From assembly GCF_004564135.1 (NCBI RefSeq), contig NZ_CP038255.1, positions 156,501-220,500 on the forward strand: a stretch of DNA of 64,000 bases, given 5' to 3'. Shown in pieces: positions 1-64,000 of the stretch. Numbering within the stretch: the stretch's first letter is position 1; every line of letters begins with the position of its first letter. The notes beneath the pieces were generated by a model. That model was not told the origin of the DNA, made no database searches, and saw nothing but the letters and a program-made list of their open reading frames with translations. The DNA comes from Terasakiella sp. SH-1 (lineage in GTDB: Bacteria > Pseudomonadota > Alphaproteobacteria > Rhodospirillales > Terasakiellaceae). A program made the position numbers and the translations under genes.

Positions 1-108
1 GATCTATCGCTTCACCGATGAAGGCATGCTGGTCGAAGGCACAAACGGCGACGACGTTCTGTCCGGTGCACGCGGTGATGACACTCTGGTCGGCGGTGCC
101 GGTGATGA
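1..108 (+). repeat. Copy 1 of a 108-bp exact direct repeat inside the RTX gene
   Basis: Bases 1-108 are identical to bases 1429-1536. The copy encodes the end of the last W-type repeat and the RTX nonapeptide block. It may continue to the left, outside the window. The two copies lie 1428 bp apart in the same reading frame and bracket one set of seven repeats, as expected if a whole cassette had been duplicated in tandem. Confidence 0.9.
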
Positions 109-1909
109 TGTGGTTGAGTTCAGCGGGGCACGTGAGGATTATTCCATCGTGCAAACCAGCAACGGTCTGGTGGTCAGCGATAAGCGTCTGGTCGGTCAGG
201 GCGATGGCCGTGACGTGCTGCAAGAGATTGAGACCCTGCGCTTTAGCGATGGGGACTATAGTGTGGCCGATGCTCTGGGTGTGCGTGATCTCGGTGCTGT
301 CATGCAGGCATCTGCTCATGAAGAGCTTGTGAACACGCGTGTGATTGATGCGCAGTCCAATCCGGATACAACGGCGTTGAAAGACGGTGGTTATGTGGTG
401 AGCTGGACGTCGAACAATCAGGATGGTTCTGGTGCAGGGGTTTATGCCCAGCGTTTTGATAGCGATGGTCATCCGCAAGGTGTTGAGTTCCGTGCCAACA
501 GCCGGACTTCTCATGGGCAATTCCATTCAGCGGTTGCCAGCCTTGAAGATGGCGGCTTTGTCATGACGTGGGAAAGCCAGCATCAGGACGGGTCGGATTC
601 AGGGATTTACCATCAGCGTTTTGATGCACAGGGCAACCGGGTTGGTGCAGAAGGGCTGGTCAACAGCTATACCCCTCATAATCAGACCCGTCCGGAAATC
701 ACCGGTCTGGCCGATGGTGGGTATGTGATCACCTGGCAGTCGCAGCATCAGGATGGCTCTGGCTATGGGGCGTATGCGCAACGTTACGATGCGCAGGGCA
801 ACAAGTTTGGCAAGGAGTTCATGCTGAGTGATGTGGGCAGTGGTGATCAGGCTTACCTGGATGTTACGTCCCTTGAAGACGGTGGCTTTGTTGCAACCTG
901 GGGCTCGCGTGGGGACATTCGAGCACAGGTGTTTGATGCCGACAGCGAACGTGTGAATGGTGGCGAGGTTCTGGTCAACCTGCAGACGCGTGACGATCAG
1001 AATGAACCGAAGATTTCTGCACTAAGTGGCGGTGGCTTTGTGGTGAGCTGGCACAGCAAAAACCATGATGGCGATGGGTATGGCGTTTATACACGTCGTT
1101 TTGATGCCAAGGGTCAGGCGATTGATACACGTGATGTGCTGGTGAACCAGTATGTTCGCTCCAATCAAATGCATAGCAGCGTGACGGGCCTGGATGACGG
1201 TGGTTATTTTGTGACCTGGTCGTCTTATGGTCAGGATGGCGACAACTGGGGTGTTTATGGGCGTCGTTATAGTGTTGACGGTCAGGCCATGGGCAATGAG
1301 TTCCGGATGAACAATTACACGGGCAGTTGGCAGATTGCCCCTGATGTGTCCAGCCTTGAAGACGGTTCTGTACTTGTAACCTGGCATTCCCATGGTCAGG
1401 ACGGTTCCAACGACGGGATCTATAGCAAGATCTATCGCTTCACCGATGAAGGCATGCTGGTCGAAGGCACAAACGGCGACGACGTTCTGTCCGGTGCACG
1501 CGGTGATGACACTCTGGTCGGCGGTGCCGGTGATGACACCTACTTGTTTGAGCTTGGTGATGGAAATGATTTAATTATCAACCATAATGAAGGCGCAAGT
1601 AACGATACCCTTTTGTTTGGAGAGCAAATTGACAAAGATCAGTTGTGGTTCTCGCGTGATGGCAATGACCTGAAGGTACAAGTTATTGGGACGAAGGATA
1701 CTATCGTTGTTGATGATTGGTACGAGGATAATGGTGCCAATCAGGTTGCTGAATTTGAAACATCAACAGGTGACACGATAACGTCTACCAATGTGGAGAA
1801 CCTCGTACAGGCAATGGCTAGCTTTACTGCACCAATTGAGGGCGAAATGGAGCTGTCTCAGGATTTGCAAGGAGCACTCGATCCGGTTATTGCTGCAAAT
1901 TGGGAGTAA
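2..1909 (+). CDS. Large RTX-type type I secreted protein, C-terminal part (5' end outside window)
   Basis: The frame is open from base 2, so the true start lies upstream and only about 635 C-terminal residues are seen. Two short RTX nonapeptide blocks (GTNGDDVLSGARGDDTL and GGAGDD) flank seven repeats of roughly 45-60 residues built on DGG(Y/F)VVxWxSxxQDGSGxGVYxQRFDxxG. One of the seven is shortened. Seven consecutive copies could form a seven-bladed propeller (inference). After the second RTX block comes a segment resembling the haemolysin-type calcium-binding-related domain (DTYLFELGDGNDLI, then DTIVVDDWY), and the tail is short and acidic, as in type I secreted proteins. The likely role is a calcium-stabilised, surface-released adhesin or S-layer-like protein. 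No type I exporter genes are in the window, and no enzyme motif is visible. Confidence 0.75.
   Translation: MYRFTDEGMLVEGTNGDDVLSGARGDDTLVGGAGDDVVEFSGAREDYSIVQTSNGLVVSDKRLVGQGDGRDVLQEIETLRFSDGDYSVADALGVRDLGAVMQASAHEELVNTRVIDAQSNPDTTALKDGGYVVSWTSNNQDGSGAGVYAQRFDSDGHPQGVEFRANSRTSHGQFHSAVASLEDGGFVMTWESQHQDGSDSGIYHQRFDAQGNRVGAEGLVNSYTPHNQTRPEITGLADGGYVITWQSQHQDGSGYGAYAQRYDAQGNKFGKEFMLSDVGSGDQAYLDVTSLEDGGFVATWGSRGDIRAQVFDADSERVNGGEVLVNLQTRDDQNEPKISALSGGGFVVSWHSKNHDGDGYGVYTRRFDAKGQAIDTRDVLVNQYVRSNQMHSSVTGLDDGGYFVTWSSYGQDGDNWGVYGRRYSVDGQAMGNEFRMNNYTGSWQIAPDVSSLEDGSVLVTWHSHGQDGSNDGIYSKIYRFTDEGMLVEGTNGDDVLSGARGDDTLVGGAGDDTYLFELGDGNDLIINHNEGASNDTLLFGEQIDKDQLWFSRDGNDLKVQVIGTKDTIVVDDWYEDNGANQVAEFETSTGDTITSTNVENLVQAMASFTAPIEGEMELSQDLQGALDPVIAANWE
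1429..1536 (+). repeat. Copy 2 of the 108-bp exact direct repeat
   Basis: Identical to bases 1-108. Downstream of the identity the sequences differ completely: copy 1 leads into another repeat cassette and copy 2 leads into the C-terminal calcium-binding-related domain. Confidence 0.9.
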
Positions 1910-1974
1910 TTGTTAGATCTCAAAGCCTATTTAAGGCTGATAGAGAATGAAGGGCATCTGAGTGTCCTGAAAGG

Positions 1975-2010
1975 AAAGTCCATTAGGTGTTGTGCTTAAT
2001 GGACTTTTTC
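1975..2010 (+). terminator. Rho-independent terminator of the RTX gene
   Basis: An 11-bp perfect stem (AAAGTCCATTA at 1975-1985 pairing with 1997-2007) with an 11-base loop is followed by a T-rich run on the plus strand. It lies about 65 bases after the RTX stop codon. Confidence 0.8.
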
Positions 2011-2014
2011 TGTT

Positions 2015-2185
2015 TTAATTTTTTTTGGGGGTAACAGACATCATTTCACTTTCCTTGGACAACCACTGGTTCAACGTGGGTATGCCAATGTCAAGATGAG
2101 CTGCAACTTGTTTGTGAGATAGCTTACTTGTCCGTGCAAGTGGAATAACGGCATGTTTAGATTTATCAGATTTTTTGAGACTCAT
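2015..2185 (-). CDS. Small helix-turn-helix protein, 56 residues, possible transposase remnant
   Basis: A short lysine-rich ORF starts with ATG at 2185, six bases after a strong Shine-Dalgarno run (AGGGGGG). It contains a helix-turn-helix-like stretch, LSHKQVAAHLDIGIPTLNQW, of the kind found at the N-terminus of IS3-type OrfA transposase subunits and small DNA-binding proteins. It ends in a lysine-rich tail with no further domain. It could be a truncated transposase subunit or an independent small regulator. No inverted repeats or transposase catalytic domain are nearby. The rest of the interval 1910-2308 holds only the terminator at 1975-2010, and nothing else was recognised. Confidence 0.45.
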   Translation of the reverse strand: MSLKKSDKSKHAVIPLARTSKLSHKQVAAHLDIGIPTLNQWLSKESEMMSVTPKKN

Positions 2186-2308
2186 TTATACCCCCCTGTA
2201 AATCTCAATTTAACAGAAGGTAATCTCCAGGTTTAAGGAGCATGTCCATGTTTTTGATCGGACGTGATTTTACGTATTTAATCAATCGGCAAGAAATATT
2301 TTTGAGGA

Positions 2309-3355
2309 TTATTCAAAATAGTTTTCTGTGGCGCGGGCGAAGGCTTCCAGGACTTTGGGGGCATGAATGCCTCTTTTTTCCAGGGCGCTTTTGCGCATGG
2401 CAACAAGATATTGTTCTGATGAGGTAATCGGGATGTCTTTGATTTCTTTACCGTCTTTTAAAATATGCAGGGCATATTCGGCGGCGGTTTCGCCTTGTTC
2501 ATAAGGTGAGGCCCCGACCGAGATCATGATGCCATCGCGTGTGTTGAAATCATTGATGCCAATCACGGGAATGGGGGAGTTTGCCTCCGTCCAGCTGCCG
2601 ACTTCGGTGGATGTGACGAATTTCCGCTCATTGGCCTTATCTTCATCATTGCGATACATTTTACGATAGGCACCAACCAACAAGAGGTCAGCCGTGTTAT
2701 CAACGGTGCGTACATAGCTTTGCCAAGCTTCAAACGTATCGAAGGCGATGGGAGACTGGAAGTCTAAAGCTGTCCATTGGTTATCGGTCAAAAATTTCGC
2801 ATCAATTGAGGCGGAGAAAGACGTGTCGCTGGCAAAGACTGCCTTTGGCAGCTTGTCTTTGAAATGATCAGCAAAAAGCATTTTGACGAGTTCTTCAACG
2901 GCATCAACGGGTTTGCATTCCAAAATGCCTGTCGCATTTGTGGCTTCGCGATAGCCATAGGATTCCTGACAGCCATTGACCCCGGCAAAAACGATCTTCA
3001 TTTTGGGATCGTTGATGTAATGTTTTGCGGCCAGTTTTTGTGCATTGTCATCAATGGCGATGAGGACATCGGGCTGCATATCATCAATGGCTTTGCGTGC
3101 GGCAACGCCTGCGCGGTGTTTAAAGTTTTTGCCGCCTTTTTTCTTGGTCCCCATATAATGGTAGCGAATATCCAGCCAGCTTTCCTGTTCCAGAATGCGC
3201 TCCAGCCCGACATTAATTTCACGGGTCCAGATATAGTCAGTCGAATAACTGTGCAGGATTAAAACAGTTGGTCTGGACATATTGAGCCACAGCACAAACA
3301 GAATAAACCCCAGAAAAAAAGCCCCCATTGTGAGGTTTCTTAAAATGACGGTCAT
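2309..3355 (-). CDS. Membrane-anchored ABC_sub_bind-type periplasmic binding protein
   Basis: This 348-residue protein has an N-terminal hydrophobic segment (about residues 8-25) that probably anchors it, followed by a fold resembling the ABC_sub_bind family (PTVLILHSYSTDYIWTREI, VLIAIDDNAQKLA, KIVFAGVNG, IPVIGINDFNTRDG). Family members bind small ligands in the periplasm, and some act as sensory rather than transport proteins. No ABC permease or ATPase gene is nearby, so a sensory or accessory role seems more likely than uptake. Its ATG overlaps the stop of the upstream CNB-SLC13 gene (TAATG), which indicates translational coupling. It is the last gene of the four-gene operon. The ligand is unknown. 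Confidence 0.7.
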   Translation of the reverse strand: MTVILRNLTMGAFFLGFILFVLWLNMSRPTVLILHSYSTDYIWTREINVGLERILEQESWLDIRYHYMGTKKKGGKNFKHRAGVAARKAIDDMQPDVLIAIDDNAQKLAAKHYINDPKMKIVFAGVNGCQESYGYREATNATGILECKPVDAVEELVKMLFADHFKDKLPKAVFASDTSFSASIDAKFLTDNQWTALDFQSPIAFDTFEAWQSYVRTVDNTADLLLVGAYRKMYRNDEDKANERKFVTSTEVGSWTEANSPIPVIGINDFNTRDGIMISVGASPYEQGETAAEYALHILKDGKEIKDIPITSSEQYLVAMRKSALEKRGIHAPKVLEAFARATENYFE

Positions 3356-5250
3356 TAGAGTAACCCCAGATACTGCCAGAAAGGAATAGAGGCATAAATT
3401 GCAATCAGCTTAAAGCCGAAGGTCAAAAAGTTCAGGATAACCAGCTTGCGATCATCAGCACGCCCCTGTGGCCCGACCAAAGAAACAAACATGGTGTAAT
3501 AAGATGCCTGATAGGGCCATAGGAAGTTTTCAGCCAACAACAAAATAATAAAACCGACAACCCATGGGTTGACCCCGATATTGATGGCTGTGGGGATTAA
3601 TAAAGTGGCGAAAATAATCACGGTGGCATTGATGGGCAGGGCCAAACGGATGACAAAAATCGTTGCGGCCAAGACGAGGATAAACAGGTTGAACTCGTTT
3701 TCCATATAAGTCCCAAGCCAGGAAATTTGCTGGCTGAGCCAGTCATCCAGTTCAACATAACGCATGGCCCGCACAACACCGATTAAGGCCCCAAGAAAAA
3801 TCAGGAAGCTCCAGTCAATTTTCTCACGAAAAGCTTTTTTGCCAAGAAAGCCAAAAATCAGAAGGGACATGACAATGGCGAGGGCAACCCAAGGGATCTC
3901 AATGCCGTGTAATCCCGTGGTCAGGAAACTGGCAAAAAGGACGCCAAGGCCGAACATACAGGCCCATTCTGGCGGGGTGATCGGGCCTAAAATCCGCTTT
4001 TGTTGCAGGACCAGGGATTTGGAAATGGACGGATTGCTTTTGTTGCGAAACAGAAGCCAAAGCCCCAGAAAATAAAGTGCCATCAAAATCGCCCCGCAAA
4101 GGGAGGCTGCATAAAGCCAGTAGAGCCACTGAAAACGAAATTGCTCCTGAAACGGCAGCATACCGAAAATCACAAAATTAACGGATTTACTGCTGAGGAA
4201 AACTGCAGAGAGCAGGCTGACCCCACCAACGACACTCCCCGCCAGACGAGAGGCTTCGGCCTTGGCATCAGCGGGTTTAAAAGCGCGCAACAGGTCAGAC
4301 ATAAAGGGGGAGACAATGGCAATCCGCCCATTGGTCGTCGGTACCATAGGGGTCAGCGCTGTGCCTGTGATGAATAAACTGAAATTATACCACGCCTTAT
4401 GGGCAGGGCCGAGTTGCAACAACCATAAAAGGGCACGGAAACTCAGACCTGAAAAGGTAATGACGGCACTGAGACCCAGAATACTTAAGGCCATAAAGAA
4501 ACTGTCAGAGGCAAAACCACCCAGGGCAATATCTGGCGGGGCAACACCGGTTAGGATAATACTGAGAACGAGAAACAGGGCGGGGACGAAATCCGGCAGT
4601 AAACGAAAGACCCACATGCTAATGGCGGAACTGAGTGTGCAAAGCAAATAAAGCGCCTGCGTGTTGGGCAGGCTATCGCTTGCATGAAAATACCAAAACA
4701 GCAAAAGAGGGGCGCATAAGGCTACCAGCCAGCCCAGAAACAGGCGAGGGGAGTCTTTGCTTTTATTTGAGGCCGTATGATGCCGGGTGCCCGTTTCATT
4801 GGTATCGGGGTTTAAACGTCCGCCAAAAGAGGCGAGCAGACGACTTTTTAATGCAGGTTGTTCGGCCAGTTTGGAAATGGCCTTTGCTGGCATGACAAGA
4901 ACTTTGGCAGGGGTCGAGGCTTTGATGGTTGCCCCATAGCGATCAAGGCCAATGGCGGCTTCTTCCCCAAGAAAACCATTTTGGATGGTGATTATTTGAC
5001 CATCTTTTTCGATAATTTCAAAAGCCCCTTCCAAAATAAGAAACATTTCAGCAGCTGGGCGTTCTTCTTGTTGCAAGACCTCACCGGGTTGGAGAGAACG
5101 TTCTTTTACATAAGGCAGAAAGCGAGCCAACTCGGCAGGGGAGCAACTTTGAAAGGTTGCTTCTGATAACAATGCGCTTGCAAGGTTATGATGGTCCGGT
5201 GTCGGGAGGGCTGAAGCCGGGGCGACACGATCAGGCACCAAAGAGCGCAT
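3355..5250 (-). CDS. Cyclic-nucleotide-binding domain fused to an SLC13/DASS-type anion transporter
   Basis: Residues about 30-150 form a CNB domain: a beta-roll with LQPGEVLQQEERPAAEMFLILEG and a phosphate-binding-cassette-like stretch LGEEAAIGLDRYGATI that keeps the Glu and Arg positions. Residues about 165-630 form a polytopic membrane protein resembling the SLC13 divalent-anion:sodium symporter family, with motifs such as PMVPTTNGRIAIVSP and LALPINATVIIFATLLIP and roughly 11-13 hydrophobic helices. Known family members carry dicarboxylates, citrate or sulfate. Substrate here is unknown, and cyclic-nucleotide control is an inference from the fusion. The start overlaps the end of the GAF gene by 20 bases, and the stop overlaps the ABC_sub_bind start. 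Confidence 0.75.
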   Translation of the reverse strand: MRSLVPDRVAPASALPTPDHHNLASALLSEATFQSCSPAELARFLPYVKERSLQPGEVLQQEERPAAEMFLILEGAFEIIEKDGQIITIQNGFLGEEAAIGLDRYGATIKASTPAKVLVMPAKAISKLAEQPALKSRLLASFGGRLNPDTNETGTRHHTASNKSKDSPRLFLGWLVALCAPLLLFWYFHASDSLPNTQALYLLCTLSSAISMWVFRLLPDFVPALFLVLSIILTGVAPPDIALGGFASDSFFMALSILGLSAVITFSGLSFRALLWLLQLGPAHKAWYNFSLFITGTALTPMVPTTNGRIAIVSPFMSDLLRAFKPADAKAEASRLAGSVVGGVSLLSAVFLSSKSVNFVIFGMLPFQEQFRFQWLYWLYAASLCGAILMALYFLGLWLLFRNKSNPSISKSLVLQQKRILGPITPPEWACMFGLGVLFASFLTTGLHGIEIPWVALAIVMSLLIFGFLGKKAFREKIDWSFLIFLGALIGVVRAMRYVELDDWLSQQISWLGTYMENEFNLFILVLAATIFVIRLALPINATVIIFATLLIPTAINIGVNPWVVGFIILLLAENFLWPYQASYYTMFVSLVGPQGRADDRKLVILNFLTFGFKLIAIYASIPFWQYLGLL

Positions 5251-5806
5251 GCCACAGTTCCTTTAATTTTTTAAGAAAGAAGGGTTGGGTTTTTTCAATG
5301 TAGTAGGCCGTGGTGAGTTCATGGGCCACTTTCATAGTCATATTTTCAAGGTGGGTTTGGTCTGTTTTGCTGAAGGGACCACCTTGTTTGTTGAGCATCT
5401 GAGCAACACCGATAATGTCGCCTTCCAGTGTTTGGATCGGGACACATAGAATATTGCGTGTGGTAAACCCGGTGTTGGCATCAATCTCTTTATTAAACCG
5501 TTCATCATCATAGGCATCATCAATGATCAGGCTTTCCCCGGTGGAAAAAACATGACCTGCGATCCCTGTGTCGGGAGCAATGCGAATTTCTTCGGTCAGG
5601 TTGCCCATGGCAATGCGGGAAAACAGCTCGTGTGTTGTGTCGTCATAAAGAAACAGCGTGCCCCGTTCGGCGTTACTTTCCATTGTGGTGATTTCCAACA
5701 GGCAGAACAGGACTTCATCCAGACTATCCTTGTCAGAAATTTCCTGTGAAATGTCCAGCAACAGCTCGGTATGGCGGGGGTTTCGGCTTGTGGCATCAGG
5801 CGGCAT
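5231..5806 (-). CDS. Stand-alone GAF domain protein with NKFDE-like motif
   Basis: This 191-residue soluble protein consists of one GAF domain (about residues 20-165) and a short basic tail. The domain carries TRNILCVPIQ, IIGVAQMLNK and then a spaced F, D and E (NKQGGPFSKTDQTHLE). This matches the NKFDE signature of cyclic-nucleotide-binding GAF domains in phosphodiesterases and adenylyl cyclases. No catalytic domain is attached, so it probably works in trans, for example on the neighbouring channel or transporter (inference). The ATG lies inside the end of the upstream MscS-fusion gene (11-base overlap), and its 3' end overlaps the next gene by 20 bases. Confidence 0.75.
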   Translation of the reverse strand: MPPDATSRNPRHTELLLDISQEISDKDSLDEVLFCLLEITTMESNAERGTLFLYDDTTHELFSRIAMGNLTEEIRIAPDTGIAGHVFSTGESLIIDDAYDDERFNKEIDANTGFTTRNILCVPIQTLEGDIIGVAQMLNKQGGPFSKTDQTHLENMTMKVAHELTTAYYIEKTQPFFLKKLKELWHALFGA

Positions 5807-8624
5807 CTGTTTGGAGGCTTTCAGTTTGCGGTGGTTTCAGTTCGTTGATGAACTGCCAGATTTCATTCCAAATGCGGTTGACCACATCTTTGTCGGCATC
5901 GGTGGCATGAACGATTTTAACCGCGTATTCGATATGTTTGGTGGTGACAGTTTTTACGCTAATGGCGATTTTATCTGTGCCATCAATAGCTTCACCAATT
6001 TCCTTGACCTTTGCCATGACCATATGGGGGTCAAAACAACGGTCCAGACTGATGGTCAGGTCGCCTTTTACCACGGCATTGGAACTGCTGAGGTTATTGA
6101 TTGTGGTGTTGGCCATGGTGCCATTGGGCACAGAGATGATGGTTTTATCATTGGTTTTGATTTTGGTAGCTCGCCAGTTCATATCGACGACTTCACCGGA
6201 AATATTATTAACCTTTACCTTGTCGCCAATCTTGAAGCTTTTTTCCAGACTGATGGCAATGCCGGAGAAAATATTGATCAGGTTTGGTTGCAGGGCCAGA
6301 CCAATGATCATGGCAAGCAGGCCAGAAGTCGCCAGCAGTTTGGTCAGATCTTGTTCAAAGACAAAGGCAAGCAGCCCGAGGACGGACAGGGCATAAATGA
6401 TCACCATGCCAAAGTTGCGCACAATTCGGGGAATGGGGCGATCAGTTTTTTTCTCAAGAGGGGCCCAGACAAATAGGGCGACGGCGCGCTGAATGAAGTG
6501 TCCACCTATCAGCCACCAGGCAACTTCGAAACCATTGCTAATGGCTTGTAAATACATATGGCCCCAACGTTCAGCACACCATCCTAAAATAACGGCTTCG
6601 CCTGCTGAAAGGAGAACCATCCAGGTGAGAACATCAGACAGCCAGACAGGCCATTCTTTATGAATGCCGGGGTTCTTTTCAGCAATAAACATAAAACCAA
6701 GAACAGCCAGAATGCTCAGGGCAAGAGCTGTTCCCTGAATGGCTGGCGGGATAATGCCGCGCAGGCGCAAACGGTTTTCTGAAACAGAGAGCATCATGGT
6801 GAAACGGGAATAATCCGATAAATCTGAAACCGCTGATAAAAGTTCCGGGTTGCCGTAAGCTTCTTTACGCATGCTGTCTTGAAAAACAGCCGCATCACGA
6901 ATGGCCCAGTCGGTCGATCCATCAAAGAGACGTTCTTTGCGTATTTTATTGCGCCAGTTTTGCATGCCTCCCATACCGATATCATCGGCAACATAAATCA
7001 GATTGGCACCGGGAAGGGACTGGTGGCGAAAGGAAATGCCGAGATTATATTCACCAAAGGCATCCCGGCCTTTGACGGCTTTGGCCTGAAAGCGCCCTTT
7101 GATCCGATAAAGCTGATAAGGGATTTGACCGTTCAGGCGTTTTTCAACCGCATCGCCAATTTCCAGATCACCAATGGCGTTGAGGAAATGAATGTTGTGT
7201 GGATCAAAATCAGCACCACCGCGAAACCACAGGTAAAAATCGGCTTCATAAGTCAGGGTGACAGGGTCAAAATTGGTTAGGTTGATGGGGGAAATACCTG
7301 TGTAAATGACATCTGTTTTATAAAACAGGTTATCATTCATTTCCAACACCCGCCCTTCGCTGAGGTCCAAAGACGAAACCAGGCGCGGGTTCTGGATATC
7401 TTGGAGCTGGGTGGTGGCCGAGACCAGACGATTGTCACGAAACATCCCAACATGAACGGATTTGGCCACATTACCGTTGTCGTCAAAGGAAATTAACCCT
7501 GTGATACCACGCATGGCGTTAGAGGGGCTTTTCATATCATGCAGATGGGCGTGAATGTTTTCTCGAACCTGTTGATGGTTCATGCCCTCTGTCCATGCCC
7601 CATTTTCCAGAGCCTGACCGATCAGATGAGCTGCGTCGTAATAAGCTGCGGCAGAAGAATCCGCCTCAATACCGTAGTGTTTTTCATAAAGGTGGGTGAA
7701 GTTTTGTGCCTTTTCACCCGCCACATCAAAAATCAAAGAGGAAAGGGCCAGAAGATTGTCGGTATAGAAACCCGGCTGTTTCTTTTCCTGAGGCAGGCCG
7801 TCAAACAGTTGGGGGAAGGTTTGCTTCCCGATTGAGGCACTGCCAATCATCGGCCAGTCAAACCCACGATTTTTAATATCACGAATGACAATCGCGCCTT
7901 CATCATCATGTAAGGCCAAAAAAATGAGATCGGGTTTGGGGCCTTGGGCAAGGGCACTGACAATGGCTTTGCTTTGTTCGTTGAGGTTTTTGACCTCCGT
8001 ATCCAGCTTGTGGCTGGAAAAGGCATTCAACCCCAGTTCGTTTGCACTGTTTTTGAAAGATTCATAAAGGGAGGTCCCGTATGTATCACTATCATAAATG
8101 ACGCTGATGTTCTGGTGCCCGTTGGATTTGGCGTAACGGGCGACAAACTGCCCCTGTAAGGTGTTGTCGGGCACAACCCGGAAAATCCAGTCCTTGTTTT
8201 TTGTAACAGCCGGGGCTGTCGCTGTTCCCGCAATCATGGGGGTTTTATGGGTATTATAAATGGTTGAAGCCGGGGTTGTGGTCCGGCTGGAACGGTGGCC
8301 CAGCACGGCAATCGTCTTGTTATCTGTCGCGATCTGCTGGGCGATTTTTTGAGCCTGTTCAGCGTTGTTGGCATCGTCATGGACAACAAGTTCCAGCGGG
8401 CGTTCTTCATTGCTGCGTTTGGCATTATATTCGTTAATATAAAGGCGTGCCCCGTTTTCCATCGCCTTGCCGTATACTTGATCCTTGCCGCTCATGGGGC
8501 CAACAAGGGCGATTTGATAGGGCTCGACCTGACGTTTGGTTGATAAGGATTTATCGGAAAAAACACTAAATCCCCAAACGCCTATGGTGAGTATTGCTGC
8601 CAATAAGATTAGTAAACGCTTCAT
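5796..8624 (-). CDS. Periplasmic-binding-protein / beta-sandwich / MscS channel fusion
   Basis: About 942 residues. An N-terminal signal-anchor is followed by a Peripla_BP_6 type receptor domain (about 35-390: IALVGPMSGKDQVYGKAME, VLGHRSSRTTTPAST, VIYDSDTYGTSL). A beta-rich region (about 425-620) contains YEADFYLWFRGG and AFGEYNLGISFRHQS, which resemble the extracellular domain of bacterial pentameric ligand-gated channels. Four hydrophobic helices follow, then an MscS pore helix and beta domain (about 770-900: SGLLAMIIGLALQPNLINIFSG, SFKIGDKVKV, SVPNGTMANTTI). The expected role is a ligand-gated mechanosensitive-type channel in the inner membrane. I chose ATG at 8624, behind GGGTGGAAAG, over an in-frame GTG at 8642 that lacks a ribosome binding site. 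First gene of the operon. Confidence 0.8.
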   Translation of the reverse strand: MKRLLILLAAILTIGVWGFSVFSDKSLSTKRQVEPYQIALVGPMSGKDQVYGKAMENGARLYINEYNAKRSNEERPLELVVHDDANNAEQAQKIAQQIATDNKTIAVLGHRSSRTTTPASTIYNTHKTPMIAGTATAPAVTKNKDWIFRVVPDNTLQGQFVARYAKSNGHQNISVIYDSDTYGTSLYESFKNSANELGLNAFSSHKLDTEVKNLNEQSKAIVSALAQGPKPDLIFLALHDDEGAIVIRDIKNRGFDWPMIGSASIGKQTFPQLFDGLPQEKKQPGFYTDNLLALSSLIFDVAGEKAQNFTHLYEKHYGIEADSSAAAYYDAAHLIGQALENGAWTEGMNHQQVRENIHAHLHDMKSPSNAMRGITGLISFDDNGNVAKSVHVGMFRDNRLVSATTQLQDIQNPRLVSSLDLSEGRVLEMNDNLFYKTDVIYTGISPINLTNFDPVTLTYEADFYLWFRGGADFDPHNIHFLNAIGDLEIGDAVEKRLNGQIPYQLYRIKGRFQAKAVKGRDAFGEYNLGISFRHQSLPGANLIYVADDIGMGGMQNWRNKIRKERLFDGSTDWAIRDAAVFQDSMRKEAYGNPELLSAVSDLSDYSRFTMMLSVSENRLRLRGIIPPAIQGTALALSILAVLGFMFIAEKNPGIHKEWPVWLSDVLTWMVLLSAGEAVILGWCAERWGHMYLQAISNGFEVAWWLIGGHFIQRAVALFVWAPLEKKTDRPIPRIVRNFGMVIIYALSVLGLLAFVFEQDLTKLLATSGLLAMIIGLALQPNLINIFSGIAISLEKSFKIGDKVKVNNISGEVVDMNWRATKIKTNDKTIISVPNGTMANTTINNLSSSNAVVKGDLTISLDRCFDPHMVMAKVKEIGEAIDGTDKIAISVKTVTTKHIEYAVKIVHATDADKDVVNRIWNEIWQFINELKPPQTESLQTDAA

Positions 8625-8803
8625 TCTTTCCACCCAATGCACTTAGTCAGGGAAGGACTACCACAATAAGGTGAAAAACTCGAGTAAAGATGTAAATTTA
8701 AATAGTCTTACGCATTAATGGTTGAATGTTGGTTCGCTAAAGACATTGGGAATAGAGGATGGTACCATTCTACCAACGTGAAATAACAAAGTAATGCGTA
8801 GAT
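8625..8803. promoter_or_regulatory. Divergent intergenic region with a 9-bp inverted repeat
   Basis: This spacer separates the minus-strand channel operon from the plus-strand kinase operon and must hold both promoters. TACGCATTA at 8709-8717 is the exact inverse complement of TAATGCGTA at 8792-8800, which ends three bases before the kinase ATG. A short dyad, TGGTA/TACCA, lies at about 8760-8775. No clear -35/-10 or -24/-12 pair was recognised. Confidence 0.35.
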
Positions 8804-11800
8804 ATGGTTGAAGAGAGTGTTTCTATCACAAATTCTGTTTTCTTTGAGAAATCACAAGATGGGTTTCTGATTCTGAAGGAAGGCAAAATTTCATCGCTTA
8901 ACCGGGCCGCTGTGACCTTGCTTGGTTATCAGGAAAAAGAGGACCTCCTTCATCAGGCATTTGTGGACCTATCTTTATCTGAACAGGCTGATGGTCAGGA
9001 TGTTTTGCAAAAATGGACGCAGGTACAGGCACAGCTGGCAACATCTGGGGAGTGTGAAACAGGCTGGTTTTTTTGTGCACCATCAGGACAGTATGTTTAT
9101 GTGGATGCTGTCTTTGCGCCCTCGCAAATACCGAATGATGAGGCGTTATATGTTATTTTAAAGTCTGCACAAACGGACAAGAATGAACATTTTCGCTTGC
9201 TTGTTGAAAATTCACCGGACTGGACATGGGAGGTTGATGCTCATGGAATTTATACTTATGTCAGCCCGCAAGTCTTTAATCTGTTGGGCTATCACAGTGA
9301 AGAATTGCTGGGGAAAACACCCTTTGATCTGATGCCTGCCCAAGAGGCGGAAGAACTCAGGGAAACATTTATTGAAATTGTTCGCGAAGCCAAGCCGTTT
9401 TATTCATTAAAAAATATCAACTTACATAAAAACGGCGAACAGGTCGTTCTGGAAACCAGCGGTATTCCTTTTTTTGCCCCCAACGGGGAATTGTTGGGTT
9501 TTCGCGGCATTGATCGTAATATTACAGAACGCCATAACAGCAATATCAAAGTCAGGAAATTACAAAGCCAGCTTAATCTGGCGATTGAAAGTATGTCTGA
9601 GGGATTTGCCCTGTTTGATGCCGATGACAAGATGGTGGCCTGTAATGATGTTTATCGGGAGATGTATGCCACCCATGTTCATGCAATCAAGCCCGGCAAC
9701 AGCTTTGAAGCTATTTTACGGGCAGGTATTGCCGCCAATGCCTTTCAACAAGCCGTCGGGCGTGAAGAAGAATGGCTGGCAGAACGGGTGGAACAACATA
9801 AACAGGAACATGCACAGATTGAACAGCAGCTTAAGGATGGGCGCTGGTTGTTAATCAGTGAAAGACGTATCGCTGATGGTGGTTCGATCAGTGTGCGCCT
9901 TGATATTACAGACCTGAAAAAGAAAGAAGAAGAACTCCTTGAGGCGCAAAAACGCCTGGAAGATTTTGTCACGGCCTCTTCAGACTGGTTATGGGAAACC
10001 GATGAACAGAACCGTTTGATTTTTATTTCTGACATGTATGAGGAATATACAGGGATTAAAATTAAATCAGTCTTGGGAAAAACAAGGAAAGAGCTTTTTG
10101 CCAATAATGGAGTAAGAGAGGTTTGGGATAGCCATTTTGAAACAACGGATGCCCAAAAACCGTTTAAGGATTTTGCCTATAGCTTCACATCAGGCTCTGG
10201 TGAAAAGCTTCATATCGCCATCAGCGGAACTCCTTATTTCGATTCTCAGGGAGCGTTTAAGGGCTATCGTGGGAGCGGTAAAAATATTACCGCACAGGTG
10301 CGTGCAGAACACAAACTGCAGGAAACCCAAAGCGAATTGCGCAAAAGCAACGAAAATCTGGAAATGAAGGTTCAAGAACGCACCCTTGAACTTGAACGTT
10401 TGATGGAACAGGCGAGGCAGGCCAACGAAAATATTGCGGCTTCTCGGGCTTATCTGGATGCATTGGTCAATAACTTGCCTGATGGCGTTGTGGTTATTGA
10501 TACCAAGGGGCGTATCATTGGCTTTAGTCCGGCGGCAGAAAAAATCTTTGGGTATCAGGAACATGAAATTCTGGGCAAGAATGTCACGATTTTGATGACG
10601 GAAGAAATGACCGCAAAACACGATGGTTTTTTAAGAGAAGCCTTAAACGGTAAAGCTGTGCGCGGCAGTCATGCCATTGAACTGGAAGCCGTGCATAAAG
10701 AAGGTCATGTAATCCCGGTTGATATTGCGGTCAGCATGGCCCAAACGGATAAAACGAAATTCTTTACAGGTATTGTGCGCGATATTTCCAAACGCAAGGA
10801 TAATGAACAGGCGTTGATGGAAAAAGAAAATCAGTTGCGTGATGCGATTGAGAATATATCAGACGGTTTTATCACCTTTGACCAAAATGACCGTCTGGTT
10901 ATCTATAACGAGATGTATAAGAAAATGTTCCCCCAATTGACCGATCAGGTCTTTGAGGGAAACAGTTATGCCAATATTTTGGATAAGTTTGGTTCAAGCG
11001 GCCTGATTGAATCAGAAGAAGATTTTGCTGCTTATAAAGAAAAACGCTTGCAGGAACATCTCTGTCCAACAGGTGTGCCTGATGTTCAACAGTTTCGCGA
11101 TGGGCGCTGGATCCAAACCCGTGAATTTCCAACCCCCAGTGGCGGGGTGGTGGCCTTGCGTGCTGATGTGACGGAACAAAAAGAAATGGAACTGGCCCTT
11201 GCGCGGCAAAACAGAAATATCAATTTCTTGCACGAAGTTACCAATAACCTGTTTAAGGAAGAGAATTTATCGTCCACCTTTGAAATCTGTCTCAATGACA
11301 TTCTGGCCTTCATGGATTGGCCTTTGGGATATCTGCACATGGTCCGCCAGACCTTAACCGGGATTTATCATTTTGATAGTTTCTGGACAGGAGAGCCTAC
11401 CGGCAAAGCACGTGATATTCAAAATGAACTGAGCAAAGACAATAACAAGTTAATCGTAGAATTTGCAGACCGGGCCATTGATGAAAAACATGTGATCATT
11501 CAACACAAACAATTCTCATTTGAAAATGCGAACTTTATGGTCACTTCCAAACGCCACGTGCCGATGACGGTCGTGGTCGTTCCGATTTTTATGTTTAATA
11601 TTCCTATTGCCGCCGCAGAAATCTTTATTGACCAAAAGGTGAGTGTGGATCGAGAAACCCTTAAGCTTTTAGAGTCAATTGGCAAGCAGCTTGGCGATAA
11701 TATTGAAAGAAAAGTTTCCCGTCTGGAAATGGCGGAACGTTCGCGCAAGCTGAAAGACAGTATTGATAAAATTGAACGGGCGCGCAAAGCGGCGATTAAT

Positions 11801-14149
11801 GTGATGCAGGATGCCCAGCTTCAAAAGAAACGGGCGGAAGAGACGGCTTATGAACTGGAAAAATCTCGTCAAAGCCTTGAGGTTGCCCGCCATCAGGCCG
11901 AAACGGCGAATGTGGCAAAGTCGGAATTTCTTGCAACCATGAGCCATGAAATTCGCACTCCAATGAATGCCATTATCGGGATGTCTGATCTGGCGTTGAA
12001 AACGGACCTGGATTCAAAGCAGCGCAATTACGTTGAAAAAGTCCATTATTCTGCGGAAGCCTTATTGAGCATTTTGAATGATATCCTCGATTTCTCCAAG
12101 ATCGAGGCCGGCAAGCTTTCCATGGAGATGATCGACTTTAACCTGAGTGATGTGATTGATAACGTTTCACACCTTTTTGCCTATAAAGCGCGGGAAAAAG
12201 GGCTGACAATCCTGTTTAACATGGATGCCAATATGCCGCTGGGCCTGAAAGGGGACCCAACACGTTTGGGGCAGGTTTTGACCAACCTTGGATCAAATGC
12301 ATTGAAATTCACCCATGAAGGGGAGATCGTGTTTGATATCAAGCTGCTGGAAGATCAAGGCCAGCAGGTCAAGCTGCATTTCCTTGTGCGTGATACGGGG
12401 GTGGGCCTGTCCAAAGAAGCACAAGGCAAACTGTTTCAGGCTTTCACCCAAGCTGATAGTTCGGTCACAAGAAAATATGGGGGCACAGGTCTTGGCTTGA
12501 CGATTTCCAAGCGCCTGACAGAACTGATGGGCGGCGAAATCGGTGTGGAGAGTGAAGAAGGCAAGGGAAGCTGTTTCCATTTCACAGCTGTCTTTACCAA
12601 AGGAAAAATCATTGCGGACCAAGCTTATTGTGGCAGGTTGCCCCAAGGGTTGCGAGCCCTTGTTGTGGATGATAATGCCAGTGCGCGGGAAATTCTCTAT
12701 GAAACCCTGAAAAGTCTGGGCTATGTGGTTGAGGTTTTATCCTGTGGTGATGAATGTTTACCAGCGCTATTGGCCGCAGAACAGGAAGGGACACCTGTTG
12801 ACCTTCTTGTTCTGGATTGGCATATGCCGGACCTGAATGGTGTTGAGACATTCCAGCTGGTGCAGGAAAGCCAAAAACTGGTCCATAAACCACCAGCGAT
12901 TATGGTGACGGCCTATAATGAAAATGAACTGGCTGAACAAGTAAAAGGGCTTGGCATTCAGGCGATTTTGTCCAAGCCTTTGTCTCCTTCCAGTCTGTAT
13001 GAGGTTTTATCTAAACTCTATGATTCTTCTTCAATAAAGGGCACAGTTGAAGACGAGGTGGGGAGTGAACCTAAAACAGGGGCAGCAGCCCTTGTGGGAA
13101 GCCGGGTGTTGTTGGTGGAAGATAACGAGATCAATCAGGAGATTGCACGCGAGAACCTTGAAGAAATTGGCATTCGCTGTCAAATCGCCAATCATGGTCA
13201 AGAAGCTTTGGACTGGCTGGAAAAAGAAACGTTTGATGGGGTGTTGATGGATTTCAATATGCCGGTTATGGATGGTTTGACAGCGACCAAAATTATTCGG
13301 AAAACATATGGGTTCGATGATCTGCCCGTGATTGCTATGACAGCCAATGCCATGTCCAGTGATCGGGAAGATGCAATGGCCGTTGGGATGAATGATTATA
13401 TTACCAAACCGATCAAATTTGAGGAAATGATTGAAACAATGGCGCGCTGGATTGCCCCAAAAGATGGGGTGGTCATTCAAACAGAAAGGGATCAACACCC
13501 CATGCAGACGGTGCTTGACGAGGAAGGTTTCCCTGCGATTGCTGGGGTGGATACAGCCTATGGCCTGAAAATTGTTCGGGATAATAAAAAGCTTTATTGC
13601 AAGCTGTTGGATAAGTTCCAGCAAACCCAGTCTGAATTTTTATCGCGTTTTTCCGATGCCTATAATGCAGGTGATGAGGAAACGGCCGTGCGAGAGGCCC
13701 ATTCGTTAAAAGGGGTCGCTTCCAGCATTGGGGCGCAGGAAATTTCCACATCTGCGGCAAAGCTGGAACAAGCGGTCAAGAAAAAGCAGGAACGCCATGA
13801 GATTGACCCCTTGCTTCAGGAATTGGAAAGTTTGTTTAAGGTTGTTTTAGGCGGAATATCCCAGGCTTTGTCGCAGGTAACTGGAACAGTGCAAGGTCAG
13901 GTAAAGGGCGGGGATGTCGTTGCCTTGTCTGAAATGAAAGTACAACTATCAGTGTTGTTTGGTTTGTTGGAAGGCTTTGATACCGATGCGGTAAACCTTC
14001 TTGAGGAGTTGATGGCACAAAATATGGCACCGGACGTAACCTCTTGTATGGAAGAGATGAATGGGTTGGTGAATGAATATAATTTCGAACCTGCTTATGA
14101 ACTATTGCAAGACTTACTCAAAAAAAATGATATAATCCTTGATAGATAA
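8804..14149 (+). CDS. Giant hybrid sensor histidine kinase: six PAS, GAF, HisKA, HATPase, two REC, HPt
   Basis: This 1781-residue protein has no evident membrane helix and is probably cytoplasmic. Six PAS-like domains lie at roughly 10-115, 130-250, 265-375, 390-505, 555-670 and 685-795. A coiled coil follows PAS4, and a GAF-like domain occupies about 815-970. HisKA has its phospho-histidine near residue 1048 ([12 protein letters not shown]), and the HATPase spans about 1155-1270 ([20 protein letters not shown]). Two receiver domains have acceptor aspartates near 1338 (VLDWHMPD) and 1482 (LMDFNMPV), and an HPt domain has His near 1632 (EAHSLKG). The protein therefore holds a full His-Asp-His relay that can pass phosphate to one of the regulators encoded just downstream. 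The signal is unknown. Confidence 0.9.
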
Positions 14150-14181
14150 AAATAAAAAAACATCAACTTGCACAGGGCGCT

Positions 14182-15210
14182 ATGAAGCAAACAGTTTTGG
14201 TCGTCGATGATACGCCGCTTAATATTGATCTTTTAAAAGACGCGCTTGGCGATGAATATAAAGTAATTGCCGCAACATCGGGTGTGACTGCGATCAAGCT
14301 GGCCTGTGGCAAACAGATGCCGGATTTAATTTTGCTGGATGTGATGATGCCGCAAATAGATGGCTATGAGGTGTGTGAAACCTTAAAGAAGAATCCATTA
14401 ACCGCAAAAATTCCGGTTATTTTTGTGACAGCCCTTGAAAAAGTTGAAGATGAAGAAAAGGGGCTGATGTTAGGGGCAGTTGATTATATCACCAAGCCGA
14501 TACGCCCCGCAATTGTACGTGCCCGTGTTGCAACCCATCTTGCGCTTTATGACCAAAATCGCACCTTGGAAAAACAGGTTTCCCAACGTACCGAAGAGCT
14601 GGAACAAACACGCCTTGAGGTGATCCATCGCTTGGGGCAGGCTGCGGAATATCGCGATAATGAAACTGGCCTGCATGTCATTCGAATGAGCCACTATTCC
14701 CGCCTGTTGGCCGAAGCATTAAACTTTCCCAAACATGTGGTTGATCTGGTTTTTCATGCCGCCCCCATGCATGATGTGGGCAAAATTGGTGTGCCGGACA
14801 GTATTTTGCTCAAGCCCGGTAAATTAAGCGATGAAGAATGGGCGATAATGCGTGAGCATCCGGCAATCGGTGCTAAAATCTTGGGGGAGGAATCATCTGA
14901 ATTGATGCGGGCTTCCCATGATATTGCGATTGCCCATCACGAAAAATGGGATGGCTCTGGCTATCCCTATAATTTGAAGGGCGAAGATATTCCTTTGTTT
15001 GGTCGTATCATTGCCGTTGCTGATGTGTTTGATGCTCTGACAACGGCACGGCCTTATAAAAAAGCCTGGGCGGTGAAAGATGCTGTTCAATTTATCAATG
15101 AACAAAGCGGGCAGCATTTTGATCCGCAGTTGGTGGGACTGTTTAACAATCTCATTGATGAAATTTGTAAAATCAAAACTAAATATGAAGAAACAATCGA
15201 GTTTGCTTAG
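14182..15210 (+). CDS. Response regulator with HD-GYP cyclic-di-GMP phosphodiesterase domain
   Basis: 342 residues. An N-terminal receiver domain (VLVVDDTPLNIDLL, acceptor Asp in LILLDVMMPQIDGY) is followed by a short coiled coil and a complete HD-GYP domain. The catalytic signatures HDVGKIGVPDSILLKPG, HHEKWDGSGYP and ADVFDALTTARPYK are all present, so the enzyme should hydrolyse cyclic di-GMP under control of receiver phosphorylation. It lies 32 bases after the giant kinase gene, which is the likely phosphodonor. Architecture and size match RpfG-type regulators. Confidence 0.9.
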   Translation: MKQTVLVVDDTPLNIDLLKDALGDEYKVIAATSGVTAIKLACGKQMPDLILLDVMMPQIDGYEVCETLKKNPLTAKIPVIFVTALEKVEDEEKGLMLGAVDYITKPIRPAIVRARVATHLALYDQNRTLEKQVSQRTEELEQTRLEVIHRLGQAAEYRDNETGLHVIRMSHYSRLLAEALNFPKHVVDLVFHAAPMHDVGKIGVPDSILLKPGKLSDEEWAIMREHPAIGAKILGEESSELMRASHDIAIAHHEKWDGSGYPYNLKGEDIPLFGRIIAVADVFDALTTARPYKKAWAVKDAVQFINEQSGQHFDPQLVGLFNNLIDEICKIKTKYEETIEFA

Positions 15211-15224
15211 AGGTTGGAGGAAAC

Positions 15225-15596
15225 GTGGCGTATAAAATCCTAACTGTTGATGACAGCAATTTTGCAAGAATGCTGCTTAAAAAAGCGATTCTGGAAGCTC
15301 AAAGTGATGTAGAGATCAGCGAGGCAGATTGTGCTGAGGCAGCGCTGAAAATGCTTGCGGGGAATTCCTATGATATTTTCTTCATTGATGTGAATATGCC
15401 GGGAACAAACGGTTTTGAGCTGGCCATGCAAATCCGGGAACAATTGCCTGAGGCCCATTTGGCAATTTTGACAGCCAATATTCAGGATGCAAGTCAGAAA
15501 AAAGCCCAGGAGTTGGGAGCAGCCTTTATTGCCAAGCCGGTAACGACTGAAAAAATCCGCAGCTTTCTCCAACAGGTGGGAGAAACGGATGGCTGA
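15225..15596 (+). CDS. CheY-like single-domain response regulator
   Basis: 123 residues, a receiver domain only: ILTVDDSNFARMLL supplies the acidic pocket, IFFIDVNMPGTNG the acceptor Asp, and FIAKPVT the conserved Lys. The start is GTG at 15225, preceded by GGAGG. The 3' end overlaps the CheC/CheX-like gene by eight bases, so the two products are probably made together. The pairing of a CheY-like receiver with a CheC-type phosphatase suggests a phosphorylation and dephosphorylation switch. No DNA-binding or enzymatic output is attached. Confidence 0.85.
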   Translation: MAYKILTVDDSNFARMLLKKAILEAQSDVEISEADCAEAALKMLAGNSYDIFFIDVNMPGTNGFELAMQIREQLPEAHLAILTANIQDASQKKAQELGAAFIAKPVTTEKIRSFLQQVGETDG

Positions 15597-16191
15597 ATTT
15601 GATGACCTTGAAAAAGATATATTTATCGAGCTGTTAAACATTGCCGTCGGGCAGGCCGCTGCGGGACTGAGTGAACTTGTTCAGGAAAAAATTGACATGT
15701 TTGTGCCCAATTTGCACACGCTGTCTGAACGCGAAGCTTCTGCTTTGGTCGATGAGAAACTGGGCCATCAGGCCACGGTGATTTCGGAACGTTTTTCCGG
15801 GATTGTACCCGGGCAGATTATGCTGCTTTTTCCACAAGCTGAAAGCCTGATCCTTGTACGTAAAATGCTGGGCGAAGAAATGGACGAGGCAAGCGCCTCG
15901 GAAGTGGAACAGGAAGCTTTATCTGAAATTGGCAATATGATTTTAAATAGCTGCTTGTCCAGTCTGGCGGATGCCTTTGAAGGGCGTTTTATCGGGGAAT
16001 TGCCGGTTTATGCCTCTGGACAGGCCAGTCGACTCTTCAAGGGAAAGGAAGATCAGGAAATCCTGTTTATCGAGGTGAATTTCCGCCTGAGTGAAAGTGA
16101 TATCAATGGCTATATCGTGATTATCCTGAGTATCGAAGGTATGGCTGAATTGCAGCAATATCTTAAAAACATTGTGACGCAGAATATATAG
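15589..16191 (+). CDS. CheC/CheX-like CheY-P phosphatase
   Basis: 200 residues with two copies of the phosphatase signature helix (Glu, then Asn three residues later): IFIELLNIAVGQAAAGLSEL near the N-terminus and EVEQEALSEIGNMILNSCLS in the middle. This is the pattern of CheC, which dephosphorylates CheY. It is coupled to the upstream receiver gene, its likely substrate. A classical chemotaxis operon (cheA, cheW, cheR, cheB) is not present, so it may act on a non-flagellar pathway. Fairly confident of family, less of target. Confidence 0.8.
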   Translation: MAEFDDLEKDIFIELLNIAVGQAAAGLSELVQEKIDMFVPNLHTLSEREASALVDEKLGHQATVISERFSGIVPGQIMLLFPQAESLILVRKMLGEEMDEASASEVEQEALSEIGNMILNSCLSSLADAFEGRFIGELPVYASGQASRLFKGKEDQEILFIEVNFRLSESDINGYIVIILSIEGMAELQQYLKNIVTQNI

Positions 16192-16199
16192 TGTGATCT

Positions 16200-17126
16200 A
16201 TGGATAAGTTTGGTTGGTTATCACGTGCTGCTTTTGACGCTATTGTTGGCGGGGTTATTATTCTGGATACCCGCTTTAAGGTGGTGCTGTGGAATGACTG
16301 GATGTCGATTGTGACACACACGCATGCCCATGATGCAGAAGGCCAGAGGCTGATTGATATTTTTCCTGAACTGGAAAAAAGCCGAATTATCCAGTCGACA
16401 GAACGGGCCATTGATCAAGGTATGGCCTCCTTCTTATCTCATTCCCTTAATAAAAGGCTTTTCCCCTTAAAACGGAAAGATCAAATGGAGGGGAAACAGA
16501 CTGAAATCTGTCAAAATGTGACGATTAAGCCATTTTTTGATGAGGAGGGGGAGAAATACTGCCTTATCCAGATTGAAGATGTCAGTAAGACAGTTATGAG
16601 GGAGAACCTGCTGAAAAGTGCAAGTGAGCGTTTTCAGGCTATTTTCAATACGGTAAAAGACGGGATTGTGATCACTGATCGAAGCGGGATTATTGAATCG
16701 TTGAACCCTGCTGCATTGGAAATTTTTGATTGTCAGCAGGATGATTTGATCAATCGTAAAATCACAGACCTGTTAACTGAAACTGATATGTATGGATTTT
16801 CCAAGGGGGAAAAGACCCCGCAGGAACACAGATATGAACAGGTGCTTACGACGAAAACGGGGAAAACAACGGTTATTGAATATGATGTCAATGTCATGAC
16901 ATTAGAGGGGCAAGCCCATTATGTCAGCATCATTCAGGATGTGACATTGCGCAAACAAAATGAAAAGGAATTGCGTTCAAGAACGCGAGAGCTTGAACAA
17001 TTTAACGATGCCATGGTCGATCGTGAAATCCGCATGATTGAACTAAAAGAAGAAATCAATAAATTGACGAAAGAACTCGGCCGTCCCATTCCATATGAAG
17101 AAATCTGGAATGATCAGGCTGATTAA
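16200..17126 (+). CDS. PAS domain protein without kinase, coiled-coil C-terminus
   Basis: 308 residues. Two PAS-like regions occupy about 5-125 (AFDAIVGGVIILDTRFKVVLWN) and about 130-255 (FNTVKDGIVITDRSGIIESLNP). The protein ends in a charged helix, NDAMVDREIRMIELKEEINKL, followed by GRPIPYEEIW. This terminal helix is of the kind that normally joins PAS domains to histidine kinase cores, yet no kinase follows. The stop is clean and the next gene begins 18 bases later. It may bind and regulate the giant kinase or CheC in trans (inference). Ligand unknown. Confidence 0.75.
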   Translation: MDKFGWLSRAAFDAIVGGVIILDTRFKVVLWNDWMSIVTHTHAHDAEGQRLIDIFPELEKSRIIQSTERAIDQGMASFLSHSLNKRLFPLKRKDQMEGKQTEICQNVTIKPFFDEEGEKYCLIQIEDVSKTVMRENLLKSASERFQAIFNTVKDGIVITDRSGIIESLNPAALEIFDCQQDDLINRKITDLLTETDMYGFSKGEKTPQEHRYEQVLTTKTGKTTVIEYDVNVMTLEGQAHYVSIIQDVTLRKQNEKELRSRTRELEQFNDAMVDREIRMIELKEEINKLTKELGRPIPYEEIWNDQAD

Positions 17127-17144
17127 AGAGAGGCAGGAAGAGCA

Positions 17145-18275
17145 ATGAGTGAAGCCCAAAACACAATTTTAGTGGTCGATGATACACCTGAGCACATCCA
17201 GATTATTTCAGAAAATCTCAAACCAGAATTTAAAGTGCTGGCTGCTAAAGATGGGAAACAGGCCCTGAAACTTGTTTCATCCAGTCATCCCGATATTGTG
17301 CTGCTGGATATTAATATGCCGGGCATGGATGGCTATGAAGTGTGTAAGGAAATCAAAAGCGATCTTGAAACGCAGGATATTGAAGTGATTTTCATTTCGG
17401 CCAATGATTCTTTGGATGAAATTATGGCAGGCTTTGATGCCGGGGCCAGCGATTATCTGATCAAGCCGATTGAACCTGCCCCTTTGCTGGAAAAAGTCCG
17501 TATTGCCATCAAGAATATCGAAAGACATCGCTCGTTAAGTGATGACAAAAACATGGCCTTTCAAACGGCCATGTCTGCGATGACTAATACGGCTGAACTT
17601 GGGGCGTTGCTGGAATTTGAAAAAGGGTGCCGCAAGGTGAAAGACCTGCCGGAACTGGCTGATCATGTTGTATCCTCTATGGAAAATTTCTCTTTAAATT
17701 GTTGTGTGCAAATTCGGGTCGATGATCTGGAACTCAATGAAAGCTCAACAGGGATTGTCTCGCCCTTGCAGCTGAATTTGATGAAACGCTCTTTGGAAGG
17801 GGACCGGATTAAGTCTTATAAGGACTGTCTGGTTGTTGCCTATCCTCATGTCACTGTTGTGATGTGGGGAATGCCTGTGGATGATGAAGAAAAAACCGGG
17901 CGCTATCGGGATCATCTGGCGGCTTTGGTGGATAGCTGCGATCAGACAATTCGCATTATTCTGGAACGTGAAGCTGTTAATAAGCGCAATAAGGAACTTC
18001 TGGCTTTGGTGGTTGAATCCGAACAGGAGTTGCTTGCCCTGCAAAAGGCACAGGAAGAACACAAGCGGGTTAACAAACATATCAGCGAAAATATGCTCGA
18101 TGATCTTCAATCTTGTTTCCTGGCCTATGACCTGATGGAAGAACAGGAACAAGAGCTGATCCGCATGGTGAATGACAGCGTTGAAAAATCCCAGACCCAT
18201 TATGAAGAGGGCCTTCACCTAGATAGCAAACTGAAGGATATTCTGAACCGTATTATGGATTTTGCGAAAAGCTGA
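17145..18275 (+). CDS. Response regulator with uncharacterised C-terminal region
   Basis: 376 residues. The receiver domain at about 5-125 (ILVVDDTPEHIQIISENL, acceptor Asp in IVLLDINMPGMDGY, IKPIEP) is followed by about 130 residues of unrecognised fold and a long glutamate-rich coiled coil to the end. The start follows AGGAAG with good spacing. It is the last gene of the plus-strand signalling group and converges on the minus-strand cluster that begins 19 bases beyond its stop. No known output domain was recognised, so it may act by protein-protein interaction. Confidence 0.75.
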   Translation: MSEAQNTILVVDDTPEHIQIISENLKPEFKVLAAKDGKQALKLVSSSHPDIVLLDINMPGMDGYEVCKEIKSDLETQDIEVIFISANDSLDEIMAGFDAGASDYLIKPIEPAPLLEKVRIAIKNIERHRSLSDDKNMAFQTAMSAMTNTAELGALLEFEKGCRKVKDLPELADHVVSSMENFSLNCCVQIRVDDLELNESSTGIVSPLQLNLMKRSLEGDRIKSYKDCLVVAYPHVTVVMWGMPVDDEEKTGRYRDHLAALVDSCDQTIRIILEREAVNKRNKELLALVVESEQELLALQKAQEEHKRVNKHISENMLDDLQSCFLAYDLMEEQEQELIRMVNDSVEKSQTHYEEGLHLDSKLKDILNRIMDFAKS

Positions 18276-18294
18276 TTTTTCTTTCCTGTAGGGA

Positions 18295-18762
18295 TCAATC
18301 ACCATTGGCAACGGTTACAATCAGGTCCTTCTCGTTTGGATTGCCCTGTTTGTCTTTGATATGCATGCGAATGCGGTGGCGACCAGATGGGAAGGCTGCA
18401 TCTTTAACATCCAGCTTGGTGCCGTGCAGATATTCACGCACGCGATCTGTAATATCAAAATCAAAGAAGCCCACGACGATAACTTTCAGGCTTTTCATAT
18501 CCGGTTGATGGCCGCTTTGGCCCGGTGTGAAAGAGACCGAAATATCAATCGGCGGGGTGACTTTGGACAACAGCTTGGGATTGCTCACCAGAATTTTGGG
18601 GCCATTCCCCGGTTTGGAGGCAGCTGGTTCCTGCATCTGGGATTGTTTCCCGATCAGTTCAGCTTCTTGCGCGGTGAGGAGCCATTTGGCTTCAGCGCTG
18701 TGTGTGTTGCCCAGTAACAGGGCAACACCAAGAGCCAAGTTTGAAAAAGCACGATATATCAT
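18295..18762 (-). CDS. Small secreted protein of unknown function
   Basis: 155 residues with a signal peptide (MIYRAFSNLALGVALLL, cleavage probably after SAEA). The mature protein ends in a beta-rich segment with VSFTPG, VVGFFDFDITDRVREYL and HRIRMHIKDKQGN. This reads like an Ig-like or Big-type beta-sandwich but is not assigned to a family. I prefer ATG at 18762, six bases after GGAAGG; in-frame ATGs at 18765 and 18780 are possible. It lies just after the LPP20 gene and is the last gene of the protease operon, so it is probably a periplasmic partner of that system. Confidence 0.6.
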   Translation of the reverse strand: MIYRAFSNLALGVALLLGNTHSAEAKWLLTAQEAELIGKQSQMQEPAASKPGNGPKILVSNPKLLSKVTPPIDISVSFTPGQSGHQPDMKSLKVIVVGFFDFDITDRVREYLHGTKLDVKDAAFPSGRHRIRMHIKDKQGNPNEKDLIVTVANGD

Positions 18763-18783
18763 CATGCACCTTCCCTTCATTCA

Positions 18784-19407
18784 TCAGTTGAGTTTGTTGC
18801 GTGCTTCCTGAATTTCGCGCTCTAAATCCTGAAAGGCTTTGGCTGAGCGGATCTTGGCTTCCAGTCGGGCGTTTTTCTTGATTTTATCAACCATGATGCG
18901 GTTGGCCTTGCCAAGGGGGAAGCGGATCATGGCATAGACACGATATTGCGTGCCCATGGGTTTGACCTCGACCTTTTCCCGCATGAAGCCGGATAGGTCC
19001 ACCTCGGTAATCAGGTTGGCGGTGACACGTTCGACTTCGCTGATGACCTGGCTGTCTTCATCGGTACCGCTTTCAGTGACAAATTCTTTCATCTTGGAAC
19101 TGATCTTGCCTTTCATGGCATCGGCCAGGGATCGTTTGGCATTGAGCATGGCCTTATCAACGGCCATTTGTACATCTGAGGAGGTGGCTGTGCCCACGCC
19201 ATAGGCGCTGATGTCATCTTTGGGCGGGCTCAGATACCAGGATGGCAGTTCATCAATGGTGTCTTCGACATTGTCTGCCTTGGCTTCCATTTGCTGTTCA
19301 TGGGCAAGAAGGGCGGCTTCCGGTGTGCCGGGTTCCGGGGTGGAGCAAGCGCTGACGCCTAAGGCAAGCGCGGTGAGAAGACAGGAGGTTTGTTTGAGTT
19401 TGAACAT
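18784..19407 (-). CDS. LPP20-family lipoprotein
   Basis: 207 residues. A lipoprotein signal peptide ends in the lipobox GVSAC (Cys about 21). The mature part contains the LPP20-type domain: PSWYLSPPKDDISAYGVGTA, an alpha-helical AVDKAMLNAKRSLADAMKG, then SGFMREKVEVKPMGTQYRVYAMIRFP. Family members include outer-membrane lipoproteins such as FlgP and LPP20 that assemble into envelope structures. It lies one base from the TPR lipoprotein gene upstream. No flagellar genes are nearby, so a flagellar role is not supported here. Confidence 0.75.
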   Translation of the reverse strand: MFKLKQTSCLLTALALGVSACSTPEPGTPEAALLAHEQQMEAKADNVEDTIDELPSWYLSPPKDDISAYGVGTATSSDVQMAVDKAMLNAKRSLADAMKGKISSKMKEFVTESGTDEDSQVISEVERVTANLITEVDLSGFMREKVEVKPMGTQYRVYAMIRFPLGKANRIMVDKIKKNARLEAKIRSAKAFQDLEREIQEARNKLN

Positions 19408-19408
19408 G

Positions 19409-20812
19409 TTATGTTTCCTTTTTTCCTAATGCGCTAATGGCATCATTGATCAGTTGAACTTCGCCTGAAACGTCAATCCCTTGTGTTGATAGATCGTTCA
19501 GATCGGTTAATGTTTTTTGCGCCTGCCCAAATCGTCCCTGTTTGATATAGGCCAGTGCGGCCCCGTAATAGGCATCTGCGGCTTCATTGAGTTCCCCGGC
19601 ATTTTGTAATGTTACCCCCATGTTGTAATAGGCATAGCCATTGGCCGGGTCCTGTTTCAGCGCCATTTGATAGGCTGCAAAGGCTTTGTCAGGGTGGCCC
19701 AGAAGGGAATTTACATATCCAATACCGTTGAGATATTCGGCATTCTTTTCATTTAAGGCACTTGCCTTAAGATAAGCTGACAAGGCTTCTGGATATTGTG
19801 ACGTTTTGCTGAGCAGGCGTCCTTGCAAGAAATGAATTTGGTCATCTTGCGGGTTGAGCGCGATGGAGTTTTGGGTCACGTTGATCGCTTCACTATAATC
19901 GCCTGCATGGGCGAGATAGCGGGCAAAATCATTGTGGCGTTGTGGGTTTTTAGCATCCAGAATAACCAGCTGTTCATGCAGGGCCTGGCGTTCCCCAAAG
20001 GGAAAGCGTTTGGTCTGGAGTGCATCTTCAAGGGTTTTAATCTGGGCTTCTGTTTCTTGATCTGACAGGGTGTTGAGGAAGTCTGAAAGTGTTTCTTCCT
20101 TATAGCGGGTGAGTACGATTTTTTCTTCGACAATGGGCTCATCCAGCACCGCAATATTGTCATCGGGAATGGTGCTGACCAGTCGGCGTGAAAGATCATC
20201 AATCAGACGCAGGGTCTGTTCTTCTTCCATATTGGTGGCCGCATCCAAAATGCCCATGGCCAAACCAATGGGAGACAGGGAAACACCACCGCCATGGCTT
20301 TGGGCGATATGGCGGGCTTTCCATAACAGCTCGCCATCAGAAAGGCGCACCATTTCCATTTCTGCGCCCACGGCCACACGGGAATAAACACCGAAGAACT
20401 GGCTTTCAAATTCAACAAGCTTGCCCCGGATGATGGCATCGCAATTGAGCACCCCTTTCATAGCCTCAAGCTTGTCGGTATCTTTCTCATCCAGTTTGTT
20501 GAGCAGAAAATCAACGCGCGGCAGTTCAATATCGCGTTTGCCCTGTGGGGCAAGATGGGCATAAAAAGCTTGACGCACAGCCTTGCCTTCATCAAAGGAC
20601 AGGGAAGCCTTTTCGCTGTTGTCATGCTCATTTGTCAGGGGCAGGACAGCCACACAATTGGGGGGAGATTGCTTATAGCTGTCATAGACTTTGAAATGGA
20701 CTTCATTTAACGGATTGAGCGACAGGTCGTCTTTACCTTCTTCCACATAAGATGGGGTCGTACAGGCATTTAAGGTGATGAGGCAGACCGCCAGTGTGAA
20801 GATATATTTCAT
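19409..20812 (-). CDS. Lipoprotein with GNA1162/DUF799-like domain and TPR repeats
   Basis: 467 residues. The lipobox is TLNAC (Cys about 16). Residues about 45-215 resemble the TolB/CsgG-like fold of GNA1162-type lipoproteins (CVAVLPLTNE, NCDAIIRGKLVEF, LSDGELLWKARHIAQ). Residues about 270-445 form TPR repeats (AISALG-, NPQDDQIHFLQGRL-, NPANGYAYYNMGV-like helices with the usual small and Pro positions). It is probably an outer-membrane lipoprotein that scaffolds partners in the periplasm. Its ATG overlaps the stop of the DUF4384-like gene. The domain name for the N-terminal half is my assignment and only moderately sure. Confidence 0.65.
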   Translation of the reverse strand: MKYIFTLAVCLITLNACTTPSYVEEGKDDLSLNPLNEVHFKVYDSYKQSPPNCVAVLPLTNEHDNSEKASLSFDEGKAVRQAFYAHLAPQGKRDIELPRVDFLLNKLDEKDTDKLEAMKGVLNCDAIIRGKLVEFESQFFGVYSRVAVGAEMEMVRLSDGELLWKARHIAQSHGGGVSLSPIGLAMGILDAATNMEEEQTLRLIDDLSRRLVSTIPDDNIAVLDEPIVEEKIVLTRYKEETLSDFLNTLSDQETEAQIKTLEDALQTKRFPFGERQALHEQLVILDAKNPQRHNDFARYLAHAGDYSEAINVTQNSIALNPQDDQIHFLQGRLLSKTSQYPEALSAYLKASALNEKNAEYLNGIGYVNSLLGHPDKAFAAYQMALKQDPANGYAYYNMGVTLQNAGELNEAADAYYGAALAYIKQGRFGQAQKTLTDLNDLSTQGIDVSGEVQLINDAISALGKKET

Positions 20813-21621
20813 AGGGAGCCTCCAAGGATGGTGTAACCTTTTTTAATGATGCGACTGTCGCTGCGCGGGATTTCCAACAATTTGGTGCGAAGCTCTGTCA
20901 GGCTATATTGGGAACGCAAAGACAGGGGCTGGCGTGTGGCAATGATCATGAGATATTCATCCCAGTGACGCTGTGTCGATTGAATGTGTGCAGGCGGGGC
21001 CAAGGCGAGTGCATAGGATTCCTTATGCGTGCTGCGCGGGATGGTCCCTGCGCCTTTGAAATGAGCATCCTTTTCAAATCGGTTGGGAAAAATGCGCAAG
21101 ACGGGCTGGTCCTCCTCATAAGGGAGCCATTGAAAAACCTGAATATACATGGGCTGACTTGGGGCAAGGCTCAGGGTCAGTTCTTCACCGGGGCGAAACA
21201 TGCTTTGATTGAGTGTGACCCCTAAATCAAAAGAGGCATCGTGAAATCCACGCTCTGTGGCAATATCGGCTTGCAGGTGAACGGTGCATTTACGTACGCC
21301 TTCAGCAATTTCAGAAAGGGAAGAGGTGCGGTTTTTAATCGACCGGATTTCCCCATCGGCCAGTGACCAGGTGAGGCGATTAAGGGTGCAGTTTGATTGT
21401 TCAGAACTTTCATTACAAATCATGAGGTCATCAGCAAGCAGCCTTTCCCCCGTGGTTTGTTCAAGGGCTGTGCGTTTGGCCTTGGCTTCGGCGCGCAGGC
21501 AGGCGGTGGATTGGGCGGTTTCGGGACCGAAGAAGCTGCTGCCTTGCACATTTACCCATTCCCCATAAGCGGGGAAATAAGTGACAAGCGTGATAAGGCA
21601 GGATGTGAGAAACTGTTTCAT
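20809..21621 (-). CDS. Exported DUF4384-like protein
   Basis: 270 residues with a signal peptide (MKQFLTSCLITLVTYFPAYG). The C-terminal half, about 150-245, contains FRPGEELTLSLAPSQPMYIQVFQWLP and VLRIFPNRFEKDAHFKGAGTI. This is the pattern of DUF4384, a beta domain often found next to caspase-like peptidases and LPP20/CsgG-like lipoproteins. The N-terminal half has four cysteines (ACLRAEAKAKR, MICNESSEQSNC, RKCTV) that could form disulfides in the periplasm. It overlaps both neighbours by four bases (ATGA), a strong sign of coupled translation. Confidence 0.7.
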   Translation of the reverse strand: MKQFLTSCLITLVTYFPAYGEWVNVQGSSFFGPETAQSTACLRAEAKAKRTALEQTTGERLLADDLMICNESSEQSNCTLNRLTWSLADGEIRSIKNRTSSLSEIAEGVRKCTVHLQADIATERGFHDASFDLGVTLNQSMFRPGEELTLSLAPSQPMYIQVFQWLPYEEDQPVLRIFPNRFEKDAHFKGAGTIPRSTHKESYALALAPPAHIQSTQRHWDEYLMIIATRQPLSLRSQYSLTELRTKLLEIPRSDSRIIKKGYTILGGSL

Positions 21622-23114
21622 GAGACCCCCTTGGATGCAATCAGGACGACGCTTGGCAACATGCGCTGATAAAGGTCTTCCAGTGACATATTTTGTGGCA
21701 GGGCCGTTGTTGGTGTTGGTTTGCTTGCTATGAGGTCACGCAAGGAATTGGCCTTGATTGCCAAATTCATATCTTCGGCCAAATGGCCCCGTTCTTCATA
21801 GACACCCATGACATCCAGTTTTGCCACGGCAATACCGATCAAGGCCCCTTGCTTATTAAAAATCGGCCCACCGCTGTTGCCTTTGTTCATTTTTGAAGAA
21901 ATTAAAAAGGTGCGCTGATCATCGCCCAGACCACTATCTTTACTGACAATGCCGTCTGTTAAAGAAGGCGTGTTCTGACCTAGAAGGTCCATTAAAGGAA
22001 AGCCCATCACAATGGCTTCTGAGCCCGGTGTTGCACGGGCAAGATGGTTTAAAGATACGGCATAATCGGCTTGAAACGGTTGATCGGTTTTTAAGATGGC
22101 AAGGTCGTCTTTGGTGGAGACCTTATAGATGGTTGCCATATGCAGTTCACCCAGACCATTGCGCACAGCGATTTTGTCATTGGGGGAGGACAAGTGGTCA
22201 ATCACATGGCGGTTGGTGACGATATATTGGCCTTGCCCAATGATAAAGCCACTGCCTGTTTTAAGAGCTGTTCCCCGTTTAAAGGGAAGGGGGACGGGGC
22301 TTGCGAGATTCTTTCGCACAACTTTTTGAACCGGGGCAGCTTTGATCGGGGGAAGCTGTTGTGTTTGCTTGACAGGTTGTGCTTGTACGTGTCGGGTGGG
22401 GCTAAGGGCGGCAAACTGTTCAGCAAGCAGGTGATTGCCAGCCTGTTTATAAAGGTGGGCCGCCATTTTAAAATAGGTCTGTGCCTTATCGCTCAACCCC
22501 CATTGCTGATAGATATTGGCGAGCATTTTAGCCGCCTGGGCGCTGGTGGGGGTGGTTTGGAGAAAATGCTCTAAAACGCGGCTGGCTTCGTTGAGGGCCT
22601 GTTGTTTGACATTGAAAGAAGCATAGGCCAGAACAACCGCTTCGTGATTTGGATATTGACGATGGAGCTTTTCCAGCCTGTTGCGTGCTTGGGGGGCATG
22701 TGCGGACATTTCTTCGATAGCGGCCAGTACCAGTTCGGCGTCAACCTTGTGCGAAACGGAATGGCGCAGCATTTTTAAATGACGCCGGGCATGATCAAAT
22801 TTGCCCAAGGCCAGTTTGGTTTTGGCAAGCCCGAGATAGACAGCTTCGTCATTATCCAGAACCTGAAACTGTGCGGCCTCAAAAACTTCCAATGCTTTGT
22901 GGATTTGCCCGGTTTGCAGATAGGCTTCACCGAGCAAAAGATTTTCTTCTCTGTCATTTGGGTCGGCTTGAGTGATGACCTGTTCTGGCTGGTCTGTTTG
23001 TAAGAACAGCTTAAAACGTTCTGTGTCATTTGCTGTCGCTGGTGAGGCTGATAGGCAAGCGAATGTCCAGAGACTGAGGGCAAAATATATCTTTGTCTTA
23101 AATGATCTGGTCAT
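21618..23114 (-). CDS. Periplasmic TPR protein with trypsin-like (S1C/HtrA-type) protease domain
   Basis: About 498 residues: a signal peptide (to ASPATA), TPR-type helices at about 30-230, a linker, then a chymotrypsin-fold protease. The full triad is visible: His in IVTNRHVIDHL, Asp in KDDLAILKTD, Ser in NKGNSGGPIF. No PDZ domain follows. The last residues (LEDLYQRMLPSVVLIASKG) resemble the first strand of an HtrA protease core, which normally precedes the His motif. I prefer ATG at 23114 over a TTG at 23126. First gene of a five-gene operon with the DUF4384-like and lipoprotein genes, behind a CTGACT/CTGACA direct repeat. Confidence 0.8.
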   Translation of the reverse strand: MTRSFKTKIYFALSLWTFACLSASPATANDTERFKLFLQTDQPEQVITQADPNDREENLLLGEAYLQTGQIHKALEVFEAAQFQVLDNDEAVYLGLAKTKLALGKFDHARRHLKMLRHSVSHKVDAELVLAAIEEMSAHAPQARNRLEKLHRQYPNHEAVVLAYASFNVKQQALNEASRVLEHFLQTTPTSAQAAKMLANIYQQWGLSDKAQTYFKMAAHLYKQAGNHLLAEQFAALSPTRHVQAQPVKQTQQLPPIKAAPVQKVVRKNLASPVPLPFKRGTALKTGSGFIIGQGQYIVTNRHVIDHLSSPNDKIAVRNGLGELHMATIYKVSTKDDLAILKTDQPFQADYAVSLNHLARATPGSEAIVMGFPLMDLLGQNTPSLTDGIVSKDSGLGDDQRTFLISSKMNKGNSGGPIFNKQGALIGIAVAKLDVMGVYEERGHLAEDMNLAIKANSLRDLIASKPTPTTALPQNMSLEDLYQRMLPSVVLIASKGVS

Positions 23115-23162
23115 ATCCAAACCCAATAGTTTTATAATTCAGGGTAAGGATGGCACGTGAAG

Positions 23163-23179
23163 CTGACTGCTAACTGACA
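23163..23179 (-). promoter_or_regulatory. OmpR-type direct repeat upstream of the TPR-protease operon
   Basis: CTGACT-GCTAA-CTGACA as written on the plus strand, an 11-base period, 49 bases from the chosen ATG of the protease gene. It overlaps the last codons and stop of the histidine kinase gene. Direct hexamers with a five-base gap are the usual target of OmpR/PhoB-type response regulators. Confidence 0.55.
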
Positions 23180-24549
23180 GGATGATGTTTTTTAGAAAAA
23201 GTGACTGTAAAAACTGCCCCGCCTTCTGGATGGTTGTCCGCTTCGATTGACGCGTTGTGGAGTTTCACCGTTTGAGCAACGATGGAAAGCCCAAGGCCGG
23301 AGCCTTTCTGGGTATCTGTACGATCCGCACGCCAGAAACGTTTAAACAGATTATCCTTTTCCCCAAGAGGGATGCCGGGGCCATGATCGCGAATAATAAG
23401 GGCAGGGGTCTCTTTCAGGATCAAGGTGACGGTGCTGTCTTTGGGCGTGTAGGTCAGGGCATTTTCCAGAAGGTTGCGCATCATATGATAAATGGCATCA
23501 TAATTTCCCTGAATGGGGGGGATTTCCCCCTCGCTTTCTACTTCCAGCATTTTACCCTGTTTAACCGCCAAGGGGGTCAGCAGGCTCACCACATCCTGAC
23601 TGCATTCAAGTAAGTTGACCTGATCATCAGCTGTGATTGTCAGACTATCGAGCTGGGCTGCTTTGAGAAGCTGGGCCACCAGCCGGGTCATGACTTTGGT
23701 GTCTTTTTGTAATAGCAGGGCCAGTTTAGGGTCGTCTACACTTTCAATGCGGGCATTCAACACGGCCAATGGCGTGCGCAATTCATGGGCGGCATCAGCG
23801 GTAAAACGGCGTTGGAGCTGATAGCCTTCTTCTAACCTTTCCAAGGCGTTGTTGATCGCCTGGACCAAGGGTAGGACCTCTGTCGGGACGCCTTTTTCCG
23901 GCAGGCGGATATCGGTGTTGGAGGGGCCGATTTGTTGGGCCTTGCGCGATACGGTGTGGAGCGGGTTAATGGTGATACGCAAGATCAAGGTACTGCCAAG
24001 CAACAACGCAATGAAGAAAAAGGGCAGCATCCAGCCGATGTTTTCAAAGAATTCATCAGCCAGGGTATCGGCCAGAATATCATAATGACTTTCATCTTGC
24101 GCGACCTGAATCCAGACGGTACGGGTGTCAATCTGGACTTGATAACTTGCCCCGAAATAGGTCAGTTCCTGTGCGATATCTTCAAACTGGAAATATTGCG
24201 AATTTGATGTGTTGGGATCAAAGGGATAGAGCGGGAAGTTGCGTTCATCAGAGGCAAACAGAAGTTTGCCGTTTGTATCTGAGACCGTAAACAGATAAAT
24301 ACTGCCGCCTTTATAATAGGCTTGGGCAAGACTGTCGGGCAGGTCCAGAGAAAGAAGGTTATTGGCGTCAATATGAAGGGCACGGGAGATGTCTTCGGCC
24401 TGTGTACGCAAGGTGCCTTCACGTAAGTTTGCACCAACAGACTTATATTCATTATAAAGCATGCCAACGGCAATGGCGAAAAACAGACCAAGCAAAACAG
24501 CTTGTGAAAGAATAATGTTGCGTACCAACGAAGGGGCTTTAGTCGTCAT
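23170..24549 (-). CDS. Membrane sensor histidine kinase (QseC/PmrB-like)
   Basis: 459 residues: a first membrane helix at about 12-32, a periplasmic loop of about 140 residues, a second helix near 173-193, and a HAMP-like linker. HisKA has AAHELRTPLAVLNAR, and the HATPase shows NLLENALTYTP (N box), IRDHGPGIP and GSGLGLSIVAQ. It should autophosphorylate on the histidine and phosphorylate the OmpR-family regulator whose gene overlaps it by 11 bases. The periplasmic signal is unknown. Inferred target genes are those carrying the CTGACA repeats. Confidence 0.9.
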   Translation of the reverse strand: MTTKAPSLVRNIILSQAVLLGLFFAIAVGMLYNEYKSVGANLREGTLRTQAEDISRALHIDANNLLSLDLPDSLAQAYYKGGSIYLFTVSDTNGKLLFASDERNFPLYPFDPNTSNSQYFQFEDIAQELTYFGASYQVQIDTRTVWIQVAQDESHYDILADTLADEFFENIGWMLPFFFIALLLGSTLILRITINPLHTVSRKAQQIGPSNTDIRLPEKGVPTEVLPLVQAINNALERLEEGYQLQRRFTADAAHELRTPLAVLNARIESVDDPKLALLLQKDTKVMTRLVAQLLKAAQLDSLTITADDQVNLLECSQDVVSLLTPLAVKQGKMLEVESEGEIPPIQGNYDAIYHMMRNLLENALTYTPKDSTVTLILKETPALIIRDHGPGIPLGEKDNLFKRFWRADRTDTQKGSGLGLSIVAQTVKLHNASIEADNHPEGGAVFTVTFSKKHHPVS

Positions 24550-25222
24550 CCGTATTATCCGCCAAAATATAACCTACGCCACGTATGGTATGTACGCTAA
24601 TACTTGCCGTTGTTTTGTTCAATTTTTTTCTAAGCCGTGAAATATGGGCTTCAACAGAATTTGATCCCACGTCTTCGTTAAACCCATAAAGGCTTTCTTC
24701 CAGGGCTTGTTTGGAGACCACACGGCCATAACGACGCATGAGTTCTTCCAGCACATCCAGCTCACGTCGGGCCAAGGCAATGACATCACCATCGATTTGT
24801 ACTTCGCGTGATACGGTGTCAAAGGTAAGATTACCGGCATTTAGCTCAACACCCAAGGCTCCGCCAGGGCGACGTAAAAGAGCGCGAATGCGGGCAATGA
24901 GTTCTTCCATCTCAAAGGGTTTGAGGCAATAGTCATCTGCCCCCAGATTTAAGCCTTTCACCCGGTCTTCCAATCCGTCACGTGCAGTGAGAATCAATAC
25001 AGGTGTCATATTTTGTTTGGCCCGCAAGTCGGTGAGAATATCCAGCCCATCCCCATCGGGCAAGCCAAGGTCCAGCACGATGCAGTCATAGCGCATGGTG
25101 TCCAGAACGCTATAGGCATCCTCAGCCTCGTTGAAGGCATCAACAGCAAAGCCTTCTTTTTGCAGCCTTTCCTGTAACAGGCTGCAAAGTTCGGGGTTGT
25201 CTTCAACAATAAGCAGTTTCAT
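24539..25222 (-). CDS. OmpR/QseB-family response regulator
   Basis: 227 residues. The receiver domain has acidic residues in LLIVEDNPEL, acceptor Asp in CIVLDLGLPDGDG and the Lys in CLKPFEME. The winged-helix DNA-binding domain at about 130-220 has LARRELDVLEELMRRYGRVV, SNSVEAHISRLRKKL and IRGVGYIL. It is paired with the overlapping histidine kinase gene. A direct repeat CTGACA-N5-CTGACA lies 49 bases before its ATG, consistent with autoregulation. The same repeat type occurs before three neighbouring transcription units, so this protein is the best candidate for regulator of the cluster. Confidence 0.9.
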   Translation of the reverse strand: MKLLIVEDNPELCSLLQERLQKEGFAVDAFNEAEDAYSVLDTMRYDCIVLDLGLPDGDGLDILTDLRAKQNMTPVLILTARDGLEDRVKGLNLGADDYCLKPFEMEELIARIRALLRRPGGALGVELNAGNLTFDTVSREVQIDGDVIALARRELDVLEELMRRYGRVVSKQALEESLYGFNEDVGSNSVEAHISRLRKKLNKTTASISVHTIRGVGYILADNTDDD

Positions 25223-25270
25223 GGTCTTTTTCCTTCACTCCCTGAGCGCCTCTAAGGGTAGGGTAGAAGT

Positions 25271-25287
25271 CTGACAGGGAGCTGACA
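25271..25287 (-). promoter_or_regulatory. OmpR-type direct repeat upstream of the response regulator gene
   Basis: A perfect repeat CTGACA-GGGAG-CTGACA (plus-strand reading) with an 11-base period, 49 bases before the regulator ATG and ending one base short of the MCP stop codon. It is the best-conserved of four such sites. Confidence 0.6.
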
Positions 25288-25288
25288 A

Positions 25289-27295
25289 TTATCCATTTTG
25301 CAATGCCTGAAGGAAATCATCCACACCTTTTGTTAATTCAATGCTGAGCTGAGAAATCTCTTCAGAGGCATTTAAGGTATGATTTGCCATGTCTCCAACA
25401 TGATCTGAGGCTTGGATCACATCTTCTACGGCATTTAATGTCGTTGTGGTTTGGGTCGAGGCTTCATTCATATTATCGGTGATATTCGCGGTTTCTTTTG
25501 CCTGTTCATTGACCGCAATGGCAATTTCAGAGGCAATCTGGTTGGCCTCATCAATGGCATTACCCGCAGCCTGTACAGAACTAACAGCGGTTTGGGTGGC
25601 GGATTGAATGCTGTTGATCTGTTCGGAAATATCCTTGGTTGCCTGTGCTGTTTGATTGGCGAGATTTTTAACTTCTGAGGCCACAACGGCAAAGCCTTTG
25701 CCAGCTTCACCGGCACGGGCAGCTTCAATGGTGGCATTGAGGGCCAGCAGATTTGTCTGTTCTGCAATATCTGCAATCATGGAGGCGACTTCGCCAATTT
25801 TGCCAGCAGCACTGGCAAGCCCCTGAATTTCCGTATCAGCCAGTTGTGCACGTTCGGTAGCTTGTTTGGAATATTGTGCAGAACGATCCGTATTTGTGCG
25901 AATTTCATGAATGGACTGGTTCAGGCTGGAGGCACTCAGGTTTGCCTGATCAACACGGTGATGAGCGGTTTGTGAACTGGCCACCACATGATTGGCTTGA
26001 GACAGGCTTTGTTTGGAGGCAGAGGACAGGGACTGGGCTGTGTTTTGTAAGTTATGTGCCGCATGGCTCATGCTTTCCATAGCACCTGTGACGGTATTTC
26101 TGAAACGTTCAGCCATTTGGTGCATCATATCTGTACGTTCCTTGTCAGCCTTTTGTTTGAGCTGTTCTTGTTGCTGGCGCATGTCTTCCATTTGGGCGGC
26201 ATTTTGTTGGAAAATCGCAAGAGCACGCGACATATCGCCAATTTCATTTTTCAGATCTTGCGCGGAGATAACAACGGAACGTTCCCCTGCTGCAATGCGT
26301 TTGGTGGTATCGACCAGATGGTGTAAGGGGGTGGAGATCGTTCGCCCGGTCATCAGGCTGAGGATAAGACACAGGCTTCCCCCAAAAGCGATCACCCCAA
26401 GGAAAACAAGGCGTCCTTTGGCCGCACCGGTTTCAAAGGCAGTGTCTGCTATAGCACTTTTTTCGGCGATGATTTTTTCAAGGGCGTCCAGATGTTTTCT
26501 GGCTGGCTTGTAGAAGGTTTTAAAAAGGCCCGCCTGTTCTCCCCGCTTAATATACAAAGATGCCATTTGGGTGAAGTCCGTTACATAACTGTTTAAGGTA
26601 CGTTCCAGTGTTCTTTGGTCATTGTTTTGCAGGAAGTTGCTTTTCAGTATTTGTGTCAGAGCTTGGGCTTCTGAGGTGACTTCATGGATATATTTTGCAT
26701 CTTTTCGGGCCAAAAGCTCCATCTCACCTCTGCGGATTTTGGCGACCATTGCAAATAAGGGGTCGTCTGACTGACCAAGGCTTTCCATGTAAGTTTCATT
26801 GCGCTCAAAAATATCATGGCTTGCTTTTGCCAAGCTTTTTGAGGCGTGGCGTGCTTTCCCATAAAGGCCGCTTTTTTTATTGTAGCCCAGTGTCTTATTA
26901 AGGCTGAGGAAGCGTTCCCAATGCAGGAAATACCCTCTCATCTTTTGATGGATTTCTTCAATATGGGTTTGTTCGTTGGGACTATTTAGCTCTTGGTCCA
27001 ATTGGGCAATGAGCAGGTCAACCTGTTTGGCTGTATTGCCTTGGCGTTTTTCGTATTTGTCTTTGGGCTGAATGACATATTCTTTTTCCGTATAGCGTGC
27101 TGTCAGCATATGATTGCCAAGGGCGCGAATATTTTTGAGGGCCTGATTATAGCGCGATTTTTGCAAATAGGTTTCTTCCTGATAGGCGGTGAGCTGAAAA
27201 TACACCCCCCCCAAGCTCAGAAATGAAAGCAAGAAGAAAACGGAGATTAAAACCAGTCGTTTCATCACACTCATATGCAGAAAAAGAGAAAGCAT
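25289..27295 (-). CDS. Methyl-accepting chemotaxis protein
   Basis: About 668 residues. Two membrane helices (about 14-33 and 303-325) enclose a long helical periplasmic domain of about 270 residues, a HAMP domain follows, then a cytoplasmic signalling domain with the hairpin tip [20 protein letters not shown]. The helical sensor region is of the helical-bimodular kind rather than Cache (judgement from predicted helicity). I chose ATG at 27295 because AGGTGAT precedes it closely; the GTG at 27304 lies within that ribosome binding site. Membership of a two-component/protease cluster is unusual for an MCP and suggests that it senses an envelope signal. Confidence 0.9.
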
Positions 27296-27347
27296 TTTTA
27301 TCACCTAATACTGAAATCAATGTTGGGTGATATAATGAAGGTGTAAA

Positions 27348-27364
27348 CTTACAGGTGCCTGACA
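27348..27364 (-). promoter_or_regulatory. OmpR-type direct repeat upstream of the MCP gene
   Basis: CTTACA-GGTGC-CTGACA (plus-strand reading), 11-base period, 53 bases before the MCP ATG, in the short spacer between the lipoprotein and MCP genes. The CTTACA half is close to the CTTACG half of the site before the caspase gene. Confidence 0.5.
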
Positions 27365-27381
27365 TATAAAAGTTTTTTCTA

Positions 27382-28278
27382 TTATCCTATGTGTGTTTTG
27401 ACACGGGTGTAGCGCCAAATGCCATCATTATGACGACAGACATTGCCAAAGAAATTACGCTGGAATTGACCAAAGCTAATCGACTGTTCAAAGGTGCGGC
27501 AAAACAGGGCACGATCTGTTCGATACGACTTGATGGGTTTAATGCGGCTTTGGGCGCGATTGCCTTTGCCAAACCAGGTGATCTCCATACCGCTGACATT
27601 TTGTTCCATGGCAAGCTGAAAGCTTTCTTGCAGTGATTTTTGGTCAGCGGCTGACAGAAATGTCAGGGAAGGGATATAGCTTGCCAATTCAATTTTATGG
27701 CTGGGGCGTGATCTGAATTGATCTTCGCGCAAGACATAGTGATTGATGGACGGGGCATAATAGAAAATGCGTTTTTGGCGCAACCAGGAACGATAAAAAC
27801 GATAGCAGGAAATTTTCATGGTCTCAAACGCACCGGCGGCAACCGTGACCTGATAGCTTCCCTCGACAGAACAATCCCAGCGTTGATGATATTCTTTTTC
27901 GCTGTCTTCCAGTTTGTTGGTTACAGTGCGTGAAACGGTGAAACCTTCATCATTACCTTCATTTAAGGGGAACATCATATCGGGTGTTTCGCGAATGACG
28001 GCATGGGACTGTTTTTCATGATTATACCAGGAGAGGGAAGGCAACAGGAAATTGCGATAATTCACTATTTCTGTGGAACTGCCAGCTTGCCAGGTGACTT
28101 TTTCGCCCTCAACCTGTTTAACGGTTTCAGAATAGCCGTTGGTATAGATAAAGGTATCTCCAACATGATAAGTCGGCAGGGGCAAATTCTGTAATGTAGC
28201 TGTTTTTTTGTAAGGGCCATCTGTTGCACAGGCGGACAAGATGAAACACAGGCCAAGGGTTAGAAGAGTCTTTTTCAT
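27382..28278 (-). CDS. Lipoprotein of unknown function, paired with the caspase-like gene
   Basis: 298 residues. The lipobox is ILSAC (Cys about 17). The mature protein has a beta-rich N-terminal half (YHVGDTFIYTNGYSETVKQ) and a C-terminal half with conserved-looking aromatic and cysteine residues (SCYRFYRSW, FCRTFEQSI, NVCRHNDGIWRY). The end resembles the inter-cysteine region of small outer-membrane surface-antigen domains, but I do not assign a family. Its ATG overlaps the caspase stop (ATGA), so the two are co-translated. A second open frame over its 3' end was considered and judged to be a shadow. Confidence 0.6.
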   Translation of the reverse strand: MKKTLLTLGLCFILSACATDGPYKKTATLQNLPLPTYHVGDTFIYTNGYSETVKQVEGEKVTWQAGSSTEIVNYRNFLLPSLSWYNHEKQSHAVIRETPDMMFPLNEGNDEGFTVSRTVTNKLEDSEKEYHQRWDCSVEGSYQVTVAAGAFETMKISCYRFYRSWLRQKRIFYYAPSINHYVLREDQFRSRPSHKIELASYIPSLTFLSAADQKSLQESFQLAMEQNVSGMEITWFGKGNRAQSRIKPIKSYRTDRALFCRTFEQSISFGQFQRNFFGNVCRHNDGIWRYTRVKTHIG

Positions 28279-29579
28279 GATTTTGCCTCGGTAATCTGGA
28301 CATGTTGTTCACGCCCAAAATAACGACGTGCCCAATATGTGGTGGTTTCATCAAGATAGGCTTTCAGCTCTGTCATGCTGACATCGCCATTTTGATTGCC
28401 ATAAGGTGCACGGTCCGCCTCACCACTTACACCCAGCAGGAAATATTTACTAAACAGGCTGTGGGTGCCATCTGGTTCCCAGGATGCAATTTGTTGCGGT
28501 CCCCCTGCGGTAATAACTGTGATATTTTGCGGCACGGTTGTTTGACGGGAGCGAATAAAGACAGGGGAAGCTTTTTCGACGATCTGACCGCTTTGGCTAT
28601 TACCTGAAAAACAGGCTTCTAAAACCACTGTTCTTTTGCGTGCGGGGATGAGAGACAGGTTGCGATAAAGCGTTTCAATGGAAAAGCCATTTAGCGAAAT
28701 GCGCGCTGCATCGGCATCACTGGGGACAAGATAGCTCATGCCTGCCTTGGTATCTGGTGCGCCATGACCGACATAAAAGACATAGAGATTGGAGCGGTTG
28801 GGTTTGACCCAATCATAAAGCTGGGCTTGATGATTGTCCTTTGTGCCAAAAACGCGGATCATCTGGGCTTGGGTGGCATCTTTGATCTCGATGATGTTTT
28901 TGGGGTTAATGCCCAAGGTCTGTTCGGCATAGAGGCGATAGCCTTTGGCATCGGCATAAGCGGGGCGCACGTCGGGAATATCACTGGCGTTTTTGGAATA
29001 ATCGGCATTTGAAATAATAACGGCAATGTCATCCGGGCGTGCATTGCCCTTGGGAAAATCCGAAATCACAGGTGTTTGGGGGAAGTTTGACAGGCCGGGA
29101 CCCGCAGCGACTTGCGGGGCAAGAGGCTGTGCAGGTGTATTTCCTATATAATTTGGCATTTGCAGGCCAGCATATGTGGTGTTTTGCCAGCGACTGGCAA
29201 GATAGGATTTTTCTTCGCTCAGGGAAAAGGCAGAACCGATTTGGCGGGCTTCAATGAAACCACGGGCTTCGAGATATTCATTTTCCTGAACATAGAAATC
29301 CTCATCGAAACTATCGCCCCCATCAGCGCTGTCTCCGCCACCGCCGCTATCTCCTGAGGCACCCCCGTCTCCGCCGCCACCGTCTCCGCCGCCATCTCCG
29401 TCACCGTCTCCGCCGTCATCTCCGTCGTCACCATCATCCCCGTCTCCATCGCTGTCTCCATCCCCATCGGCCATTGCCGAGGAAATAAATAGCCCTTCAT
29501 CAGGCCCTGTTATGGGGAGCGAGTAGAGGGACAAAAGCAGGAAAGCACACAGGATACGGCTGGGCAGGCTATTCATCAT
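28275..29579 (-). CDS. Exported caspase-like (C14/metacaspase-type) peptidase
   Basis: 434 residues. A signal peptide or anchor (to about 35) precedes a highly acidic, low-complexity segment of Asp, Gly and Ser (about 38-95), then a helical linker and a caspase-fold domain from about 185. The catalytic dyad is visible: His272 in FYVGHGAPD and Cys323 in LEACFSGNS. IAVIISNADY opens the domain in the usual place. The enzyme is predicted to cleave after basic or acidic residues depending on subtype, which cannot be decided here. It is co-translated with a lipoprotein, sits in a cluster with DUF4384-like and LPP20 proteins, and has a CTGACA repeat upstream. Confidence 0.8.
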   Translation of the reverse strand: MMNSLPSRILCAFLLLSLYSLPITGPDEGLFISSAMADGDGDSDGDGDDGDDGDDGGDGDGDGGGDGGGGDGGASGDSGGGGDSADGGDSFDEDFYVQENEYLEARGFIEARQIGSAFSLSEEKSYLASRWQNTTYAGLQMPNYIGNTPAQPLAPQVAAGPGLSNFPQTPVISDFPKGNARPDDIAVIISNADYSKNASDIPDVRPAYADAKGYRLYAEQTLGINPKNIIEIKDATQAQMIRVFGTKDNHQAQLYDWVKPNRSNLYVFYVGHGAPDTKAGMSYLVPSDADAARISLNGFSIETLYRNLSLIPARKRTVVLEACFSGNSQSGQIVEKASPVFIRSRQTTVPQNITVITAGGPQQIASWEPDGTHSLFSKYFLLGVSGEADRAPYGNQNGDVSMTELKAYLDETTTYWARRYFGREQHVQITEAKS

Positions 29580-29634
29580 CAGGTCAACCAGTTTTCACAG
29601 AAATATAAATCTGGATTAACGCTAAAGGGATAAC

Positions 29635-29651
29635 CTTACGAGAAGCTGACA
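29635..29651 (-). promoter_or_regulatory. OmpR-type direct repeat upstream of the caspase-like gene
   Basis: CTTACG-AGAAG-CTGACA (plus-strand reading), 11-base period, 56 bases before the caspase ATG, in the 82-base spacer after hypF. It is the weakest match of the four but has identical geometry. Confidence 0.45.
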
Positions 29652-29661
29652 GGCCCTGATT

Positions 29662-31953
29662 TTAACTGCGGGCACAAGCGATTAAAGCCTGACCAAGGGA
29701 AATTGCCCCATCATTGGCGGGGAACTTTTGGGGCAGGAGGAGAGTGTAGCCTTCTTTTTCCAGATAAGCCCGTGTCTCTTTGATCAACAGGCGGTTTTGA
29801 AACACACCGCCGCATAAGGCAATGGTGTCAAATTCATGCTTAGCACTCAGTCTGTTTACTTGTTGGCTGATGACAGAGGCTAGGGTCTTATGGAATTTCC
29901 GGGCTATGAGACATGGATCAACATTTTTATGTAAATCTTCTAATAGTCCCGCCCATAAGGGCGACCAGTCGGTGAGATATGTTTGATTGTAGGGACCGCA
30001 GGAAAGAGAAGTCTGTTCAGCCAGTTGTTCCAGCAAGATGGCGGCTTCACCCTCATAACTGATTTGGTCAAAACAAATATCAAGGGCAGCGGCCACCGCA
30101 TCAAATAATCGTCCGGCACTGCTGGCAGGGGGGACGTTTAATTTCTTTTCCAGCATCTGTTCACACAGGCGCAGGTTCTTGCCGGTCAGTTTTTGGATGA
30201 CAGGTAAGTCGGCGTAGCTTGTGTTCACCTGATCCCAACCGATGGCGTCAACCAGATGGGCATAAAGATTGCGCCAGGGTTGGCGCATGGCTTGTTCACC
30301 ACCCAGTAATGGAATAGCCGGGATATGGGCAAGGCGGGTACCGATGGTATAATCGGCCCGTAAAAATTCACCGCCCCAAATATCCCCGTCTTCTGACAGG
30401 CCAAGCCCATCCAACACAATACCTAAAACAGGTGGGTGATCTTTGGGCAGGCCGTATTCTCCCATCACAGCGGCGATATGGGCATGATGATGTTGCACAC
30501 CTTCGATGGGCACATCATGATCAGCAGCCAATTGTTGTCCCCATTTGGTTGGGAGAAAATCGGGGTGGAGGTCACAGGCAATGACGTCAGGTGTGAATTC
30601 ATGTAAGGCGCTGTAAAGGTCGATATTCTTTCTGAAATCCTGATGGGCCAGCACATTTTCCTGATCCCCCATATGTTGGGAGACAATCAATTGTCCATCT
30701 TTGGCAAGGCAGAAGGTGTTTTTCAGTTCTGCCCCCATGGCAAGAACTTGTAAGTCCCGGTTAAATCCATCGGGCACGGCAATGGGGGCAGGGGCCATGC
30801 CACGGGCGCGACGCATCACATGCAGGGTTTGCCCATTATCACGTACAACGCAATCATCCAGCCGATTTTCAATGTCGCGATCATGCATGACGAAGAAATC
30901 AGCAATATGGGCAAGTTTGCCTTGTGCCTCTTGATTATGAATCACTTGTGGCTCGTGGCTCAGGTTGGCGGAGGTCAGAATAAGCGGGGCCTCCAGTTCT
31001 TGCATTAAGAGATAATGCAGGGGTGTATAGGGCAGCATGAAGCCTAAGGTTTTCTGATCCGGTGCAACACTGGGGGCAAGGGTATGTTTCTCTTTAGCTG
31101 GGAGTAAGACAATAGGAGCTGCGCTGGATGTCAGGGCCTTTTCTTCACGCACGTTGAAGATGGCAAAATGGGTGATCTGTTCCAGGTCTTTTGCCATTAA
31201 GGCCAGCGGTTTGGCAGGGCGTTTTTTGCGTTGTCGTAAGGTGGAAACAGCTTCTTGATTGCAGGCATCACAGGCCAAATGAAAACCGCCAATCCCCTTG
31301 ATGGCGAGAATATGCCCTTCTTTGAGCAATCGAGCGGCTTCTTTTAATACATCTGAGGCCGGATATTTCTGTTTGTTTTTGTCTTCCAACCAGACTTTGG
31401 GGCCGCAGGTGGCACAGGCGTTGGGTTGGGCATGAAAACGACGATCAGCCGGGTCTTCATATTCCTTTTGACACTCCGGGCACATTTTAAAAGCAGCCAT
31501 GGTCGTTTGTGCCCGATCATAAGGCAGGCCCTTGATGATAGACAGGCGTGGACCGCAATGGGTGCAATTGGTGAAAGGATAGCGGTAGCGTCGGTTTGTG
31601 GGATCAATGATTTCAGCACGGCATTCAGGGCACATGGCGGCATCAGGCACGATGTTGGTCTTGATTGTACTATGATCAGACTGAACGATGTTGAAATCAT
31701 CAAACTCTTCAACGGGAAGGGGGGATGTTTCCATATGGTCGATGCGGGCCAATGGTGGGCAGCCCCTTTGCAGGCATTGGCAAAACTCTTCAAGCTGTGA
31801 TGTGTTCCCAAAAGCACGGATCAGAACCCCTTCACCATCATTGAGAACTTCGCCGGTTAAGTCACACCCATGGGCGATATGCCAGACGTGGGGGCGAAAA
31901 CCGACACCTTGTACCAACCCGTTAATGCGTATGAGAAGTCCGTCTTTTGCCAT
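29662..31953 (-). CDS. hypF: Carbamoyltransferase HypF, [NiFe]-hydrogenase cyanide-ligand synthesis
   Basis: 763 residues with all HypF modules in order: acylphosphatase-like (LVQGVGFRPHVWHIA), two zinc-finger pairs (CPECRAE, CTHCGPRLS, CPECQKEYED, CATCGPK), a YrdC-like domain (about 200-375: PASD-KEAARLL, KRPAKPLALM) and a Kae1-like domain with HHHAHIAAVMGE. HypF transfers the carbamoyl group of carbamoyl phosphate to the HypE C-terminal cysteine for cyanide ligands of the active-site iron. Its ATG overlaps the hupV stop (TAATG), so it is the last gene of the hydrogenase cluster. Length is normal for the family. Confidence 0.95.
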   Translation of the reverse strand: MAKDGLLIRINGLVQGVGFRPHVWHIAHGCDLTGEVLNDGEGVLIRAFGNTSQLEEFCQCLQRGCPPLARIDHMETSPLPVEEFDDFNIVQSDHSTIKTNIVPDAAMCPECRAEIIDPTNRRYRYPFTNCTHCGPRLSIIKGLPYDRAQTTMAAFKMCPECQKEYEDPADRRFHAQPNACATCGPKVWLEDKNKQKYPASDVLKEAARLLKEGHILAIKGIGGFHLACDACNQEAVSTLRQRKKRPAKPLALMAKDLEQITHFAIFNVREEKALTSSAAPIVLLPAKEKHTLAPSVAPDQKTLGFMLPYTPLHYLLMQELEAPLILTSANLSHEPQVIHNQEAQGKLAHIADFFVMHDRDIENRLDDCVVRDNGQTLHVMRRARGMAPAPIAVPDGFNRDLQVLAMGAELKNTFCLAKDGQLIVSQHMGDQENVLAHQDFRKNIDLYSALHEFTPDVIACDLHPDFLPTKWGQQLAADHDVPIEGVQHHHAHIAAVMGEYGLPKDHPPVLGIVLDGLGLSEDGDIWGGEFLRADYTIGTRLAHIPAIPLLGGEQAMRQPWRNLYAHLVDAIGWDQVNTSYADLPVIQKLTGKNLRLCEQMLEKKLNVPPASSAGRLFDAVAAALDICFDQISYEGEAAILLEQLAEQTSLSCGPYNQTYLTDWSPLWAGLLEDLHKNVDPCLIARKFHKTLASVISQQVNRLSAKHEFDTIALCGGVFQNRLLIKETRAYLEKEGYTLLLPQKFPANDGAISLGQALIACARS

Positions 31954-33395
31954 TAATGCACCGTACAGACCATGCAGGGATCAAAAGAGCGCACAATATG
32001 TTGAACGGCCACGGGTTCGGTTTCCCCTTCGCGTACAGGAGTGCTGAGTAAGGCTTTTTCCAGTGGTCCCATGATCTCATTTTGATCGCGAGGGGAGAAA
32101 TTCCAGGTGGTCGGGGCGATGATTTGATAATTGGCAATCTGGCCGTTTTTAACTTTGAGCCAATGGCCCAGTGATCCGCGTGCAGCTTCGACCAATCCAA
32201 AGCCTTCGCCATCTTCATAGCCACCTTCGGGGTGATGGCAGAAGGTTTCGGTGGGGATGATTTGCTCAATCCAGTCTTCCATTTGTGGTAACAGTAAGGA
32301 AACTTCAAGCAGGCGGGCAATGACACGGGTGTGTACTGTCCCCCCATATTGGGCGATCAAATCTTCAATCAAGGGATGGCGGTTGATCAGGTGACGTGCC
32401 AAGGCACCGACCTCAACGGGCTGTCCATCCATACGCGGGGCCTTACACCAGCTATAGCCGCCATTATCTTCGCTAGCTGGCAGAGTTTGACCGTCAAAAG
32501 GATGCAGCGGTTTGGTGGCATGACGCATCCAGCTGTGTGAAACATCTTCGGTGATGAGAGCCGTGTTGAGTTGTTCAATGGTTTCATTTTGAAACAGACC
32601 CGCCTTGAAGAACTGTGCCTTGTTGCCATTTTCAACGCCATAACTCATGAAACGATCATAAGCCCGTCCTAACTTGTGGAGGTTAAGGGGCTTGCTGATC
32701 CGATAAAAACTCTGAAAATCTCCATTGCGCTCGGCTAAATTTTCAAGCTCCGTTTCATTTTTAAGGCTGTTAAATTCTTCAAGGGAGCAGGCAAAGAGGG
32801 TCTGTTCCAGAAAATGGCGCATGGCTGCAACGATGGCTTTCAGCTTGAACAGTTCCTGTTTTTCAAGGGCGCGTGTGACGCCACCGGGTTGTAGGCTCAG
32901 GGTATGGGGCCATTTCCCACCCATGAGTCCCACAAGATGGAAAAATTCAGCCCGTGCCTTTAAGAATTCTTTACCCGCTGTACCGCGAAGGGCACGAAAA
33001 CGGGTATGGATTTTGTCATGCCACGGCTCATCCTGATAAATCTCGCGGGCAAAATCGGGCATGAAGAACATATAAAAGTGGGTTAGATGGTCGGCAGCAT
33101 TTTCAGCAGCCAGAATGATATTCTGACTATAAAGCCCGTTATGGGGCACGGTGAGGTTCTGTACCGCTGCCAAGGCCCGTGCAGCAGCGATGGACTGGCT
33201 GATGGAACAAATACCACAGATGCGCGGCACATAAATCAGCGCATCACTTGGGTCGCGTCCTTGTAAGGTTTGTTCAAAGCCACGATAAAGCGGGGAGACC
33301 ACTTCGGCGCGTTGCACCGTGTCGTTTTTAATGGTGAGGTTGACCTTTAAATCCCCCTCAACCCGGTTGAAGGGACCGACAATAAGCTTGCTCAT
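31953..33395 (-). CDS. hupV: Regulatory (hydrogen-sensing) [NiFe]-hydrogenase large subunit HupV/HoxC
   Basis: 480 residues. The nickel ligand motifs are RICGICSISQS near residue 60 and DPCMVCTVH at the very C-terminus. The protein ends directly after that histidine, so no peptide is removed by an endoprotease, which is a hallmark of the hydrogen-sensor HupV/HoxC rather than the energy-converting enzyme. With HupU it forms the cytoplasmic H2 sensor that controls the kinase HupT. Its start overlaps the hupU stop by four bases. Confidence 0.95.
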   Translation of the reverse strand: MSKLIVGPFNRVEGDLKVNLTIKNDTVQRAEVVSPLYRGFEQTLQGRDPSDALIYVPRICGICSISQSIAAARALAAVQNLTVPHNGLYSQNIILAAENAADHLTHFYMFFMPDFAREIYQDEPWHDKIHTRFRALRGTAGKEFLKARAEFFHLVGLMGGKWPHTLSLQPGGVTRALEKQELFKLKAIVAAMRHFLEQTLFACSLEEFNSLKNETELENLAERNGDFQSFYRISKPLNLHKLGRAYDRFMSYGVENGNKAQFFKAGLFQNETIEQLNTALITEDVSHSWMRHATKPLHPFDGQTLPASEDNGGYSWCKAPRMDGQPVEVGALARHLINRHPLIEDLIAQYGGTVHTRVIARLLEVSLLLPQMEDWIEQIIPTETFCHHPEGGYEDGEGFGLVEAARGSLGHWLKVKNGQIANYQIIAPTTWNFSPRDQNEIMGPLEKALLSTPVREGETEPVAVQHIVRSFDPCMVCTVH

Positions 33396-34399
33396 TCCTC
33401 TTTCCCTTTGCTTTTGGGGGCATAGGTGATCTGTTCGGATACTGCATTAACGCTTAGGCGTTTGGGGGTTGCGGCCTTGGCGAGTGAGGCAAGCGCCACA
33501 AACCATGCTTTGGGCATATCGGTGGGCAGGCCGACAGGAATACCGGCGATTTTTGGTGTTTGTAAAAAGGCATGGCCGGGTTCTTCAAAACCGGGTTCGG
33601 TACAGGCAATGCAGGGATAGCCCCCTGTGATACAAGACCCGCTGCCATTCCAGGGGCGAATGTTGCAATCGCCTGCGGCCTGTGTGCCTTTACAGCCGAT
33701 ATTTTCCATTAAACAGCCTTGTTCACACAAGTTTTGCGCACTGGCCTTAAACTCATAAAATTCATTGCGCGAACAGCCGTGATGGACCAAGCGGTTGGAC
33801 AGAAACCTGGGGCGATAAAAAGAGTCAAGATCGCTGTGTGATAAACTGTCAGCCGCAATTTGATAGAGTGTTTCCATTACCCAGTCAGGATGGATTGGAC
33901 AGCCTGACAGGTTAATGACGGGAAGTCCGGCCCGGCTTAGAAAGTTTTTCCCCAGCAGGCCACCGCGAATATCGCCGTCAAAAACCATCCCGCGTGCTTC
34001 GGCTTCATTTAATCCGCCTGCGGTGATGCCGCCAAAGGCTGCGCAACTGCCCACGGCCATCACATAGTCACTGACATGGGCAAGCTCACTAATCAGGTCT
34101 TTCATGGGCTTGTTGTCAAAGCCACTGGCCATATGAAAGCGCCCGCTGCCATGGGGGCCAAACATGATGGACCCTTCAATACAGAAAATATCAATGCGAA
34201 GTTCCCCACTCAGGGCATCTTCCAATATTTTAACGGTTTCCCGTCCACTGGCCTGATTAAGGGAGGGGTGGGAGACAAGGCGGATATTGGCAAGTTCAAG
34301 GGCACTGTAAAGGTTCGGGCTTTCTGCACACATGAGTGAAAGCGAACAGCCGCCACAGCCCCCGGATTGCAGCCAGAGCATATTTTTCATCTCACTCAT
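33392..34399 (-). CDS. hupU: Regulatory hydrogenase small subunit HupU/HoxB
   Basis: About 335 residues from ATG at 34399, which overlaps the hupT stop as ATGA; an upstream in-frame start is less likely. The protein begins almost directly with LWLQSGGCGGCSLSLM (proximal FeS cluster) and lacks a Tat signal peptide, as expected of the cytoplasmic sensor. Further cluster cysteines are seen in CSRNEFYEF, CEQGCLMENIGCKGTQ and GYPCIACTEPGFEEPG. It carries electrons within the HupUV sensor complex. Confidence 0.93.
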   Translation of the reverse strand: MSEMKNMLWLQSGGCGGCSLSLMCAESPNLYSALELANIRLVSHPSLNQASGRETVKILEDALSGELRIDIFCIEGSIMFGPHGSGRFHMASGFDNKPMKDLISELAHVSDYVMAVGSCAAFGGITAGGLNEAEARGMVFDGDIRGGLLGKNFLSRAGLPVINLSGCPIHPDWVMETLYQIAADSLSHSDLDSFYRPRFLSNRLVHHGCSRNEFYEFKASAQNLCEQGCLMENIGCKGTQAAGDCNIRPWNGSGSCITGGYPCIACTEPGFEEPGHAFLQTPKIAGIPVGLPTDMPKAWFVALASLAKAATPKRLSVNAVSEQITYAPKSKGKEE

Positions 34400-35769
34400 T
34401 GAGCAACCTCTGGTCTTGGTAGGCATAAGGTAAAGACCGTCCCGCCATTTGGGTGATTGGCTCCGCTTAATCGTCCCCCCAGTTCTTCGGCCATATTAAA
34501 GCTGACCGATAAGCCAAGGCCCGTGCCTTTACCAATGGGTTTTGTGGTGAAAAAGGGTTCGAAAATATGGGTGAGGATGTCTTCATCAATGCCGGGGCCG
34601 TTGTCGTGCACGGCGACACAAATATGATCATCTTCGTGCTGATAGGAAATGCGAATTTCCGGCTTTTCAATCCCATCAAGGATATCAACCGCATTTTGGA
34701 TTAAATTAACGATAATCTGATGGACATATCCTTTTAAACCAAGGGCAACTCTTTCGCTGTGATCATCGTGAATGATCCTGGGTTTAACCTTGGCACTACG
34801 CACCACCCAGTTACTGGCTGTTGCAATGACAGGCACAAGATCAAAGGTGGATTTGGGTTCTGACTGTTTGGAAGAAAAGCGTTTCAGGTCATGGACAATA
34901 TCACTGACCCGTTCTACCCCTTCAACTGTGCCTTCAATCAGGGAGCCAAGATCGCCTGTCACTTTATCGACCTTCATCTCTGTTTTCAGGCGGGCTAGTT
35001 CCGCAGGATCAACATGCTGTTCCAATTTTTCCAGATAATTCATCAACACACTGCCATAGCGTTGCAAGACATAGACATTGCCGGAAATAAAGCTGATGGG
35101 GTTGTTCAATTCATGGGCGACGCCTGCAACCAGGCGACCAAGGGCAGCCATTTTTTCGGTGAAGATCAATTGCTGTTGGGTATCGCGCAGGCTTTGGTGT
35201 GCCTTGTCCAGTTTACTATAGGCGGCTTTGAGTTCGCCAAGAGAGCGCCCGATAATTACCAGCCCAACAACCCGGTTGCGGTGGTCACGCAACCAGGAAC
35301 AATTAAGCGACAGGCTGTAGGGGCGGTCATTATGATCGTTCAGGGCGATTTCAAAATCGGCCAGTTCCGTACTGTCGGCAATTGCTCCGCATAGGGTTTT
35401 AAAGGCTTCGTGATCTGAGATATGCACCAGATCGCCAAAGGTCAGGCTCAAAAGTTTTTCTTTGGACAATCCCGTTAATCCGACAAGGGCGGTATTGACC
35501 TGTTTGATGCGGCAATCCAGATCGCAGACCACCAGAATGTCGGTCATGGAACAGAGGATACTGTCAATGAACTGATGGGCCTCTTCCAGTTCATTATGTT
35601 TGTCTTCCAGCTGGACTTGCGACGTGACCAGATCGGAATAAATCCCATCCATTTTCTGAATGACATCAATCCAGACTTCATCGGAAGTCTCACCATCCTG
35701 GGCAAGTTTACCCATTTGTGCCGATGTTAGAAGCGACAGGGACTGTGCAAACTTTTCTGTCGTTTCCAT
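34396..35769 (-). CDS. hupT: Hydrogen-responsive sensor histidine kinase HupT/HoxJ
   Basis: 457 residues, soluble. A PAS domain at about 65-185 (CSMTDILVVCDLDCRIKQVN) is followed by HisKA with GVAHELNNPISFISGN and HATPase with LIQNAVDILDG, VHDNGPGID and GKGTGLGLSVSFNM. In Rhodobacter and Ralstonia this kinase is controlled by HupUV and in turn sets the phosphorylation of HupR. The gene lies between hupR and hupU, supporting that assignment. Confidence 0.92.
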   Translation of the reverse strand: METTEKFAQSLSLLTSAQMGKLAQDGETSDEVWIDVIQKMDGIYSDLVTSQVQLEDKHNELEEAHQFIDSILCSMTDILVVCDLDCRIKQVNTALVGLTGLSKEKLLSLTFGDLVHISDHEAFKTLCGAIADSTELADFEIALNDHNDRPYSLSLNCSWLRDHRNRVVGLVIIGRSLGELKAAYSKLDKAHQSLRDTQQQLIFTEKMAALGRLVAGVAHELNNPISFISGNVYVLQRYGSVLMNYLEKLEQHVDPAELARLKTEMKVDKVTGDLGSLIEGTVEGVERVSDIVHDLKRFSSKQSEPKSTFDLVPVIATASNWVVRSAKVKPRIIHDDHSERVALGLKGYVHQIIVNLIQNAVDILDGIEKPEIRISYQHEDDHICVAVHDNGPGIDEDILTHIFEPFFTTKPIGKGTGLGLSVSFNMAEELGGRLSGANHPNGGTVFTLCLPRPEVAQ

Positions 35770-35782
35770 TTAAACCTCGGCT

Positions 35783-37267
35783 TTATGCGTTGCTGGTTTC
35801 AGCAGCAGGGAGTAGTTCAACTTTTTCAAGTCCATAGCGTTCCAGCTTACCACGCAATCCGACCCGCGACAGCCCTAATTCTTCTGCGGCTTTGGTCTTG
35901 TTCCAACGGTGGCGCACAAGTGTTTCATAAAGAATTTTGACTTCGATATTTTCAATGCGTTCTTTCAATGTGCCATCAAAGGAATTGAGCAAGGACATTT
36001 CTTGTTGTTCTTCCGGTTCCACGGACATCAAAACGCGTGGGGAAAGCAGCTCAGCCCCCAGCATCTCGCCTTCTCTTGCCATGACGAGCATCCGTTGAAC
36101 TTCATTTTGCAGTTCACGCACATTGCCGGACCAGTGATAGGCTTTCAGGCAATTCATGGCTTCTTGGCTGATGCCGCTGACCTTTTTACCCAGGTTGCTC
36201 ATGGCTTGATCAAGCAGGTAATTGGCTAACACAGGGATATCATTGCGGCGCTCATGTAAGGGGGGCAGCTGAATGATCATGGCAGCAAGGCGGAAGTATA
36301 AATCTTTCCTAAACCGTCCCTCGCGTACTTCCTGTTCCAAATCCCGGTTGGTGGCGGCAATGACACGCACGTCAATTTTGCGGGTGCGTGTGGCCCCGAC
36401 CGGGCGGATTTCACCTTCTTGTAAGACGCGCAAGAGTTTGACCTGAAAGGCTTGGGAGACTTCACCGATTTCATCTAAAAAAACCGTACCGCCATCGGCG
36501 CGTTCAAACAGGCCGGTGTGATCATTTACTGCGCCCGTAAAAGCGCCCTTTTTATGACCGAAGAGTTCGCTTTCCAGCAATTCATCAGGCAAGGCCCCGC
36601 AGTTTTCCACCACAAAGGCTTTATCCCATCTCAGTGAATTATAATGAAGCGCACGCGCGGCCAGCTCTTTACCTGTACCAGACTCCCCACATAACAGAAC
36701 AGACACATCATAGCCCGCAATCTGTTGAATTTGATCACACACGCGGTCCATCGGGCTGTTTTGGGCGCGAATGATACCATTGTCATCCTGATAAGCATCT
36801 TTGAGTTTTTGACGCCGGGAATCCATAATCCGTTTGGCGCTATCCGCTGTCATTTTTAGCTCAATTGCCAGCAGTTCATTCTGGCGCTGGAGATCAAAAA
36901 GCTGTACGGCATTTTGTAAGGTCAGGATCAGTTTATCAGGTTGCCAGGGTTTGGTGATATATTGATAAATTCCAGCCTTGTTAATACCTGTGATGATGTC
37001 TTCGGCTTCGGTATAGCCTGAGATAATGATACGAATGGTTTCCGGCCATTTTTCACGGACTTCCTGTAAAAATTCCACCCCGGTCATTTCCGGCATAAGC
37101 TGATCACACAGGATCACCTGTATCCATTGTTCATTTAAGATTTCACGTGCTTGGCTGACGCTGGAGGCGGTGAAAACGGTGAAGTCAAAGGAAAGCGTGC
37201 GCTCCAATGTTTCCAGCGAACGAAGTTCATCATCAATGACAAGGATAGTGGCGTTGCTTTCAGACAT
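35783..37267 (-). CDS. hupR: NtrC-type sigma-54 activator HupR/HoxA
   Basis: About 494 residues from ATG at 37267, preceded by AAGGGTGA; a TTG at 37285 is less likely. A receiver domain (ILVIDDELRSLETL, acceptor Asp in ILCDQLMPEMTG) precedes an AAA+ domain with Walker A GESGTGKE, the sigma-54 loop GAFTGAVN and Walker B TVFLDEIGE, then a Fis-type helix-turn-helix (NKTKAAEELGLSRVGLRGKLERY). The intact GAFTGA agrees with -24/-12 promoters found before hupS and hupD. In related systems the unphosphorylated form is active. Confidence 0.93.
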   Translation of the reverse strand: MSESNATILVIDDELRSLETLERTLSFDFTVFTASSVSQAREILNEQWIQVILCDQLMPEMTGVEFLQEVREKWPETIRIIISGYTEAEDIITGINKAGIYQYITKPWQPDKLILTLQNAVQLFDLQRQNELLAIELKMTADSAKRIMDSRRQKLKDAYQDDNGIIRAQNSPMDRVCDQIQQIAGYDVSVLLCGESGTGKELAARALHYNSLRWDKAFVVENCGALPDELLESELFGHKKGAFTGAVNDHTGLFERADGGTVFLDEIGEVSQAFQVKLLRVLQEGEIRPVGATRTRKIDVRVIAATNRDLEQEVREGRFRKDLYFRLAAMIIQLPPLHERRNDIPVLANYLLDQAMSNLGKKVSGISQEAMNCLKAYHWSGNVRELQNEVQRMLVMAREGEMLGAELLSPRVLMSVEPEEQQEMSLLNSFDGTLKERIENIEVKILYETLVRHRWNKTKAAEELGLSRVGLRGKLERYGLEKVELLPAAETSNA

Positions 37268-37278
37268 ATTTTCACCCT

Positions 37279-38334
37279 TTAGCAAATGCGCGGTAACTGT
37301 TCACCGTTGAGCCAATCCACCACCCGTGCCCCGCCAAAGGCAGTTTCCATGGTGACAAAATGATTGGGATCTTCATGCACGGTGCCAATCTGGGCGGCGT
37401 GTTGACCCAGTGGGTGATTGCGCATGATCTCTAACAACGTTTCAGCCTTGTCTTGGGGGCAAATGACAATCACCTTGCCCTCATTGGCTACATAAAGGGG
37501 ATCAAGGCCCAGAAACTCACAAGCCGCATGAACATCGCTGCGCACTGGAATGTCATCTTCCATCAGCTTAATACCGACACCAGATTGCTGGGCAATTTCA
37601 TTAAGGGTGGAGGCTAACCCGCCGCGTGTGGGATCACGCAGCACATTGATTTCCGGCACGGCCTTGACCATGTCCGCAATCACGCCGTTTAGCGACGCAC
37701 TGTCAGAAATAATCTCGGTTTCAAAGGCAAGGTTTTCGCGATGGGACATGATGGCAACCCCATGATCACCAATGGTGCCATTGATTAAGACCGCATCACC
37801 AGGCTTGGCGTTTGCCCCGGAAATATCCAAGTCTATTGAGACCACACCGATCCCGGTGGTGGAGATAAAGACGCCATCGCCTTTGCCTTTTTCCACGACC
37901 TTTGTGTCGCCTGTGACAATGGCAACACCAGCCTCACGTGCAGCCTTTGCCATGGAAATGACGATCTTTTCCAAATCAGCGAGTGCGAAGCCTTCTTCCA
38001 GAATAAAGCCAGCTGAAAGATATAACGGTTTGGCACCTGACATCGCCACATCATTGACTGTGCCATGCACACTTAGGGCACCGATATCCCCGCCGGGAAA
38101 AAACAGGGGGGACACCACATGGCTGTCGGTTGCCATGACAATGCGTTCATTGGCCCCAAGGGCAGGCAGGATGGCCTGATCATTTTTTTGATTAAGGTAG
38201 TCATTTTCAAAATGTTTTTGAAACAGTTGTTCAATCAAATCATTCATGGCCCGCCCACCAGAGCCATGGGTCATATCAATACGACCGGATTTGATGTTCA
38301 GTTTGGCCTGAAAGCGTTTAGTCACTTCGTTCAT
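37279..38334 (-). CDS. hypE: Hydrogenase maturation protein HypE
   Basis: 351 residues. The PurM/AIR-synthase-type fold includes MTHGSGGRAMNDLI and LRDPTRGGLASTLNEIA, and the C-terminus ends in PRIC, whose cysteine carries the thiocyanate made from the carbamoyl group supplied by HypF. It overlaps the hypD stop (ATGA). The function is ATP-dependent dehydration to form the cyanide ligand donor. Confidence 0.95.
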   Translation of the reverse strand: MNEVTKRFQAKLNIKSGRIDMTHGSGGRAMNDLIEQLFQKHFENDYLNQKNDQAILPALGANERIVMATDSHVVSPLFFPGGDIGALSVHGTVNDVAMSGAKPLYLSAGFILEEGFALADLEKIVISMAKAAREAGVAIVTGDTKVVEKGKGDGVFISTTGIGVVSIDLDISGANAKPGDAVLINGTIGDHGVAIMSHRENLAFETEIISDSASLNGVIADMVKAVPEINVLRDPTRGGLASTLNEIAQQSGVGIKLMEDDIPVRSDVHAACEFLGLDPLYVANEGKVIVICPQDKAETLLEIMRNHPLGQHAAQIGTVHEDPNHFVTMETAFGGARVVDWLNGEQLPRIC

Positions 38335-39479
38335 GCGGCATTCTCCGAGCCCTTGTTATCCATGCGAAAACGCCCATAAGACCAATAGGCCGCACAGGAC
38401 CCTTCAGAAGATACCATGCAGGCACCTTGCGGGTCTTCTGGTGTGCAAATGGTGCCGAAAAGTTTACAGTCAGTCGGTTTTTTCATGCCGCGTAAAATAT
38501 CGGGGCAGGCACATCCCTTAACGTCACGTCCGGTGCTTTTGCTCAGTTCAAATCGTTTTTCTGCATCCCATTGTGCAAAGGGCGCACGGATTTGCAGGGC
38601 GCTTTTTTCCATCCAGCCTAGGCCACGCCATTCAAACGTATCGCGCAGTTCAAAGACTTCGGCGACCAGTTGTTGGGCTTTCAGATTGCCATCACGGGTG
38701 ACGACGCGGTGATATTCATTTTCCACCTCGCAACGCCCTTCGTTAATCTGGCGAATAAGCATGAGGCTGGCCTGCATCACATCAAGGGGTTCAAAACCGG
38801 CGATGACCACAGGCTTTTTATATTTTTCAACAGCAGGTTCATAGGGCTTGGTGCCGATCACAGAACTAACGTGAGAGGGACCGAGGAAACCATCCAGGGC
38901 CACTTGGGCATCGGCTTGTGGGTCTTCACTATCGAGAATATGACCGATGGCGGAAGGGGTCAGGACATGGTTGCAAAAGACTGAAAAATTCATCAGCCGT
39001 TCTTTGCGGGCCTGTTGCAAGGCAATGGCGGTTGGTGGGGTTGTGGTTTCAAAACCGATAGCGAAAAATACCACGTCGCGTTCCGGATTTTGGCGTGCCA
39101 GTTCAAGGGCATTCTGTGTGGAATAGACCATGCGCACATCTGCACCTGCGGCTTTGGCCTTGATCAGGCTTTTTTTCTGACTGGCCGGTACCCGCATCAT
39201 ATCGCCGTAAGTACACAGGATGACATTATGGCGTTCGCACAGTTCAATGGCGTTATCAATGCGCGGGATGGGTAACACACAAACTGGACAGCCGGGGCCG
39301 TGAACATAATGTACGTTTTTCGGCATCAGGTCCTGTACCCCATAACGAAAAATCGCATGGGTATGACCACCGCAAAATTCCATGATGTGATAATCACGGT
39401 CCGGTTGGACTTCGGCTTTGATGTTTTCTGCAATCTTGTGGGCCAGTTCTTTTTGGCGAAACTCATTAACATATTTCAT
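38331..39479 (-). CDS. hypD: Hydrogenase maturation iron-sulfur protein HypD
   Basis: 382 residues. Conserved motifs are MEFCGGHTHAIFRYG, GPGCPVCVLP and a cysteine-rich C-terminus (GCACPDILRG, CKLFGTICTPEDPQGACM) that binds a [4Fe-4S] cluster. With HypC it assembles the Fe(CN)2CO unit. Its start overlaps the hypC stop by four bases and its end overlaps hypE by four. Confidence 0.95.
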   Translation of the reverse strand: MKYVNEFRQKELAHKIAENIKAEVQPDRDYHIMEFCGGHTHAIFRYGVQDLMPKNVHYVHGPGCPVCVLPIPRIDNAIELCERHNVILCTYGDMMRVPASQKKSLIKAKAAGADVRMVYSTQNALELARQNPERDVVFFAIGFETTTPPTAIALQQARKERLMNFSVFCNHVLTPSAIGHILDSEDPQADAQVALDGFLGPSHVSSVIGTKPYEPAVEKYKKPVVIAGFEPLDVMQASLMLIRQINEGRCEVENEYHRVVTRDGNLKAQQLVAEVFELRDTFEWRGLGWMEKSALQIRAPFAQWDAEKRFELSKSTGRDVKGCACPDILRGMKKPTDCKLFGTICTPEDPQGACMVSSEGSCAAYWSYGRFRMDNKGSENAA

Positions 39480-39724
39480 GACAGTTGTTCCTGTACAGAC
39501 GGGGCGAGCAGGCCGCTTTCAGCCATGAGTTCAAGTGTTTTTTCAGCTTCTTGCGGGCTGATTTTATTGATGGCATAGCCCACATGCAGCAAGACGTAAT
39601 CGCCCACTTGCACATCATCAATCAGGGCAACGGAAATTTCTTTTTTGATCCCGTCCAGTGATACCATGGCCGTATCTTTTTCCGGGTCTGTTGAAATCAC
39701 TTCAACAGGAATGGCAAGGCACAT
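39476..39724 (-). CDS. hypC: Hydrogenase maturation chaperone HypC
   Basis: 82 residues. The N-terminus MCLAIPVEVI has the essential Cys2, and the small beta-barrel includes VQVGDYVLLHVGYAINKI. It carries the iron centre between HypD and the hydrogenase large subunit. A paralogue, hupF, is encoded further upstream in the same cluster. The start lies three bases after the hypB stop. Confidence 0.94.
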   Translation of the reverse strand: MCLAIPVEVISTDPEKDTAMVSLDGIKKEISVALIDDVQVGDYVLLHVGYAINKISPQEAEKTLELMAESGLLAPSVQEQLS

Positions 39725-39727
39725 AAT

Positions 39728-40513
39728 CTACTCCCTGTGGCTTTTGTTTGTTGTAATCCACTCACACCAGTTTCCCATCCCTTCACCGGATTTAGACGAC
39801 AGTTGGAAGACTTGAATGTTCGGGTTGATTTTACGGGCATTTTCAATGCAGGCATCCACATCAAAATCCAGATAAGGCAAAAGGTCGACCTTGGTCAGGA
39901 TCATGATGTCAGCAGCATGGAACATATCGGGATATTTCAGTGGTTTATCTTCACCTTCTGTCACCGACAAGATCACCACCTTATGAGCTTCGCCCAGATC
40001 AAAACCGGCCGGGCAGACCAGATTGCCGACATTTTCAATAAAGAGGATGGCGTTTTCTGAAACACCCAGACTTTCCACCCCATGACCGACCATATGGGCA
40101 TCAAGGTGACAGCCCTTGCCCGTGTTGATTTGCAGGGCAGGCACGTTGGTTTCACGAATGCGATCAGCGTCATTGGCGGTTTGTTGGTCCCCTTCGATCA
40201 CAAACAGGTCGTGCTCGTCTTTCATGTCCAGCAAGGTGCGGGTCAAAAGCGTGGTCTTGCCGGAGCCTGGGGAGGAAACGAGGTTAAGAGCAAAGATGTT
40301 TTTCTCGCCAAAAAATGCGCGGTTTTTATCGGCGTAACTGTCGTTTTTAGACAGGATATTCTGTTCAATTTCCACCATACGTGATTGGGACAGGCCCGGT
40401 GCATGGGCATGGGCAGGGCCGTGGCCGTAATGATGGGTCTGGTCATCCACATGGATATGGTCATGTCCTTCTATTTTGGTTTCGCCGGGGGCGCATCCAC
40501 AAACGCTACACAT
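39728..40513 (-). CDS. hypB: Nickel-inserting GTPase HypB
   Basis: 261 residues. The N-terminus [11 protein letters not shown] is the high-affinity nickel site, followed by a histidine-rich stretch ([22 protein letters not shown]) for nickel storage. The G domain shows P-loop [24 protein letters not shown] and [10 protein letters not shown]. It delivers nickel to the large subunit together with HypA, whose stop codon overlaps the HypB start. Confidence 0.95.
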
Positions 40514-40854
40514 CAGTTGACCTCCATGTCTTTTATGCGCAGTTCATCACCGCAGCTGACTTGTAATTGATGGGACCCGCATTTCGGGCAGGCATCATAT
40601 CTTTCTTTAATCTCGACCAGTTCAGCACATTCCATGCACCAGGCTTGGGCCTGGGTTTCAAGGATTTCAAGGGCGCAGCCATCGGCCAGTGTATTTCGCG
40701 TGACGACCTCGAAACCAAAACGTAGGGCCTCAATTTCCACACCGCTTAAGGGGCCGACTTCAAGACGCACAGATTGCACGGTTGTGAAATTTTGCTGCAC
40801 CGCCTGTTCTTCCATAATCTGGAGAATGCTTTCACACAGGGACATTTCATGCAT
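40513..40854 (-). CDS. hypA: Nickel-delivery metallochaperone HypA
   Basis: 113 residues. The N-terminus MHEMSL supplies the nickel ligands including His2, and a zinc ribbon is formed by [21 protein letters not shown]. The size is typical. It overlaps the hupK stop and hypB start by one base each, as in a continuous hup-hyp operon. Confidence 0.94.
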
Positions 40855-42002
40855 CAGTGGACCCTCACTTCAAAGCCGACACAGGGGTCAATGGCACGAA
40901 TGATCATTTCCGCCTGTTTCTTGATCGTCTGTTCATCAGTGTAAGCCAGTTTTTGCAAGCTTTCCACTGCTATAGATGAAGGATGGAAATTCCATTGTGA
41001 CGGCGATAGAATTTGATAGTCTGTCACAGCTTCCCCTTCAAGGCAAAGGGCGTGATAGAGCCGCCCGCGTGCGGTTTCCAGTGTGGAAATTGCACTATCA
41101 TTACTGATTTGCGTTGTTTGGCACAGTCTTTCTTGTTTCCGCATCCGGCTGGGGATATGGGCCAGTTCAATGAGGCGGGCAACGTAACGGGTTAGCACGC
41201 CGTTGCCGAATTCTTGGGCAAGGGCTGTAATCAGCGGATGGTTGATCTGGCGGGCCAGGGCCCCGGTTTCAGCTGTTTTCTGGTCCAGCTTAGGTTTATT
41301 TGGAAAGTCCGTGTCATCAAATATCTTGTGATAGATCACATCGCTTGCCACGCCATTAAGAGGGGATATTTGCGTTTGGCCAAGGGTAGCTGTTTTTTTC
41401 CTGAGAAGGAGTTTCACCAGTTGGGCCGGAATGGTTTTGCTTCTTTCCATCCATTGGAAGAAATCTTCGCAGGTTGTCATTTTAACCCATTCTTCTGTGG
41501 GCTGGTTGAAGACGTGTTTGTGAAGATAGGTCTCTACGGCCTCGATTTCTTGTTTGACTTTCTCTGAATTGAAATGAAGCAGGGCATCAAGATGAAAGGG
41601 GGCTGTCTGTGCAAAGGTCGCATTGGCAAATTGTTTTCGCCATTGAGTAACCGGGGCAAAGCTTTTCAGGGCAGCTTGATCACTGCCCAGTTCTGCCCAT
41701 TCCATCAGGTTGCGCAGGATATATTCTTTTGCCTGTTCGGCCAAAACGATCAGGCTGCGGGCTTGGCTACGCTCCGGATTATTTTTTTGCAAGAGATGTT
41801 CTGCTGCATCTACCGCGCAATAGCCTTGGGCGGCACCGCAGATGCTGAAAATCAGGGGGATGCGCTTGGTCACATCTTCAATATTTAACCCCTTAAAGCC
41901 ACTCGCCAACTGGGCAGGGAGTTTGGTTTGAAGGCGCACGTCATGGGGCTGGTCTTGTTTAGATGAAGGGTGAATATCAATGAGGATATGTGTGTCCATC
42001 AT
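40854..42002 (-). CDS. hupK: Hydrogenase assembly scaffold HupK
   Basis: 382 residues, similar in layout to a [NiFe]-hydrogenase large subunit but lacking its full cysteine set. The N-terminal motif reads SICGAAQGYCAVDAAE and the C-terminus reads IDPCVGFEVRVH, with a single cysteine. HupK proteins are thought to act as a scaffold for cofactor transfer in oxygen-exposed uptake systems. ATG codons at 42002 and 41999 are both possible starts. It overlaps the hupJ stop. Confidence 0.9.
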   Translation of the reverse strand: MMDTHILIDIHPSSKQDQPHDVRLQTKLPAQLASGFKGLNIEDVTKRIPLIFSICGAAQGYCAVDAAEHLLQKNNPERSQARSLIVLAEQAKEYILRNLMEWAELGSDQAALKSFAPVTQWRKQFANATFAQTAPFHLDALLHFNSEKVKQEIEAVETYLHKHVFNQPTEEWVKMTTCEDFFQWMERSKTIPAQLVKLLLRKKTATLGQTQISPLNGVASDVIYHKIFDDTDFPNKPKLDQKTAETGALARQINHPLITALAQEFGNGVLTRYVARLIELAHIPSRMRKQERLCQTTQISNDSAISTLETARGRLYHALCLEGEAVTDYQILSPSQWNFHPSSIAVESLQKLAYTDEQTIKKQAEMIIRAIDPCVGFEVRVH

Positions 42003-42583
42003 GGCTGCTGGCCGTCATGTTGGGGCGATATATTATCTTCCTTCATACCAAGAAAGGCCCGGCGGGAGCGTTCTGGTTGGTCTTTGAGGTCTGTTTGATC
42101 AGCGGTTTTTTCTTCTGACCAGATATTTTCCATGCGGTTCTGGTTGTGCTTCTCCACGTCCAGTTCGTTGACTTCACGGGCTTGCATGATCAGCTCAAGA
42201 ATATGCTCAGCCGTTTCTAGCGTGGTTTGTTGATCGACAAATTCAAACATGGGCGAATAGAGTGCACACATGTAATTTTTACCAATGAGCTGATCTTCGC
42301 CAAAAATGAATTCAAACTTACCAGCGGGAAAGGTGAAGGTCTTTTTCATGCCAGCGTCTTGATCCCAAATGTCCGGGTCATTTTTCACATCAGGCAGCAG
42401 CATGAGATTCATAAACCACGGGGTAATCATCACGCCCAACCACATGCCTTGATAGGGGCGAAACTCAACAGCCTGTACTTTTAGGACAGGGTTGAGGATC
42501 GGCACGCCAACCATGCGTTCCTTTTCAATCAAGCGATAGGCTACTTCCAGTTTCAGGGCAATGTGATCCGCTGGTGTATTCAT
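41999..42583 (-). CDS. hupJ: Hydrogenase small-subunit chaperone HupJ (HybE family)
   Basis: 194 residues. HybE-type motifs include MVGVPILNPVLKVQAVEFRPYQG, GVMITPWFMNLMLLP and FEFIFGEDQLIGKNYMCALYSPM. The C-terminal 40 residues are polar and poorly conserved in appearance. It is thought to guard the Tat-exported small subunit during assembly. It overlaps hupI upstream and hupK downstream by four bases each. Confidence 0.9.
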   Translation of the reverse strand: MNTPADHIALKLEVAYRLIEKERMVGVPILNPVLKVQAVEFRPYQGMWLGVMITPWFMNLMLLPDVKNDPDIWDQDAGMKKTFTFPAGKFEFIFGEDQLIGKNYMCALYSPMFEFVDQQTTLETAEHILELIMQAREVNELDVEKHNQNRMENIWSEEKTADQTDLKDQPERSRRAFLGMKEDNISPQHDGQQP

Positions 42584-42801
42584 GGGCTAACCACCATAAA
42601 TTCTTCACGTTTTCCTTCGCAGGTCGGGCAGCTCCAATGATCGGGCAGTTGTGAGAAGGGGGTGTTTGGGGGGATTTGCCAATAACCATCACCTTCTTTC
42701 GGGTCATAGACATGCCAGCAGATTTTACATTCCAAAACAGCATCATCACTGATCTTGGAATTATCCCCGCCATATGATCCCCCGAAAAAGGACTGAGTCA
42801 T
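42580..42801 (-). CDS. hupI: Rubredoxin HupI
   Basis: 73 residues with the two CxxC knuckles CKICWHVYDP and CPTCEGKREEF and the usual DGYW/PPNTPF region. Rubredoxins in hup operons support small-subunit FeS cluster assembly under oxygen. An N-terminal extension of about 17 residues precedes the fold. It overlaps hupH by four bases and hupJ by four. Confidence 0.93.
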   Translation of the reverse strand: MTQSFFGGSYGGDNSKISDDAVLECKICWHVYDPKEGDGYWQIPPNTPFSQLPDHWSCPTCEGKREEFMVVSP

Positions 42802-43649
42802 TTGTAAACCTCCATGATCTCACTGAGGCGTTCTGCACTATCAAGGATATCTTCCTGAGCGGCACGCACCACGTCGGGCAGATCGACGATTTCAATGGAA
42901 TTTAAAATGGTGGCATCCTGGGAGTTAAAATACTGCACCCACCAGACATTTTTCGTCATGGTCGAAGACACCCGGCAATTGCCATAGCCGCGCGACAAGA
43001 TGATGGTGGTGCCAACCCCAAGCTTTTCTGCCAGATAGGCGATGTCTTCATCGGTTTGCGGCAACAGCGTCAGGTTAATGGCATGACATGGCTGGCCCGC
43101 TCTGTAGTTTGCCACCTTGTCTTTAATCTCGGATAAAACAGGCGGGGCGTTGCGCACACCTTCCGGGAAGGTACTGTCCAGTTCAATGGTCTCAGCTGCT
43201 GTTTTAAAAGTTTCGTTGAAAATACTGTCTGGGTAGGCGGCGACTTCGATGTTGTCAGAAATTTGATTATCTTTGCCTGTGATTTCAACCACCCGCCAGA
43301 CCCCGGCCAGTACGGACTCTTGGGCTTGATAGCGGGTGCCACATACGATAGAAACTTCGCCTTCGCCCATGATCTGGTTGATTAATCCCAAGTCTTTCGG
43401 GGCAAGGCTATTAAGGCTATAGGTAAGTGCGGAAGAATCAATCTTATAGTTCGCCAGATCATCAGCCATTTGATTAAGCAACGCCTTGGCTTCTTCCATG
43501 CCAAGGGTGTCTTCCGGTTCCGGGGCAAGGGGCTGATGGAATGTGACCATATCACGCGGCATTTCCATATAATCCAGTGTGGCACCATCTTCGTTTTCAG
43601 GTTGCGTGCCAGGGCCGACCAGACCGGGAATGATTGTTTCTGCTGTCAT
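42798..43649 (-). CDS. hupH: Hydrogenase expression/formation protein HupH (HyaF family)
   Basis: 283 residues. The HyaF pattern includes LNQMADDLANY, MGEGEVSIVCGTRYQAQESVLAGVWRV, LSRGYGNCRVSSTMTKNVWWVQYFNSQD and the C-terminal EDILDSAERLSEIMEVY. Biochemical function is not established; the family is needed for maturation of the uptake enzyme. It lies 13 bases after the hupG stop. Confidence 0.9.
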   Translation of the reverse strand: MTAETIIPGLVGPGTQPENEDGATLDYMEMPRDMVTFHQPLAPEPEDTLGMEEAKALLNQMADDLANYKIDSSALTYSLNSLAPKDLGLINQIMGEGEVSIVCGTRYQAQESVLAGVWRVVEITGKDNQISDNIEVAAYPDSIFNETFKTAAETIELDSTFPEGVRNAPPVLSEIKDKVANYRAGQPCHAINLTLLPQTDEDIAYLAEKLGVGTTIILSRGYGNCRVSSTMTKNVWWVQYFNSQDATILNSIEIVDLPDVVRAAQEDILDSAERLSEIMEVYK

Positions 43650-43662
43650 GTCTCTCTACCTG

Positions 43663-44052
43663 TTATTGCGCCGCATTGGTGCGTAGGTGGTGGGCCACAA
43701 TCTCATTTGTTTTGGTGATGAATTCCGACCATTCCATGATGCCGGAAATGGTGCCCAGCATGTCCTCACCTTTTAGGAAAACAAGGGTGGGCAGCAAAAC
43801 GAAATTGAATTTGGCCTGAAAGGCGGCTTCGGTTTCACGTTGGGAAATACAGGGTTTAAACTGTCCCTGATAGGTCTTGACCAGTTCCGGTAAAATCACA
43901 GCGAGATCATTGGCGGTGCTGACCCGTTTATAGTCACCTGTGACCATCAAAACGACAAGTTCATTGTCGACACAAAAAGCCTCAAGGCCCGTTTCATCTA
44001 CAACCGGGATGGCATCGCGTTCAATAATAGATTCAAGGAGGGGGGAAAACAT
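43663..44052 (-). CDS. hupG: Thioredoxin-like hydrogenase chaperone HupG (HyaE family)
   Basis: 129 residues from ATG at 44052, which has GAGG about eight bases upstream. A longer reading frame extends to 44130 but would run through hupF. The thioredoxin-like fold shows LVVLMVTGDYKRVSTANDLAVILPELV and FNFVLLPTLVFLKGEDMLGTI, without a CxxC active site. It probably binds the twin-arginine signal peptide of HupS, as HyaE does. Confidence 0.9.
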   Translation of the reverse strand: MFSPLLESIIERDAIPVVDETGLEAFCVDNELVVLMVTGDYKRVSTANDLAVILPELVKTYQGQFKPCISQRETEAAFQAKFNFVLLPTLVFLKGEDMLGTISGIMEWSEFITKTNEIVAHHLRTNAAQ

Positions 44053-44065
44053 GCTTGTTCCTCTT

Positions 44066-44335
44066 TTACTTCTGGACCAGATCGGGAAAATATTGATCAA
44101 GTTGATCATTGCCTGACATGGCTTGTTCAAGGGCGCTTAAGGCATCAATGATTTGCTTGGCAGTGGTTTCATCCAGTACTTCGCGTGCAGCACCTAAAAA
44201 GGTCATCACCCATGTACCTGCGGGCTGTTCACCGGTGAGAACCATATCAATGGTGTGCCGTGTACCGTTGTTATCTTCGCAAAGGGCTTGAAACAGGGTG
44301 CTTTCCAGCACTCTCATAGGTATGCCGACACACAT
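44066..44335 (-). CDS. hupF: HypC-family chaperone HupF
   Basis: 89 residues. The N-terminus MCVGIPMRVLE has the Cys2 typical of HypC/HupF, and GEQPAGTWVMTFLGAAREVLDE is the barrel region. HupF proteins protect HupL under oxygen during maturation. Its start shares one base with the hupD stop. Confidence 0.92.
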   Translation of the reverse strand: MCVGIPMRVLESTLFQALCEDNNGTRHTIDMVLTGEQPAGTWVMTFLGAAREVLDETTAKQIIDALSALEQAMSGNDQLDQYFPDLVQK

Positions 44336-45051
44336 TAGACAGGGACTCCTAAAATGCGTCCCTCAGTGTCTTCTGCAAGGACGGCTTCCAATTCGCCATC
44401 AAAATCTTCAGGGGCTTTCCAGCGGCTGTCGTTGATTAGCCGTTCATCGCCAACGCGGCAGGCTTCTGCCTCAGCAGGGCGTTCATTTTCATAACGCTCC
44501 ATTTGCATGACCTGACAGCCTAATGTGTGCTGATGGTCCAAAGGTTGGGCACGTTTTTGGCCTTCAATGCCGTGTTTTTTCAGGAAAGAAAGGGCTTCAT
44601 CAATAGAAGGGGTAATCTGTGCCTTAACCACATCGCGCAGGCTACCACCATAATCTTCCAGCTCTTTGGGCTGCACACCAATCAGGAACAGGTGGCTTGG
44701 GGCCTCGTCAAACATTTCGGCCATGGCGAGCACTTCCTGAAAGCCGGTTTGATGCAGGCTGACTTTTTTAGCCCCGAGAAAGCGGGGAACCTCATCGCCT
44801 TCCACCAGTTTCAGGGTACCCGGTTCCAGCCCGTAATCTACCGCATCAAATACCACAAGGATATCGGCGTCACGTACATGTTGAACAAGGTAAATTCCTT
44901 GGGTGCCGCCATCCATCAGTTTGACATTATCGCCAAACTCATAAAGACGGTTAAGTTCTTCAATGGCGCGCACGCCAAAGCCTTCATCGGCCCACAAAAG
45001 ATTGCCAATGCCCAAGATCAACACATTTGTTTGAGCTGCATCACCTTCCAT
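44335..45051 (-). CDS. hupD: Hydrogenase endopeptidase HupD, with C-terminal extension
   Basis: About 238 residues from ATG at 45051, nine bases after GGGAGGT; an upstream start at 45102 would begin in the promoter region. Family signatures are ILGIGNLLWADEGFGVRAIE, LMDGGTQGIYLVQHVRDADIL and DAVDYGLEPG, where the acidic residues and His bind nickel. It removes the C-terminal peptide of HupL after DPCLACSTH. About 40-50 residues after the usual end (from about GQKRAQPLD) are an extra tail. A second sigma-54 promoter lies just upstream. Confidence 0.92.
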   Translation of the reverse strand: MEGDAAQTNVLILGIGNLLWADEGFGVRAIEELNRLYEFGDNVKLMDGGTQGIYLVQHVRDADILVVFDAVDYGLEPGTLKLVEGDEVPRFLGAKKVSLHQTGFQEVLAMAEMFDEAPSHLFLIGVQPKELEDYGGSLRDVVKAQITPSIDEALSFLKKHGIEGQKRAQPLDHQHTLGCQVMQMERYENERPAEAEACRVGDERLINDSRWKAPEDFDGELEAVLAEDTEGRILGVPV

Positions 45052-45105
45052 AATGAAGCGACCTCCCAACCTGTCTTTGTTTTTCCATTTTTTTTGCATC
45101 AAGAA

Positions 45106-45121
45106 AGCAAAGAGCAGGCCA
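45106..45121 (-). promoter_or_regulatory. Sigma-54 type -24/-12 promoter upstream of hupD
   Basis: On the minus strand TGGCCTGCTCTTTGCT has GG and GC separated by exactly ten bases, with TTGC at -12. It differs from the strong consensus at two positions. It lies 55 bases before the hupD ATG, the same spacing as the hupS promoter, and follows the terminator at 45186-45230, so it would restart transcription for the accessory genes. Confidence 0.55.
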
Positions 45122-45185
45122 GTTTTTTAAGTGGCTGTTTTTTATAGAAAATATGGGAATAGGATACAGAAGGGCATAAAAAAAG

Positions 45186-45230
45186 AAAAGAAACCTTCCG
45201 GTTATTTGTAAGTAATGGAAGGTTTCTTTT
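45186..45230 (-). terminator. Terminator at the end of hupSLC
   Basis: A 14-bp perfect stem (AAAAGAAACCTTCC at 45186-45199 pairing with 45217-45230) with a 17-base loop is followed on the minus strand by a T-rich tract. It lies 40 bases after the hupC stop and separates structural from accessory genes. Confidence 0.85.
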
Positions 45231-45269
45231 CAGTCGACCGAGAGAGGTCTAGGGATACGAGAAAGTGGA

Positions 45270-45971
45270 TTAATCGTTTGGACGGGAGTCCTTGAACGTC
45301 CGCCAGCCTGAAATCATGGTGCCGATCAAGGATTGGCGTGACATGATGTCTTCACGCAAGGCTGCATAAATATGGGTGATGGCAAAACAGATCATGATCC
45401 ACATGACGAGACGATGCCATGTGTGCACGTCCTGACTTTGACCAAACAGGGGGATGACCCAGCTGGAGAAATAGTCAAACTGCCAGCTGCCTATGCCTGT
45501 GCCTTCGCCATAAAGGGCAAGGCCGGTGATGATCATAAAGACCAGTCCCCACAAGAAGATGAAATGCATGACCAGTACGGCCAATGGGTTGTGACCGTCG
45601 TATTTCTTGGGTTCCGGGACGATAAAGGCATACCACAGCAGTTCGTGAACCACGCCGGCCCACCAGCCTGACTTATGAACAGGCGGCAGAAAGATCTGGC
45701 GGGCATGTTTGTTGCCCACGCACGCCGAATAGAGGCGGAAGACAAAACCGACAATCAGAATATAGCCGGAGACAAAGTGAATCCAGCGGATATAGCCCAT
45801 CATGTAATGGTCGCTGGCTTCGCCGTGAATTGCAGGCAGGGGCTTACCGATCAGATAACCGGTAATGCACAAGGCCACGATGGCAAAGGCATTGATCCAG
45901 TGCCACAGGCGCACGGGTGCCTCGTAAATATAATGGGCCTCTTCCTTATGTGCTTTCATTTCGGTACTCAT
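45270..45971 (-). CDS. hupC: Hydrogenase b-type cytochrome subunit HupC
   Basis: 233 residues with four hydrophobic helices. Histidines placed to bind two hemes are in VRLWHWINAFAIV, IRWIHFVSGY and DVHTWHRLVMWIMI. It anchors the periplasmic HupSL dimer to the membrane and passes electrons to quinone. It lies 11 bases after hupL, and its transcript ends at the hairpin just downstream. Confidence 0.94.
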   Translation of the reverse strand: MSTEMKAHKEEAHYIYEAPVRLWHWINAFAIVALCITGYLIGKPLPAIHGEASDHYMMGYIRWIHFVSGYILIVGFVFRLYSACVGNKHARQIFLPPVHKSGWWAGVVHELLWYAFIVPEPKKYDGHNPLAVLVMHFIFLWGLVFMIITGLALYGEGTGIGSWQFDYFSSWVIPLFGQSQDVHTWHRLVMWIMICFAITHIYAALREDIMSRQSLIGTMISGWRTFKDSRPND

Positions 45972-45982
45972 GGCGCACCTCC

Positions 45983-47773
45983 TTAGCGAACTTTGACGAC
46001 TGCCAGCTCATCACCGTCTTCAGACATGACGTGAGTTGAACATGCCAGGCAGGGATCGAAACTATGCAGGTTACGCAAGATTTCCACAGGTTCTTCTGCG
46101 CGTTCCACCTTGGTGTTGAGAAGGGCGGCTTCAAACGCACCGATGTTGCCCTGATTATCACGAGGCGAACCGTTCCATGTGGTTGGCACGATACATTGAT
46201 AGTTGTCGATCTTGGTATCCTTGATGCGGATCCAGTGACCCAAGGCCCCACGCGGGGCTTCGGTAAAGCCAACGCCTTTAACCTCTGTCGGCCATGTGCT
46301 GGGATCAAAATTACCGGAATTGGCCGTTGCCGTATCACCATTTTTGATATTGGTGATCAGCTTGTCGATGAAGTACAGCTGCATATCGGCACACCATTCG
46401 GCCTCAAGGGCACGCGCTGCTGTGCGACCTAATGTGGTGAACAGCGCATCCACCGGCGCATCCAGTGTTTTAAGCAGGCGGTTGACCTGATCGGTGATGA
46501 CTTCATGACCTTGGGCATAGCCAATAACGTAACGCGCCAGTGGGCCGACTTCCATGGCATGGCCTTTCCAGCGTGGTGCCTTGATCCATGAATATTTGGC
46601 GTTTTCATCCACCTGTTTGATGTTGGTCTTGGTCCCTTTGAAGTTGGCACCTAGATCGAAGTTTGGTTCTGTGACCCCATCCCACGGATGTAGACCCTTG
46701 GCCTCGTCCGGGTAGGAATACCAGGAATGGGGAACGAATTCCTGAATTTCGTTTGGATCACGCAGATCAACCGGGTGCACTTCTTTCAGATTGCCATTGA
46801 TGATCGCACCGCGTGGCATCATCAGGTTGGCGGCTGAATAATCATTGGCCTTATCAGGAATGTCGCCGTAAGACAGTACGCTCGTGCCGGAAATTCCGCC
46901 CCCATAGAGCCAGTCTTTATAGAAGCTGCCAATGGCAATCAGGTCAGGGATGTAGACATCCTTGATGAACTTGCGTGCACGCTCTGCAATTTGGCGCACA
47001 TAGTTCAACCGTTCCATATTAATCGGTGCACCTGCCCCGTTCATATTGATGGCACAGGGCACACCGCCCACCAGCCAGTTCGGGTGGGTATCTTTTCCGC
47101 CAAAGACGGTCCGCACAGTCATGATCTCTTTTTGGAAATCAAGCGCTTCAAGATAGTGGGTGACGGCCATCAGGTCGGCTTCTGGCGGCAATTTATAAGC
47201 TGGGTTTGTCCAATAGCCGTTTTTAAATGGACCCAGCTGACCACTTTCTACAAACTTGCGAATACGGGTTTGTACATCACGGAAATAGCCTGGAGAGGAT
47301 TTGGCGTGATGAGGGGAGACTTTTTGTTGCAGCTCAGAGGTTGCTTTTGGGTCAGCCTTCAGGGCATTGACCGGGTTCACCCAGTCTAATGCGTGTAGGT
47401 GATAGAAATGCACCAGATGATCATGAACCTGCAAGGATAGCTGCATGATGTTACGAATGGAGTTGGCATTTTCCGGAATGTCGATGTTGAGGGCATCTTC
47501 AACCGCACGCACAGATGTCAGGGCGTGTGTTCCGGTGCAAACACCACAGATACGCTGGGTGAAGGCCCAGGCATCGCGTGGGTCGCGACCTTTAAGGATG
47601 ACTTCCAGGCCACGCCACATGGTCCCGGTGGAAACGGCGTTACGAATGACATTTTCAGAATCAATGTTAACTTCGCAGCGCATGTGGCCTTCGATCCGGG
47701 TGACAGGGTCGACAACAACGCGCTGCCCGGATGTATCCAAAGAAAAGCCATTAGGTGTGTTTACTGTAGACAT
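45983..47773 (-). CDS. hupL: Uptake [NiFe]-hydrogenase large subunit HupL
   Basis: 596 residues. The nickel-ligand motifs are [15 protein letters not shown] near residue 76 and DPCLACSTH near the C-terminus, followed by a 15-residue peptide that HupD removes. The size and the internal motifs ([21 protein letters not shown]) match group 1 membrane-bound enzymes. It oxidises H2 in the periplasm as a dimer with HupS. The start overlaps the hupS stop by one base. Confidence 0.97.
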
Positions 47774-48849
47774 TAGGCATCATCTCCTTTTTGGGCTACG
47801 CGTTTGATTGTACTGGCAGCGGCGTGGATGGCTGCGGCACCACCAACGATGGCGGCGGCCTTGCCCCCGATTTCATCGGCATCGGCTTCAATGCCAAAGC
47901 CGTGAACATTGCTCAGGCGTTCATAGAAACCGCCCTTATCCCAGAAGCCATCTTCGGAACAACCAATACAGGGATGACCGGATTGGATCGGGAAGGAAAT
48001 GCCACCATTCCAGCGGGTGGTGGAACAGGCGTTGTACGTTGTCGGGCCTTTACAGCCGACTTTATAAAGGCAGTAGCCCTTGCGTGCGCCTTCATCATCG
48101 AATTCTTCAACAAACTGTCCGGCATCAAAATGCGGGCGGCGATAACATTTGTCGTGGATACGCTGGGAATAGAACATTTTGGGGCGACCTTGATTGTCCA
48201 GTTCCGGCAGCTTTTCAAAGGTCAGGATATAAGTGATGACCGCTGTCATGACTTCTGAAATCGGCGGACAGCCCGGTACCTTGATGATCGGCTTGTTGGC
48301 CAGACCGGGGACTTTGTGAACCGGGGTGGCCTGGGTCGGGTTTGGACGTGCGGCCTGCACGCAGCCCCATGACGCACAAGAGCCCCAAGACACGATCGCC
48401 TTGGCATGTTCTGCGGTATGTTTCAGTTGTTCCACAAAGGGTTTGCCGTTGATGAAACAATACATGCCGTCTTCGTTTAATGGCGGATTGCCTTCAACGG
48501 CGAGAATGAAGTTACCATCATATTTCTGGATGGTTTCTTCAATGATGGCTTCGGCCTGATCGCCGGCTGCGGCCATGATGGTATCGTCATAATCAAGGGA
48601 GATCATGGACAGAACCACATCCTTTGCCAGCGGGTGGGCAGAACGGATGAAGGATTCTGAACAACAGGTACATTCCAGACCATGCAGCCAGAGCACAGGA
48701 ATGCGGGGTTTGGTTTCCATCGCATGGGCGATTTTTGGTGCAAAGCTTGGCCCCAACCCCAAAGCTGCAGCGGCCAAACTGCAATATTTCAGAAAACTAC
48801 GTCGCGTAATGCCCTGGCGACGCATGACCTCGTAAAATGTTTCGTGCAT
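47773..48849 (-). CDS. hupS: Uptake [NiFe]-hydrogenase small subunit HupS, oxygen-tolerant type
   Basis: 358 residues. A twin-arginine signal ([19 protein letters not shown]) is followed by the proximal cluster motif [11 protein letters not shown] and, about 100 residues later, [12 protein letters not shown]. Both supernumerary cysteines that define the [4Fe-3S] cluster of oxygen-tolerant group 1d enzymes are therefore present. Medial and distal cluster residues appear in [20 protein letters not shown] and [16 protein letters not shown]-terminal hydrophobic helix anchors it. First gene of hupSLC, 54 bases after a consensus sigma-54 promoter. Confidence 0.97.
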
Positions 48850-48902
48850 ATCATGCCTCCCTTAATAATCCTCACACCATTTCAGGCGTTAGGGACTTAT
48901 CA

Positions 48903-48917
48903 GCAAGGCTTGTGCCA
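48903..48917 (-). promoter_or_regulatory. Sigma-54 promoter of hupSLC
   Basis: On the minus strand TGGCAC-AAGCC-TTGC is an exact -24/-12 match with GG and GC ten bases apart. It lies 54 bases before the hupS ATG. An AT-rich tract (48921-48940, TTAATTAATT type) sits directly upstream and could bind IHF (inference). HupR, encoded in the same cluster, has the sigma-54 contact loop GAFTGA. The remainder of 48850-49152 must also hold the luxP promoter; no other element was recognised. Confidence 0.8.
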
Positions 48918-49152
48918 GTTTATTAATTAATTGTTTTATAAGGGGTTTATCTGTTTTACTGGGGCAGTAGGGTAAGCGGAGCTTTCAACCTAAAGGGTGG
49001 GGTGGAAAGTCTCTTTCCGGTTATTGGGGAATTCAGATAGGCTTTAGGCATTTGCTGGAAAATATGCTATACTCCCAACTGACCGATTAACTGAAAAAGA
49101 CAATCAAAAATAACCATTTTTAAGGGCGGGCTGGACTGAAAGGGAGGATACG

Positions 49153-50301
49153 GTGAAGTTCCCCATATATCTCTGCTGCATATGTTTTTTGTATGCTGTA
49201 ACAGTGCAGGCAGAAACGGATTTACAGAATTATTGGTCCTATGATGAATATTTATCCCTGAATCCAACGCAGGTTGAGGTCGTAGACCATTTTGCACAGC
49301 GTGTACGATCGGATGTGACGGAACATTCCTTACATCTTCAAAAGCCCATTGAAATTGCGGTAATCTATCCCGGCATTCAGGCCAGTGATTATTGGCGCAG
49401 AAGTGTGTCTTCTTTTGAGGCGCGCCTGAAAGAACAGCGACTGCCTTATCGCATCACACCTCATTTTACCAAACCTGCTGTTGAAGTTCGTTTACAGGAA
49501 AAAATTATCGAAAAAGCCTTGCAAAATGATCCAGACTATCTGGTCTTTACACTGGATGCGGTGCGCCATGAACGCATTATTCAGCGATTGATCAAAAAAG
49601 GGCGTCCCAAAGTTATTATTCAAAATGCAACCCGTCCGCTAAAACAATGGGGCAGCGATCAGCCGTTCCTGTATGTCGGGTTTGATCATGCGGTTGGGAG
49701 CCAATTGCTTGCAGACAAGTTTATTGCAGAGTTTCCCAAGGGAACCGATTATGCCCTGTTTTATGGATCACGCGGTTTTGTAAGTGCGGCGCGTGGAGAT
49801 ACATTTAGGGATCGGGTGGCAAAAGATCACAACGCCCATCCCACAGTGTCTTATTATCTGGATTTTGACCGGGAACGTTCGCGCAAAGCAGCCTTGCATT
49901 TGATCTCCCGTCAAAAATTACCCCGCTATATTTATGCCTGTTCGACCGATATTGCCCTTGGGGTGATTGATGCGGCAAAAGAAACCGGGCAGCTGGATCA
50001 GGTCAGTGTCAATGGCTGGGGGGGCGGCGGTGATGAGCTGGATGCCCTGTTAAAAGGCGAGCTGGATTTCACGGTGATGCGCATGAATGATGATAATGGT
50101 GTGGCTATGGCTGAGGCCATTTATCTGGATATGTCCGGGCGTAGCTCTGAAGTGCCTTTGATCTATTCTGGTGATATTGTTCTGGTTGATAAAACGACCT
50201 CGCCGCAGGATGTTGAAAAACTCAAGAAAAGGGCTTTTCGATATTCCAGCTGGTGGCGCAGTGATGTTGAAGGTGTTTTGCAATCCACATTAATTAATTA
50301 G
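49153..50301 (+). CDS. luxP: LuxP-like autoinducer-2 binding periplasmic protein
   Basis: 382 residues with a signal peptide (to about residue 20). From memory of Vibrio harveyi LuxP the match is close along the whole length: NYWSYDEYL, IAVIYPGIQASDYWRRSV, IIQNATRP, FLYVGFDHA, RGDTFRD, YACSTDIALG, NGWGGG and VMRMNDDNG. The residues that contact AI-2 in LuxP (Gln/Ser/Trp of the QxSDYW segment, the Asn, the Arg of RGDTF, Ser-Thr-Asp, the Trp of NGWGG and the Arg of VMRMND) are all present. The start is GTG after AGGGAGGA. A LuxQ kinase is not adjacent. Divergent from hupS. Confidence 0.9.
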   Translation: MKFPIYLCCICFLYAVTVQAETDLQNYWSYDEYLSLNPTQVEVVDHFAQRVRSDVTEHSLHLQKPIEIAVIYPGIQASDYWRRSVSSFEARLKEQRLPYRITPHFTKPAVEVRLQEKIIEKALQNDPDYLVFTLDAVRHERIIQRLIKKGRPKVIIQNATRPLKQWGSDQPFLYVGFDHAVGSQLLADKFIAEFPKGTDYALFYGSRGFVSAARGDTFRDRVAKDHNAHPTVSYYLDFDRERSRKAALHLISRQKLPRYIYACSTDIALGVIDAAKETGQLDQVSVNGWGGGGDELDALLKGELDFTVMRMNDDNGVAMAEAIYLDMSGRSSEVPLIYSGDIVLVDKTTSPQDVEKLKKRAFRYSSWWRSDVEGVLQSTLIN

Positions 50302-50393
50302 GTCAATCTCTCTTTTTCCCTTATAACCTTTATTGTCACGTTCTATGATGAAGGGCGGACTTATCGGGTTGTATCGGTTTTTTGTGGTGCGAT

Positions 50394-50412
50394 TATTCCT
50401 ATATGGGGACTG
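50394..50412 (-). promoter_or_regulatory. GTCCCC(AT)4GG-type semi-palindrome upstream of a response regulator gene
   Basis: On the minus strand this reads CAGTCCCCATATAGGAATA, matching GTCCCCATWTRGGRRTA. It ends 71 bases before the ATG of the receiver gene at 50483. Two more copies occur at 56667-56685 and 62383-62404. The core is palindromic and of the size bound by NarL/FixJ-type dimers. Confidence 0.5.
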
Positions 50413-50482
50413 TTTTAACACTCAAAAAACGGTACAATGCCCAAGACTTGGATTTCGTGTGCTGTAAAAGGGGCCTTTTGAG

Positions 50483-50848
50483 ATGCCAACAATTCTTTTT
50501 GTCGATGATGAAATTAATGTCCTTGGGGCAATGAAACGCAGCTTCCGCCATATGGGGGATAACTGGTCTTTTTTGTTTGCCGATTGCGCACCTTTAGCCA
50601 TTGATATCCTTAATCGTATTGAGAAAGTCGATGTGGTTGTGACCGATGTCATGATGCCACGCGTAGATGGTAAGGAATTGGTCAAAAAGATTTTGGCAGA
50701 ATATCCGCAGACGAAACCCATTGTCCTGTCAGGTCAATGTGATGATGCTGCGAAGGCGGAATTTGAAAGAATGAAGGTGCCTTTTTACAACAAGCCATTT
50801 CCAATGGAAGAATTGAAAGAAAAGATCGTGGAGATGACAAAATCATAA
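50483..50848 (+). CDS. Single-domain response regulator
   Basis: 121 residues, a receiver domain with ILFVDDEINVLGAMKRSFRH, the acceptor Asp in VVVTDVMMPRVDG and the Lys in FYNKPFPME. No output domain is attached. Its sequence resembles the receiver domains of the HDOD and LuxR-type regulators further along (same ILFVDD opening). It stands alone between luxP and a terminator at about 50876, so it is probably monocistronic. Confidence 0.85.
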   Translation: MPTILFVDDEINVLGAMKRSFRHMGDNWSFLFADCAPLAIDILNRIEKVDVVVTDVMMPRVDGKELVKKILAEYPQTKPIVLSGQCDDAAKAEFERMKVPFYNKPFPMEELKEKIVEMTKS

Positions 50849-50875
50849 GTTGTGCTTATGGTTGTAAAGGTGAAG

Positions 50876-50909
50876 AGGCCCTATGCTGTAATGCGTAGTG
50901 GCCTTTTTT
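50876..50909 (+). terminator. Rho-independent terminator of the receiver gene
   Basis: An imperfect stem, AGGCCCTATGC pairing with GCGTAGTGGCCT (one bulged A, one G-U pair), has a six-base loop and is followed by six T residues. It lies about 28 bases after the stop codon. Confidence 0.7.
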
Positions 50910-51073
50910 ATTACAAGGCTAAAGAAGGCCCGAAATCCATCAAATTCCGACATTTTGCATGTTTTGCTTCTTTGTTATGGCAGTTCTTTTATATAATGAG
51001 CCCCACTCAGGGGTGAGTATTGGAATAGGAACAGTATAAGCGATTTTAATCGCGGGGCACTGAAACTTAAAAA

Positions 51074-51799
51074 ATGAAACAAGTGAACGCTCACATTATC
51101 GTTGCGGATGATAACGAACTTTATGCCCGTTCGTTGGCTGATTTTTTCAGCTCAAAAGGCTATCGGGTTTCTTGTGTTGAGACCGGGTGCCAGTTGCTTG
51201 AACTTATTGATAAAGAAGTGTTTGATGTCGCTATTCTGGATGTCGTGCGCGAAGCCGAAGACGGATTGGATATTGCCTCAGCATTAAGGCAGAAATCGGA
51301 TATCGGCATCATCATACTGACAGGGCACCATACGACTGAACAGGATCAGGTTGAAGGGTTGCGGGTCGGCGCAGATGCCTATTTATCCAAATCCAGTGAT
51401 CTATCTGTTGTTGAGGCAACGGTCCAAAGTGTTTTGCGCCGCTTGCGCAAGGACCAAGGCAGTGCTGAGCAAAAAAATGAGGCTGAAGGCTGGGCGCTGG
51501 ATGTTTTGACCTGGCAGTTGACCACCCCGACAGGCAATACTCTGAAAATGACCCGACAGGAAGTCGGGATTCTGAAAAGCTTGTTCAAAGTATCGGGGGA
51601 ACCTGTGGAACGCAGTGAAATTCTGTCTGAACTTGGAAAAAAAGACACGGAATTTGCACGTCGCAATCTGGAAACTGCGGTGCGTCGCTTACGGGTCAAA
51701 GTGGAGCGTGAGATTGGGGAAAGTCTGCCGATTGTAACGGTATATGGTCTTGGCTATGCCTTTACAGCGCTGGGTGAAATTGCCCAGAATGCGGGATAA
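51074..51799 (+). CDS. OmpR-family response regulator
   Basis: 241 residues. The receiver domain (IIVADDNELYARSLADFF, acceptor Asp in VAILDVVREAEDGL) is slightly divergent: the position usually Lys-Pro reads SKSSD, so the Lys is kept and the Pro is lost. The winged helix at about 135-235 has MTRQEVGILKSLFKVSGEPV, RRNLETAVRRLRVKVE and TVYGLGYAF. No partner kinase is directly adjacent; the FIST gene follows 91 bases on. The ribosome binding site is weak. Confidence 0.85.
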   Translation: MKQVNAHIIVADDNELYARSLADFFSSKGYRVSCVETGCQLLELIDKEVFDVAILDVVREAEDGLDIASALRQKSDIGIIILTGHHTTEQDQVEGLRVGADAYLSKSSDLSVVEATVQSVLRRLRKDQGSAEQKNEAEGWALDVLTWQLTTPTGNTLKMTRQEVGILKSLFKVSGEPVERSEILSELGKKDTEFARRNLETAVRRLRVKVEREIGESLPIVTVYGLGYAFTALGEIAQNAG

Positions 51800-51890
51800 G
51801 CCCCCTTACGTACTTTTCCTTAGGGTTTAAATCTATTTACAGTTATGCCCCTTATCGGCTAAAACCGAAGCGGGAACAAGGGAGGCGGTC

Positions 51891-53090
51891 ATGAAAATAG
51901 TGACAGCTTATTCGGTCGAAAAAGACCAAAGCAAAGCGTTAGAAGCCATTGGGGAAGAGATCCAGAAAAAATTGGGAACAAATCCCGATTATATGATGGC
52001 TTTCTATACTGAAAATTATAATGCCAAAGAAATTGCTGCCGATTTGGCCGGGCAGTTTGAAACCGCACAGTTACAAGGCTGTTCATCCTGTCAGTTTGTA
52101 ATGACCGATGAAGGGATTCATGGGGAAGATGGTTATGCCATTGGCGTGTTGGCGATGGCCGATCACGATGGTGATTTTGGTGTTGGGCATGCCGATATGG
52201 GGGAAGACCCCAACCAGGCAGCAACTGATGCATTACTGGCAGCCATTGAAAACAGTGGCCGGATGGGAGAAACCCCATCCTTGGTTTGGCTGACATCTTC
52301 ACCAGGGTGTGAAGAACAGGTGATTGAAGGCATTACAAATGTCATTGGTGCAGATGTACCGATCTTTGGGGGCAGTGCTGCCGATAATACGGTGGCGGGC
52401 AACTGGTCGCTGATCGCCAATCAGGATGTGGTGGAAAATGGGGTGACACTGGCCGCCTTTTATCCCTCAGATGAAGTGAATGGATATTTCCATAACGGGT
52501 ATTCTCCAACCGATAAAGTTGGTACCGTTACCCGTGCAGAGGGGCGCTCAATCCTTGAAATTGATGGTCAGCCAGCCGCGCAAGTCTATAACGACTGGAG
52601 CGGAGGGGTAATTGAGACACAGCTCAAAGAAGGCGGGAATGTCTTGATGGATACCACCTTCCAGCCATTGGGCCGTGTGGTCGGTAATGTGGGGGGCGTG
52701 GATTATTTTAACCTCAGCCATCCGGAATCTATTGGCGAAGGTGGGCGTTTGAACCTGTTCACCAATATCAGCGAAGGGGATGAAATCGTCTGTATGACCG
52801 GTGCGCGCGATGGACTGATTGCCCGTGCAGGCCGTGTGGCTAAAACAGCACAGGAAATGCGCACAGATGATACGACACAAACAGCCGGGGCATTGATCAT
52901 CTATTGTGCAGGCTGTATGCTCAGTGTCGGTGAACAGAAAGATGAAGTTGTTTCTTCGATTAAAGGCGCCTTGGGAGATGCACCGTTTCTGGGGGGCTTT
53001 ACATTTGGGGAACAGGGTTGTTTTAATAATGGCAAAAATGGCCACGGCAACTTGATGATTTCAGCGGTGAACTTTGCGACCAAAGGTTAA
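51891..53090 (+). CDS. FIST domain sensory protein
   Basis: 399 residues with FIST N and FIST C domains. Recognisable segments are TAYSVEKDQSKALEAIGEEI, GCSSCQFVMTDEGI, IPIFGGSAADNTVAGNWSL and IIYCAGCMLSVGEQ. FIST proteins are cytoplasmic ligand-binding modules, proposed to bind small metabolites such as amino acids. The gene lies directly before a hybrid histidine kinase, a standard FIST partner, and is paralogous to the FIST gene at 59785. Ligand unknown. Confidence 0.9.
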   Translation: MKIVTAYSVEKDQSKALEAIGEEIQKKLGTNPDYMMAFYTENYNAKEIAADLAGQFETAQLQGCSSCQFVMTDEGIHGEDGYAIGVLAMADHDGDFGVGHADMGEDPNQAATDALLAAIENSGRMGETPSLVWLTSSPGCEEQVIEGITNVIGADVPIFGGSAADNTVAGNWSLIANQDVVENGVTLAAFYPSDEVNGYFHNGYSPTDKVGTVTRAEGRSILEIDGQPAAQVYNDWSGGVIETQLKEGGNVLMDTTFQPLGRVVGNVGGVDYFNLSHPESIGEGGRLNLFTNISEGDEIVCMTGARDGLIARAGRVAKTAQEMRTDDTTQTAGALIIYCAGCMLSVGEQKDEVVSSIKGALGDAPFLGGFTFGEQGCFNNGKNGHGNLMISAVNFATKG

Positions 53091-53107
53091 GACGTAGGGA
53101 CCTCAGT

Positions 53108-55660
53108 TTGATTGATGACTACAACAAACTTCAAAATGAAGACTTGCGAGCGATCATTTTGGAGTTGGAAGCAGCACGGGAACACGAACGCCAGCAACGT
53201 AAAATTGCGGAAGTTATGCTGGACGGGATTACGCTGCTGAATTCGTTGCGGAGTCTGGAAGAGGTTTTCCCAAAACTGCTGTCGACCATTAATAGCCTGA
53301 TTGAATTTGAATATGCCTTTGTTCTGTTGGAAGAGGCAAATGGGGATTATGCCGTCGTCAGTGCAACGGATGATTTGTTTACCCATACATATTGGCAGCC
53401 GGAAAAGACATTTGCCCGTGTCTTACAAGGTCATACGCTGGCGAGCTTTAATGTCAGGATGATCCCGGAATGGAGCCGTCAACCCCAAGAGGTTCTGGAC
53501 AAGGTGACATCGGCCTTGCATGTATCTGTTGCCAGTCCGCGATTGAATGGGTTGTTGGTCTGTACCCACTCAGAAAGCGGGTTCTTTAATAAACAACATG
53601 TTGCCATGTTTGAAAAATTTGCTCCACTGGTGACGCAGGCGTTGATTAACCTGGAGGATCGTCAAGGGCTGGAAAAGGCGGTGGAGACACGCACACGTGC
53701 CTTGCGCAATAGTGAGCGACGCTTGCGGGTCTATAGTGAAACATCTTCGGACTGGTTATGGTCAACCGATCAGGAACATCGTTTTTCTTTTTTATCAGAA
53801 CGTTTTGAAACAACCACCGGGATTAATCCACAGAAGGTATTAGGCAAGTGTCGCTGGGATATTATTCCAAGTCAAAAAGAAGCAGACAGTCCAAAATGGC
53901 GCGAACACCGTCAACTTGTTGAAAATCAGAAACCGTTCAAAAATCTGGAATATTCGACGCATCTGAATGACAAGGATGTGCGTTGGGTGAATATTTCCGG
54001 GACACCGATCTTTGATGAAAATAATATTTTTCAGGGTTATCTGGGTACCGGGCAGGAAATTACCCAGCGTAAATTACATGAAGAAGAACTCAACCAAAAC
54101 AGAACTGTTTTGGCGAGTAAGGTGCGTGAGCTGGATTTCCAGAAATATGCACTGGATCAACATGCTATTGTCAGTATCGCTGATTACGATGGCACGATCA
54201 CGTATGTGAATGAAAAATTTTGTGAAATCAGTGGGTATGATGCTGATGAATTGATTGGTCGCAACCACCGTATGCTGGAAACGGCAGATTACATTGACCA
54301 AACCTATGACGATATCTGGGCCTTGGTGAGCCGCGGTCAGACCTGGCATGGCGAAAGCCGGAACCTGACCAAGGCCGGGGAAACCTTTTGGCTGGATAAC
54401 ACCATCGTCCCTTTCATGAATGATGAGGGCAAGCCGTTTCAGTTTATCTGTATTCAGACCGATATTACCGAACGGGTCAAGGCCAAGAACGAGGCTGACC
54501 GGGCCAGTGAGGCCAAATCTGAATTTCTGGCATCCATGAGCCATGAAATCCGCACCCCCATGACAGCGGTGATTGGCTATGCCGACTTGTTGCTGGATGA
54601 TGATTTACCTAAAGACAGTCTGGGGAAAGTGCAAAATATCAAGGGATCGACCAATTCCCTGTTGCGCCTGTTGAATGATATTTTGGATATGTCCAAGCTT
54701 GAAGCCGGGAAAATGGTGATTGAGCGTATGGATTTTGACATTCATAAGCTGGTGCGTGAAACCGTTGAACAAACACAGCGTTCCCGCCCGCAAGGTTTCC
54801 CGATTGAGGTCGAGGTCCATATCGCACCAAACCTGCCGCGTGATGTGAAATCGGACCCGACCCGCTTGCGCCAGATTGTGGTCAACCTGTTTGGCAATGC
54901 TTTGAAATTTACCCGTGAAGGCACCATTACGGTTTATGCGCAATTGCAGCCTGCTGCTGCCCCCACCCATAGCCCCATGATCAAGATCAGTGTTCAGGAT
55001 ACGGGCATTGGTATGGGAAAAGAAACGCTCAGCCGATTGTTTCAGGATTTTGTGCAGGCTGATGCGTCTATTTCACGAAAATTTGAAGGTACGGGGCTGG
55101 GGCTTGCCATTTGTCGGCGTCTTTCCCACCTGATGGGTGGGGAAATCGGGGTGGAGAGTGAAGAAGGGGTTGGCAGTACTTTCTGGTTTACCATCCCTTA
55201 TGAGCAGGCATCTTCTGAAGTGTCTCACGAGAAATCCTTACCAACCAGCACACATTATAAAGCCAATCGTATCTTGAATATTTTATTGGCCGAAGACAAT
55301 AAGATTAATCAGGTTGTAATTCAGAAGCTGTTGGAAAAGGTGGGCCATTGCGTCAGTGTTGCCAATAATGGCATCGAAGCCGTTGACCGTTATCACAAGC
55401 AAGACTTCGACCTGATTTTGATGGATATTCGCATGCCGGAAATGAGTGGGATTGAAGCCACTCGCCTGATCCGCCAAATGCGAGGCGAGAAGGCGGTTGT
55501 ACCGATTATTGCAGCCAGTGCTGATGCCATGAAAGAGAATGTGCTTTCATATCTGGATGCCGGGATGGATGGGTATATTGCCAAACCGATTGACCTGACA
55601 GACATGTTTGAAACCATCAATGAAGTGATGGGGGAAGAGGTTCAGAGCCCTATTCTTTAA
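53108..55660 (+). CDS. Hybrid sensor histidine kinase: GAF, two PAS, HisKA, HATPase, REC
   Basis: 850 residues, soluble. After a short coiled coil, a GAF-like domain occupies about 40-195, followed by PAS domains at about 205-325 (SETSSDWLWSTDQEHRFSFL) and 345-460 (QHAIVSIADYDGTITYVNEK). HisKA has [13 protein letters not shown] near residue 478, and the HATPase has FGNALKFTREG and GTGLGLAICRRL. A C-terminal receiver has Asp in LILMDIRMPEMSG. The start is TTG at 53108, 15 bases after the FIST stop, which suggests coupling. The 3' end overlaps the convergent LuxR-type regulator by 11 bases. Confidence 0.9.
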   Translation: MIDDYNKLQNEDLRAIILELEAAREHERQQRKIAEVMLDGITLLNSLRSLEEVFPKLLSTINSLIEFEYAFVLLEEANGDYAVVSATDDLFTHTYWQPEKTFARVLQGHTLASFNVRMIPEWSRQPQEVLDKVTSALHVSVASPRLNGLLVCTHSESGFFNKQHVAMFEKFAPLVTQALINLEDRQGLEKAVETRTRALRNSERRLRVYSETSSDWLWSTDQEHRFSFLSERFETTTGINPQKVLGKCRWDIIPSQKEADSPKWREHRQLVENQKPFKNLEYSTHLNDKDVRWVNISGTPIFDENNIFQGYLGTGQEITQRKLHEEELNQNRTVLASKVRELDFQKYALDQHAIVSIADYDGTITYVNEKFCEISGYDADELIGRNHRMLETADYIDQTYDDIWALVSRGQTWHGESRNLTKAGETFWLDNTIVPFMNDEGKPFQFICIQTDITERVKAKNEADRASEAKSEFLASMSHEIRTPMTAVIGYADLLLDDDLPKDSLGKVQNIKGSTNSLLRLLNDILDMSKLEAGKMVIERMDFDIHKLVRETVEQTQRSRPQGFPIEVEVHIAPNLPRDVKSDPTRLRQIVVNLFGNALKFTREGTITVYAQLQPAAAPTHSPMIKISVQDTGIGMGKETLSRLFQDFVQADASISRKFEGTGLGLAICRRLSHLMGGEIGVESEEGVGSTFWFTIPYEQASSEVSHEKSLPTSTHYKANRILNILLAEDNKINQVVIQKLLEKVGHCVSVANNGIEAVDRYHKQDFDLILMDIRMPEMSGIEATRLIRQMRGEKAVVPIIAASADAMKENVLSYLDAGMDGYIAKPIDLTDMFETINEVMGEEVQSPIL

Positions 55661-56612
55661 AACTTGGGGTGAGCAACACGGTGCGGATCAGTTCAGGCTG
55701 ACCGCTGGTATTGGTTTTTGAGAAAATCCGTTTTAAATAGGTCCGGGCCGACCCTTCGGTAATGCCCTGAATAGGGGCGGCTTCCTGTAACGAATAGCCT
55801 TGAATAATCAGGCGTAAAAGCTGGGCTTCTGATGGGGCCAGGTCGTAGAGGTCTTGCAGGTTCTCCACACTGGGGGGATTGTGTTTTTCCGGGTCTGCAA
55901 CCAACATCAACACCTTGCCATCAATGGACGAAATGATGATGCGCAGGGAGGTTTCACTGCTGTTTCGTTCAAGGGACAGGGCGGTTTCAGTCTCAATGCC
56001 ATTGGCAATGGCGTCTTGCAGTTCGTTTCTGTTGGTGCTGGACAGGCTACGAATAAAGTTGCCGCTATCAAGGGAGAGCCCATCTTGTTCGCTACAGATT
56101 TCAGCAGCAAACTGATTGAGGTGGAGAACACGGGCATCTGTATCACAAATGATCACACCAACTTGCAGGCGATCCAGTACATGCAGGCCAATTTCGGCAC
56201 TTTGGGCATTTGGGGATTTCAGGGCCTCAAAACGGTTCAGGCAGTCCTCAATTCCCCTGCCAAGGTCAGCTGCCGGGCAAGGTTTTGTATAAAAACGGAA
56301 AATGGGTGTTTTATTGATAATATCCATTGCCGTATTCAGGTCAGCCGTTCCTGTCAGCATGACATATTGGGTGGAAGCATCAATATCGTTGAGATGGGTT
56401 GCCAGTTGCAGGCCATTGATCTTTGGCATTTTCAGGTCGGTGACGACAACATGAAAGGGAGCCTCTTTTTGCATTTCAATGGCTTTTTCCGGTGAAGATT
56501 CAAACGTCATTTCCCAGTCATTGCGATGGGAACGCATAAAGCCGCGACGCAATGCCTCCAGCAAGAGGGCATCATCATCAACAAACAGAATGCGGGGTTT
56601 GATCTCTTCCAT
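55650..56612 (-). CDS. Response regulator with PAS-like domain and LuxR-type helix-turn-helix
   Basis: 320 residues. The receiver has ILFVDDDALLLEALRRGF, acceptor Asp in VVVTDLKMPKINGL and FYTKPCPAADL. A PAS-like middle part occupies about 145-240 (RLQVGVIICDTDARVLHLNQ), and a GerE/LuxR-type helix-turn-helix lies at the end (APSEAQLLRLIIQGYSLQEAA, ITEGSARTYLKRIFSKT). AGGAGA precedes the ATG. The semi-palindrome at 56667-56685 lies 55 bases upstream, in the spacer shared with the periplasmic binding protein gene, so it probably regulates itself and its divergent neighbour. Confidence 0.88.
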   Translation of the reverse strand: MEEIKPRILFVDDDALLLEALRRGFMRSHRNDWEMTFESSPEKAIEMQKEAPFHVVVTDLKMPKINGLQLATHLNDIDASTQYVMLTGTADLNTAMDIINKTPIFRFYTKPCPAADLGRGIEDCLNRFEALKSPNAQSAEIGLHVLDRLQVGVIICDTDARVLHLNQFAAEICSEQDGLSLDSGNFIRSLSSTNRNELQDAIANGIETETALSLERNSSETSLRIIISSIDGKVLMLVADPEKHNPPSVENLQDLYDLAPSEAQLLRLIIQGYSLQEAAPIQGITEGSARTYLKRIFSKTNTSGQPELIRTVLLTPSFKE

Positions 56613-56666
56613 GTAATCTCCTTTTTTGCCACAGATTAGCGCATAAAATCAGAAACTCAAGACCTG

Positions 56667-56685
56667 CTGTCCCCATTTGGGAATA
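56667..56685. promoter_or_regulatory. GTCCCC(AT)4GG-type semi-palindrome in the divergent spacer
   Basis: CTGTCCCCATTTGGGAATA matches GTCCCCATWTRGGRRTA. It lies 55 bases before the LuxR-type regulator ATG on one side and 75 bases before the chosen start of the binding protein gene on the other. Confidence 0.5.
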
Positions 56686-56759
56686 GAATTTCATTCATAA
56701 ACTACAGAAACTGTTCCATGCTCTATATGGATATTGTGCCCAAGAAAGGTGTCGGAAGA

Positions 56760-57941
56760 ATGGAAAGATTTAAAAGAATTTATATCACCTTGATATTATT
56801 CATCTTCTTTTATTCTTTTTCAGCTGGCGCCAATCCTGTCTTTATCGGTTTGGATGCAGATATGAGTTCTGGGTCTGCGCGTTCCGGCATTGCAATTCAG
56901 CGGGGAATTGAAATTGCTCTTGAAGAAATTAACTCTAAAGGCGGTGTTTTAGGGCGTCCTTTGCAATTATTGGTCAAAGATCATCATGGGAATCCTGCCC
57001 GAGGGGCCGATAATATTGATGATTTTGCCAAAATTGATGATCTGGTGGCCGTGGTTGGGGGATTGCATACCCCCGTTGCCTTATATGAATTAAAGAATAT
57101 TCATGTTCATAAAATGATTTACCTGTCCCCTTGGGCGGCAGGGACACCGGTTGTGGAAAATGGTTATCGCCCCAATTATGTCTTTCGCCTGTCTGTGCGT
57201 GATGAATATGCCGGGGGGTTTTTGGTTGAAAAAGCCCTGGCACGTGGATTCAAACGCATTGCTCTGGCATTGGAAAATACCGGCTGGGGACGTTCGAATG
57301 AACGGGCGATGAAGGCGGCTTTGGAAGCCAAGGGGATACGCCCGGTTGCACTGTCGTGGTTTCATTGGGGAACAGCCACGGCTGCGGATGCTTTAAACGA
57401 TGTGATGAAATCAAAGCCGGAGGCGATTTTGCTGGTGGCCAATGCACCGGAAGGTATGGCAATTGTTGAAGCCATGGCTGCACGCCCGGAACATGAACGC
57501 ATTCCCATCCTGTCGCACTGGGGGATTACCGGGGGGACTTTTTTTGATGCGGCCAAACAGGCCATTGCCAAAACCGATCTGACATTCCTGCAAACCTATT
57601 CCTTTATTGATCGCCAGAAAGAGTCTAAAGCCCAACATGTGATCAATGCATATTTACAACGCTATCGTGATGTGAAAGATGTGCGTTCCATTTTTGCCCC
57701 TGTGGGAACGGCTCATGCGTATGACTTGACCCATTTGTTGGCGCGTGCCATTGAAAAAGCCGGATCGACGGATCGTCCCTCTATTCGCACGGCCTTGGAA
57801 AGCTTGCCTACCTATCATGGTTTGGTCCGGGTATATAACCCGCCGTTTTCAGATCAAAAACATGATGCACTGGATGTGGGGGATTTTAACCTGTCCCAGT
57901 TTGCCCCAGATGGTGCGATTGAGCATCTGCGCCTGGAGTAG
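56760..57941 (+). CDS. Periplasmic ligand-binding protein (LivJ/Peripla_BP_6 type)
   Basis: About 393 residues from ATG at 56760, giving a signal peptide (MERFKRIYITLILFIFFYS, cleavage near SAGA); an ATG at 56718 would add 14 residues without a ribosome binding site. The fold is shown by FIGLDADMSSGSARSGIAIQRG, INSKGGVLGRPLQLLVKDHHGNPARG and VAVVGGLHTPVALYELK. No ABC transporter genes follow; the next gene is a membrane histidine kinase three bases on. It therefore probably presents a ligand to that kinase rather than supplying a transporter. Confidence 0.85.
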   Translation: MERFKRIYITLILFIFFYSFSAGANPVFIGLDADMSSGSARSGIAIQRGIEIALEEINSKGGVLGRPLQLLVKDHHGNPARGADNIDDFAKIDDLVAVVGGLHTPVALYELKNIHVHKMIYLSPWAAGTPVVENGYRPNYVFRLSVRDEYAGGFLVEKALARGFKRIALALENTGWGRSNERAMKAALEAKGIRPVALSWFHWGTATAADALNDVMKSKPEAILLVANAPEGMAIVEAMAARPEHERIPILSHWGITGGTFFDAAKQAIAKTDLTFLQTYSFIDRQKESKAQHVINAYLQRYRDVKDVRSIFAPVGTAHAYDLTHLLARAIEKAGSTDRPSIRTALESLPTYHGLVRVYNPPFSDQKHDALDVGDFNLSQFAPDGAIEHLRLE

Positions 57942-57944
57942 ACA

Positions 57945-59792
57945 ATGAGCGTCAAGACACGGGCACCTTCCATTTTTATTTATCCTTTGCGCTATGTGTT
58001 GCCCATTGGGGTGGTGTTGATGGTCGCCCTGTGGTTTGGGGGAAGTCGTTATCTGGAAATGGTGTTGCGTGATCAGCTGGGCCAATATATTCAGGAAATC
58101 GGTATTCTGGAAACCGACAGCATTCAGGAACGTCTTGATGATGTGCATGAATTTGCCCGTTCCATTGCAGAAAATGAATTGACCATTAACGGGATCATCG
58201 ACCTTCAGGGGAATTCGTCTTATTTGCCGGCCTTTTTTCGTTCCTTATCCCTGCCGGCCTCATCCAAGGCACAACTTTATTTGGTGGATTATCGGGGGCG
58301 CCTGATTGCATCGCATAAGGCGGGGCCTGCTGATATGAGCAATGTGCCCAGCTATTATGATATGGAAACCCTGATTATTGACACGTTCGGGATTGTGATG
58401 GTGCAGCCGATTTATTATGGCAGCAGTGCAGAAGGGGCCATTGTGGTGAAATATCCACCGGAAGCCTTTGCTGAATTGTTTGAGCGCAACACGTTTAATA
58501 ATGAACTTTTCATTGTGAACGGGGAAAACCGGGTGATCTATAGCACGAACCCGAAGCTGGCGAAATATGGCAGTTTTGCACCTAAGGAAATTGAAGGCTG
58601 GGTGCAGGTTCAGAACAAATTGTTGGTCAATAATACCGGGGTGATTGTCGCAAGCTCGGTTGATGAAGCCACTCGTTTATTGCGTACTTTCCAGATTGTG
58701 CAGCTTGCGGGGTTGATCCTGTTTCTGTCTCTGGCAGTTGGACTGGTTGTCTTATGTGCCTATTTGATTTCCCGCCCCCTTGAGGGTTTTGCCAAGAGCA
58801 TTGCTTCTGTGCGGGATATGGGCGGATTGAATATGCGTTTGAAGACGGAAGGGCCAAAAGAGATTGTGCGTTTTGCCGAAGCCTTTAACCATATGGCTGA
58901 AGAGCTGGAAGCGGCCCTGAAAGAACAAACCTCGCTGGCAAAGGAATTACAGCAGGCCCAGAAACTGGAAGCCATCGGCCAGTTGGCAGGGGGCATTGCC
59001 CATGAAATCAACACACCCTCGCAATATATCGGGGATAATTTGCGCTTTTTACTTGATAGTGAGAAAGACCTGATTGCCTTGTTGATGCAAACCATTGCCT
59101 TGAAAGAAGAATGTCGCATGCATGGTTATTGTGAACAACGGGTTGCTGAAATTGATAAAATGATTGCCGAAGTTGATCTGGATTTCTTGTTGGAAGAAAC
59201 CTCTTTGGCGACAGAACAGTCATTGAACGGTATTCGCCAAATTTCAAAAATTGTTTTGGCGATGAAAGAATTTTCACACCCCGGTTCGAAAGAGAAAAAG
59301 CATGTGGATTTGAACCGGGCACTACAAACAACCCTGACCGTTTCCAAAAATGAATGGAAAAACCTGGCAACCGTAAAAGAACAATTCGATGAAAAACTGC
59401 CCGCTGTGAAATGCCATGCCGGAGAAATCAATCAGGTCTTCTTGAATTTGATCGTAAATGCATCACATGCAATTGAAGAGGCAGAGCGGGGAATGGATGG
59501 TGAAATCACCATTAAAACACAAAAAATCGGGGATATGGTGGAGATCAGCGTGAAGGATAATGGATGTGGCATTAAGGCACAAAATCAGGATCGCGTTTTT
59601 AATCCGTTTTTTACAACAAAAGAAGTGGGGCGTGGGACAGGGCAGGGGCTGTCATTGTCACATGATATTATTGTGAATAAACATCAGGGAAGTTTGTCAT
59701 TTGAAACGCAAGAAGGGGAGGGGAGTACCTTTATTGTGCGTTTGCCATATCAGGGGGGCAATGGCAAAGGGCAGGAGGCAAGTAATGGTTAA
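57945..59792 (+). CDS. Membrane sensor histidine kinase with periplasmic sensor domain and HAMP
   Basis: 615 residues: membrane helices at about 14-32 and 248-272, a periplasmic domain of about 215 residues of Cache-like appearance (AQLYLVDYRGRLIASH, NELFIVNGENRVIYS), and a HAMP domain. The kinase core shows GGIAHEINTPSQYIGDNLRFL, a long helical insert, NLIVNASHAIEEA, DNGCGIK and GRGTGQGLSLS. Its core is clearly paralogous to that of the kinase at 60985. It probably reads the periplasmic binding protein encoded just upstream. The stop overlaps the second FIST gene by eight bases. Confidence 0.9.
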   Translation: MSVKTRAPSIFIYPLRYVLPIGVVLMVALWFGGSRYLEMVLRDQLGQYIQEIGILETDSIQERLDDVHEFARSIAENELTINGIIDLQGNSSYLPAFFRSLSLPASSKAQLYLVDYRGRLIASHKAGPADMSNVPSYYDMETLIIDTFGIVMVQPIYYGSSAEGAIVVKYPPEAFAELFERNTFNNELFIVNGENRVIYSTNPKLAKYGSFAPKEIEGWVQVQNKLLVNNTGVIVASSVDEATRLLRTFQIVQLAGLILFLSLAVGLVVLCAYLISRPLEGFAKSIASVRDMGGLNMRLKTEGPKEIVRFAEAFNHMAEELEAALKEQTSLAKELQQAQKLEAIGQLAGGIAHEINTPSQYIGDNLRFLLDSEKDLIALLMQTIALKEECRMHGYCEQRVAEIDKMIAEVDLDFLLEETSLATEQSLNGIRQISKIVLAMKEFSHPGSKEKKHVDLNRALQTTLTVSKNEWKNLATVKEQFDEKLPAVKCHAGEINQVFLNLIVNASHAIEEAERGMDGEITIKTQKIGDMVEISVKDNGCGIKAQNQDRVFNPFFTTKEVGRGTGQGLSLSHDIIVNKHQGSLSFETQEGEGSTFIVRLPYQGGNGKGQEASNG

Positions 59793-60984
59793 AATTGCAA
59801 CAGCGGGCAATACGCATTCTGATACGTTAAAGGCATTGGAAAGTGCTGTTCAAGAATTGCGTCGTGAGCTTGGGGCCAAGCCGAAATATGTCATGGTGCA
59901 AATGAATGCTGCGCTGGATGCAGATCTTGTTCGAACGTACTTACATCAAATGTGGCCCCAGTGTCATGTTCATGGGGCAACATCCTGTTTGGGGACGATC
60001 ACTGATAAAGGGGTGATGAGTGCCCCGGATGGCGGGTTGGCACTGTATGGTGTAGCTGATGATGAGTCTTCTTACGGGGTTGGGTTTTGTGATGCGTCCC
60101 TCAATATGAAACAGGCTGCCGTTGATGCCTTGCACCTTGCCTTAACCCAGATTGATCGGGAAGGAGAAATGCCGGATTTGGTTTGGACCACCTGCAGTCC
60201 GGGTTCAGAAGAAGAGGCATTGGAGGGATTGCAGGGGGTTCTGGGGCAGGATATTCCGATTATCGGCGGGTCGTGTGCCGATAATGAAATTGCCGGAAAC
60301 TGGTCGTTATTTAATCAGCATGGCGGGGCTCAAAATGGATGTGTGGTAACAGCCATTTTCAGTGAAAATGCTATGGGGAACAGCTTTCAAAGTGCCTATA
60401 TTCCCACAGATACATCTGCCACGATTACATCCAGCGACAAGCGTATTGTCAAAGAACTGGACCATCAACTGGCCGGGGAGGTTTATGCACGTTGGACAGG
60501 GATAGATTTAAAGGCAGGGCGTGAAGACAGTCTCAATATTTTGGGGCAGACAACCTTGGCTCCCCTTGGGCGGCGTGTCGGAGATTTAAGCGGGGCAGAT
60601 ATGTATTTGATGTCTCATCCAGAAACCATTACCCCGGAAGGGTATCTGACCCTTTTTACAGATGTGGAAGAGGGGCAGATCGTTACCTTGATGAGTGGCA
60701 ACAAGGACATGTTGCTGAACCGGGCTTCGCGTGTTTGTGAATTTGCCAGAAATATTGCCGATATTTCCACAGATCAGATTGCCGGGTCGATTATTGTTTA
60801 TTGTGCGGGCTGCATGTTGACTGTCCGTGATGATTTGGAAGAGCTTCACAAGCGGATTACCCAAACGCTGGGCGGGAAGCCTTTCATGACGGCTTTTACC
60901 TTTGGCGAACAAGGCCAGGTGATTGCCGGAGAGAACTGTCATGGTAATTTGATGGTGTCTTCCTTGATGTGGGGGCAGTCTTAA
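59785..60984 (+). CDS. FIST domain sensory protein, second copy
   Basis: 399 residues from ATG at 59785, preceded by GCAGGAGG; a longer reading frame to 59701 runs in the kinase gene and is not used. Motifs parallel the first copy: GATSCLGTITDKGV, TCSPGSEEEALEGL, IPIIGGSCADNEIAGNWSL and IVYCAGCMLTV. It is overlapped by the upstream kinase and its stop is directly followed by the ATG of the next kinase, so it is flanked by two possible partners. Confidence 0.9.
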   Translation: MVKIATAGNTHSDTLKALESAVQELRRELGAKPKYVMVQMNAALDADLVRTYLHQMWPQCHVHGATSCLGTITDKGVMSAPDGGLALYGVADDESSYGVGFCDASLNMKQAAVDALHLALTQIDREGEMPDLVWTTCSPGSEEEALEGLQGVLGQDIPIIGGSCADNEIAGNWSLFNQHGGAQNGCVVTAIFSENAMGNSFQSAYIPTDTSATITSSDKRIVKELDHQLAGEVYARWTGIDLKAGREDSLNILGQTTLAPLGRRVGDLSGADMYLMSHPETITPEGYLTLFTDVEEGQIVTLMSGNKDMLLNRASRVCEFARNIADISTDQIAGSIIVYCAGCMLTVRDDLEELHKRITQTLGGKPFMTAFTFGEQGQVIAGENCHGNLMVSSLMWGQS

Positions 60985-62370
60985 ATGACGGAAACCATCG
61001 TTCTTCTGGAATCAATTGCAGAACTTGAACATCTTCGCCAGCATGAAATCCAAAAAGTGCAAGAAAAAGATGCTCAGCTGACAGCGGTGTCAAAACTGTT
61101 GGACCTGTTTAATGAGGATGAGGGGCAACTGAAGGGCTTTCTCAATATCTTACGAGATATTTTTCATGCTGATTGTGTTTCCTTATATGAGGAAAAAGAA
61201 GAGGGGCAGCTCAGTGTACGCACAACATTTCAAGGCGCAGATGATACCCATGTGGCCCCTTGTGAAGGATGCGCTATTTATAAAAAATCCCTGTCCGGGC
61301 GATGTGTCAATATTCCCGATACGTCCAAGTTTTCTTGTGTGAAAGAGCAGACCTGCACGCTTTTACATGATATCCATGCATCATTACTGATTTCTGGAAT
61401 TCAGCATCAGGACGTACATTATGGCTTATTTATCGAACGGGCCGGTGGCAAACCTTTTAGTCGATCCGAACTTGGGATGTTTCAGGGGCTGCTGCCTATT
61501 TTGAAACAGGCCATTTCCATTTCTGTTGTGCGTCAGGAAAAAAATCACTTGTTGAGCGAGTTGAGAAACGCACAAAAACTGGAGGCTGTGGGCCATCTTG
61601 CGGGGGGGATTGCCCATGAAATTAATACGCCGTCCCAATATATCGGGGATAATTTACATTTCCTGAAAGAAGGGGCTGAAGACATCAGCAAGGTTTTGGA
61701 ACTTGCTGTTACCTTGTCCAATGCCTGTTCTCAGGCAAAGGTTTGCGCCGATGAAAATCAGCAATTGCGCCATATGCTGGAAGAAAGCGATGTTGCCTTT
61801 TTGATGGAAGAAATCCCTCAGGCGATTGATCAGTCCATTGTCGGGATACAGCAAATTGCAAAGATTGTACTGGCGATGAAGGAATTCTCCCACCCCGGTG
61901 TGAAAGACAAGGTTCCCATGGATATCAACCGGGCAATTCAGACCACATTAACTGTTTCGCGCAATGAATGGAAAAATGTGGCAAAAGTTGAGACGGACCT
62001 TGATGAGCAGATCGGTCCGATCACCTGTTTGGTTGCAGAGATTAACCAGGTGATTTTGAATCTTATCGTGAATGCGGTTCATGCGATTGAAGATACAGGG
62101 CAGGAACGACTCGGTCATATCAAGATTGCGACCAAACGTTTGGAAGATCGTGTTGAGGTTCGTGTCTCAGATGATGGCAGCGGCATTGACCCTGAACATC
62201 AAGACCATGTATTTACACCTTTTTATACGACCAAGGATGTGGGCAGGGGAACGGGGCAGGGGCTGGCTTTGGCACGCGATATTATTGTGAATAAACATAA
62301 GGGGAGTCTGTTTTTCGAAACAGAGGTTGGCGTGGGAACAACTTTTATTATTCAATTACCTATTGTCTAA
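60985..62370 (+). CDS. Sensor histidine kinase with GAF-like domain
   Basis: 461 residues, soluble. A GAF-like domain occupies about 35-185 with a run of cysteines (CEGCAIYKKSLSGRC, CVKEQTC) that could bind metal or respond to redox (inference). The kinase core has GGIAHEINTPSQYIGDNLHFL, NLIVNAVHAIEDT, DDGSGID and GRGTGQGLALA. The start codon directly follows the TAA of the FIST gene. It lacks a receiver or HPt domain; the HDOD regulator that follows after a putative operator is a plausible phosphoacceptor. Confidence 0.9.
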   Translation: MTETIVLLESIAELEHLRQHEIQKVQEKDAQLTAVSKLLDLFNEDEGQLKGFLNILRDIFHADCVSLYEEKEEGQLSVRTTFQGADDTHVAPCEGCAIYKKSLSGRCVNIPDTSKFSCVKEQTCTLLHDIHASLLISGIQHQDVHYGLFIERAGGKPFSRSELGMFQGLLPILKQAISISVVRQEKNHLLSELRNAQKLEAVGHLAGGIAHEINTPSQYIGDNLHFLKEGAEDISKVLELAVTLSNACSQAKVCADENQQLRHMLEESDVAFLMEEIPQAIDQSIVGIQQIAKIVLAMKEFSHPGVKDKVPMDINRAIQTTLTVSRNEWKNVAKVETDLDEQIGPITCLVAEINQVILNLIVNAVHAIEDTGQERLGHIKIATKRLEDRVEVRVSDDGSGIDPEHQDHVFTPFYTTKDVGRGTGQGLALARDIIVNKHKGSLFFETEVGVGTTFIIQLPIV

Positions 62371-62382
62371 GAGCGATCAAGG

Positions 62383-62404
62383 CTTGTCCCCATATGGGGG
62401 TATA
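62383..62404 (+). promoter_or_regulatory. GTCCCC(AT)4GG-type semi-palindrome upstream of the HDOD regulator
   Basis: CTTGTCCCCATATGGGGGTATA is the most symmetrical of the three copies, with a perfect 12-base core CCCCATATGGGG. It lies 52 bases before the ATG of the HDOD response regulator gene and 12 bases after the upstream kinase stop. Confidence 0.55.
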
Positions 62405-62455
62405 CAATTAAAGTAGAATATGAAATCCTGTATATATAAATGAAGAAGGGTCATC

Positions 62456-63667
62456 ATGGATAAGAAGCCACATATTTTGTTTGTCGACGATGAAAGCAAC
62501 ATCTTGATGGGCTTGCGTCGTGGGTTGCATGGCAAGCGGAAGAAATGGCAAATGAGCTTTTGCGAAAGTGGCCGTGATGCTTTGGCATTGATGGAAAATG
62601 AAACCATTGATGTGATTGTCAGTGATATGCGGATGCCGCAAATGGATGGTGCGCAGTTATTGGAAGAGGTCTGTAAAATTTCACCCGATACGGCCCGTGT
62701 TGTCTTGTCTGGTTATTCAAAAGATGAAACCATCCTTAAGGTCGTAGGGGCTGCACATCAGTATCTTGCCAAGCCATGTGATTTTGATTTGTTGGAAGAT
62801 ACGCTGGAGCGGTTAATCACTTTTCGCGCCAATATGGTTAAGTATGAGGTCCGCGAACGGATTACAAAGATGAAGTCTTTGCCCAGTCTGCCGGAGATCT
62901 ATCACGAACTGATGGCGGAGCTGGAAAACGATTATTCCACCAATAAATCAATCGCGGCGATTATGGAAAAAGATGTGGGCATGAAGGCTCAGGTCTTGAA
63001 AGTATGCAATTCAGCCTTTTTTGGTTTGCCGCAACGGGTCAATGATCTTTCTGCTGCTGTCAGCCTGTTAGGGTTGGATACACTCAAAAGCATGTCATTA
63101 CTGAGTGGGGTGTTTTCGTCTTTTGAAGGCAGTGCACAGGAAATTGTGGTGTTGGAAAATATCTGTAATGAAAGTATGCAGATTTCACTTGTGGCTCAAA
63201 GGGTAGCCAAAGAACTGGAATTTGATCAGATGGATTGTGATCAGGCAGGCTGTGCGGGAACACTGTCTCATGTCGGGTCACTTTTAATGGCGATTTCCTG
63301 GCCGAAGGAATTTAAGCAGGCCATGGTTTTATCTGTGCAAAAAAACAAGCCTGTTCAGGACGTTGAGAAAGTTATTTTAGGGGTCGATCATGCCTGGGTC
63401 GGGGCATATTTTCTGGGGTTATGGGGTTTTTCTTTTCCGGTATGCGAAGCCGTCGCCTACCAACATAATCCAAAAAATTGCCCGGATGTACCGCAGCCGA
63501 TTTTGGCGGCTTTATATCTTGCCCATGAATTGATGGAATTTTCACATTCGGATCAGCCGAATTTTGAAGAGTTTGCTGATACTCTTGATCAAGAGTTTTT
63601 AAGTCAGCAAAAAATCGACATTTCATCTTTGAAGTGGGAAGACATTCTGGCCTTAAATTCCAACTAA
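62456..63667 (+). CDS. Response regulator with HDOD output domain
   Basis: 403 residues. The receiver has ILFVDDESNILMGLRRGL, acceptor Asp in VIVSDMRMPQMDG and LAKPCDFD. An HDOD domain occupies about 145-340 (LPSLPEIYHELMAEL, IMEKDVGMKAQVLKVCNSAFFGLPQ, AVSLLGLDTLKSM). HDOD is a non-catalytic HD relative that usually acts in signalling complexes. AGAAGGG precedes the ATG at good distance. The next regulator gene begins ten bases after its stop. Confidence 0.9.
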   Translation: MDKKPHILFVDDESNILMGLRRGLHGKRKKWQMSFCESGRDALALMENETIDVIVSDMRMPQMDGAQLLEEVCKISPDTARVVLSGYSKDETILKVVGAAHQYLAKPCDFDLLEDTLERLITFRANMVKYEVRERITKMKSLPSLPEIYHELMAELENDYSTNKSIAAIMEKDVGMKAQVLKVCNSAFFGLPQRVNDLSAAVSLLGLDTLKSMSLLSGVFSSFEGSAQEIVVLENICNESMQISLVAQRVAKELEFDQMDCDQAGCAGTLSHVGSLLMAISWPKEFKQAMVLSVQKNKPVQDVEKVILGVDHAWVGAYFLGLWGFSFPVCEAVAYQHNPKNCPDVPQPILAALYLAHELMEFSHSDQPNFEEFADTLDQEFLSQQKIDISSLKWEDILALNSN

Positions 63668-63677
63668 GGAGGATGGC

Positions 63678-64000
63678 ATGACAGAGAAACTGCTGATCAT
63701 TGATGATGATGTGAATTTGCTAAGTGGGTTAAAACGGCAATATCATAAACGGTTTAACGTGCTGACTGCTGAAGGTGGGGCACAAGGGCTGGAGCTTCTG
63801 AAAGAAAACCCGGATATTGGTGTGGTGGTCACTGATATGCGTATGCCCGAAATGGATGGGCTGGAAACCCTGAAACATATTCGTGAAATTTCCCCAGATG
63901 TGGTGCGTATTATGTTGACGGGTAATGCCGATCAGCAAACGGCGATTGATGCGGTGAATGAAGGGGCGATTTTTCGTTTTTATTGTAAACCCTGTGAAGC
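63678..64000 (+). CDS. Response regulator, 5' part (3' end outside window)
   Basis: The first 107 residues of a receiver domain are seen: LLIIDDDVNLLSGLKRQY, acceptor Asp in VVVTDMRMPEMDGL, and FRFYCKPCE. It is preceded by AAGGAGG and starts ten bases after the HDOD gene, so it is in the same operon. The output domain lies beyond the window; regulators opening this way often carry HD-GYP or histidine kinase modules, but this cannot be decided here. Confidence 0.85.
   Translation, partial: MTEKLLIIDDDVNLLSGLKRQYHKRFNVLTAEGGAQGLELLKENPDIGVVVTDMRMPEMDGLETLKHIREISPDVVRIMLTGNADQQTAIDAVNEGAIFRFYCKPCE

What the first reader, a model, noticed from the sequence alone, without database searches (positions are those of the whole stretch)
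5796..8624. Receptor-like triple fusion: periplasmic binding protein, pentameric-channel-like beta-sandwich and MscS pore
A single chain joins a LivJ/glutamate-receptor-like ligand-binding domain, a beta region with the FYLWFR and FGEYNLGISFRH features that I associate with the extracellular domain of bacterial pentameric ligand-gated channels, four extra membrane helices and an MscS pore with its beta domain. MscS itself opens on membrane tension. This layout suggests a small-molecule-gated relative. The MscS and binding-protein assignments are firm from motifs; the middle assignment is a judgement.
Basis: partly seen in the sequence, partly recalled or inferred. Interest (0 to 1): 0.85.

Follow-up and report, generated by a model that had tools for sequence, protein, structure and literature searches.

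The report
Receptor head on a mechanosensitive pore
A bacterial gene family joins a nutrient-sensing domain and a ligand-binding head like that of nerve-cell receptors to the pore of an osmotic safety valve, suggesting a natural pore swap that probably made a chemically gated channel.

Summary
Window 5796-8642 (- strand; ATG 8624 is the likelier start) is one intact ORF: membrane anchor, class-I periplasmic binding protein (PBP), beta-sandwich, five membrane helices, MscS pore and vestibule. [quoted passage not shown] It is no frameshift: 82 distinct proteins, window included, share PBP-LBD-MscS, from several proteobacterial classes and, by record titles, two further phyla. PBP-LBD-pLGIC fusions were published in 2004; my searches found no report of that cassette on an MscS pore. 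The sampled MscS-type LBDs form one group in the tree, and the Pro-loop motif (YPxD) that the pLGIC type keeps is absent from them. The window gene sits in an operon with a cyclic-nucleotide-domain anion symporter and a second binding protein, a cluster kept in five genomes of one distant genus. Elsewhere a giant LamG/cadherin-type gene often lies just upstream. Best reading: a small-molecule-gated MscS channel made by pore exchange. Ligand, conductance and stoichiometry (pentameric head, heptameric pore) are untested.

The parts
5796..8642 (-). PBP-LBD-MscS channel gene (948 aa from GTG 8642; likelier start ATG 8624, 942 aa)
8544..8639 (-). N-terminal membrane helix (signal anchor), residues 2-33
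   Evidence: AlphaFold2; hydropathy
7419..8522 (-). LivJ/ANF-receptor-type periplasmic binding domain, residues 41-408
   Evidence: Pfam PF13458 E 2.2e-34, PF01094 E 6.6e-26; PDB 3hut E 4.7e-22; model
6777..7346 (-). pLGIC-type ligand-binding beta-sandwich, residues 433-622
   Evidence: AlphaFold2; Foldseek to AChBP E 1.2e-9; hhalign to PBP-pLGIC LBDs prob 100
7221..7229 (-). WFR motif (residues 472-474), conserved in MscS-type rows (84 of 86, other 2 gapped); W in 16 of 16 pLGIC-type rows
7041..7064 (-). position of the Pro-loop (residues 527-534, DAFGEYNL): canonical YPxD absent
6243..6746 (-). five membrane helices, residues 633-800; last one is the MscS-type pore helix (LLATSGLLAMIIGLALQ)
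   Evidence: hydropathy one search supports four of the five at its threshold (not 695-733)
6087..6275 (-). Pfam MS_channel_2nd match (MscS beta domain), residues 790-852
   Evidence: PF00924 E 1.6e-18
5841..6071 (-). C-terminal alpha/beta vestibule domain, residues 858-934
   Evidence: AlphaFold2
5231..5806 (-). operon gene 2: GAF-domain protein (191 aa), overlaps the channel gene by 11 bases
3355..5250 (-). operon gene 3: DASS/SLC13-type anion symporter with N-terminal cyclic-nucleotide-binding domain (631 aa)
   Evidence: PF00939 E 7.2e-21, PF00027 E 2.4e-11; next to the channel also in the five other genomes found with this subtype
2309..3355 (-). operon gene 4: anchored ABC_sub_bind periplasmic protein (348 aa)
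   Evidence: PF04392 E 9.9e-11; next to the channel in the same five genomes

Best explanation
It is a ligand-gated channel of the MscS superfamily that arose by pore replacement in a PBP-fused pentameric-type receptor. Proposed working: a small solute binds in the periplasmic PBP clamshell (or at the LBD subunit interface). Domain closure moves the pLGIC-type beta-sandwich, whose last strand runs straight into the first membrane helix. That pulls on the helix bundle and opens the hydrophobic MscS gate, letting small solutes and ions pass. Membrane tension, and in some homologues a cyclic nucleotide bound to a C-terminal domain, would set the threshold. In the window's operon the cyclic-nucleotide domain sits on the neighbouring anion symporter instead. 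Shown by sequence or model: the domains, their order and conservation, the LBD fold, the common descent with PBP-pLGIC LBDs, the operon. Inferred: that it conducts, that a ligand gates it, the ligand's identity, and the direction of the swap.
For: PBP and MscS domains by Pfam. LBD fold: AlphaFold2 pLDDT 73.5, pTM 0.66; Foldseek best E 1.2e-9, 48 of the 50 rows shown name AChBP. LBD of the MscS type against LBD of PBP-pLGIC: hhalign probability 100, E 1.4e-40 over 194 columns; controls against PBP and MscS profiles give probability 0.2 or less. PBP-pLGIC relative L058 matches the GABA-A receptor membrane domain in the PDB (E 2.5e-5) and keeps the Pro-loop (as L049). 82 distinct PBP-mid-MscS proteins, window included, against 11 PBP-mid-pLGIC-TM. 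The 44 MscS-type LBD rows sampled are one side of a branch against 16 pLGIC-type, support 100/97. YPxD-type Pro-loop: 0 of 85 MscS-type rows; all 12 proteins typed as pLGIC by a membrane-domain model, 4 of which seeded that model. 10 of 72 complete fusion proteins carry a C-terminal cyclic-nucleotide domain. Operon linkage with transporter and second binding protein.
Against: No functional data. A direct profile comparison of MscS-type LBDs with Pfam-recognised pLGICs is weak (probability 5, E 0.0078; that pLGIC set was thin, 5 sequences), and no Pfam or PDB sequence model recognises the middle domain; the link is through an intermediate and through fold. The pLGIC-type rows were found with the middle-domain profile, so they are selected for similarity. 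Foldseek TM-scores are moderate (0.42-0.51 by query length in the 50 rows shown; rmsd 5.4-10.9). The full-length model has low pTM (0.47), so domain packing is unknown. pLGIC heads are pentamers and MscS pores heptamers; how they match is unexplained. The tree does not firmly place the root, and its program warned of long branches, so the direction pLGIC to MscS rests on parsimony.
Confidence: 0.6

Rival explanations
1. It is still a tension-gated osmotic release channel. The PBP and LBD domains only adjust its threshold, anchor it in the envelope or sense the state of the periplasm, without acting as an on-switch.
For: The pore and beta domain are ordinary MscS superfamily. A paper on the superfamily says its subfamilies differ by added domains and that mechanosensitivity was not observed in some (PMC4560390, passages). 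Giant LamG/cadherin-type genes lie just upstream in many relatives, which would fit a surface or envelope role.
Against: The same PBP-LBD cassette is attached to a ligand-gated-type pore in relatives. The cassette, linker included, is conserved in relatives from several phyla (alignments; loci), which is costly for a mere anchor.
Confidence: 0.22
2. The LBD, not the PBP, holds the agonist site (at subunit interfaces, as in pLGICs). The PBP is an allosteric modulator or ligand concentrator.
For: A 2004 survey proposed that fused or operonic binding domains concentrate ligand for the LBD in bacterial receptors (PMC549065, passages).
Against: Loss of the canonical Pro-loop shows that the coupling surface of the LBD has changed. 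Conservation of LBD interface residues was not tested.
Confidence: 0.12
3. It is a non-conducting receptor: the MscS part is a scaffold and the output is signalling, for example to the divergent hybrid sensor kinase at 8804-14149.
For: A PAS/HK/receiver/Hpt kinase, HD-GYP regulator, CheY-like and CheX-like genes begin 161 bases away on the other strand.
Against: Pore helix and vestibule start are among the best-conserved parts of the family (alignment). The kinase is not in the operon and no such ORF was listed in the 16-kb L192 neighbourhood.
Confidence: 0.05
4. Assembly artefact or frameshift joining neighbouring genes.
For: None found.
Against: 81 other distinct proteins of the same order from many assemblies, some of them single-contig genomes.
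Confidence: 0.01

Closest known systems
PBP-I-fused prokaryotic pLGICs (ART-LGICs of Tasneem et al., PMC549065)
   Same: PBP-I domain followed by the pLGIC ligand-binding beta-sandwich; LBDs homologous
   Different: Those keep the LBD plus four-helix pLGIC pore and the Pro-loop; here the pore is MscS and the Pro-loop is degenerate
bCNG channels (MscS superfamily with C-terminal cyclic-nucleotide-binding domain; name from PMC4560390 and its reference list, details recalled)
   Same: Three of the six strongest plain MscS relatives (L014, L016, L027) have this layout by reading; 10 of 72 complete fusion proteins carry the cyclic-nucleotide domain
   Different: bCNG channels lack the periplasmic PBP and LBD; the window protein lacks the cyclic-nucleotide domain; the strongest plain relative (L015, 365 aa) is too short to have one
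E. coli MscS and its larger homologues (YnaI, MscM, MscK)
   Same: Pore helix, beta domain and vestibule
   Different: No PBP or LBD; MscS itself opens on tension
GLIC, ELIC, DeCLIC and animal Cys-loop receptors
   Same: Fold of the extracellular domain, followed directly by a membrane helix (seen here against AChBP)
   Different: Four-helix pLGIC pore, pentamer, Pro-loop; no MscS vestibule
NMDA/AMPA and metabotropic glutamate receptors
   Same: Homologous PBP-I clamshell on a receptor (mGluR8 E 2.3e-7)
   Different: Different second domain and different membrane part

Membership tests
MscS superfamily | Homology to the MscS pore helix and upper vestibule (criterion stated in PMC4560390) | tested here: met
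   PF00924 E 1.6e-18; PDB MscS chains, best E 1e-12
MscS superfamily | Homo-heptamer | not testable with these tools
   No multimer prediction on hand
MscS superfamily | Opening by membrane tension (MscS proper) | not testable with these tools
   Needs patch clamp
pLGIC / Pro-loop receptors | Extracellular beta-sandwich LBD of the pLGIC fold leading into the first membrane helix | tested here: met
   By model and intermediate, not by direct sequence match:
pLGIC / Pro-loop receptors | Pro-loop proline (absolutely conserved, per abstract of PMC4795631) and YPxD-type motif | tested here: not met
   Window has A at the proline position; P in 18 of 86 MscS-type rows; full motif in 0 of 85
pLGIC / Pro-loop receptors | Four-helix M1-M4 channel domain | tested here: not met
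   Replaced by MscS helices and vestibule; the pLGIC-TM model hit no protein that the MscS model hit among those with the middle domain
pLGIC / Pro-loop receptors | Pentamer | not testable with these tools
   No multimer prediction on hand
Class-I periplasmic binding proteins (LivJ/ANF receptor type) | PF13458/PF01094 match over both lobes | tested here: met
   residues 41-380 and 65-395
Class-I periplasmic binding proteins (LivJ/ANF receptor type) | Amino-acid-contact residues of LivJ/LivK (recalled, not from a call) | tested here: inconclusive
   First-lobe S and AT are kept in the alignment to 1usg; the second-lobe contact region is not
bCNG channels | C-terminal cyclic-nucleotide-binding domain on the MscS pore | tested here: not met
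   No PF00027 match in P0001; present in 10 of 72 complete family members

The most novel reading that the evidence does not exclude
A natural, single-origin pore swap between two unrelated channel superfamilies: a Cys-loop-type receptor head (with PBP) moved from its own pentameric pore to a heptameric MscS pore. The product is a widespread bacterial class of large-pore, small-molecule-gated channels that also solves a 5-fold/7-fold symmetry mismatch and has replaced the Pro-loop coupling by a new one.
Probability: 0.5. Interest if true: 0.9.

Novelty: new variant of a known kind. Interest (0 to 1): 0.82.

Why it matters
If ligand gating is confirmed, the LBD of Cys-loop receptors is a portable gating module that can drive an unrelated pore of different symmetry. 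That makes the long question of how the extracellular domain couples to the gate testable by natural comparison: same head, two pores, with and without the Pro-loop. It would also give MscS, the textbook tension channel, a chemically gated branch in magnetotactic, large sulfur and other aquatic bacteria, linked in some genomes to transport genes and in others to giant surface-type genes.

Tried and rejected
Frameshift or fusion artefact: rejected, the layout recurs in 81 other distinct proteins. Middle domain as a PBP extension or part of MscS: rejected, hhalign probability 0.2 or less against both. Sequence-only recognition of the middle domain: none by Pfam per member or PDB profile search; a direct link to Pfam-recognised pLGICs is weak. 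Relatives of the single protein in named genomes: none, solved by using an alignment. Viral contigs: none. A Pfam LBD (PF02931) gene in the own genome: none; 3 of 100 genomes searched. A bCNG origin of the pore: not settled, since only three of the six strongest plain relatives show the cyclic-nucleotide domain and the strongest (L015) does not. Function through the giant-gene neighbourhood: frequent in the family but not operonic in the window, where the 4013-aa RTX gene is convergent; no control for chance was run, so it stays a lead. Papers: the listings of 10 searches showed no title or abstract on a pLGIC LBD with an MscS pore; most listings were capped. The review most likely to list MscS subfamilies (Malcolm and Maurer 2012, recalled DOI) is not held, so prior mention there is not excluded.
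Full report
THE GENE. Window 5796-8642 on the minus strand is one open frame of 948 codons from GTG 8642. Residue numbers here count from GTG 8642. Pfam finds a class-I periplasmic binding domain (Peripla_BP_6, residues 41-380, E 2.2e-34; ANF_receptor E 6.6e-26) and the MscS beta domain (790-852, E 1.6e-18), and nothing in between. NCBIfam agrees on both ends, with matches far below its own cut-offs. The nearest solved structures by sequence are branched-chain amino-acid binding proteins at one end and MscS-type channels at the other.

NOT AN ARTEFACT. In 100 genomes (own included), 11 further full-length homologues, worst E 5.6e-112, turned up in 9 genomes, none in the five other genomes of the same genus. 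Profile searches with the middle domain then hit 7 of 385 genomes of the class, 31 of 317 of the order and 41 of 398 of the phylum. These counts include the own genome, genomes seen in more than one search, and pLGIC-type hits. A scan of the named-genome collection gave 68 loci. By record title they include Magnetospirillum, Magnetospira, Magnetococcales, Azospirillum, Paracraurococcus, Pacificispira, Sphaerotilus, Gallionellaceae, Methylococcaceae, Thioploca, Thiomargarita, Halobeggiatoa, Desulfobacterales, Sulfuricurvum and an Anaerolineae bin (pLGIC type); a few bin titles look wrong (for example one called Mesoflavibacter). Viral contigs gave none. Typing the ORFs of loci L033-L186 and the window by home-made HMMs gave 160 ORFs with the middle domain. 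After removing copies and pieces, 109 remain: 82 PBP-mid-MscS (window included), 11 PBP-mid-pLGIC membrane domain, 10 PBP-mid, 3 mid-MscS, 2 mid only, 1 mid-pLGIC membrane domain. Several of the incomplete types run off a contig. 'Distinct' means not sharing an identical stretch at fixed places, so close relatives still count apart.

THE MIDDLE DOMAIN. AlphaFold2 on an alignment of 16 MscS-type proteins only, with no pLGIC-type row, gave a beta-sandwich whose last strand runs into a membrane helix (mean pLDDT 73.5, pTM 0.66; residues 1-40 of the model are poor). Foldseek against the PDB returned 1577 matches, 1105 at E <= 0.001. Of the 50 rows shown, 48 name the acetylcholine-binding protein and 2 (7txf) are titled after a conotoxin complex; best E 1.2e-9, TM-scores 0.42-0.51 by query length. 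Independently, the profile hit proteins such as L058 (746 aa), in which PBP and the same middle domain are followed by a pLGIC membrane domain: its last 361 residues match GABA-A receptor structures, E 2.5e-5. hhalign of 83 MscS-type LBD rows against 16 pLGIC-type rows gives probability 100, E 1.4e-40; those 16 were found with the middle-domain profile, so they are selected for similarity. The pLGIC-type rows against five Pfam-recognised pLGICs (L187-L191) give 96.7. The direct comparison of MscS-type with those five gives only 5 (E 0.0078). PBP and MscS control profiles give 0.2 or less. So the identity rests on fold plus an intermediate, not on direct sequence similarity to known pLGICs. Profile searches of the PDB and Pfam with the domain found nothing.

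WHAT WAS LOST AND KEPT. At the Pro-loop, all 16 pLGIC-type rows read [YF]PxD. Twelve of those were typed by a membrane-domain model, four of them (L058/L049, L083, L084, L086) being its seeds; the other four (L112, L113, L115, L117) I assigned by hand, partly on this motif, so they are not independent evidence. None of 85 MscS-type rows has the motif (one further row gapped). Proline itself survives at that column in 18 of 86; the window has alanine. The abstract of PMC4795631 calls this proline absolutely conserved in pLGICs. A maximum-likelihood tree of LBDs, with 44 of the 83 MscS-type rows chosen by hand, puts them on one side of a branch against 16 pLGIC-type, support 100/97 (the Pro-loop columns were not taken out, and the program warned of long branches meeting within the pLGIC type). 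That fits a single pore exchange. The branches that would place the MscS type inside the pLGIC type are weak (72/55, 89/58), so direction is by parsimony: LBDs with pLGIC pores are known far more widely.

THE PORE. Among hits, six plain MscS-type proteins match the family's pore model strongly. Three of them (L014, L016, L027) end in a cyclic-nucleotide-binding domain by reading, as does the downstream ORF of L019; the strongest, L015 (365 aa), and L017 and L018 are too short for one. With a model made from L014, L016, L019 and L027, 10 of 72 complete fusion proteins also carry that domain; L057 has it by Pfam (E 4.4e-20). These sit on more than one deep branch of the LBD tree, so the domain may be ancestral and later lost, or gained more than once. 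The full-length model (22 sequences, pLDDT 73.3, pTM 0.47) has an N-terminal helix, the clamshell, the LBD, five membrane helices and the vestibule. By my recall of the E. coli sequence, M778 and L782 take the places of the two gate leucines of MscS; no call tested this.

OPERON. The channel gene overlaps a GAF-protein gene by 11 bases, which overlaps a DASS-type anion symporter with an N-terminal cyclic-nucleotide domain by 20, which overlaps an anchored ABC_sub_bind protein by 1, all on the minus strand. The window's closest relative in the tree is from a distant genus of the phylum. Of 197 genomes searched in that genus's order, five carry the channel, all in this genus, and in all five the symporter and the ABC_sub_bind gene lie next to it in another order, with no room for GAF between them; identities with the one compared are 38, 47 and 46%. 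A sixth genome of that genus, without the channel, also lacks the symporter and has only weak matches to the ABC_sub_bind protein. Keeping the set together through a change of order points to shared function, or to shared transfer.

OTHER NEIGHBOURS. Of 61 distinct complete channel loci with at least 1.5 kb upstream (shorter ones were dropped uncounted), 35 have a same-strand ORF of 500 aa or more directly upstream. By my count in that table, 25 are at least 700 aa, at least half G/D/N/T/S/A, and within 150 bases; three more are masked; some may be spurious frames, and three of the 35 are a second channel gene. No control for chance was run. Pfam on five of the giants found laminin-G, cadherin-like, bacterial Ig or Calx-beta domains in all five, weakly in two (L134, L149). 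In the window's genome the giant RTX gene (4013 aa, ending at window 1909), with what read as type I secretion genes beyond it, is adjacent but convergent.

MECHANISM. Shown: domain order, LBD fold by model, common descent of the head with PBP-pLGICs, grouping in the tree, operon. Inferred: that the clamshell binds a solute, that the LBD passes the motion to the first membrane helix, that the MscS gate opens. The first-lobe contact residues of LivJ-type proteins are kept, the second-lobe ones are not (residue roles recalled), so an amino acid is possible but unproven; the operon's anion symporter suggests an anionic solute as an alternative. The symmetry mismatch of head and pore is the sharpest open question.

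KNOWN AND NEW. PBP-I-LBD-pLGIC fusions in alphaproteobacteria are in Tasneem et al. (PMC549065, passages), which says the bacterial forms preserve the LBD plus four-helix core. A 2022 review repeats that N-terminal PBP-like domains occur (PMC9221113, passages). MscS superfamily members with extra ligand-binding domains are mentioned in PMC4560390 (passages). None of 10 text-search listings showed an LBD on an MscS pore. I file it as a new variant of a known kind: a member of the MscS superfamily, not of the pLGIC family, with a pLGIC-derived head.

Noticed in passing
L183:328-3906 (Anaerolineae bin): A 1192-aa protein with PBP-I, LBD, pLGIC-type membrane domain with Pro-loop, then what reads as a C-terminal type-II solute-binding protein: two binding-protein types on one pLGIC. 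The C-terminal part was identified by reading only.
   Followed up: partly
L176, L177, L179, L180: Two PBP-LBD-MscS ORFs in one locus (Desulfobacterales and large sulfur bacteria; a second channel ORF directly upstream in L177, L179, L180); in those three one copy has a cyclic-nucleotide domain and the other not, hinting at hetero-oligomers.
   Followed up: partly
L037, L042, L055, L124, L125, L126, L128, L145, L146, L149, L157, L166, L169 and others: Giant repetitive ORF directly upstream of the channel gene on the same strand; of these, L055, L125, L149 and L157 were scanned and show LamG, cadherin or Ig-type domains.
   Followed up: partly
window 1-1909 and G000:C1:140501-158500 (L193): C-terminal end of a 4013-aa RTX-repeat protein with long near-identical internal repeats; what read as type I secretion ABC and HlyD-type genes lie upstream on the opposite strand (by reading).
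   Followed up: partly
window 8804-18275: Divergent signalling cluster: 1781-aa PAS/histidine kinase/receiver/Hpt hybrid, HD-GYP response regulator, CheY-like, CheX-like, PAS protein, receiver protein.
   Followed up: no
window 56718-62370: A second Peripla_BP_6 protein followed by a HATPase protein, a FIST-domain protein and another HATPase protein, apparently a sensory cluster.
   Followed up: no
L059:330-1406 and 1403-3607: Stand-alone pLGIC-like ORF (358 aa; best PDB match GLIC, E 0.0028) next to a gene joining a calcineurin-like phosphoesterase to a Peripla_BP_6 domain.
   Followed up: partly
L187, L188, L189, L190, L191: Pfam-recognised pLGIC genes preceded by overlapping ORFs that look like a Cache-type sensor with membrane helices, as in published operons (by reading only).
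   Followed up: no
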